A program made the position numbers and the translations under genes. The notes under the pieces are model-generated. The model was not told where the DNA came from. It saw nothing but the letters and a program-made list of their open reading frames with translations, and made no database searches. Shown here in pieces: positions 1-22,939 of a stretch of 22,939 nt of DNA. Each line of letters opens with the position of its first letter. Within the stretch, counting starts at the first letter, position 1. Source of the stretch: a virus. The DNA is taken from positions 1 through 22,939 of IMG/VR virus record IMGVR_UViG_3300022198_002536; one strand, written 5' to 3'.

Positions 1-1
1 A

Positions 2-967
2 GTTAAACTCGGCCAACCAATAGATGTAGGATTGCGTACAACAGATTTGGCTATACGATTAGGTGAATCAATTAACAGTGGTGCGACAAGTATCAATATA
101 TCACGACCAAAGAATGTCACAAATTCATTAGCACGCAAACACAGTATGCGATTCGTTGGTCAAGATTTCAACAACATGAATCTTATCACAGCCCTGCGCT
201 TTTTAGGCCGTCATGATAGCCGTATGGTCTTACTTGACCGCTTTGGTAATCTATTGTATATACCAATAACATTTAGCGAATCAAGTTACTTTGTAGATAA
301 GAACTTACGATTTGGTTCAAAGCAAGATAATCCAATTGAAAACATATCCAACCGTGTAACCATACAAGGACAACCATTAGCCCTTAACGATTTGGTGATT
401 GTAACGGTTGATGATGTAGAAGGACAAGTTGAGGAAGTTCGTGAAGATGCTTCACCAATTATTGACAATACAGCCCGTACAACTAATGCGGCTCGTCGTG
501 TTGCTCGTCAAGTGCTAAAGTCACGCTCACTTACAAAAGGCTCAATCAGTAGTGCTGGTCATATGAATCTACTTTCATTACGACCCGGTATGACAGTGAA
601 CTACGGTGGTGAACAGAAAGTTGTTACAGAAGTTAAACACATGCCTATGAGAAACATGAGTGACCTTACCATGCTTAATTTAGATGCTGGTATTGAGGGT
701 GTACTACAAGGAATTAACGAAGGTACAACTGTTAGTGCCAGCGATAATAACCCTGCTACATATGTTCAAGTGGTAGAACAGAATTTGGCTTTGTTTGGTA
801 AAGTTGAATTACGGATTGTTTCAGTGGTAAAAGAAAGAGGGGTATTTAATACAGCATACCTTATCGGTGGTGTGAAGGGAACGCATAATAGAGGGCTGAT
901 TGGGAAAAACGGCTTACCAATTGGTGCGAACAAATCAAAAGAAAGGAGGAACATATATGCCAGTTAG
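2..967 (+). CDS. Tail hub/baseplate-like virion protein, 5' truncated
   Basis: The reading frame is open to the left edge, so the gene starts outside the window; the TTG at 32 is only an internal codon. The visible 321 residues have the layout of gp27/gpD-like tail hub proteins. A beta-rich N-terminal half is followed by an Ala/Arg-rich helix (about residues 150-175 of the visible part). A segment reading 'SLRPGMTVNYGG' then resembles the 'pGd.v.v' stretch before the final beta domain of hub proteins. Hub proteins link the tail tube to the baseplate or tail tip. The next gene starts inside its last 11 bases and a tail fibre follows, which supports a tail module. No enzyme motif is visible. 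The tail assignment rests on pattern and context, so the exact hub identity is uncertain. Confidence 0.5.
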   Translation, partial: VKLGQPIDVGLRTTDLAIRLGESINSGATSINISRPKNVTNSLARKHSMRFVGQDFNNMNLITALRFLGRHDSRMVLLDRFGNLLYIPITFSESSYFVDKNLRFGSKQDNPIENISNRVTIQGQPLALNDLVIVTVDDVEGQVEEVREDASPIIDNTARTTNAARRVARQVLKSRSLTKGSISSAGHMNLLSLRPGMTVNYGGEQKVVTEVKHMPMRNMSDLTMLNLDAGIEGVLQGINEGTTVSASDNNPATYVQVVEQNLALFGKVELRIVSVVKERGVFNTAYLIGGVKGTHNRGLIGKNGLPIGANKSKERRNIYAS

Positions 968-1301
968 TGACTATATGCGACGACTTTTGCTTGATACTAT
1001 TGCCAGCAATATTAACGAAGTCATCTTAGGTTTTGACGGTACACCAGCCACAACTGATGATGGTGCGGCAGGTCGCCCCGCCATCTCCCTCACCCCATCT
1101 GTAACAATTGTTGATGATACTTCACTTTTGGTTGAGGTAAAGTTACCATACGATACTTCTTTTGCTGATAAAATAAAAGAAGTGTACATTCAATTTCGTG
1201 ACACTACAGAATATACACCTGTAGCACGATATACAATTTCTCCAATTACTAAATCCAACTCTAATGAGTTGAAAATTCAAATAGCAATTGAGGTGGCATG
1301 A
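957..1301 (+). CDS. Small tail-associated structural protein (114 aa)
   Basis: I place the start at the ATG at 957, because a very strong Shine-Dalgarno AAAGGAGG (942-949) sits 7 bases upstream; the frame is open further 5' but has no such signal. The protein begins MPVSDYMRRLL and is an N-terminal helix followed by beta-strand-rich sequence without Cys residues, signal peptide or membrane segment. It overlaps the upstream hub-like gene by 11 bases and its TGA overlaps the fibre ATG (ATGA). Small beta-sandwich proteins in this position are often baseplate or fibre-attachment proteins. I do not recognise a specific family, so the tail role is inferred from neighbours. Confidence 0.6.
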   Translation: MPVSDYMRRLLLDTIASNINEVILGFDGTPATTDDGAAGRPAISLTPSVTIVDDTSLLVEVKLPYDTSFADKIKEVYIQFRDTTEYTPVARYTISPITKSNSNELKIQIAIEVA

Positions 1302-3880
1302 TGACAGGAAATCCATTATCGGGGCATACAGCCGCTAACCAAGCATCAATGGCAGGTAGCGGAGTATTTACAGACAGTTTAGAAGATGGTGAACATATCA
1401 CCAGCCCCACCCTTACAAACATGCTTGAGGGTGTTCATGGTAACGGTATTATTCTTGAAGAAGATACAGCCTCATCAGCCAGTAATCGTAACACTCCCGA
1501 AGATTTACCGGGTGTATGTGAGCAAGATACTATTGGAAGTAAAATAAGAATAACTGGCGGTAGTGTACTAATTGATGGAGTTGTTTATGAATTTGCAGGT
1601 GGGCCGGGTAGTTCAATTTTTGTTGAATTTAAATCAGCAAGTCCACATGTACGCAGTACACCTACAGCACCATATTTGAGTACGGGCGAAGAAGCACTTA
1701 TCGTAGTATATGCATCTACAGATACTACAAATAATTGTATTACATGGGAAATTGGTACACCAGTTACTACTGCATCTAATACATACCCTACAACTCCATC
1801 AGCGTTTCTTAGTGACCCAAAAAGTGGATTAGGTGTAAAACAAAGTGTTGTGCTTGCGGTCATTCGTGTTGAGTATGATGCTACAGATACTAATGATATG
1901 AAAATGAATATTATTGAAAGTAATGATAAGCGAGTATTTGTACGACCTAATCCAATTTATTTCACCCCTGTTACAACAGGTATAGTGGGTAATAAAACAG
2001 CAGTTGATTCTCATACCGCACTTGATTCTTTACATAGTGAAACAGGTGATTTAGCAGGTAGCCGTCTTGGTGCGCTTTGGCAATCATACAATGCTGATGG
2101 TGATGCAAATTTATATTACTCAGTAAATGATTCTGCTAATACACGGCATACGCATTTACTCGGCCCAACGCATGTTGATGTATCATCACCCTCATCAAAC
2201 CAAACATTTACTTTTGGGAGTAATCAAATTTTTGTTCTTACCCCATCCACCACGATTAACCTCAATCCAAGTGGTACATTCCCACCCGGTTATACCGTGT
2301 TTGTAAGCGTACCAAGTGGAAGCACTGTGACTTTTGACAGTACAGGACTTAACTCCAATGTCGTAGCAACAGAAGCAACAATGTTCACCTACGATGGTAG
2401 TGCATGGAAGAAAATAATGGTAAGTGGAACAGTAAGCCCTGCTTCATCGGGTGCAAGCGGTCTTGTTCAATTGTCCGATGGTGCTGGTGGATTTACCAGC
2501 GATGCTAATTTATCATGGCAAGCCAGCCCTGCTGAATTAACAATTACTGGTAAATTAAATGTCACCGGCCTTATTGACCCTACAGGGCTTGAACTTGACC
2601 CTCAAGTTGCTAATCCCGGTGGTGTAGCCGCCAATACATTATGGCTTGACAGCGGTGCATCTAATCGCCCGAAAATTGGTTCTAATGCTGTTATGCGTGC
2701 AAGCGACAACATCAGCGAACTCACTAACGACGCAGGTTTTACCGATGCCGCCGCCGCTTCTGCCGCCGCACCTGTACAAAGCGTAAATAGTGCAACGGGT
2801 GCTGTAGTTTTAGATGCTGATGATATTAGCGATACGGCTACAACCAATAAGTTCACTACTTCTGCTGACATATCAAAGTTAGCAGGAATAGAAGCAGGTG
2901 CAACTGCTGACCAAACAGCAGGTGAAATTAAAATAGCATACGAGAGTAACGCTGACACTAATGCCTTTACAGATGCAGAAAAAACAAAACTCACTGGTAT
3001 CGCTACGGGTGCAACTGCTTACAGTAATGCTGATGCAATTGCCGCTGTTGAGGGTGAGGGTACACTTGATTTAACGGGTGCGGTCACGGTAGTAGGTGAC
3101 TTAGCCGTTGATACTGATACGCTTTTTGTTGATGTATCGGCTGACCGAGTAGGGGTTAATACCAACAGTCCTTCAACCGACTTGCATGTTTATGGTGCAT
3201 CTAATCCCGAAGTTCGGATTCAAGAAGTAGGTCAAAGTGGGTACACTTCTATCATTGGATATGCAGATAATTACGGGGCAGTAAGAGTTTTTGATAGCAC
3301 CGCTAATGAATCCACTATTTTAGATTTAGACGCTGAATCAACGGGAACAGGAAACCAAACAATTAGACTTTTTAGAACTGCTAATTCAAGTGCAACAAAT
3401 ACGCAATTTCAAATTCTTATACCCGGTACACCAACCACCGCTTACCGTCTTTATGCAGATGCAGGTAGCATAAAAATGGTTCATTATGGTGAGGCAATTT
3501 TTAATGAAAATGGTGATGCGGTTGATTTTAGGGTTGAAGGTGATACTGATGCGAACCTTATTTTTGGTCAAGGAAGTACCGACAAAGTAGGTATCGGTAC
3601 AAATACACCAGCACAAAAATTAGAAGTGAATGGAACTATCCGACAAACCGCAGTGACGAACAATGTTCTCGTCGCTAACGCAAACGGCGACCTCGTTGCC
3701 GCAAGCAATTTGGCTGACCAAGCATACTCAACAACTGATACAACAGATGCGGCGGTAGATGTTTATGCCGCTAATCCGCTTCATTGGGCTGGAATACCAC
3801 CAGCAACAGTAGCGGAGGCATTAGATAGAATAGCGGCTTGGGCAAATAATCCTGCTTACACACCCGGCCCAATTCCGTGA
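1298..3880 (+). CDS. Tail fibre / receptor-binding protein (860 aa)
   Basis: This is a typical phage fibre by composition: rich in Thr, Ser, Ala, Gly, Asp and Asn, with no enzyme motif. Recognisable fibre modules are present. Two 'KL(A/T)GI..GAT' repeats lie near residues 527-536 and 564-573. A 'SVNSATGAVVLDADDISDT' linker is near 495-513. Two beta-helix-type repeats, 'GVNTNSPSTDLHV' (619-631) and 'GIGTNTPAQKLEV' (765-777), are followed by a C-terminal 'HWAGIPPATVAEALDRIA' (829-846), a motif common in phage structural proteins. No S74-type autocleaving chaperone follows, although the GIGT..P repeats often accompany one. The start overlaps the upstream stop as ATGA, and two ATGs stand in tandem. 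It probably determines attachment to the host cell surface. Confidence 0.85.
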   Translation: MMTGNPLSGHTAANQASMAGSGVFTDSLEDGEHITSPTLTNMLEGVHGNGIILEEDTASSASNRNTPEDLPGVCEQDTIGSKIRITGGSVLIDGVVYEFAGGPGSSIFVEFKSASPHVRSTPTAPYLSTGEEALIVVYASTDTTNNCITWEIGTPVTTASNTYPTTPSAFLSDPKSGLGVKQSVVLAVIRVEYDATDTNDMKMNIIESNDKRVFVRPNPIYFTPVTTGIVGNKTAVDSHTALDSLHSETGDLAGSRLGALWQSYNADGDANLYYSVNDSANTRHTHLLGPTHVDVSSPSSNQTFTFGSNQIFVLTPSTTINLNPSGTFPPGYTVFVSVPSGSTVTFDSTGLNSNVVATEATMFTYDGSAWKKIMVSGTVSPASSGASGLVQLSDGAGGFTSDANLSWQASPAELTITGKLNVTGLIDPTGLELDPQVANPGGVAANTLWLDSGASNRPKIGSNAVMRASDNISELTNDAGFTDAAAASAAAPVQSVNSATGAVVLDADDISDTATTNKFTTSADISKLAGIEAGATADQTAGEIKIAYESNADTNAFTDAEKTKLTGIATGATAYSNADAIAAVEGEGTLDLTGAVTVVGDLAVDTDTLFVDVSADRVGVNTNSPSTDLHVYGASNPEVRIQEVGQSGYTSIIGYADNYGAVRVFDSTANESTILDLDAESTGTGNQTIRLFRTANSSATNTQFQILIPGTPTTAYRLYADAGSIKMVHYGEAIFNENGDAVDFRVEGDTDANLIFGQGSTDKVGIGTNTPAQKLEVNGTIRQTAVTNNVLVANANGDLVAASNLADQAYSTTDTTDAAVDVYAANPLHWAGIPPATVAEALDRIAAWANNPAYTPGPIP

Positions 3881-3881
3881 T

Positions 3882-4094
3882 TTACTCTTCTTCGTACATA
3901 GAAGGATGTTGGTAAATTGTTTTCAAACGATACGGTTTGAGTTTGCGTATGGATGGGTCAAGCCAAAAGAAACCGCATTGCCTACAGTGTAGTAAGTACA
4001 CACGCTCGTTATCATAATCAACAAAACGGCCACTTACTCGTCGTGGTATTTCGTTGCAACCACATACTTTGCATTTTTGTCTAAGTCTATCCAT
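3882..4094 (-). CDS. Small zinc-ribbon protein (70 aa)
   Basis: The protein has two Cys pairs, C8-x2-C11 (plus C13) and C37-x2-C40, the usual four-ligand zinc ribbon, and ends in an acidic MYEEE. The frame is open to 4136, but the ATG at 4094 is preferred because the tiny upstream ORF ends here, sharing the bases ATGGATAG (8-base overlap). It is the last gene of the long - strand module, and its stop lies one base from the convergent fibre stop. Such proteins are often DNA- or protein-binding adaptors. No specific family is recognised. Confidence 0.65.
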   Translation of the reverse strand: MDRLRQKCKVCGCNEIPRRVSGRFVDYDNERVYLLHCRQCGFFWLDPSIRKLKPYRLKTIYQHPSMYEEE

Positions 4095-4179
4095 TAGTCG
4101 GTTTGTTCCAGCACGCCCCACAAAAATCACCATCAATTAAATAATCACATTCTTTTTTACAGATAGAACAAATCTGCAT
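4087..4179 (-). CDS. Mini zinc-binding protein (30 aa, CxxC/CxxC)
   Basis: A short frame fills the gap after the thermosome gene. It encodes C4-x2-C7, C11, C20-x2-C23, so two CxxC knuckles in 30 residues. A perfect AGGTGA ribosome binding site (4184-4189) overlaps the thermosome stop and lies 4 bases before the ATG. The end overlaps the start of the next zinc ribbon by 8 bases. The Cys spacing, the ribosome site and the overlap together argue for a real gene. Function is unknown; a zinc-stabilised binding module is likely. Confidence 0.6.
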   Translation of the reverse strand: MQICSICKKECDYLIDGDFCGACWNKPTNG

Positions 4180-4187
4180 CAAATCAC

Positions 4188-5690
4188 CTATTGTACTGGT
4201 CGTCGTGCTACAATGTCATCAATGCGTAAAATGGCATTGGTGACTTCACCAGCACTAAGTACGGCTTGACGCACTAACTCAACAGGCTCAATGACACCAT
4301 CAGCCAGCAAGTCTTTGACACCGCCATCGGTTACATTTGGGCCAACTGTAAGATTACCATGAAGAATCTCGTGTCGCATAGCAAGGATAGTATCAAGTGG
4401 GTCATGTCCTGCATTTTCAGCAATAGTTGCGGGTACAATTTCCAATGCATCTGCAAACGCCTCAATTGCCATCTGCGCTCTACCGCCTATTTGAGCGGCG
4501 TGCTGGCGCAAGTGCGAGGCCATTCGCACATAAGCATTCCCTCCACCTACAACATATTGCTTGGTTTGCATGACAAGTGATACGACACCAAGTGCATCAT
4601 CAAACCCACGCTCAACTTCTTCAAGCGTATGAGATGTAGCACCACGCAACACCAATGTTGCTTCGTTGCTTTCATTCTCACTACTAACAAACAAATACCA
4701 AACATCATTCTTTCTTTCACGAGTAATTAAAACTTGGCTGGCCGATTCAATTTCTTCGGGATATTGAACAATTGGAATGTTAGCCATACGGCTCATGGCA
4801 CGAAGTGATGATTCGGGTACACGACGAACAACCATAATGTTACTCTTCTTGAGATGTGAACAAACAATATCACTCACTCCATCCCGTACAAATACAACAC
4901 CACCGTTAGGCATCGCCGCTACGACATGTTTTGCACTCGTAATCAAATCAGCCTTGCTTGCACCTTTGTATGTTTGATATGAATTAACATCTAATTGAAC
5001 TTGAATATTATCCTCACTCTTTTCAGTTTCAAGACCCGAATTAATGAGAAGCATGTTTGTGTATGTATCATCACCTTCAAGCACATAGTCCTTGTTCACA
5101 ATCACACCATTGTATAGGTATGAATCTTCAAGTGAACCACCGGGAAATGATACTACCTTAACACTCTCAGCATCACCAGCCTTCTCAACGGCTGATACAC
5201 ATAATTCTGCAACTGCATCAAGCGCACTCTCAAGTGTCTTTCCTGTAATAGCCGTCTTTGCGACTTTAATCAAAGACTCTCGTTCATCACTGCTTTGTGC
5301 AATATCCGATACAAGATACTTAACAGCCATCTGTGCGGCTTCATGATAACCACGACAAATGACATTGGGGTGCAATCCTTTTTCAAACAACATTTCACTG
5401 TTGCCAAGTAATTGACCAGCCAACACGACTGTACTTGTTGTACCATCATAACACAACGATTCTTGTGTACGGGCAACTTCTGCAATCATCTTACCGCCGG
5501 GATGTGATACATCTAATTCACGAAGAATTGTAGCACCATCGTTTGTAACGATAACATTGCCACCACCATCTACCATCATTTTATCCATACCCATCGGGCC
5601 AAGCGTCGTCTTGACTGTTTCAGCAACCGTCTTTGCCGCCCTAATGTTATGTATTTGCGCCTTACCATTTACTCCTTCTTTTTCTGCCAT
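4188..5690 (-). CDS. Thermosome subunit, group II chaperonin (500 aa)
   Basis: This folds proteins with ATP in a double-ring chaperonin of the archaeal/eukaryotic CCT type. Visible landmarks are the N-terminal ATP-site motif [31 protein letters not shown], the GGG..... RMASHLR segment of the returning equatorial domain, [11 protein letters not shown] and the C-terminal [12 protein letters not shown]. At 500 residues it is somewhat shorter than cellular thermosomes (about 540-550) and lacks the Gly/Met-rich tail. The usual Gly before DGTT is Tyr (CYDGTT), and the usual Glu of GGGAxE is Tyr in GGGNAY. I choose the ATG at 5690 because GGTGA lies 5 bases upstream; an in-frame ATG at 5702 has no such site. 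The GGTGA contains the TGA of the upstream exonuclease. Virus-borne thermosomes are a reported feature of magroviruses. It may form its own ring or mix with host subunits. Confidence 0.95.
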
Positions 5691-5695
5691 ATGTT

Positions 5696-6298
5696 TCACC
5701 ATTCAACTTTTATTTCCATTATTTCGCCAGTTTCAAGGCTACGAGAATTGACATAACCATTACTTTTACCAAATTGGTATAAGTCATATGTCAATTTTGC
5801 ATCGTCTAAACAATACTTCGCAACCTCATCATACTTACCTGCTCTCCAAGCAATAGGGGCATCGGCACTGTTCATTAATTTGTTGCTGTCAAAAGTATGT
5901 TTGACAAGCATTCCGAGTGAAGTGTCCACTCGGCCAATGGGTAGTGCCGCACTGCTCACTAAGTTTCGTGTATCAATAATGGAATCGGATTTCATTAAAT
6001 CGTTGGCTGTCCAACAATCAAGCGCATCACGCAATACAGGCAGGTCAAACGCCTTAATGTTATGACCAATGATTTGACCGCCTTTTTCAACATGTTCTGC
6101 TAAGTCATCACCTAATGTACGAGGGTGTAATGCTTTGATTGTACTATCAATACCAAGTGATTCATTACAATACACTGTACCGTTATCACCATCCCATGTT
6201 GCTACAACTGTAGGCTCAAACATATGGGTATTTTTCCAACCACCTATTTCATGTGAAAAATTCCCTGTTTCAATATCTAAAGACAAATAATCGCTCAT
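5696..6298 (-). CDS. DEDDy-type 3'-5' exonuclease (DnaQ-like)
   Basis: This is a stand-alone RNase H-fold exonuclease that removes nucleotides from DNA (or RNA) 3' ends. All three motifs are visible: Exo I D8-I-E10, Exo [10 protein letters not shown] (78-85, with D85), and Exo III Y162-x3-D166, which makes it the DEDDy subtype. Length (200 aa) fits a single-domain enzyme. Its start overlaps the upstream ATPase stop as ATGA. Its own stop (TGGTGA) doubles as the ribosome binding site of the thermosome. PolB in this window carries its own exonuclease motifs, so this may process recombination or host DNA ends rather than proofread. Confidence in fold is high, in substrate low. Confidence 0.85.
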
Positions 6299-7692
6299 TG
6301 TGTATCACCTATTTTTCGTATGTACGCCCGACCACCGTTAGTCTTGGACTTAAACAGCCCTTGACTAAAGTTCTTGAAATGCCTATCGGCTGTACTCTTG
6401 GAAACCTTTGCTCGTTCCATGTAGGTTGAAAGGAAGATATTTTTCAATCTCCACCCATCACCATATCCATCAATTTCGTATGATGTACACTCAAGATAGG
6501 CCGCTATCATAGCATCTTGAGCCTTTGCTTCTTTCTGTTTGTTTCCACCAACTTCAACTGAATCTTCAAGCCATGCGATGAGATTTTGAAATAAGTCAAA
6601 CAAAATTTCGTGTGCCATATCTACATGTGTAGCATTAACTTCCCATGTATTATCAAGAATAGCCATGTGAACAGAAAATATACCTAAGTAATTTTCAATT
6701 GCTGGTGTAAATGATGCGACGATTTCCGCCATTGATGGACTCATATCTCGTAACAAATCATATAATTCATCGGATGCTTGATACAAGGCTGTAGAATATT
6801 CGGGTGTTGCTGAAAACATTTCCCACATATGCTCTTGAACAACTTCTTCTTTACCTTCATTCGTCAATTCCGACCATTGAGTAAAAGTCAATTCGCTTAA
6901 ATCAAGCAAACGGTCACGAATTCTTTTATCGGCATTTCTAAAGTATTCGTATAAATCATCTTTAGTTATGTCAGTTTTTTCCGACCTATTGAAAAATGTA
7001 CCAAGACGACGATTACTTACTTCTTGTCGCTCTTCCATATCCCAATCACGATAATAGAGCAATACACGCTGGAAGATACCTTTTGTAAGTACATACTCCT
7101 TGACACCGCTTGGTGGATAAGTAGTAATCCATAATGATACAAGTGATGGACATTCAACTTTGTTACCCTTCATGTGTTTAACAAGTGTGTTGTTACCACT
7201 CCCTACGGGGTTACAAGCCGTCTGTAGATACAGAACTGTCTCTTGGCTGTGCTTGTTGGGTGTAAGTAAGATTGAACCTTCATCAAAGTTAATCGCTTTG
7301 CGCCCTGCAAGCAACCCCTCAATGGTTTCTACTTCGCCTGTAGGTTTGCCCTTATCATCCACAACATTATTTGTTGAACCAATCAATCCTGCATCTGTAC
7401 CCGATGCAAACAACTCAAAGGGAATGTCGGCTTCCTTCATAATGTCACTGATGAAGTTCCATGCAATGGATTTCCCTGTACGGGATGGTTGAATCCAAAA
7501 GACATGGACTCGTAAATCAAGGTGCGAATCACCTGTGGGTAGTCGTATGTAAGGTAAAGTTGTTTGCCCTTGAATGAAAAAGAATGAAAGCAAACCCGGC
7601 ATATCATTCTTCATGGATGTTTGTGAAAAATGATGTAGATAGGCTTTCAATATCGGGAACTTTTCAACGGCTTGGTAATTTTTAATTTGCAT
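6295..7692 (-). CDS. P-loop ATPase, candidate replicative helicase (465 aa)
   Basis: A Walker A-like loop reads QPSRTGKS (68-75), lacking the usual first Gly, and a Walker B-like strand reads AINFDEGS (133-140). A later segment, KGIFQRVLLYYRDW, resembles the G.l.Rfl region that follows the sensor strand in DUF3987-type phage and plasmid ATPases. The C-terminus (about 400-460) looks like a winged helix (VSKSTADRHFKNF). The arrangement of ATPase plus C-terminal winged helix, and a place in a replisome cluster that otherwise lacks a helicase, make a DNA helicase role likely. The start is supported by GGAGATGA (7697-7704) 4 bases before the ATG, and a TATA-like element lies just upstream. It could instead be a packaging or defence-related ATPase; no MCM signature is clear. 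Confidence 0.6.
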   Translation of the reverse strand: MQIKNYQAVEKFPILKAYLHHFSQTSMKNDMPGLLSFFFIQGQTTLPYIRLPTGDSHLDLRVHVFWIQPSRTGKSIAWNFISDIMKEADIPFELFASGTDAGLIGSTNNVVDDKGKPTGEVETIEGLLAGRKAINFDEGSILLTPNKHSQETVLYLQTACNPVGSGNNTLVKHMKGNKVECPSLVSLWITTYPPSGVKEYVLTKGIFQRVLLYYRDWDMEERQEVSNRRLGTFFNRSEKTDITKDDLYEYFRNADKRIRDRLLDLSELTFTQWSELTNEGKEEVVQEHMWEMFSATPEYSTALYQASDELYDLLRDMSPSMAEIVASFTPAIENYLGIFSVHMAILDNTWEVNATHVDMAHEILFDLFQNLIAWLEDSVEVGGNKQKEAKAQDAMIAAYLECTSYEIDGYGDGWRLKNIFLSTYMERAKVSKSTADRHFKNFSQGLFKSKTNGGRAYIRKIGDTQ

Positions 7693-7696
7693 AGAT

Positions 7697-7732
7697 TCAT
7701 CTCCATTTTCTTCTTCTTTGTTGATTTAAATA
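7697..7732 (-). promoter_or_regulatory. TATA-like promoter block upstream of the P-loop ATPase
   Basis: On the - strand the gap starts with TATTTAAATCAA, then one base, then AAAGAAGAAG (7732 down to 7710), and ends in the ribosome site GGAGATGA (7704-7697). TATTTAAA fits an archaeal TATA box. The same block, with one mismatch over 23 bases, precedes the RFC gene near 19700. The TATA begins 2 bases after the stop of the XPF-type nuclease gene. If transcription begins about 25-27 bases downstream, the leader would be about 10 bases or less. Confidence 0.65.
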
Positions 7733-7734
7733 CT

Positions 7735-8433
7735 CTAACGACGAACTTGGCGTTCCTGCCGAACTGCCTCTTCGCTGGTTAGTACATCAATCAACATCTT
7801 CCTTCGTGTATCACCAAGACCTTTGACTTGCTTGAGTGATTCGGGAAAGCACATTTCTTCAATGCTACCACATTGTTCTAATAATTTCTCAGCCGTTTCT
7901 TGCCCGATGCCGGGTACAGTCATCAATACATCTAACCGTAAGTCATTAGATGCTACACGGCGAATGGTTTGTGCGCCATGCTTACTGGCTGGTTTGTGTA
8001 ACTTATCATGTAAGCGTACAATAAACGATGCCGCTTCACTCACATTGTTACAATAAAATACTTGGCAATCAAAATCGGACATAAGACGAGCAATTGTACC
8101 AATCAATTCATTTTGTACTTGAGAATAAGAAATATTTCTTTTACCATTATTTTTAGCCATAGCGATATACTTAGAAATATCACCATGTACAACAAGAAAG
8201 AAACGCTCGTAGTTTGCATCCATGTTGTCAAGTTGTCGCCACAAATGTCCACTATGGCTTGATTGGAAGAGGTCGCCAATGCTCTTGGCTTCAACGCAAG
8301 CCCCGCCCAGTTGGTAGTCACCCACCACCAAAGGTTGGCGAGATACAGTTAGACCTGCTTTGTGCGCTTTTCGCTCAACGGATTCGCAAAGCAATCCACG
8401 CTCATTTGAATCAATTATGAGTTGCGGCTTCAA
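7735..8433 (-). CDS. XPF/ERCC4-type structure-specific nuclease with HhH domain
   Basis: An ERCC4 nuclease domain occupies residues 1-145, with the GDY motif at 38-40 and VEAKSIGD at 47-54 in place of the usual (V/I)ERKxxxD. A tandem helix-hairpin-helix follows: VPGIGQETAEKLL (173-185) and VKGLGDTRRKMLI (203-215). The family cuts branched DNA such as flaps, bubbles and stalled forks. The start is a TTG: an in-frame TAA lies 6 bases upstream, the next Met (residue 71) would delete the active site, and GGGGGTT precedes the TTG by a few bases. At 232 aa it has no helicase part, like crenarchaeal XPF. It overlaps the upstream winged-helix gene by 23 bases. Confidence 0.88.
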   Translation of the reverse strand: MKPQLIIDSNERGLLCESVERKAHKAGLTVSRQPLVVGDYQLGGACVEAKSIGDLFQSSHSGHLWRQLDNMDANYERFFLVVHGDISKYIAMAKNNGKRNISYSQVQNELIGTIARLMSDFDCQVFYCNNVSEAASFIVRLHDKLHKPASKHGAQTIRRVASNDLRLDVLMTVPGIGQETAEKLLEQCGSIEEMCFPESLKQVKGLGDTRRKMLIDVLTSEEAVRQERQVRR

Positions 8434-8695
8434 TTCTTAACCCCCATACTTTGATGGGATAACTGTAACCTGCATGTAGGCTTTGCATATCCGTTTCCCC
8501 TACTTCTTCAAACTCCTTACATTTGGCTAACATGTTACCTAAACGGGGCATTGTAGGTGCGCACTTAGGCCACTTGTCAAAAAAGCGTGCATGAATCTCT
8601 CGTGTTGAAAGACCGTAATCATCACAGTCTTCTAAAATCTGTACAATTCTTTCAATCGTTCTTATGTTTCTTCGTGAACCGTCACTTCTTGGCAT
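8411..8695 (-). CDS. Winged-helix DNA-binding protein (94 aa)
   Basis: The pattern of helices fits a winged helix-turn-helix: a long helix (about 11-25, IRTIERIVQILEDC), then STREIHARFF (30-39), a linker and the candidate recognition helix TMPRLGNMLAK (48-58), followed by beta-like sequence to the end. It sits between the primase and the XPF-type nuclease genes and overlaps the latter by 23 bases. It may be a transcription regulator or a replication accessory protein. GGAGTTGA precedes the ATG and contains part of the primase 3' end. The family is not recognised by name. Confidence 0.6.
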   Translation of the reverse strand: MPRSDGSRRNIRTIERIVQILEDCDDYGLSTREIHARFFDKWPKCAPTMPRLGNMLAKCKEFEEVGETDMQSLHAGYSYPIKVWGLRIEAATHN

Positions 8696-8697
8696 GT

Positions 8698-9786
8698 TTA
8701 TTCAACTCCTGTTTTATCGTAATACTTACATTTTCCCATACAAAATCCTTCATTGTAAAGCGTAGCACAAGTAGCATGTGAATATCCAGTCATCACAATA
8801 CTTCGTACTTGCTCTTCTGTTTTCGCATAACTATAATCCACCCACTCCTGTTGTTCACAAATGCTCACGATACTTAAGATATGCTTCTCTTTCTCTTCAT
8901 TCGGCACACGCCAAGCAGGGAAGAACATACGAAATCTATCTGCTAAATACGATGCAAAATGGTATCTTGCTCGGTGGGTAGGGTTGCCCCCACCCATTGC
9001 CGCTTGGGATAAACATGGAAGAATGTGTATATCATTTAACGATACCGTTGGTAGTTCAACGGACTTGAGATTGAAATTCTGTGAGAACTTGTTCTCAATT
9101 ATTTTCATCGTTAATTTAATTTCACCGTGTTGGATATATCCAGTGTGAGATTCCATCCCCTTTGTCATGAAATCATCAAAAGTAAAGTTCATGATTTCTT
9201 CACTGGTTAAAGGAAAAGACCACACTCCACGCTTGGCGTTATACGAATTTGGAATACGAATCATACCCGATGTATCAAACATTACCGTTGGGTCATTACA
9301 ATTTAGTACGCCAATTTTATTTTGCCATTGTTTAATTAATTCCCGCCCCGAAGATTTAATCCGAGATACTTCACTTCCGCTTTTAGGTGTAAGACTTTCC
9401 GAAAGTGGAATCCATACATGAAAGCCCCCACCGCTGAACCATACATAGTGTAAGATATTTTCACTCATTAAGAATTGATGTAAGCGTTTTACTTCATTAT
9501 GCGGTACATCAAATGAGACTTCTGTACCACGATTATTGAAATCTTTACAATCAAAATCCATTACGAAATGATGTATGAGTGGTGTATTGTAATCTACACG
9601 ATGATGTTTAGGTGCTTGTGTTTCTGTATATCCATACGCTGTAAAATATACATTACCACTACCATTCTTACCACGCCAATATGATTCTAATTCATCAGCG
9701 TTTTTTACAATGCGCCTCCATCCCTTATCCCCGTTGCTTGATAATTCAAGCACTTCACGAGGATAATCAAGAGGTACAAATGCCAT
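8698..9786 (-). CDS. Archaeo-eukaryotic primase, PriS-like domain plus PriL-CTD-like Fe-S domain
   Basis: This makes RNA or DNA primers. The catalytic AEP core shows VMDFD (D77 and D79), SGGGFHVWIP (H123 in the sxH position) and VMFDTSGMIRIPNS (D171). The C-terminal third resembles the PriL C-terminal domain: ILPC (C258), GNPTHRARYHFASYL, then C340, C349 and C353, four Cys that could hold a 4Fe-4S cluster. Both primase functions would then lie in one 362-aa chain; such fusions are known from archaeal plasmids and viruses. The ATG at 9786 is chosen because GGTGA lies 5 bases upstream; an in-frame GTG at 9795 would sit within that site. The GGTGA contains the upstream gene's TGA. Confidence 0.88.
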   Translation of the reverse strand: MAFVPLDYPREVLELSSNGDKGWRRIVKNADELESYWRGKNGSGNVYFTAYGYTETQAPKHHRVDYNTPLIHHFVMDFDCKDFNNRGTEVSFDVPHNEVKRLHQFLMSENILHYVWFSGGGFHVWIPLSESLTPKSGSEVSRIKSSGRELIKQWQNKIGVLNCNDPTVMFDTSGMIRIPNSYNAKRGVWSFPLTSEEIMNFTFDDFMTKGMESHTGYIQHGEIKLTMKIIENKFSQNFNLKSVELPTVSLNDIHILPCLSQAAMGGGNPTHRARYHFASYLADRFRMFFPAWRVPNEEKEKHILSIVSICEQQEWVDYSYAKTEEQVRSIVMTGYSHATCATLYNEGFCMGKCKYYDKTGVE

Positions 9787-9791
9787 ACATT

Positions 9792-10097
9792 TCACCGTTG
9801 AGAATACAAGTAGTCCACTAAATCATTTTGAATAATATCATATAATTGTACGATTTCATCTTCTTTCAAGTAACGAGCGTGTACAGTGTACATAATATCC
9901 AATGTACCTCTTGGTATAGTTTCCCCGAAACCATCATCTACGAATTCCATCAATGATGTTTGGCGATACACTTGACGGATAAATGGCGCACGATTAGGCA
10001 AATGACCTGCTTTCGTGGACAACACCCTCAATGTGTATTTGTCATTCGGCAATTTTTCTCTCAATACTTTTTCAAGTAATAACACTACATTCAACAT
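9792..10097 (-). CDS. Hypothetical protein (101 aa)
   Basis: No family is recognised. The protein is mixed alpha/beta, has no Cys residues, and carries the acidic run KEDEIVQLYDIIQNDLVDYL near the C-terminus. An N-terminal helix (LLLEKVLREKL) is followed by strand-like sequence, a layout also seen in small tail-completion proteins, but its place between the Cas4-like nuclease and the primase argues for a replication or repair accessory. GGAGG lies 8 bases before the ATG inside the end of the upstream gene, and the ATG directly follows that gene's TAA. The codon usage and spacing support a real gene. Confidence 0.75.
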   Translation of the reverse strand: MLNVVLLLEKVLREKLPNDKYTLRVLSTKAGHLPNRAPFIRQVYRQTSLMEFVDDGFGETIPRGTLDIMYTVHARYLKEDEIVQLYDIIQNDLVDYLYSQR

Positions 10098-11087
10098 TTA
10101 TTCTTCCTCCATTATTTTATCTAACATTTCATCTGTTACTGACCAAAACTCACAATCTTCTTTGTAATCACACCAATCGCATTTCATCATATTTTTACCA
10201 AGAAATGGGTCGGGTGGAAACTCCATATCAATGTGTGCTTTGACTAATTTTTGGAGGCTTTTCTCAACGCTTTGCATTGTGTACTTACCTCCTGTTTTTG
10301 TATCTTCATAGAAGATAGTAGCACCTTCTCCATCTGCCATATTTCCACCGGGAAACTCCCATCCCCAGTGTGTTATAGGCATGAACTCAGCGTGCTTGCT
10401 ATGCTCTATCATCATCTTGTAAAAAGCCATTTCTTTACGCATGGATGGAACTTTTGATTTGGCTTTGTATTTACCAGTCTTTAATTCCATAAGAGCATAT
10501 CCTTCACCATCAGCAAAGAGTGTATCAATAAATCCATTGATGTGTACAGGTATAGCCTCACCATCAACTTCAACAAAGCGTGTAGCATGTACATTCGCTT
10601 CAACTCCTACAGGTCGCCATTGATGTCCACCTGTATGTAACAATCGTTGAAACTGCCACTCAGCCCATTGAGCAATCTGCTCATCTTCGCCATATTCATA
10701 TGGTTCGGGTGGCTGAGGAAATGCACTATAGAATAAACTGCGTGCTTTTTGTATATCATTGACTAATGCCAGTACCTCAGCCTCTTGCTCTTTCGTGAAG
10801 TTCTCCCAAAACCATTCCATCATATCGTGGACATTCAAACCCCGTACATGATGAGGTTGTTGTTCGCCACGCAAACCTTTGAATTTTTCAAGATAGTATT
10901 GTTGTGGACACCAATTGTAAGTACCAAGACTTGACTTTGTAATGCGTAGAATTTTTGTTTCATCTTCATTTGGATTCCACGCATAGGTACTCTTACGGTA
11001 TGATTCAGCCTCTTCGTCGTGACCTGTTTCTGCAAGGTAATCATCTATTGATGGGCGACTATCATCGCCTTTAGGATTAAAACGCAT
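10098..11087 (-). CDS. Cas4/RecB-like PD-(D/E)XK nuclease with Fe-S cysteines
   Basis: A RecB-family nuclease of the Cas4 type (numbering from the first ATG at 11090): C61 in WCPQQYYLEKFKGL, H88 in GLNVHD, D189 in GFIDTLF, E202-x-K204 in MELKTGK, a QxxxY-like EMAFYK (220-225), and C304, C307 and C313 in CDWCDYKEDC. The four Cys match the 4Fe-4S site of Cas4/AddB-type enzymes. Such enzymes resect DNA ends and, in viruses, serve recombination, replication or end processing. No other cas gene is nearby, so CRISPR adaptation is unlikely. Two ATGs stand in tandem. I choose the second (11087), 6 bases after GGTGA; the first overlaps the TGA of the small Cys-rich ORF as ATGA and is equally possible. 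Confidence 0.9.
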   Translation of the reverse strand: MRFNPKGDDSRPSIDDYLAETGHDEEAESYRKSTYAWNPNEDETKILRITKSSLGTYNWCPQQYYLEKFKGLRGEQQPHHVRGLNVHDMMEWFWENFTKEQEAEVLALVNDIQKARSLFYSAFPQPPEPYEYGEDEQIAQWAEWQFQRLLHTGGHQWRPVGVEANVHATRFVEVDGEAIPVHINGFIDTLFADGEGYALMELKTGKYKAKSKVPSMRKEMAFYKMMIEHSKHAEFMPITHWGWEFPGGNMADGEGATIFYEDTKTGGKYTMQSVEKSLQKLVKAHIDMEFPPDPFLGKNMMKCDWCDYKEDCEFWSVTDEMLDKIMEEE

Positions 11088-11185
11088 CATTGTTCACCAT
11101 TCCATCCATCACAATCACAATGTTCACTACAATTCTTACACACTGAACAATTGTGGTCTGCTTCACAAAAGTTACATTCACTCAT
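11087..11185 (-). CDS. Mini Cys-rich protein (32 aa, seven Cys)
   Basis: A short frame fills the gap between the Cas4-like gene and the gene before it. It encodes C4, C7, C13, C16, C19, C23 and C25 with H11 and H22, so several overlapping CxxC pairs able to bind one or two zinc ions. GGTGA lies 6 bases before the ATG. The start shares one base with the upstream TGA (TGATG), and the stop forms ATGA with the Cas4-like start. This fits the packing of the confirmed genes. Function is unknown. Confidence 0.55.
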   Translation of the reverse strand: MSECNFCEADHNCSVCKNCSEHCDCDGWNGEQ

Positions 11186-11361
11186 CAGTTTTCACCATCC
11201 AAAGTCTTTTGCGACATGTCAAAGAATTCATACAACTTTGTTTGCCTACTTTTAGGTAAATCAAATCTACCGCATGTAGGGCAAACCGATGTACTCTTCC
11301 ACCATGTTCTTTTCTTTACTGGTGAATCTTTTACTTTATTCCAAAACTTCCACTTGCTCAT
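11185..11361 (-). CDS. Small basic protein with a CPTC motif (58 aa)
   Basis: The start at 11361 overlaps the upstream stop as ATGA and is preceded by GGAGG; the longer frame to 11436 would lie inside the upstream gene. The protein begins MSKWKFWNKVKD, is Lys/Trp-rich, and has a single C-P-T-C pair followed by GRFDLP. One CxxC pair could bind zinc as a dimer or with other ligands. No family is recognised. It belongs to a run of four tiny genes between the MORC-like gene and the Cas4-like nuclease gene. Confidence 0.6.
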   Translation of the reverse strand: MSKWKFWNKVKDSPVKKRTWWKSTSVCPTCGRFDLPKSRQTKLYEFFDMSQKTLDGEN

Positions 11362-11543
11362 TGGCTCGCCTCCTGTATCAATCGCTGAACATATACTGCG
11401 GCATCCATGAGTTCTTCCTGTAGATGAGTGAGCCACTCAACAAGGTTAAGGTCGCCTCGTTCCATCGTTACACCATACTTGGCTTTACCGACCTCAGCCC
11501 GTTGTTGAATCTTAGCGCATACTTCATCTTCAATGCGACTCAT
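11358..11543 (-). CDS. MazG-like NTP pyrophosphohydrolase-type small protein (61 aa)
   Basis: The sequence follows a pattern frequent in phage genomes: a helix with QQRAEVGKAKYGVT, an 'RGDLNL' turn, then EWLTHLQEELMDAAVYVQRL. The EELMD segment (43-47) resembles the ExxxD metal-binding helix of MazG/dUTPase-like all-alpha NTP pyrophosphohydrolases, which cleave (d)NTPs to monophosphate. At 61 residues it would hold only one half of the usual four-helix bundle and would need to form oligomers. The start overlaps the upstream 36-aa ORF stop as ATGA. Family assignment is by pattern only. Confidence 0.55.
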   Translation of the reverse strand: MSRIEDEVCAKIQQRAEVGKAKYGVTMERGDLNLVEWLTHLQEELMDAAVYVQRLIQEASQ

Positions 11544-11650
11544 TCTTCTTCAACCCCGTACAACTTTTTGGCCTTATCGTAATAGCCATCTATCTGTCTT
11601 TCTTCTTCTTGCGTTCTTAGTTTTTCAAATAGCCAATCCCAAAATCCCAT
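11540..11650 (-). CDS. Small hypothetical protein (36 aa)
   Basis: This is a short frame with an unusually good ribosome site, AGGAGGT, 8 bases before the ATG, embedded in the end of the MORC-like gene. The protein begins MGFWDWLFEKLR, an amphipathic Trp/Phe-rich helix, and ends in acidic VEEE; 14 of 36 residues are charged Lys, Arg, Glu or Asp in the second half. The stop forms ATGA with the next gene. The amphipathic start could contact a membrane or a partner protein. No family is recognised. Confidence 0.55.
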   Translation of the reverse strand: MGFWDWLFEKLRTQEEERQIDGYYDKAKKLYGVEEE

Positions 11651-11651
11651 C

Positions 11652-13106
11652 TTACTTACCTCCTACATTCAAATATGTAGCGAGTACCGTTTTATGTTGA
11701 GTTGATTTTTCATCCCAATATGATATGTTAAAATCTTTGAGTAACGGCTTCCAATGCTCTTCAAATTGTTTCTTTGCATTCGCAAGTATATTCTTAGCAA
11801 ATACTACACCTTGTTTTGCATTTACAGTAACCATATATCCAACTAATTGATTCATGTCTTGTGCATTAAAATTACCTTTCTTAACTTCAAATACATACAT
11901 TGTATCACCGCTATTGGCAGTTACATCCATACTTAAATTAGTATCAGTGGATTCTTCTGTTTTCACATCATTCCATATTGAATCACCCGAAGGTAAAACT
12001 TGCGCCTTCAAATAATCAGCCAATGCATCACGAATTAAAGATTCACTTACACTATCGTAGTCATCTTCATCTTCGGGTGGATTAAAGAAACTTGAAATTT
12101 TACCTTCTTTGATAGTTTCAGCAATGGCCTTTTTGACTTCCATCCACATGTCTGTTTGTTGTACTCCATCTTTCTTGGGTGTAGTAGGTAAATGCCCTTC
12201 TTTGATTACTAATTGACCAACGAGTGCATTTAATGATGTGTGATTTTTTGGCCTCCATTCTGTAAGAGGTTCATATGTACGATGCATAATAACTCGTTCA
12301 TTTTGTATAACATCTATTCCACCACCGTAACTGCATTTGGCCCACATACCTTCGTGTGCATCGGGACTCATACCTATTGTAAGTTCACCCACAATATCTT
12401 TAGTCGTAATTTCCTTCTTTAGTAAATGCACATTAGTAGATGTTGTAGGATGAAAATACGGAGGGAAAATTGGTTTAACAATAGATGATACAGGATTACC
12501 TTTTGCATCTTTCATTATATATCCTGTGGACACATCAACCTCATTAATTGTAATATTACCTCCATTTTGAATAAATAATCCATAACGCACACCTAACATA
12601 TCTCTTAATGCAATAACTCTTTGCGCCGCATAAATGTTTAATTCAACACTTATTTGTATTTTTGTGCCAGTTCTATCGGGTACGGTAATTTCATCTTCAA
12701 TCAAAAGGTCGTTTCCTTCATAACCGTAAATACAATACGAATCTACTCCATCATAAGAATAAATTTTGTCCAATCCTTTTCGTATATCCGAACTACCAAA
12801 ATATGCAATCGCACTTTTCATTCCGACTCCATGTTCATGTACACCTTGATTTGTTCTTGCACCAACACTCAATGCTACACTTGCATCATTAAGTGAAATT
12901 CCGCATCCGTCATCTATTACAGATATTTTCTTAATACTTCTTTGTCCAAAATTTTCAACAAGTAAATTAATTGATATGTTTTTTGCGCTTACTATCGCAT
13001 TATCAATTAATTCATTCAATGCCGTATAAAAAGTGAAACCACTTTTTGACATTGTGTTCGCCATTAATTCATTGTTGCTCTCCATCTTCAATATTTTCTT
13101 TGCCAT
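11652..13106 (-). CDS. MORC-like GHKL ATPase fused to a C-terminal PD-(D/E)XK-like nuclease domain (484 aa)
   Basis: The N-terminal GHKL ATP-binding fold shows ALNELIDNAI (Asn/Asp motif, about 29-38), VIDDGCGIS (63-71) and GVHEHGVGMKSAIAYFG (88-104). An S5-like second domain follows, with the W.KCSYGGGIDVIQNERVI segment and LPTTPKKDGVQQTDMW, which resembles the conserved 'P.T..K..F' end of MORC proteins. The C-terminal part has LSMDVTA (D394), VFEVKKG (E407 and K409) and Q420, the order expected for a PD-(D/E)XK nuclease. MORC-type ATPases clamp DNA on ATP binding, and prokaryotic relatives occur with restriction systems. The ATG at 13106 is chosen because GGTGA, formed from the PolB stop, is 5 bases upstream; an in-frame GTG at 13118 is the alternative. 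Its role here is unknown: DNA remodelling, host DNA degradation or competitor exclusion. Confidence 0.8.
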   Translation of the reverse strand: MAKKILKMESNNELMANTMSKSGFTFYTALNELIDNAIVSAKNISINLLVENFGQRSIKKISVIDDGCGISLNDASVALSVGARTNQGVHEHGVGMKSAIAYFGSSDIRKGLDKIYSYDGVDSYCIYGYEGNDLLIEDEITVPDRTGTKIQISVELNIYAAQRVIALRDMLGVRYGLFIQNGGNITINEVDVSTGYIMKDAKGNPVSSIVKPIFPPYFHPTTSTNVHLLKKEITTKDIVGELTIGMSPDAHEGMWAKCSYGGGIDVIQNERVIMHRTYEPLTEWRPKNHTSLNALVGQLVIKEGHLPTTPKKDGVQQTDMWMEVKKAIAETIKEGKISSFFNPPEDEDDYDSVSESLIRDALADYLKAQVLPSGDSIWNDVKTEESTDTNLSMDVTANSGDTMYVFEVKKGNFNAQDMNQLVGYMVTVNAKQGVVFAKNILANAKKQFEEHWKPLLKDFNISYWDEKSTQHKTVLATYLNVGGK

Positions 13107-13111
13107 GTTCT

Positions 13112-15511
13112 TCACCACATTTTTCTCGGCACTCGGCGTGCCGTCAGCCTTTCTAAATCCCAGTCAAGTGTTTCATACACCGACTTTAATTTACTATGAA
13201 TCCATTTATTTACAATAGTAGTCCAGTCAATACTGTACTCACTCAATTGACGCTCATCCTCAAAACCTACAACATTACAGTAAGGCTGGCCTTCGGGTAC
13301 ATCATCTACAAATATCCAGCGCACGCTATCATTCTTTCCGTATGAAGTACCCAAGTATTCATTTGAATAGCGTGCCGCTTTAGCAGGATTGGGTACTACC
13401 TTATCATATTCATTTAGATTCTTACTGATAGAACCATATGAAGATGCCTCAGTTGGTGTTATACTACCTTCATACACAGACTTGACTTGTGGGCGTACAG
13501 CATGATGAATTGTATCTTCATCATCACCACTTGAAATCATTTGGAATACTTTACCCAGTATTTCTTTTGTGAGTGGTGGGGCGTTTGATGCCTTAATTGA
13601 AAACCCAGTGACTTTCATATCACCTGCATCTTCGGGAGGCCATGACTTGATACCAAAGTTACGATTTTTGACATTAGCCGTGAACCAGTACGGGAAGAAT
13701 GCTTCTAATTCTACATCAAGATACTTTAGCCCCATTTCATTTTGTGCAATATCGGTAAGGCGTTGGGCTACAACCTCAGCCTCTTCAAACGGAACTTGAA
13801 TATAACATGAATCTGTATGACCTGCAAGGCCACGATACCCCATTTCTTCGCTCTTTTTAACGAGCATAGATATTGACTCACGACCAAGATAAGTAATGGA
13901 CTGAGCAATCTCATAACTACTCCATTGTCCACGAACTTTCCTACTACCAACCATACCGTAAATTGCGTTCACTGCAACCTTTACAGCCATCTGTAACATA
14001 TTGTAACCCAACTTCTCATCGGGGTCAGTGGAGGTTTTCATGAGGTTTTTGTAATGCTTACGAAGGGCAAGCATATCTTTGACGACCTTTGGAAGCAAAC
14101 CTTCCTTGTCTTGTCGCCAATGGAATACACCACCTGTACCGGGAATATAGTTACCATCGTCATCTATCTTAGCAGGTATGTCAAGAGTAAGAATATTTGG
14201 CCCTGCATGGTCACACATGGTAGTCCAACACAGATTGGCCGAGAGAATGATATTTGGATATAGGGATGCGAAATCCACCAGTGCTACATTTTGGTGGCGA
14301 CCAGCAACAGGAGGCATAACCCATGCCGCTTGTAAATCGGGTCGCTCTTCAATAAATGATGTAGGTGCTTTGAGATTTGTTTTACGGCCAATTAAACCAC
14401 GAAAGTATCTGCTTACATTATGTGTGCTACCGAACTGTACACCAGCCACTTGTTGTAATGCAAAGTGGAAATCAGTACAGTGTAACTTCTCGTCAATGTC
14501 ACGCAACAAAGTGGTATCAACTAAACAGTAATCAACGAAGTCATCATAGTAATCACTCCATCCATTGTGTACAGTCATTCCTTCAATATCATCAGTGAGT
14601 TTGTGACCTAAACCAAGTTCAGTAGCGAACCAGTTTAACTTGCGTTGTTGTGCTTTGCCACGACCACTCTTTTGCCATACACCTTCAAACCCACTTCCTT
14701 CTTCCCATCGTGCGGCTGAGTCAAATACTAAACGACCTTTGATGGGTTGGCCTGTAACCTTGTAACCTTCATTATTTTTCTTTGGTGGTAAAAAGATTCC
14801 AAGTGGTGACATATCGTGCTTAAGTACACCCATGCGGTCATGTAACTTTGGTAAATCAGCCCATGCCCCTGCATGAGCAATCAGCATATCGGGGTCACGC
14901 TCTTTGAGGTAATCTAAGAAACCTGCAAGCATCTTATCCTCGTTACGATATGTACGGAGTTCGTAGCCACCGTAACGGTCAATCCATTCAGTCTTAGTAA
15001 TACTCAAGCGTATGGATTCTTCACTCCATGAAAACACTACAGGATGTTCAGCATCACTGTCAGCAACCGCCATGACGGTAATAGCACCATCACCAGTTGT
15101 TTGCCACTCTAAATCGTAATACCACTTACGAGGATGAAATTCGGGAATACCTTCGGGATAGTTGGTAAGAAGGATTTGGTCAAGATAATTCAAATCAGCC
15201 TCATGTGTCCATTTACCAACCGCTTCTTTGATTTCCCAAAGGGTATTAGGATGATTAACTTCTACCTTCCATAACTTACCACCATCAAGTCCTGTACCGA
15301 TTTCATCAGTAAGAATACGAGCATGGAAATTGCGTAAGCGATTGAGTACCCATGTCGGTGCATTCTGTCGCAACCAACAGAACGGGTACACGAAGTCGTT
15401 ATCTTCATGAGTAATGTAACGCTCTTTGAGTACACCATCAGCACCACGAGTACGCTCATAAATTATGGGCGGCTCATATGGGTCATCCGATGTGTAATCA
15501 ATAATCATCAT
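13112..15511 (-). CDS. polB: Family B DNA polymerase with 3'-5' exonuclease domain (799 aa)
   Basis: This is the replicative polymerase. The exonuclease domain shows Exo I D133-L-E135 (YYDLEW), an Exo II-like HAGAWADLPKL with D219, and Exo III Y328-x3-D332. The polymerase domain shows motif A DFASLYPNII (D413), motif B K511-VAV-N515-AIYG and motif C GHTDS (565-568). Motif C normally reads DTDS; here the first Asp is His (codon CAT) while the second Asp (D567), the one that pairs with motif A in catalysis, is kept. Exo II has Ala where Asn is usual. The ATG overlaps the PCNA stop as ATGA, with a second ATG one codon later. The stop is part of the next gene's ribosome site. Clamp and loader genes lie immediately upstream. 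Confidence 0.96.
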   Translation of the reverse strand: MMIIDYTSDDPYEPPIIYERTRGADGVLKERYITHEDNDFVYPFCWLRQNAPTWVLNRLRNFHARILTDEIGTGLDGGKLWKVEVNHPNTLWEIKEAVGKWTHEADLNYLDQILLTNYPEGIPEFHPRKWYYDLEWQTTGDGAITVMAVADSDAEHPVVFSWSEESIRLSITKTEWIDRYGGYELRTYRNEDKMLAGFLDYLKERDPDMLIAHAGAWADLPKLHDRMGVLKHDMSPLGIFLPPKKNNEGYKVTGQPIKGRLVFDSAARWEEGSGFEGVWQKSGRGKAQQRKLNWFATELGLGHKLTDDIEGMTVHNGWSDYYDDFVDYCLVDTTLLRDIDEKLHCTDFHFALQQVAGVQFGSTHNVSRYFRGLIGRKTNLKAPTSFIEERPDLQAAWVMPPVAGRHQNVALVDFASLYPNIILSANLCWTTMCDHAGPNILTLDIPAKIDDDGNYIPGTGGVFHWRQDKEGLLPKVVKDMLALRKHYKNLMKTSTDPDEKLGYNMLQMAVKVAVNAIYGMVGSRKVRGQWSSYEIAQSITYLGRESISMLVKKSEEMGYRGLAGHTDSCYIQVPFEEAEVVAQRLTDIAQNEMGLKYLDVELEAFFPYWFTANVKNRNFGIKSWPPEDAGDMKVTGFSIKASNAPPLTKEILGKVFQMISSGDDEDTIHHAVRPQVKSVYEGSITPTEASSYGSISKNLNEYDKVVPNPAKAARYSNEYLGTSYGKNDSVRWIFVDDVPEGQPYCNVVGFEDERQLSEYSIDWTTIVNKWIHSKLKSVYETLDWDLERLTARRVPRKMW

Positions 15512-16260
15512 TCATCACTCTCATTTACAATCATCAGTAAAGTATTCGTTTGGTCAAAAATTATCATACTGTTATCACCCATATACAATCTTGCTTGACC
15601 ATCATCAAGGAACTGCAAACAAGTAGGCAACCAATCTCCAAAGTGAGTTTCAACCGTAGCATTCGGGCCAGCACTATCCATGAGAGGTAAAACAGTGAAG
15701 AGTCGGCCAGTAGCGGCTTTGCCAGCCACGATACCGAATTCACCTTCACCGCAATGCGCTCGTACTTTGTATAATGAATCATCAGCCAACAAGCCTTTCA
15801 TACCAGCAAGGGAAATCAAATCCTTCGTTTTAACCGTAGCATGTACGCTCAACTCATCGCCATTGAATGTAGCCCAACCACTGGCTGTTGCCTTCTCCAA
15901 CATCTTACCAATGATAACAGTTTTAGCGGCTGAGGTTATATCATCTGTACTTGGTATCTGTAATTTGTTACCGCCAGCCTCTATGTGTAAAGGTTTAGTT
16001 TCACCAACTTGTCGTAGTATAACATTGTCTTGCTTACTTGACTTAAGGAATAAGATTGCTTTTTCAAGAAGTGCGATATGAATGAATCCCTCTTCTTCAA
16101 CAGTTACACCTAACAATTGCTTTCGCAAGTAATAATTTGCGAAGCCGACTTCAATGGTAATACGATTACCCGTACAATTCAATCGGGCATCTGTTACACC
16201 CTTTCCAAACGAGGAAAGGAAGTCAAGCAAACTTTTTCTTTCAGCAGTAATTTTCGTCAT
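15508..16260 (-). CDS. pcn: Sliding clamp, PCNA (250 aa)
   Basis: This is the ring-forming processivity factor for the DNA polymerase. Length (250 aa) matches archaeal PCNA, and the two-lobed pattern is visible. An N-terminal helix (KSLLDFLSSFG) precedes strand pairs, the central linker lies near 115-130 (TVIIGKMLEKA), the second lobe starts around VKTKDLISLAG, and the C-terminus shows LPTCLQFLDDGQARLYMGDN. The sequence is divergent but order and context (next to PolB, downstream of RFC) make the call secure. A GAGGTGA ribosome site lies 4 bases before the ATG. It forms ATGA overlaps on both sides: its stop with PolB, and its start with the 46-aa ORF. Confidence 0.9.
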   Translation of the reverse strand: MTKITAERKSLLDFLSSFGKGVTDARLNCTGNRITIEVGFANYYLRKQLLGVTVEEEGFIHIALLEKAILFLKSSKQDNVILRQVGETKPLHIEAGGNKLQIPSTDDITSAAKTVIIGKMLEKATASGWATFNGDELSVHATVKTKDLISLAGMKGLLADDSLYKVRAHCGEGEFGIVAGKAATGRLFTVLPLMDSAGPNATVETHFGDWLPTCLQFLDDGQARLYMGDNSMIIFDQTNTLLMIVNESDE

Positions 16261-16397
16261 AATATCACCTCATGGATGGGGAACAGAAGGAATGGAATGA
16301 ATTCCCTTGACGGCGTTGATTCACCTTTACTGTTCATTACTCCATCAAAACCATCCACAATTACGGGGTGCAATTGAGCATCACAAACTCCCATCAT
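16257..16397 (-). CDS. Possible small protein between RadA-like and PCNA genes (46 aa)
   Basis: A single open frame spans the only 120-base gap in the replication block. It starts with tandem ATGs inside the end of the RadA-like gene (17-base overlap, or 14 from the second ATG) and its TGA forms ATGA with the PCNA start. The product has a mixed, globular-looking composition and ends in a hydrophobic FIPFLLFPIHEVIL. No good ribosome site precedes it, so translation would depend on coupling to the upstream gene. If it is not a gene, the gap holds nothing else that I can recognise. Confidence 0.45.
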   Translation of the reverse strand: MMGVCDAQLHPVIVDGFDGVMNSKGESTPSREFIPFLLFPIHEVIL

Positions 16398-17376
16398 AGA
16401 GTTCGGGCAAGCCGAACCATTGTGGTTCACCATTAGGATATGTTACAAACACGGTACGAGATTGGTCTTGAAGCATAGGGTTCGTCTTACACTTTTTGAA
16501 GCGAGCCTTGTACTCAATCTTGACCAATTCATTTTCATCGTTGTAGTGTTCTTCTTGTTCCATCCAAATAATTGTAGGGAGGTAGTTGTTAGTTTTCTTT
16601 TCCCATTCGGGTTGCCATGAAGCATTACTACTACTGTCAGTACCGTAAGAAAAGTTTGTTGAGCGAAGATGTGTTTCCCAAAAGACACGGACACCAGCAC
16701 GCACAAGGCTACGAGAAAGTGCTGTGAGTTGATGAAACCGAGTGTTACGAATTGCCCAATCGGACTGTCGCTCAACACGCTTTGCATCACCAGCACCACG
16801 AATGTCAGCCGACTCAATACCATCCTTAGCCAATCCTAAGTCAATGATACGCATGTTGTTGGTACAAATCTCCAACCATGAATCAAGACCACTTACCAAT
16901 ACGCCCCATACATCAGCCTCACCGCTTTCAACTTGGGATAAGATGTATCGCATAATGTTCATCACACGGTCATGAGTGCCGGGATAATCATAAGCAGTAC
17001 GGTCATTCGTACCCATTTGCCACGGTTTCCATGATGTAATATTCGGATTTTTATTTACCGCTGAATTAAGCATGGCTACTCCCATGTCAAAATCAATAGC
17101 GTGCATCTGTGCATTAGGATGAGTCTTTAGATACTCTCCAAAAGCATGAGAAACCATGCCCGACTTACCTGTACCATCAAATCCTGCAATACCAATAAAC
17201 ATGTGTTGTAGTGGTTCGCTCTTCATCTTCTGTTCTTCTGCACGAAGGTCAGCAAACATATCCACCTTAACCCCAGTCTTTACTGGGGTAGATGCACCAT
17301 AAGCACCAGTATGTTGTACCGATGCTTCTTCCTTCAATGCTTCTTGCGCCTTCGCTGTTTGTCCGAATCCTGCCAT
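16381..17376 (-). CDS. RadA/RecA-like P-loop ATPase (331 aa)
   Basis: This is a RecA-fold ATPase, with Walker A GFDGTGKS at 65-72 and a Walker B-like strand VWGVLVSGLDS ending in D165. An Asp-containing strand AIDFD (93-97) and a later strand RVFWETHL follow, as in RecA/RadA/Sak4-type proteins. The N-terminal 55 residues are low-complexity and lack the helix-hairpin-helix domain of cellular RadA, so it is closer to short viral recombinases or DnaB-like Sak4 proteins. It probably anneals or exchanges strands, or loads replication proteins. AGGTGA lies 5 bases before the ATG. It follows the ssDNA-binding protein gene and precedes PCNA. Confidence 0.75.
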   Translation of the reverse strand: MAGFGQTAKAQEALKEEASVQHTGAYGASTPVKTGVKVDMFADLRAEEQKMKSEPLQHMFIGIAGFDGTGKSGMVSHAFGEYLKTHPNAQMHAIDFDMGVAMLNSAVNKNPNITSWKPWQMGTNDRTAYDYPGTHDRVMNIMRYILSQVESGEADVWGVLVSGLDSWLEICTNNMRIIDLGLAKDGIESADIRGAGDAKRVERQSDWAIRNTRFHQLTALSRSLVRAGVRVFWETHLRSTNFSYGTDSSSNASWQPEWEKKTNNYLPTIIWMEQEEHYNDENELVKIEYKARFKKCKTNPMLQDQSRTVFVTYPNGEPQWFGLPELYDGSL

Positions 17377-17387
17377 TTATTTCACCT

Positions 17388-18743
17388 TCAATTAAATTGT
17401 CCTACTCCTGTGTCGCCACCTTCCATTCGGCGGCGGGAACGGCGTGGGTCAGCATAGATGCCGAATGCCGTTAGTTTAGGAGTGGGAAGTCCGTCTTTCG
17501 CTTTCATACCAAGACGACCAAAGACAAGCACTGTGGTTCTCTCAGCGTATGGGAATGCATGTTCACCCCAATGAGATACGAATGGTTGAGTACACTTTCC
17601 TACAGCACCGGGAATCCAACAATCAATGTCACCAGCAATACTGCTTGAAAGCGTCATGCTATAATTGAATCCTTCTTCATCAAATTCGGACTCACGAGGC
17701 TCGGTACTCATACGAGTGATTGTACCTTTCGTGATGACGAGTGGCCCATACGCACGCTTTTCACCTGCGATGTTAAGGAACTCTTTCTTTGATTCAAATG
17801 TTTCTTCAAGTGAATCAATGTGTACAAACAAATCATGAAGTTCTGTGTCAGCCAAGTATCGTGAAGGGTGCAAAAGTGGTCGCACATCTTCATTCACGAA
17901 CTCATCAGTGTATGTAATTTCAACTTCACTGTATGTCGTGAGTACATCTTTGAATGCTTCTGTAGCATTCTCTCGTGGAGGTACAACTTGAACTTTACAA
18001 GGGCGACCAATATTAACAGAAAGGTATCGGTTATCATTCGTCATGTCAATACGCCACAACTGAATGTTACCGTTCTTAACGAACTCTTCTTCTTGATTGC
18101 CCAAGAAGTAGTAGTAACGACCCAACTGCTTTTCGGGTGATGCTTTGTTGTTGTAGGTTGTCAAACAAACCCATGCACCGTTCTGTGTCTTGATACCATG
18201 TGGTGGTACAGGATTTTCCGCTACAGCCAATTCTGTGTTTTCCAATCCTTCTTTGGTACGCAAGTACCAATACCCACCTTCATTCTCATAGACACCAAGA
18301 CGACCCGAACCGATTGCGTCAGCAGGGTCATCTGCAAACAACTTCAAGTTGGACTTGACAATGTTCGCAAGACGGTCACGAGCCTTGTCAGCGACACCAA
18401 CAAAGCACCCAACCCATGTCTGTAACTTACTGTTACCGCCACCGCTTGAGCGTCGTGTAACCACAATCATCTGTTCTGCCCAATCAATGAGTAAATCTGC
18501 ATCTTCACTCGCAGGGTCATCAACACCATATTGCATTTTTACTTCTGCAAAGAATTCAGCCGTTACTTCATCCATTGTTTTTCCTGTTCTTTCTGCATAC
18601 GCTGAAATGCGGGAGAGAACTTCTTGAGGTAGCGCACTTGTAGTAGCGTTACCTGTTACTGCCGTGAAGCCGTTTGATTCGGCCACTGGCATATCCACCC
18701 CGTCAATTTCACCGTATTCATCTTCGTTATCCCATGTACTCAT
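17388..18743 (-). CDS. Replication protein A-like ssDNA-binding protein, putative (451 aa)
   Basis: I see no enzyme motif. The acidic N-terminus (about 1-20) is followed by a helical part (40-95), then long beta-rich stretches consistent with one or more OB folds. One starts around 108 with TWVGCFVGVADKARDRL and another near 330-410 with ITKGTITRMS and CWIPGAVGKC. The end is basic then Gly-rich (RRSRRRMEGGDTGVGQF). A gene of this size between the clamp loader and the RadA-like ATPase fits an RPA-type protein that coats single-stranded DNA. A GAGGTGA ribosome site is 4 bases upstream and the start overlaps the RFC stop as ATGA. A different accessory role cannot be excluded. Confidence 0.55.
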   Translation of the reverse strand: MSTWDNEDEYGEIDGVDMPVAESNGFTAVTGNATTSALPQEVLSRISAYAERTGKTMDEVTAEFFAEVKMQYGVDDPASEDADLLIDWAEQMIVVTRRSSGGGNSKLQTWVGCFVGVADKARDRLANIVKSNLKLFADDPADAIGSGRLGVYENEGGYWYLRTKEGLENTELAVAENPVPPHGIKTQNGAWVCLTTYNNKASPEKQLGRYYYFLGNQEEEFVKNGNIQLWRIDMTNDNRYLSVNIGRPCKVQVVPPRENATEAFKDVLTTYSEVEITYTDEFVNEDVRPLLHPSRYLADTELHDLFVHIDSLEETFESKKEFLNIAGEKRAYGPLVITKGTITRMSTEPRESEFDEEGFNYSMTLSSSIAGDIDCWIPGAVGKCTQPFVSHWGEHAFPYAERTTVLVFGRLGMKAKDGLPTPKLTAFGIYADPRRSRRRMEGGDTGVGQFN

Positions 18744-19678
18744 GTTTTCACCTCTATTTGTTTTTTCAATCGTGCGACCAGCACATCTACAAACGATTCA
18801 TCCGAACCGCCCCATTCATAAACATACTTCATCATATCACCCCACACCTCCATAATCGCAAAGGTGGTGTCAGCATCATTATCAAAATGCTTACGGATGG
18901 CACGATGAAAGTTATTCATGAAAGATAACTTATCGCCCGACGAATATAATATGTCAATGAGATGTTCTCTCAACTCATTGAACTTGTTAGTGACTGTATA
19001 ATCCCACCAGTCATCCTCACTTTGTTTAATCGTGAATTGTTTTATGGCATCAGCCGTTTTAGGAATACGCTCAAGAGAAGCAACTGCGGCTCGTAAGTCA
19101 CCGCCATGAAACTCCACTACATCACCATAGAAAGGTTGCCAATCTACAGGTGCGCCACACGACTCAGTAAGACGGTGGAGGTGAGAAGCACCATGCTCGG
19201 CTGATACTCGCTTGAATGTGTACACAGTACATCGGCTCTTGATAGCAGGGCGTACTTTGTCAGCGTAGTTAGCAGTGAGGATAAACAAAACCTTTGCGAC
19301 ATACTTTTCCATAATGCCACGCATAGCGTCTTGTGCTTGATGTGTTAGACCATCGGCCTCATCAAGTACCACCACTTTTCGTTTTGTACCTATACCACTT
19401 AGTCGTGCAAAGTTCTTCACTTCCTCTCGGATGTGTGAGATACCCCTGTCATCACTGGCGTTTGTCCACATGACATTCATATCGTTGTATGCATCACCAA
19501 GCATGGTGCGAGCAATAGCATTGGCGGCACTGGTCTTACCTGTACCCGGTTCTCCAACGAATAGGAGTGCGGCGGGATATACCCCTGCCCGTTCCCATTC
19601 TTCTGCATCTCTTACGAAGTGTTCATTCCCTACTACTTGAGAGGGGTGAACAGGTCGTATTAGTTCATTCCAAGCCAT
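18740..19678 (-). CDS. rfcS: Clamp loader small subunit, RFC-S-like AAA+ ATPase (312 aa)
   Basis: This opens and loads the PCNA ring. Numbering from the chosen start, Walker A is GEPGTGKT (42-49), Walker B VVVLDEAD (102-109), sensor 1 ILTAN (133-137), and the SRC motif, whose Arg acts as the arginine finger, lies at 148-150. The C-terminal collar region is helical. Length matches archaeal RFC small subunits (about 315-330). I choose the ATG at 19678 because GGAGATGA (19684-19691) lies 5 bases upstream; an in-frame ATG at 19687 lies inside that site. No large subunit is present in the window, so the loader may be homomeric or use the host's RFC-L. A TATA-like promoter precedes it. Confidence 0.92.
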   Translation of the reverse strand: MAWNELIRPVHPSQVVGNEHFVRDAEEWERAGVYPAALLFVGEPGTGKTSAANAIARTMLGDAYNDMNVMWTNASDDRGISHIREEVKNFARLSGIGTKRKVVVLDEADGLTHQAQDAMRGIMEKYVAKVLFILTANYADKVRPAIKSRCTVYTFKRVSAEHGASHLHRLTESCGAPVDWQPFYGDVVEFHGGDLRAAVASLERIPKTADAIKQFTIKQSEDDWWDYTVTNKFNELREHLIDILYSSGDKLSFMNNFHRAIRKHFDNDADTTFAIMEVWGDMMKYVYEWGGSDESFVDVLVARLKKQIEVKT

Positions 19679-19683
19679 CTTTC

Positions 19684-19713
19684 TCATCTCCTTCTTCTTT
19701 CTTGATTTAAATA
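19684..19713 (-). promoter_or_regulatory. TATA-like promoter block upstream of RFC-S
   Basis: On the - strand this reads TATTTAAATCAA, one base, then AAAGAAGAAG, running directly into GGAGATGA. It differs from the block before the P-loop ATPase gene at one base of 23, and the distal copy has six extra bases before the ribosome site. TATTTAAA fits an archaeal TATA box. Its centre lies about 31 bases from the ATG, so the transcript would be nearly leaderless. It probably starts the replisome operon. Confidence 0.65.
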
Positions 19714-19722
19714 GTCCAAGTC

Positions 19723-19744
19723 AAAAATCGGTGACTATCACCAA
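19723..19744 (-). terminator. Hairpin followed by a T-run, terminator-like
   Basis: Four bases after the stop of the 150-aa gene, the - strand reads TTGGTGA-TAG-TCACCGA, a 7-bp stem with one G-T pair and a 3-base loop, followed directly by TTTTT. In archaea the T-run alone can terminate transcription. The position, between a gene end and the next TATA element, supports a transcription unit boundary. Confidence 0.5.
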
Positions 19745-19747
19745 TTC

Positions 19748-20194
19748 TCATGGGAACTCTTCATCCAGTGCATCATTGAAAGCATCCCATGCCTCAGCCC
19801 AGTACATGAACTTCTTCCAATTCCTACCAGTCTTTACTTTGCGTCGTGTACCATCATCCCGCCATAATGTCTTAGGGATAGGATTCTCGTAAGTCCAGCG
19901 CACTCTCCTTATGTTACGCTTCATTGAATTATCCATTAGTGGTTCATATGGTTCAAGTGCATCCATCCACATCGTAATTTCTTTTTGATTACCAATTTCT
20001 GTTCTGCCAAGTATAGTCAAGCCTTTAGATTGCGCCCATACCTCAATGCACTTCTGTTGTTCTTCGGTACAGTTTGACTTGAAGTACAATGCCCTGCGAA
20101 CTTGAAAGCCGTAGGCACTCGTTGAACGCTTCATTGATACATTTAAATTTAGTTTCAATAAAGCAAACGCAAGTCCTATATCTTCAAGATTCAT
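19748..20194 (-). CDS. Hypothetical protein (148 aa)
   Basis: No family is recognised. The protein is basic and Trp-rich in its second half (MYWAEAWDAFNDAL near the end), with two Cys. A central segment (VRRALYFKSNCTEEQQKCIEVW, about 32-53 of the chosen start, split here as a strand then a helix) recalls the strand-helix pattern of small LAGLIDADG-like folds, but no LAGLIDADG motif or acidic catalytic pair is visible. The ATG at 20194 has AGGTGG 5 bases upstream, whereas the frame's GTG at 20203 lies within that site. It overlaps the upstream gene by 11 bases and ends at a terminator-like hairpin. Confidence 0.7.
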   Translation of the reverse strand: MNLEDIGLAFALLKLNLNVSMKRSTSAYGFQVRRALYFKSNCTEEQQKCIEVWAQSKGLTILGRTEIGNQKEITMWMDALEPYEPLMDNSMKRNIRRVRWTYENPIPKTLWRDDGTRRKVKTGRNWKKFMYWAEAWDAFNDALDEEFP

Positions 20195-21398
20195 CTTCGC
20201 CACCTGTAATTGCTATGTAATCTAATATATCATCTATGTCGTGAATACCCATGTTGTTTTCAACATCAAGTAATTTCAAGTGCCACCCGTTATTAGGATT
20301 CCAAGTATAATTAAATTTAGCAACTAAACAATCCTCAATGTTTTGAAACATGAAACGGACATTAGCATATACTCCCCGTACTTTCAATGCGTTGTTCACC
20401 GTGAAAGGTATGACATCTACTCGGAGTGTCGTGACATCAACAATTTCGCCAGCATCATTAAAACCGATAACAAATTCAAATCCCCCCTTGTCTAAATTCC
20501 TAACAGATAGTAACTGTCCATACAGTATGTTTGTACCATTCGTGTAGAGATAGTAATTATTTTCATGAGTAATTAAAAATCCGCCCTTCGGATATGATTC
20601 TAACAACACTTGTGATTCATGCCATTCGTGAAACATCGGCTCTTTGTATCTTGAAAACGGCAGTTCAACATCCACTGTATGATTGCATCCTGTACCTAAC
20701 GGGTTCTCCCACATCCAGCATTCTATAGATTTATCTTCAAGTAAAGGAGTGTATTTAGGATTAAGTGAACCATCACGATTGCGAACCAACCCATCCCCTA
20801 TGAAGTTCAATGTTGAACAGTCAGTAATGAACCACCACTTTTTCGGTGTATCATCTCCACCCCATGCTTGTAATTTTTTAAATGCTGATGATTTATTTTC
20901 TATCTTCAAACCATCATAGATTACTGCAAGATAAATGTCTAATGAAAATTCATGACTAAGATTACTTTGACTCATGAGCCATTTCTTGAATCGGTTTCGT
21001 ATGTAACTCCACCTGTAATTCACCGCCCACCTCCAAATTATGTAACCCTCATCTGCACTGATGTTACGACTGAACTCTAACACCCAGTTGTTATTGTCGT
21101 GAGCGTTTCGCAAAAGTTCTACGGCTTCATTGAGTGTGTACTCACTCGGTTCATCTGTTGATTCCCATGTAAGAACATCAACAAATGGTTCATCACCTGC
21201 TACCTCCATCAGTCTTTCAACTGTTACATTACATTCATTCGCTAACTGTATCTTCAACATATGTTGAGAGATAGACAGCCGATTGTTTGTAGTTAAGAAA
21301 TCCCAAATCACTTTACATTCTTTCTTTGAGATTTCTTTACTCGTTAATTTATTCGGCATTTGCATTAGCAAATCGGTAAGCCTCGCTAAAGTAAGCAT
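20184..21398 (-). CDS. Hypothetical protein (404 aa)
   Basis: No family is recognised. The N-terminal third is helical (ARLTDLLMQMPNKLTSKEISKKE and similar), the middle is rich in Trp and aromatic residues (DDTPKKWWFITDC), and the C-terminal half is beta-rich. The helical start followed by an aromatic beta region recalls nucleotidyltransferase/ligase layouts, but no KxDG or other ligase motif is visible, so I do not assign one. The start at 21398 is an ATG just after the upstream stop, with GAGTGA 4 bases before it; a GTG at 21416 is the alternative. It lies just before the replisome transcription unit. Confidence 0.7.
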   Translation of the reverse strand: MLTLARLTDLLMQMPNKLTSKEISKKECKVIWDFLTTNNRLSISQHMLKIQLANECNVTVERLMEVAGDEPFVDVLTWESTDEPSEYTLNEAVELLRNAHDNNNWVLEFSRNISADEGYIIWRWAVNYRWSYIRNRFKKWLMSQSNLSHEFSLDIYLAVIYDGLKIENKSSAFKKLQAWGGDDTPKKWWFITDCSTLNFIGDGLVRNRDGSLNPKYTPLLEDKSIECWMWENPLGTGCNHTVDVELPFSRYKEPMFHEWHESQVLLESYPKGGFLITHENNYYLYTNGTNILYGQLLSVRNLDKGGFEFVIGFNDAGEIVDVTTLRVDVIPFTVNNALKVRGVYANVRFMFQNIEDCLVAKFNYTWNPNNGWHLKLLDVENNMGIHDIDDILDYIAITGGEDES

Positions 21399-21402
21399 AT
21401 GC

Positions 21403-22125
21403 TCACTCTTCTTCACTTACTGCTTCTGTAATCAAACAAGGAATACCCCACAACCACGGAGGTACACGCTCGTCGCCTCGCATCTTTCCAAGTACGGTAA
21501 TGTTACTACTACCAAACCCATCATCAAAGACTCCACTATCTGCAAAGTCTTTCATCTGTTCTCGTGTCAAAGCAATGTAACGGTTAGTATTTGATTGCCA
21601 TGACATGAACAAATCATCACCTGCAAGAAGGTGGAAATCATCGGGGTCGGTTGATATGTCATCACCGCACGATATACAACTCACCATGACTCTCCACAAA
21701 TCAATAGGTACAGTTCCACCATCATTTGTTTGAGCATCAACCGTTTCAACATATTCGTACTTGCTCACCGATAAATCATTATTGGCTAAAGGAAAACCAC
21801 AGTTGCATACCCACGACTGAGCAATCTCTCGCTTTTGATTATACTGCATCTCAGCATGTGCCATAGGGTCAAGTGGTGGTGTGACCATCTCAATACCATC
21901 GGGTTCTTCTATTTCATATCCACAAGCCTTCATGAGTATAGTGAACTTCTCATGATGTTCTTGAGCCAGTGGATGATTAAGCATAAACATGAGAGCGAAT
22001 TTATTGTCACTCAATTTACGATACTGTACGCCGCTATCATCGGGCGACCAAATACCATCAATTGACAATTTGCCAAAATGTTCGTTTCCCCATGCTATTA
22101 ATTCTTCACTCGGTTGCCATTCCAT
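21403..22125 (-). CDS. Hypothetical protein with a zinc-ribbon insert (240 aa)
   Basis: A four-Cys ribbon is formed by VCNC (C107, C109) and SCISC (C150, C153). The 40 residues between the pairs suggest a long insertion loop. The N-terminal 90 residues are alpha/beta with no motif I recognise, and the C-terminus is acidic (SEEE). The ATG at 22125 has AGGTGA 5 bases upstream; the GTG at 22134 lies within that site. It overlaps the upstream zinc-ribbon gene by 20 bases. A nucleic-acid-binding or regulatory role is plausible but not shown. Confidence 0.7.
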   Translation of the reverse strand: MEWQPSEELIAWGNEHFGKLSIDGIWSPDDSGVQYRKLSDNKFALMFMLNHPLAQEHHEKFTILMKACGYEIEEPDGIEMVTPPLDPMAHAEMQYNQKREIAQSWVCNCGFPLANNDLSVSKYEYVETVDAQTNDGGTVPIDLWRVMVSCISCGDDISTDPDDFHLLAGDDLFMSWQSNTNRYIALTREQMKDFADSGVFDDGFGSSNITVLGKMRGDERVPPWLWGIPCLITEAVSEEE

Positions 22126-22384
22126 TGTCCTCACCTGTTACCTTACAATAGGCAAATACCCCACAACACTTTGCTATGTAAAGGTGTTCCCCATTATCTA
22201 ACAAAAGAAATGGATTATCACCTATCACATTACACTTAGGACATGGGATGCCCATATCATTTGAATTAAATTCAGCAACAACCCCTATCCATTTATCGCC
22301 AATCAAGAATTCCGATTCGGTTATTTTGTCTATGTTATTTGTTGATACTGTTTCAAAAGTATATTCATCATTTTCTTTACTCAT
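22106..22384 (-). CDS. Small zinc-ribbon protein (92 aa)
   Basis: The start is set at the ATG at 22384, because GGAGG lies 8 bases upstream; the frame is open to 22549 but would lie inside the preceding gene. The protein has an acidic N-terminus (SKENDEYTFETV), then CPKC, and after about 25 residues KCCGVFAYC, which completes a zinc ribbon. The last residues include TGEDNGMATE. It overlaps the upstream gene by 8 bases and the downstream one by 20. The neighbouring genes also encode Cys-pair proteins, so they may form a functional set. Confidence 0.65.
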   Translation of the reverse strand: MSKENDEYTFETVSTNNIDKITESEFLIGDKWIGVVAEFNSNDMGIPCPKCNVIGDNPFLLLDNGEHLYIAKCCGVFAYCKVTGEDNGMATE

Positions 22385-22610
22385 TATTATTTCCTCCGTT
22401 GTCAAAGAGTATGCAAGATGGTGTTGGGTACTTCTTGGTATGTGTAAGAAAAATACCAATTGTTTTTCCGTTACCCACCGCATAATCACGAAGTAACTGA
22501 TACATCTTTTGTGCCGTTGATTCTTTTCCATCATCGGGTTTAAACTCACATATCATATGTTCTTCATATTTATGTAAGGCTATTGTACCATATTCACTAA
22601 AATCAATCAT
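22377..22610 (-). CDS. Hypothetical protein (77 aa)
   Basis: The start at 22610 is an ATG preceded by GGGGGT; it overlaps the stop of the 37-aa ORF by 8 bases (ATGATTGA). The protein is alpha/beta: a strand with FSEYGTIALHKYEEHMICEF, a helix KMYQLLRDYAVGNG, a strand TIGIFLTHTKK and an Asn-rich end. No motif gives a function. The frame extends to a TTG at 22637, but that would overlap the small ORF more deeply. Confidence 0.6.
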   Translation of the reverse strand: MIDFSEYGTIALHKYEEHMICEFKPDDGKESTAQKMYQLLRDYAVGNGKTIGIFLTHTKKYPTPSCILFDNGGNNNE

Positions 22611-22716
22611 TTGATACCCCCAAAAGAATTTCTTCAAGGCATTTCAAACATACTGTTTTGACTGAAAAAATCATTCCATCAGTCTTTACTTTATTACATC
22701 TAAAGCATGGTTTCAT
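22603..22716 (-). CDS. Mini zinc-binding protein (37 aa, CxxC/CxxC)
   Basis: A short frame encodes C4-x2-C7 and C23-x2-C26, a complete zinc-ribbon ligand set in 37 residues, with a helix LEEILLGV after the second pair. Its ATG forms ATGA with the upstream stop, GGGGAATGA precedes it, and its TGA lies 8 bases inside the next gene. The same 8-base overlap follows the 30-aa mini zinc protein near 4090. Function is unknown. Confidence 0.55.
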   Translation of the reverse strand: MKPCFRCNKVKTDGMIFSVKTVCLKCLEEILLGVSND

Positions 22717-22856
22717 GATTCATTCCCCGTAAGTAGTGCATATACTCTTAGTGCCTCTTGTTCATCTTGAGTAACGAAAAAGTTGTAGTCGTCTTTCTTG
22801 AGATACCATGAGTCGCCAAGCACTTTTGAGTCAATCTTCGTAAGTTTCCATGTCAT
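22713..22856 (-). CDS. Small hypothetical protein (47 aa)
   Basis: A short frame with a strong GGAGG site 7 bases upstream of its ATG, and ATGA overlaps at both ends: its ATG shares bases with the stop of the gene cut by the right edge, and its TGA with the 37-aa ORF start. The product begins MTWKLTKIDSKVLGDSWYLKK and continues with a beta-type YNFFVTQDEQEALRVYALL. No family is recognised. Confidence 0.6.
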   Translation of the reverse strand: MTWKLTKIDSKVLGDSWYLKKDDYNFFVTQDEQEALRVYALLTGNES

Positions 22857-22939
22857 GGTTGATTCCTCCATTCTTCATACTGCTCTTTCCAATACTTTTC
22901 AAGGATTTCTGTTACGCAATCGTCAGCGTATTGTAGAAT
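22853..22939 (-). CDS. C-terminal end of a gene cut by the right edge (28 residues)
   Basis: The reverse strand is open from the window edge to a TGA that forms ATGA with the next gene's start. The visible residues are helical and rich in Glu, Lys, Tyr and Trp (EKYWKEQYEEW). Too little is present to assign a function. Confidence 0.55.
   Translation of the reverse strand: MLQYADDCVTEILEKYWKEQYEEWRNQP

Follow-up and report, generated by a model that had tools for sequence, protein, structure and literature searches.

A short block of DNA stands almost unchanged before two sets of genes on the minus strand of a virus record, and the question raised by this locus is what the block does and what would read it. 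The window, i.e., the whole stretch of DNA that was analysed, is a 22,939-base IMG/VR virus record. The explanation that we favour, and regard as probable, is that the block is a virus-wide core promoter for replication units, in which positions 9-14 (counted from the first TATA base as position 1) are read by a sequence-specific factor, be it viral or a host TFB.

The repeated block and the genes behind it

The sequence TATTTAAATCAA-n-AAAGAAGAAG occurs on the minus strand at 7732-7710 (block A) and 19713-19691 (block B) with 22 of 23 bases alike, as the initial annotation had reported. This is the sole pair of 23-mers with at most one mismatch on the minus strand of the window; 100 dinucleotide shuffles yielded 0.01 such pairs on average (maximum 1), which rules out a chance origin of the pair. 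The next best place for the block in a scan of the window has 7 mismatches, and the TATATAAA, TATTTAAA and TTTATAAA octamers, searched on both strands, are present only within blocks A and B. Block A (7710..7732) consists of a TATA box (7732-7725), a virus-specific stretch (7724-7719, positions 9-14) and a purine-rich tail. The same order is found in block B (19691..19713), with its TATA box at 19713-19706, virus-specific stretch at 19705-19700 and purine-rich tail. Both have orthologous blocks in relatives, that of block A before the corresponding gene and that of block B before the clamp-loader gene.

Each block was also said to be followed by GGAGATGA and an ATG. The GGAGATGA stretch does follow both blocks (7704-7697 and 19691-19684, minus strand), but its register from the TATA box differs between the two copies (positions 29-36 in block A versus 23-30 in block B), and it is therefore not part of the block. 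Unlike its spacing to the TATA box, its spacing to the ATG is SD-like in both copies, and at block A, where it lies 4 nt before the ATG at 7692, it may act as an SD site. The gene behind block B is likely to start at the ATG at 19678 (MAWNEL..., as in relatives) and not at 19687. The statement that the blocks fill the only sizeable gaps without a gene on this strand was half right: open reading frames of at least 50 aa also leave gaps of 94, 108, 120, 75 and 51 bases, and at least the first three of these contain small open frames by eye.

Behind block A, open reading frames and Pfam matches delineate a minus-strand unit (3882..7692) that encodes a 465 aa protein with no fold assigned (6295-7692), a weakly matched exonuclease-like protein (5696-6298; Pfam), a thermosome of the TCP-1/cpn60 type (4188-5702; Pfam) and a Zn-ribbon-like protein (3882-4136). 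The presumed extent of this unit is based on the fact that no other TATA octamer is present in the window. The "helicase" label given earlier to the 465 aa protein found no support in Pfam, PHROGs or PDB profile searches, none of which returned a match for it. The protein shows 82% mean column identity among 15 sequences and contains, by eye, a P-loop-like PSRTGKS. The putative unit behind block B (7735..19678, minus strand) would extend from an RFC-like AAA+ clamp loader (18740-19678; Pfam) through a family B polymerase, PolB (13112-15511; Pfam), a HATPase (11652-13118), a PD-(D/E)XK nuclease (10098-11090; Pfam), a primase-like protein (8698-9795; PHROG, E 9.1e-6) and a winged-helix protein (8411-8695) to an ERCC4 nuclease (7735-8433; Pfam), together with others. 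The genes of the plus strand are taken as structural on the basis of their position. The PolB, clamp loader, chaperonin and two opposed gene clusters of the window (Pfam, strand map) match the description of the Magrovirales, for which the ICTV profile of the Aoguangviridae lists the same features (PMC10768690), and the layout and gene set of the window thus fit a magrovirus-like virus.

A promoter class in related contigs

Relatives were obtained through scans with both proteins behind the blocks, which gave 14 and 64 loci; the upstream sequences were inspected at 13 and 60 of these, respectively, the remainder being cut inside the gene. By eye, a TATA-like box and then a purine-rich stretch lie upstream of the relatives' genes (one locus, L096, is cut 24 bases upstream and was not judged), and the first impression from these sequences was that both promoters are alike inside one contig and different between contigs. 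Twenty IMG/VR relatives were then fetched as whole contigs, giving a set of 21 with the window. A TATWTAAAYYRRNAAAGA-type pattern, with one mismatch allowed, had matches in 15 of the 20 contigs, on a single strand per contig, and its reversed control had none; exact matches of the consensus pattern numbered up to 6-8 in single virus contigs. In a seed-free count, 13-mers of the block ranked with the most frequent repeated 13-mers of several contigs. When each contig was searched with its own seed (at most 4 mismatches), 1 to 11 gene-strand sites were found in each of 20 contigs (the window and all relatives but G020); the few extra sites that appear at this threshold without the TATA filter resemble chance matches inside genes.

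Eighty-four copies on the replication-gene strand of 17 contigs (the window and 16 IMG/VR relatives) were kept. All 84 carry a TATA variant, having been selected for one, and they were also chosen by likeness to the seed of their own contig, so that identity over all pairs within a contig is biased. Of the 86 TATATAAA, TATTTAAA or TTTATAAA octamers on the gene strand of these contigs (~0.97 Mb), 78 fall in a copy and 8 outside, and 6 such octamers occur on the opposite strand. The block is not simply used twice, as first described: contigs that include more of the replication strand have 5-10 copies each. The genes behind them encode the clamp loader, the 465 aa protein, a DUF932 protein, many small proteins of no assigned function and, in contig G011, a member of an SNF2-type helicase family (the family was assigned on its G003 member). 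The late-strand upstream regions of six contigs, examined by eye, contain no copy of the block. A promoter class of magrovirus replication units is well supported. By the same comparison, both units of the window belong to one shared class, which upholds this part of the one-regulon claim; they may also be co-regulated.

The search among relatives, proposed at the outset, thus brought out the class in 17 contigs, but the exact block of the window is no marker of it, because each virus has its own version. The exact block was found in 34 stretches of viral contigs, none of them with similarity to the relatives' replication-strand proteins, and most share a CAAGAT-TATTTAAATCAAGAAAGAAG context that appears, by eye, to be coding sequence of another virus group. 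In 294 archaeal genomes, which represent the phylum of one archaeal hit and may not include Poseidoniales, TATWTAAAYYRRNAAAGA had 6 matches, i.e., chance level, not above the reversed control. A thermosome genome scan, performed as a host search, returned 80 loci, none of which is labelled Poseidoniales.

The 84 sites have a characteristic anatomy, wherein the TATA box occupies positions 1-8, the virus-specific stretch positions 9-14, and a pyrimidine-purine step positions 28/29. The virus-specific core extends to position 21, AAAGA at positions 14-18 is common to most lineages, and positions 15-27 have a mean purine content of ~92%. The comparison of relatives bears out the claim of likeness beyond the TATA box, since the promoter block continues past it. 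The A/G-rich tail had been proposed as the factor site; the tail is, however, similar in all lineages, and positions 9-14 are more likely to be factor-specific. Upstream of the TATA box, G occurs at -6 in 42% of the sites, G at -3 in 49% and A at -2 in 74%; in the available part of PMC11065993, the archaeal BRE is described as G and A at -6 and -3, respectively.

Position 28 is T in 75 of the 84 copies. The start codon lies at positions 32-39 in 66 copies and at 41 or beyond, or unassigned, in 18; the latter have T28 in 17 cases and the pyrimidine-purine step in 16, the step being present in 56 of the 66 near-start copies. We read the 28/29 step as the initiator. The predicted T28-G29 step of block A (7704..7705) would place the RNA start at 7704 and give a leader of 12 nt, and that of block B (19685..19686) would place it at 19685, with a leader of 7 nt to the ATG at 19678. 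The nearly leaderless transcripts that had been suggested are therefore likely, provided that the 28/29 step is the start. For block B, GGAGATGA (19684..19691) overlaps the predicted start site, and a start at 28/29 would exclude the SD-like stretch from the transcript; either read-through transcripts may make use of it, or the true start may be further upstream.

The position of the start codon, at 35-38 in 64 of the 84 copies, and the GGAG/GGTGA-like stretch before it are also what would be seen with an RNA-level element, i.e., a leader or translation signal comparable to the start-associated sequences (SAS) of cluster K mycobacteriophages, instead of a promoter. This explanation is extremely improbable, as the TATA box and T28 hold a constant distance while the start codon moves to positions 41-66 (several of the 18 far-start copies carry an SD-like stretch of their own close to the ATG), the conserved part stops well upstream of the start codon, and the TATA octamers are almost absent outside the copies. 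Like the blocks, the SAS are repeated, oriented, restricted to non-structural genes and near start codons; unlike them, the SAS resemble an SD site and lie 3-7 bp from the start codon, according to the accessible portion of PMC3203893, whereas the block is a TATA promoter that ends further upstream. In the magrovirus copies this short spacing is not found, the core ending at position 21 and the start codon being mostly at 35-38.

Concerted change of orthologous promoters

The change of the promoters was assessed on the two orthologous promoters only, in 17 of the 21 contigs and with 20,000 permutations; G012, G019 and G020 lack one or both promoters, G009, which is almost a duplicate of G008, was omitted, and the exceptional G010 was included. 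At positions 9-14, identity is 0.88 between the two promoters within a contig and 0.45 between orthologues; the corresponding values are 0.98 and 0.87 for positions 1-8 and 0.89 and 0.60 for positions 9-21, and in none of the three cases did any of the 20,000 permutations reach the observed value. The flanks show no such excess over the orthologue mean (0.36 versus 0.34 at -19..-4, and 0.42 versus 0.41 at 31-50), although their within-contig values exceed the permutation mean, being reached by 175 and 132 of the 20,000 permutations, respectively. Of 16 contigs (G013 left out), 15 have a within-contig identity above both orthologue means, and G010 is the exception. Since identity is far higher within contigs than between orthologues in the promoter and not in the flanks, the promoter letters change in concert. 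The class is multi-copy and strand-specific, with a fixed geometry and, in each virus, concerted change with sharp borders. Taken by itself, the block of the window looks like an ordinary archaeal promoter, but it belongs to a virus-wide set whose code is its own and changes.

The seven copies of G003 are identical over 18 bases, while at the orthologous sites its relatives G001 and G002 (89% core identity) carry a different version. Two dissimilar promoters are present in G010, and one odd copy in each of G005 and G007; the odd copies (G005 at 13720, G007 at 15328, and G010) carry CCAANAAAGA beside CTRRAAWWGA and possibly represent a transition state between two codes.

Short, near-identical copies, dispersed and in one orientation, might also result from homogenisation, in which gene conversion or promoter transplantation makes the copies alike without any reader. 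We consider this very unlikely: identity ends at functional borders, with no within-contig excess over the orthologue mean in the flanks, and conversion tracts of ~25 bases would be needed repeatedly at orthologous sites. Change in concert whose limits coincide with those of the promoter favours a shared reader and disfavours gene conversion.

A stronger competitor, although still a rather unlikely one, is that the virus matches its host. Positions 9-14 and the purine stretch would then reflect the preference of the host basal machinery (TFB contacts behind the TATA box, melting region) with no viral regulator, and the codes of the viruses would differ since their Poseidoniales hosts differ. 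The TATA and initiator geometry is that of an archaeal promoter, in which a TATA-like box precedes the start by about 25 bases, no TFB or TBP was found in the 21 contigs searched, and the HF2 repeats promote transcription in Haloferax without viral proteins, as stated in the part of PMC8707807 available. Moreover, G001 and G016, which belong to distant lineages (67% core identity), both carry TCGGCAAAGA, as expected if hosts set the code. Against this, no copy of the element is visible by eye before late-strand genes of the same viruses, and a change between contigs of ~90% core identity would probably be fast for host machinery.

Under the preferred reading of a core promoter with a sequence-specific reader, the block would represent a virus-wide class of core promoters from which the transcription units of the magrovirus replication strand start. 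The host TBP and TFB would bind the TATA box, which would be read by the host RNA polymerase, and the modules would follow in the order TATA box, virus-specific stretch (9-14), purine-rich stretch and pyrimidine-purine initiator (28/29). We infer that one sequence-specific DNA-binding factor reads the 9-14 stretch of all copies, either an early regulator encoded by the virus or a factor of the TFB type that contacts DNA just behind the TATA box. With a single reader for all copies, a change of the reader would oblige the whole set to follow, and the replication units would be switched together through it.

Candidate readers and known systems

No TFIIB domain was found in the 21 contigs, nor in the 10 that were searched at E <= 10 with a positive control, and no TBP domain in the 21, so that a viral TFB was rejected as the reader. 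The PF08271 Zn-ribbon gave weak matches in 4 of the 21 contigs, none above the cut-off. A TFB is named in the ICTV profile, in a figure legend for YSH_150918 (PMC10768690).

Two proteins of the window may be considered as leads only. The first (19748..20203, minus strand) is encoded directly upstream of block B, and its family is found directly upstream of the clamp loader in 18 of the 21 contigs; G012, G019 and G020 have no match and likewise no listed clamp-loader promoter. The window's own protein has no Pfam or PHROG match. Its AlphaFold model (pLDDT 85.6) gave LAGLIDADG enzymes in all 50 listed VIA-align matches (Z 6.2-7.5, 117-128 aligned, rmsd 3.4-4.3) and LAGLIDADG homing endonucleases as the first 37 Foldseek matches (best E 9e-3). 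The model thus suggests a LAGLIDADG homing endonuclease fold, with caution, as Z is below 8. In LAGLIDADG homing endonucleases, the motif helix ends with an acidic residue that serves in catalysis, and no D/E is present at residues 13-18 in any of the 16 sequences of this family, the catalytic position of the window's protein being devoid of an acidic residue. A known regulator, WhiA, is a homing-endonuclease relative (PMC3781837, available in part).

A self/non-self promoter code, in which a virus-encoded protein, possibly this nuclease-dead LAGLIDADG-fold protein, reads positions 9-14 of its own virus, is a distinctly doubtful extension. If true, the regulator would act on the replication units of its own virus but leave alone those of co-infecting relatives, and a homing-endonuclease fold would have turned into a viral transcription factor with co-evolving sites. 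Coevolution was examined by partial rank correlations of block distance with 16 protein families, with core distance as covariate and uncorrected for multiple tests; the LAGLIDADG-fold protein was not associated with block distance once phylogeny was allowed for (partial rho -0.04, p 0.65). The highest partial correlations, likewise uncorrected, were those of the 465 aa protein (0.41), itself part of the core distance that served as covariate, a 451 aa protein (0.32) and a 101 aa protein (0.29); we place no weight on these values.

The second lead is the fast-evolving winged-helix protein (8411..8695, minus strand), a relative of 2od5 and DUF3860. Its profile matches 2od5 with E 2.6e-9, and the 2od5 structure is the first of 50 listed matches (Z 10.6, 85 aligned, rmsd 3.6); Pfam DUF3860 is matched in 3 of 9 family members, the window's own protein not among them. 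The 2od5 protein, which putatively binds nucleic acids, comes from an uncultured marine organism and may itself derive from a magrovirus. The winged-helix gene is found in 11 of the 21 contigs, and several others have Zn-ribbon-like frames at that place.

The kind of promoter described here is already known from Sulfolobales viruses (SIRV2, SIFV, SMV and others), which have virus-specific consensus early regulatory sequences around a TATA/BRE core. Like the magrovirus blocks, these consist of one TATA-core sequence common to many genes per virus, and the sequence around the core differs strongly between viruses; different regulators are inferred, and the winged-helix repressor Aca8 was proposed for SIRV2. 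The Sulfolobales sequences precede single, mostly small genes, which are transcribed right after infection and predicted to be anti-defence, whereas those of the magroviruses, which are tailed viruses of marine archaea, precede replisome and chaperonin units as well as small genes. For the magroviruses, in addition, a comparison of orthologous promoters has revealed their concerted change (all Sulfolobales statements from the part of PMC11065993 at hand). The SIRV1/SIRV2 GTC motif is, like positions 9-14, a cis element that follows the TATA box directly and is specific to the virus (PMC5569661, in part). GTC is absent, by eye, from the 9-18 strings of all 84 sites, and the magrovirus stretch is longer and lineage-variable.

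The HF2 class I and II intergenic repeats are, like the blocks, TATA promoters before early-middle genes, and their mapped starts go with a TATA box beginning at -26; unlike the blocks, they measure 58 and 29 bp, the repeats and their positions are strongly conserved across the genus, and within-genome concerted change is not reported in the available text (PMC8707807). The genomes of cluster A mycobacteriophages, like those of magroviruses, contain numerous oriented sites, whose consensus is specific to the virus and varies among relatives; that of the operators and stoperators follows the repressor. Most stoperators are located away from promoters (PMC6550527, as far as accessible), whereas the listed magrovirus copies are promoter cores, having been TATA-selected. 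For MG-II, a Red Sea metatranscriptome reports start sites, with no consensus given in the part available (PMC5069720).

As far as the literature searched extends, three points are new: the class occurs in magroviruses, it covers replisome units, and the change in concert of orthologous promoters has been measured. Our partial coverage of the literature on magrovirus, Poseidoniales and Marine Group II promoters revealed no such map, and the present one would be the first regulon map, from sequence only, for abundant uncultured marine archaeal viruses. The concerted change raises a testable question, namely whether the host TFB or a viral protein reads the bases behind the TATA box of an archaeal virus. 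By analogy with the reasoning in the accessible part of PMC11065993, the small genes behind the copies would be natural anti-defence candidates.

Other repeated sequences were observed in these contigs. On the gene strand of G001 (95,367 bases), GGAGGAATGAACA 13-mers occur six times and represent a second repeated start-linked sequence. On the late strand of G011, G015 and G019, a GCGAAA-TTATAA/TTATAT-like stretch precedes what is apparently the same late gene; from its sequence in two or three contigs, this could possibly be a late promoter. The contig ends of G001, G011 and G019 carry CCCATAGCAC / CATAGCA-like repeats in non-coding sequence.

Follow-up and report, generated by a model that had tools for sequence, protein, structure and literature searches.

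A marine virus fragment encodes a protein in which a MORC-type GHKL ATPase is fused to a PD-(D/E)XK nuclease (484 amino acids; positions 11652..13106, minus strand), as judged from its motifs, its homologs and a structural model. Sequence comparison across related loci demonstrates that this gene travels horizontally between viruses as an ORF-precise cassette, entering and leaving a slot directly behind the gene for family B DNA polymerase (polB). We give roughly even odds (a probability of about 0.5) to the reading that the product is a mobile, single-gene, ATP-gated DNA-conflict nuclease of the superinfection exclusion or restriction type, which draws on sequence, the predicted structure and analogy.

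The window, by which we mean the whole stretch of DNA that was analysed, is a virus fragment of 22,939 bases. A family profile scan of its proteins returned PolB, a clamp loader, an ERCC4-type nuclease, a Cas4-like nuclease and a chaperonin. The replication block and a tail-fibre-like gene lie on opposite strands, which is the layout described for Apasviridae and Aoguangviridae, and both gene content and organisation fit a magrovirus of marine Poseidoniales as the source. RNA families, tRNAs and tandem repeats were searched for and none were found. Two other products of the window are recorded here. The virus-borne chaperonin (4188-5702; PHROG groEL group, E = 6e-40) has no relative among annotated phage records at E<=1e-20. 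A 465-amino-acid protein (6295-7692) that is present in nearly all related loci carries a Walker-A-like PSRTGKS string without a Pfam match, and is possibly a divergent helicase or ATPase.

The MORC-nuclease ORF begins with an ATG at 13106 and ends with a TAA stop at 11654-11652. Directly upstream lies polB (13112..15511, minus strand; PF00136, E = 3e-40), which ends in TGG-TGA with the stop TGA at 13114-13112. A GGTGA string resembling a ribosome site (13112..13116, minus strand) lies over this stop, with 5 nt between it and the MORC ATG. An alternative in-frame GTG start is found at 13118, 12 bases upstream of the ATG. Because GGTGA spans the polB stop and the in-frame GTG overlaps polB, translational coupling between the two genes is plausible. 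The first-pass annotation had placed the gene directly behind PolB and coupled it through the polymerase stop codon; the position is confirmed, and the sequence makes the coupling likely. The GGTGA string is retained at the MORC-less site of a close relative, L011, and a 36-amino-acid ORF (MGFWDWLFEKL...; 11540..11650, minus strand) that follows the MORC gene in the window directly follows polB in L011. An assembly error as the source of the polB-MORC junction was considered and rejected because the junction recurs in more than 10 contigs.

The GHKL (Bergerat) ATPase domain occupies residues 1-160 (12627..13106, minus strand) and contains NELIDN (31-36), DDGCGIS (65-71) and GVHEHGVGMKS (88-98), as well as GT at 147-148. 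It scores above the Pfam cut-off for HATPase_c_3 (E = 7e-8) and has all four GHKL ATP-binding motifs of the MORC family definition (Iyer et al. 2008). Across 18 full-length viral and bacterial homologs, the most distant of which is ~20% identical to the window protein, the columns E32, D35, N36, D65, G69, EHGxGMK and T148 are near-invariant. The S5/transducer domain follows (residues 161-340; 12087..12626, minus strand). Its sequence G263-I-D-V-I-Q-N-E-R271-V-I273, kept across the magrovirus set, carries the MORC-specific S5 motif, GhXhhpXXRhl (PMC2292703). Conserved S5 residues further include H289, N293 and K312, and G263, R271 and K312 are near-invariant in the 18 homologs. When a 29-sequence profile was compared with PDB chains, human MORC4 (8e-17) and MORC3 (2e-16, residues 28-338) were the best matches, ranking above topoisomerase VI-B, SMCHD1, MORC2 and MutL.

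The predicted nuclease domain spans residues 355-478 (11673..12044, minus strand) and carries D394, E407-x-K409 and Q420xxxY424, a D-ExK-QxxxY pattern that we take to be the RecB/Cas4-type form of PD-(D/E)XK. E407, K409, Q420 and Y424 occur in 18 of the 18 full-length homologs and D394 in 17; in a six-sequence alignment with the bacterial plasmid homologs, the GHKL motifs, D394, E407, K409, D417, Q420 and Y424 are invariant. Over the C-terminus, Pfam nuclease models stay below their cut-offs, the sub-threshold hits being Cas4 (0.018) and NERD (0.046). Profile-profile comparison (hhalign) of this domain with the virus's own Cas4-like nuclease and with other families of the window was not significant; in that non-significant alignment the D and ExK fall in register with those of the Cas4-like nuclease. 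The DUF4263 model (PF14082 / SduA) gave no match at E<=1 in Pfam or at E<=10 in NCBIfam and PADLOC. We assign the putative nuclease fold from motif conservation together with the order of predicted secondary structure.

AlphaFold2 modelling from 7 close relatives gave a pLDDT of 31, and modelling from a 29-row alignment gave a pLDDT of 78 (77.9; pTM 0.65), with residues 400-470 at pLDDT 86-90. The latter model contains a Bergerat fold, a transducer and an alpha-beta3-alpha-beta nuclease core. Its nuclease elements run H355-367, E378-380, E395-399, E402-413, H415-427 and E432-440, the helix-strand-strand-strand-helix-strand order expected of a restriction-endonuclease core. Foldseek matched the model to Hsp90, topoisomerase VI-B, gyrase B, SMCHD1 and MORC4. 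Thus, the GHKL motifs, the MORC-like S5 region and the D394...E407-x-K409...Q420 nuclease pattern of the first-pass annotation are confirmed, Y424 is added to the last of these, and the structure prediction that it had called for yields both the Bergerat fold and the nuclease core. The dN/dS ratio is ~0.04-0.05 for the MORC-nuclease gene and 0.02-0.04 over the nuclease, with synonymous sites near saturation in more distant pairs. At the level of aligned sequences, both active-site motif sets are intact and under purifying selection.

The MORC gene is present at 9 of 39 related PolB loci, always directly behind polB, and a second group (L087-L090; PolB ~61%, MORC 63-65% identity) has it at the same position. 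The relative L011 encodes a PolB protein 99.4% identical to that of the window, has flanking DNA that is 98.5% identical, and lacks exactly the MORC ORF. The missing segment (11651..13102; 1,452 bp) is the whole MORC cassette, with limits that are ambiguous by 4 bp and 4 bp of microhomology at the indel. Additionally, of 12 related virus records with lengths of 35-108 kb, some of them possibly fragmentary, 10 have no MORC homolog at any position.

Across related loci, polB and the next conserved gene are separated by anything from 0.14 to 4.0 kb, and the far side of this slot is bordered in the window by the conserved Cas4-like PD-(D/E)XK nuclease (10098..11090, minus strand; PF12705, E = 3e-22). 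Sister magroviruses hold CoiA-like (PF25164) putative nucleases in the slot (L011:3198-3959, L012:13177-14103 and also L013), and L049 has a possible N6-methylase there. In L021-L023 (e.g. L021:14834-16415), an HNH endonuclease (PF14279) and a C5-cytosine methylase (PF00145, E = 1e-44) stand beside MORC, a pairing also reported for the MORC restriction operons of bacteria. This is the one lineage in which a methylase lies near a magrovirus MORC gene; the window proteins scanned, which were part of the set, include no methylase and no match to an SFII helicase family. From these comparisons, the slot behind polB acts as a hotspot for cargo genes and the MORC gene is an accessory cassette, not a conserved part of the replisome. 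The first-pass annotation had set the gene inside a viral replisome operon, and the neighbourhood survey that it proposed does not bear this out: the contents of the slot vary, and the gene is missing from L011 and from most relatives.

Comparison of MORC and PolB identities between pairs of viruses indicates that the MORC gene is exchanged independently of PolB. Between 3300017751 and 3300032083, MORC is 93.6% and PolB 66.6% identical; the corresponding values are 85.5% and 73.5% for the window and 3300034374, and 76.6% and 85.0% for the window and 3300021962. In the first of these pairs, DNA identity rises from ~62% to 87-91% at the start of MORC and drops again where the gene ends, 89% giving way to 57%. 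Because identity steps at the MORC edges, what is exchanged is essentially the ORF, without shared flank. The GC content of the MORC gene is 34%, the lowest of the window genes measured (others 38-45%), and in four other lineages it lies ~7-8 points under that of the accompanying polB; by composition the gene is foreign-like. Compared at the MORC edges, L002 and L004 show an exchange that is exact to the ORF and lacks homology in the flanks; the junctions share a short TGGTGA-N-ATG context.

The same address is used in a group of T4-like phages, their PolB sharing 54% identity with the enzyme of Microcystis phage Mel-JY01. Here the homologs, with 27-33% identity to the window protein across its ATPase part, are flanked by polB on one side and by the gene for the sliding clamp on the other. 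They were found in 9 of the 78 T4-like loci with sequence beyond polB, and most other loci, some with 97-99% identical PolB, have a mere 70-80 bp intergenic gap. L129 and L144 hold alleles that are ~37% identical behind near-identical upstream sequence. Since a GroEL-like chaperonin gene fills the polB-clamp gap in L204 (L204:2878-4506), this gap is a general cargo slot and is not restricted to MORC. Judged by gene order, the MORC address directly behind polB is common to two unrelated virus groups. In L128, L131 and L144, a repeated promoter-like string (TTTGG...TATATTTG) precedes each slot gene and resembles Bacteroidota promoters; it may provide homology for cassette exchange and may hint at the host of the T4-like phages.

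That the ORF alone is inserted beside polB, and this in two virus groups that are not related, could reflect a free-standing, homing-type selfish nuclease (including intronless homing and marker exclusion) that would cut MORC-less genomes near polB and be copied in by repair, with the GHKL domain as an ATP gate. Phage homing genes prefer DNA polymerase genes as neighbours, and the MORC gene resembles free-standing phage homing endonucleases (PMC2988022) in being a scarless, sporadic nuclease ORF beside polB with an empty site in sister genomes; that T4-like alleles of no more than 36% identity occupy one site also fits. However, those endonucleases show co-conversion of their flanks and the MORC loci do not, the magrovirus flanks being at background identity from the ORF edges and the T4-like polB ends being mixed. 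The bacterial homologs lie away from polB, on plasmids and chromosomes, and we know of no homing enzyme that contains a GHKL domain. We consider homing unlikely.

The bacterial homologs bear on the conflict-nuclease reading in another way. The window protein had no homolog in annotated phage records at E<=0.01, with only spurious matches at E<=10. A tight alignment found no close relatives in cellular genomes, and a diverse alignment detected distant ones. There are full-length plasmid homologs at ~22% identity in Priestia megaterium (WP_241097392.1; search hit at 24% identity, E = 2e-8) and Lactiplantibacillus plantarum (WP_318629771.1, WP_285224560.1). Annotated as 'ATP-binding protein', they share the GHKL and D-ExK-QxxxY residues of the window protein but reside on cellular plasmids. 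The plasmid homologs are found near dcm, restriction enzymes and SNF2, or near Sau3AI, and near restriction/methylase or toxin-antitoxin genes; restriction genes are near the Priestia homolog. The Psychrobacter homologs (L082, L064 and L079) are not in obvious defence islands. On a Halococcus plasmid (L053:4968-7862), a GHKL ATPase domain is fused to an N6/N4 DNA methylase (PF01555), with a second methylase gene adjoining.

As a conflict nuclease, the protein would work as follows. By extrapolation from GHKL relatives, the MORC-type GHKL domain would dimerise on ATP binding and form a DNA-engaging clamp with S5, and ATP turnover would license the C-terminal RecB-type PD-(D/E)XK nuclease to cut the engaged DNA. 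Its place in the cargo slot behind polB would lead to the nuclease being made together with the replication proteins. The likeliest target would be DNA competing with the virus, which is presumably lytic: superinfecting viruses, plasmids or the host chromosome. Its own genome might be spared by DNA-end sensing or by modification, both of which are guesses. We assume a working similar to that of VcSduA, an anti-phage protein, and withhold the Shedu label, because the domain order and two catalytic elements match and DUF4263 does not. A portable weapon or exclusion factor appears likelier than a replication part because the protein resembles an anti-phage protein and comes and goes between near-identical viruses. 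Restriction-type slot neighbours in relatives, catalytic sets that are kept to ~20% identity and the VcSduA precedent speak for a conflict nuclease. Against it stand the missing DUF4263 match, the lack of a methylase among the scanned window proteins, the Psychrobacter homologs outside obvious defence islands, and the recurrent polB address, which is also compatible with a replication-linked or homing role.

The strong constraint on the nuclease also bears on whether the protein could be a counter-defence factor comparable to T4 rIIA, disabling a host defence complex. Accessory cargo often has such roles, and rIIA, which is a GHKL protein counted as a counter-defence system of phages (PMC7824862), is among the best fold matches of the model in viruses. 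This likeness, a virus-borne GHKL ATPase fold, is a fold-level match that would be expected for any GHKL protein, and a pure inhibitor needs no conserved nuclease site, yet by dN/dS the nuclease is the most constrained region. To our knowledge, T4 rIIA-like GHKL proteins have no nuclease motif. We hold counter-defence to be about as improbable as homing. The protein might instead serve the viral replisome in replication, recombination or DNA topology, as a MutL- or topoisomerase VI-like PolB helper. Such a role would suit the position behind PolB and the likely coupling to it, the T4-like gene order in which the gene separates polB from the clamp gene, and the GHKL relatives MutL, gyrase B and topoisomerase VI-B. 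It appears slightly less probable still and is the reading least compatible with the presence/absence pattern, on which both replisome-part and topoisomerase readings were demoted, and with exchange independent of PolB; the gene is absent from L011 and most relatives. The NCBIfam MutL model scores 22 bits against a cut-off of 180.

There is a small chance that MORC-nuclease fusions form an unrecognised class of ATP-gated mobile nucleases at the polB address, of homing or exclusion type, that cut MORC-less genomes. Unrelated archaeal and bacterial viruses would acquire, swap and lose these ORF-precise cassettes, and the cutting would serve to spread the element or to exclude rivals; its ATPase would be a relative of the MORC proteins that act in eukaryotic silencing. 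In animals and plants, transposons are silenced by MORC ATPases; here a MORC ATPase is joined to its own predicted nuclease and is carried by a virus as a one-gene cassette. The roots of MORC have been proposed to lie in prokaryotic restriction systems (Iyer et al., PMC2292703). If the conflict nuclease does exclude rival viruses, marine archaeal viruses, which are abundant, would carry in it a compact virus-versus-virus weapon, and it would offer a simple system for asking what a MORC clamp does to DNA.

Among known systems, VcSduA (type I-D Shedu, formerly annotated paraMORC3) combines a GHKL ATPase with a C-terminal PD-(D/E)XK (DUF4263) nuclease and restricts phages; its activity is abolished by a change in the GHKL Glu (E27) or the nuclease Lys (K557), and a dimer model suggests a clamp controlling the nuclease (PMC12137116). 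Like VcSduA, the window protein is a single chain from a single gene with an N-terminal GHKL domain, a middle domain and a C-terminal PD-(D/E)XK nuclease, and the roles of E27 and K557 are matched by E32 and K409. Unlike VcSduA, its C-terminus has no match to DUF4263/Shedu models, its S5 has the MORC signature, and its gene is viral and occupies a cargo slot behind polB. Because the nuclease does not match the Shedu DUF4263 models, we regard the link as one of architecture and not of domain match.

In paraMORC3, GHKL and S5 are combined with a RecB-like RE-fold nuclease with E-D-ExK-type motifs, and a subset lacks restriction neighbours (PMC2292703). The window protein likewise has a C-terminal RecB-like RE-fold nuclease (D394/E407xK409/Q420xxxY424, predicted order), but paraMORCs are described without the S5 motif (PMC2292703), which the window protein and its magrovirus relatives have. 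With the prokaryotic MORC of restriction-modification operons (PMC2292703), it shares the GHKL and S5 motifs, and MORC4/MORC3 are the closest solved structures. Those described MORCs act beside separate nucleases and helicases, whereas in the window protein the nuclease is part of the same chain, and the window proteins that were scanned include no SFII helicase neighbour. The link between MORC-type proteins and restriction systems drawn in the first-pass annotation is supported. That annotation knew of no described function for this fusion in an archaeal virus, and no activity is known for any viral member; the architecture has precedents in paraMORC3 and VcSduA, one of them with a tested function. 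The GHKL-nuclease fusion is already known from these two; what is new is its genetics, an ORF-precise mobility behind polB.
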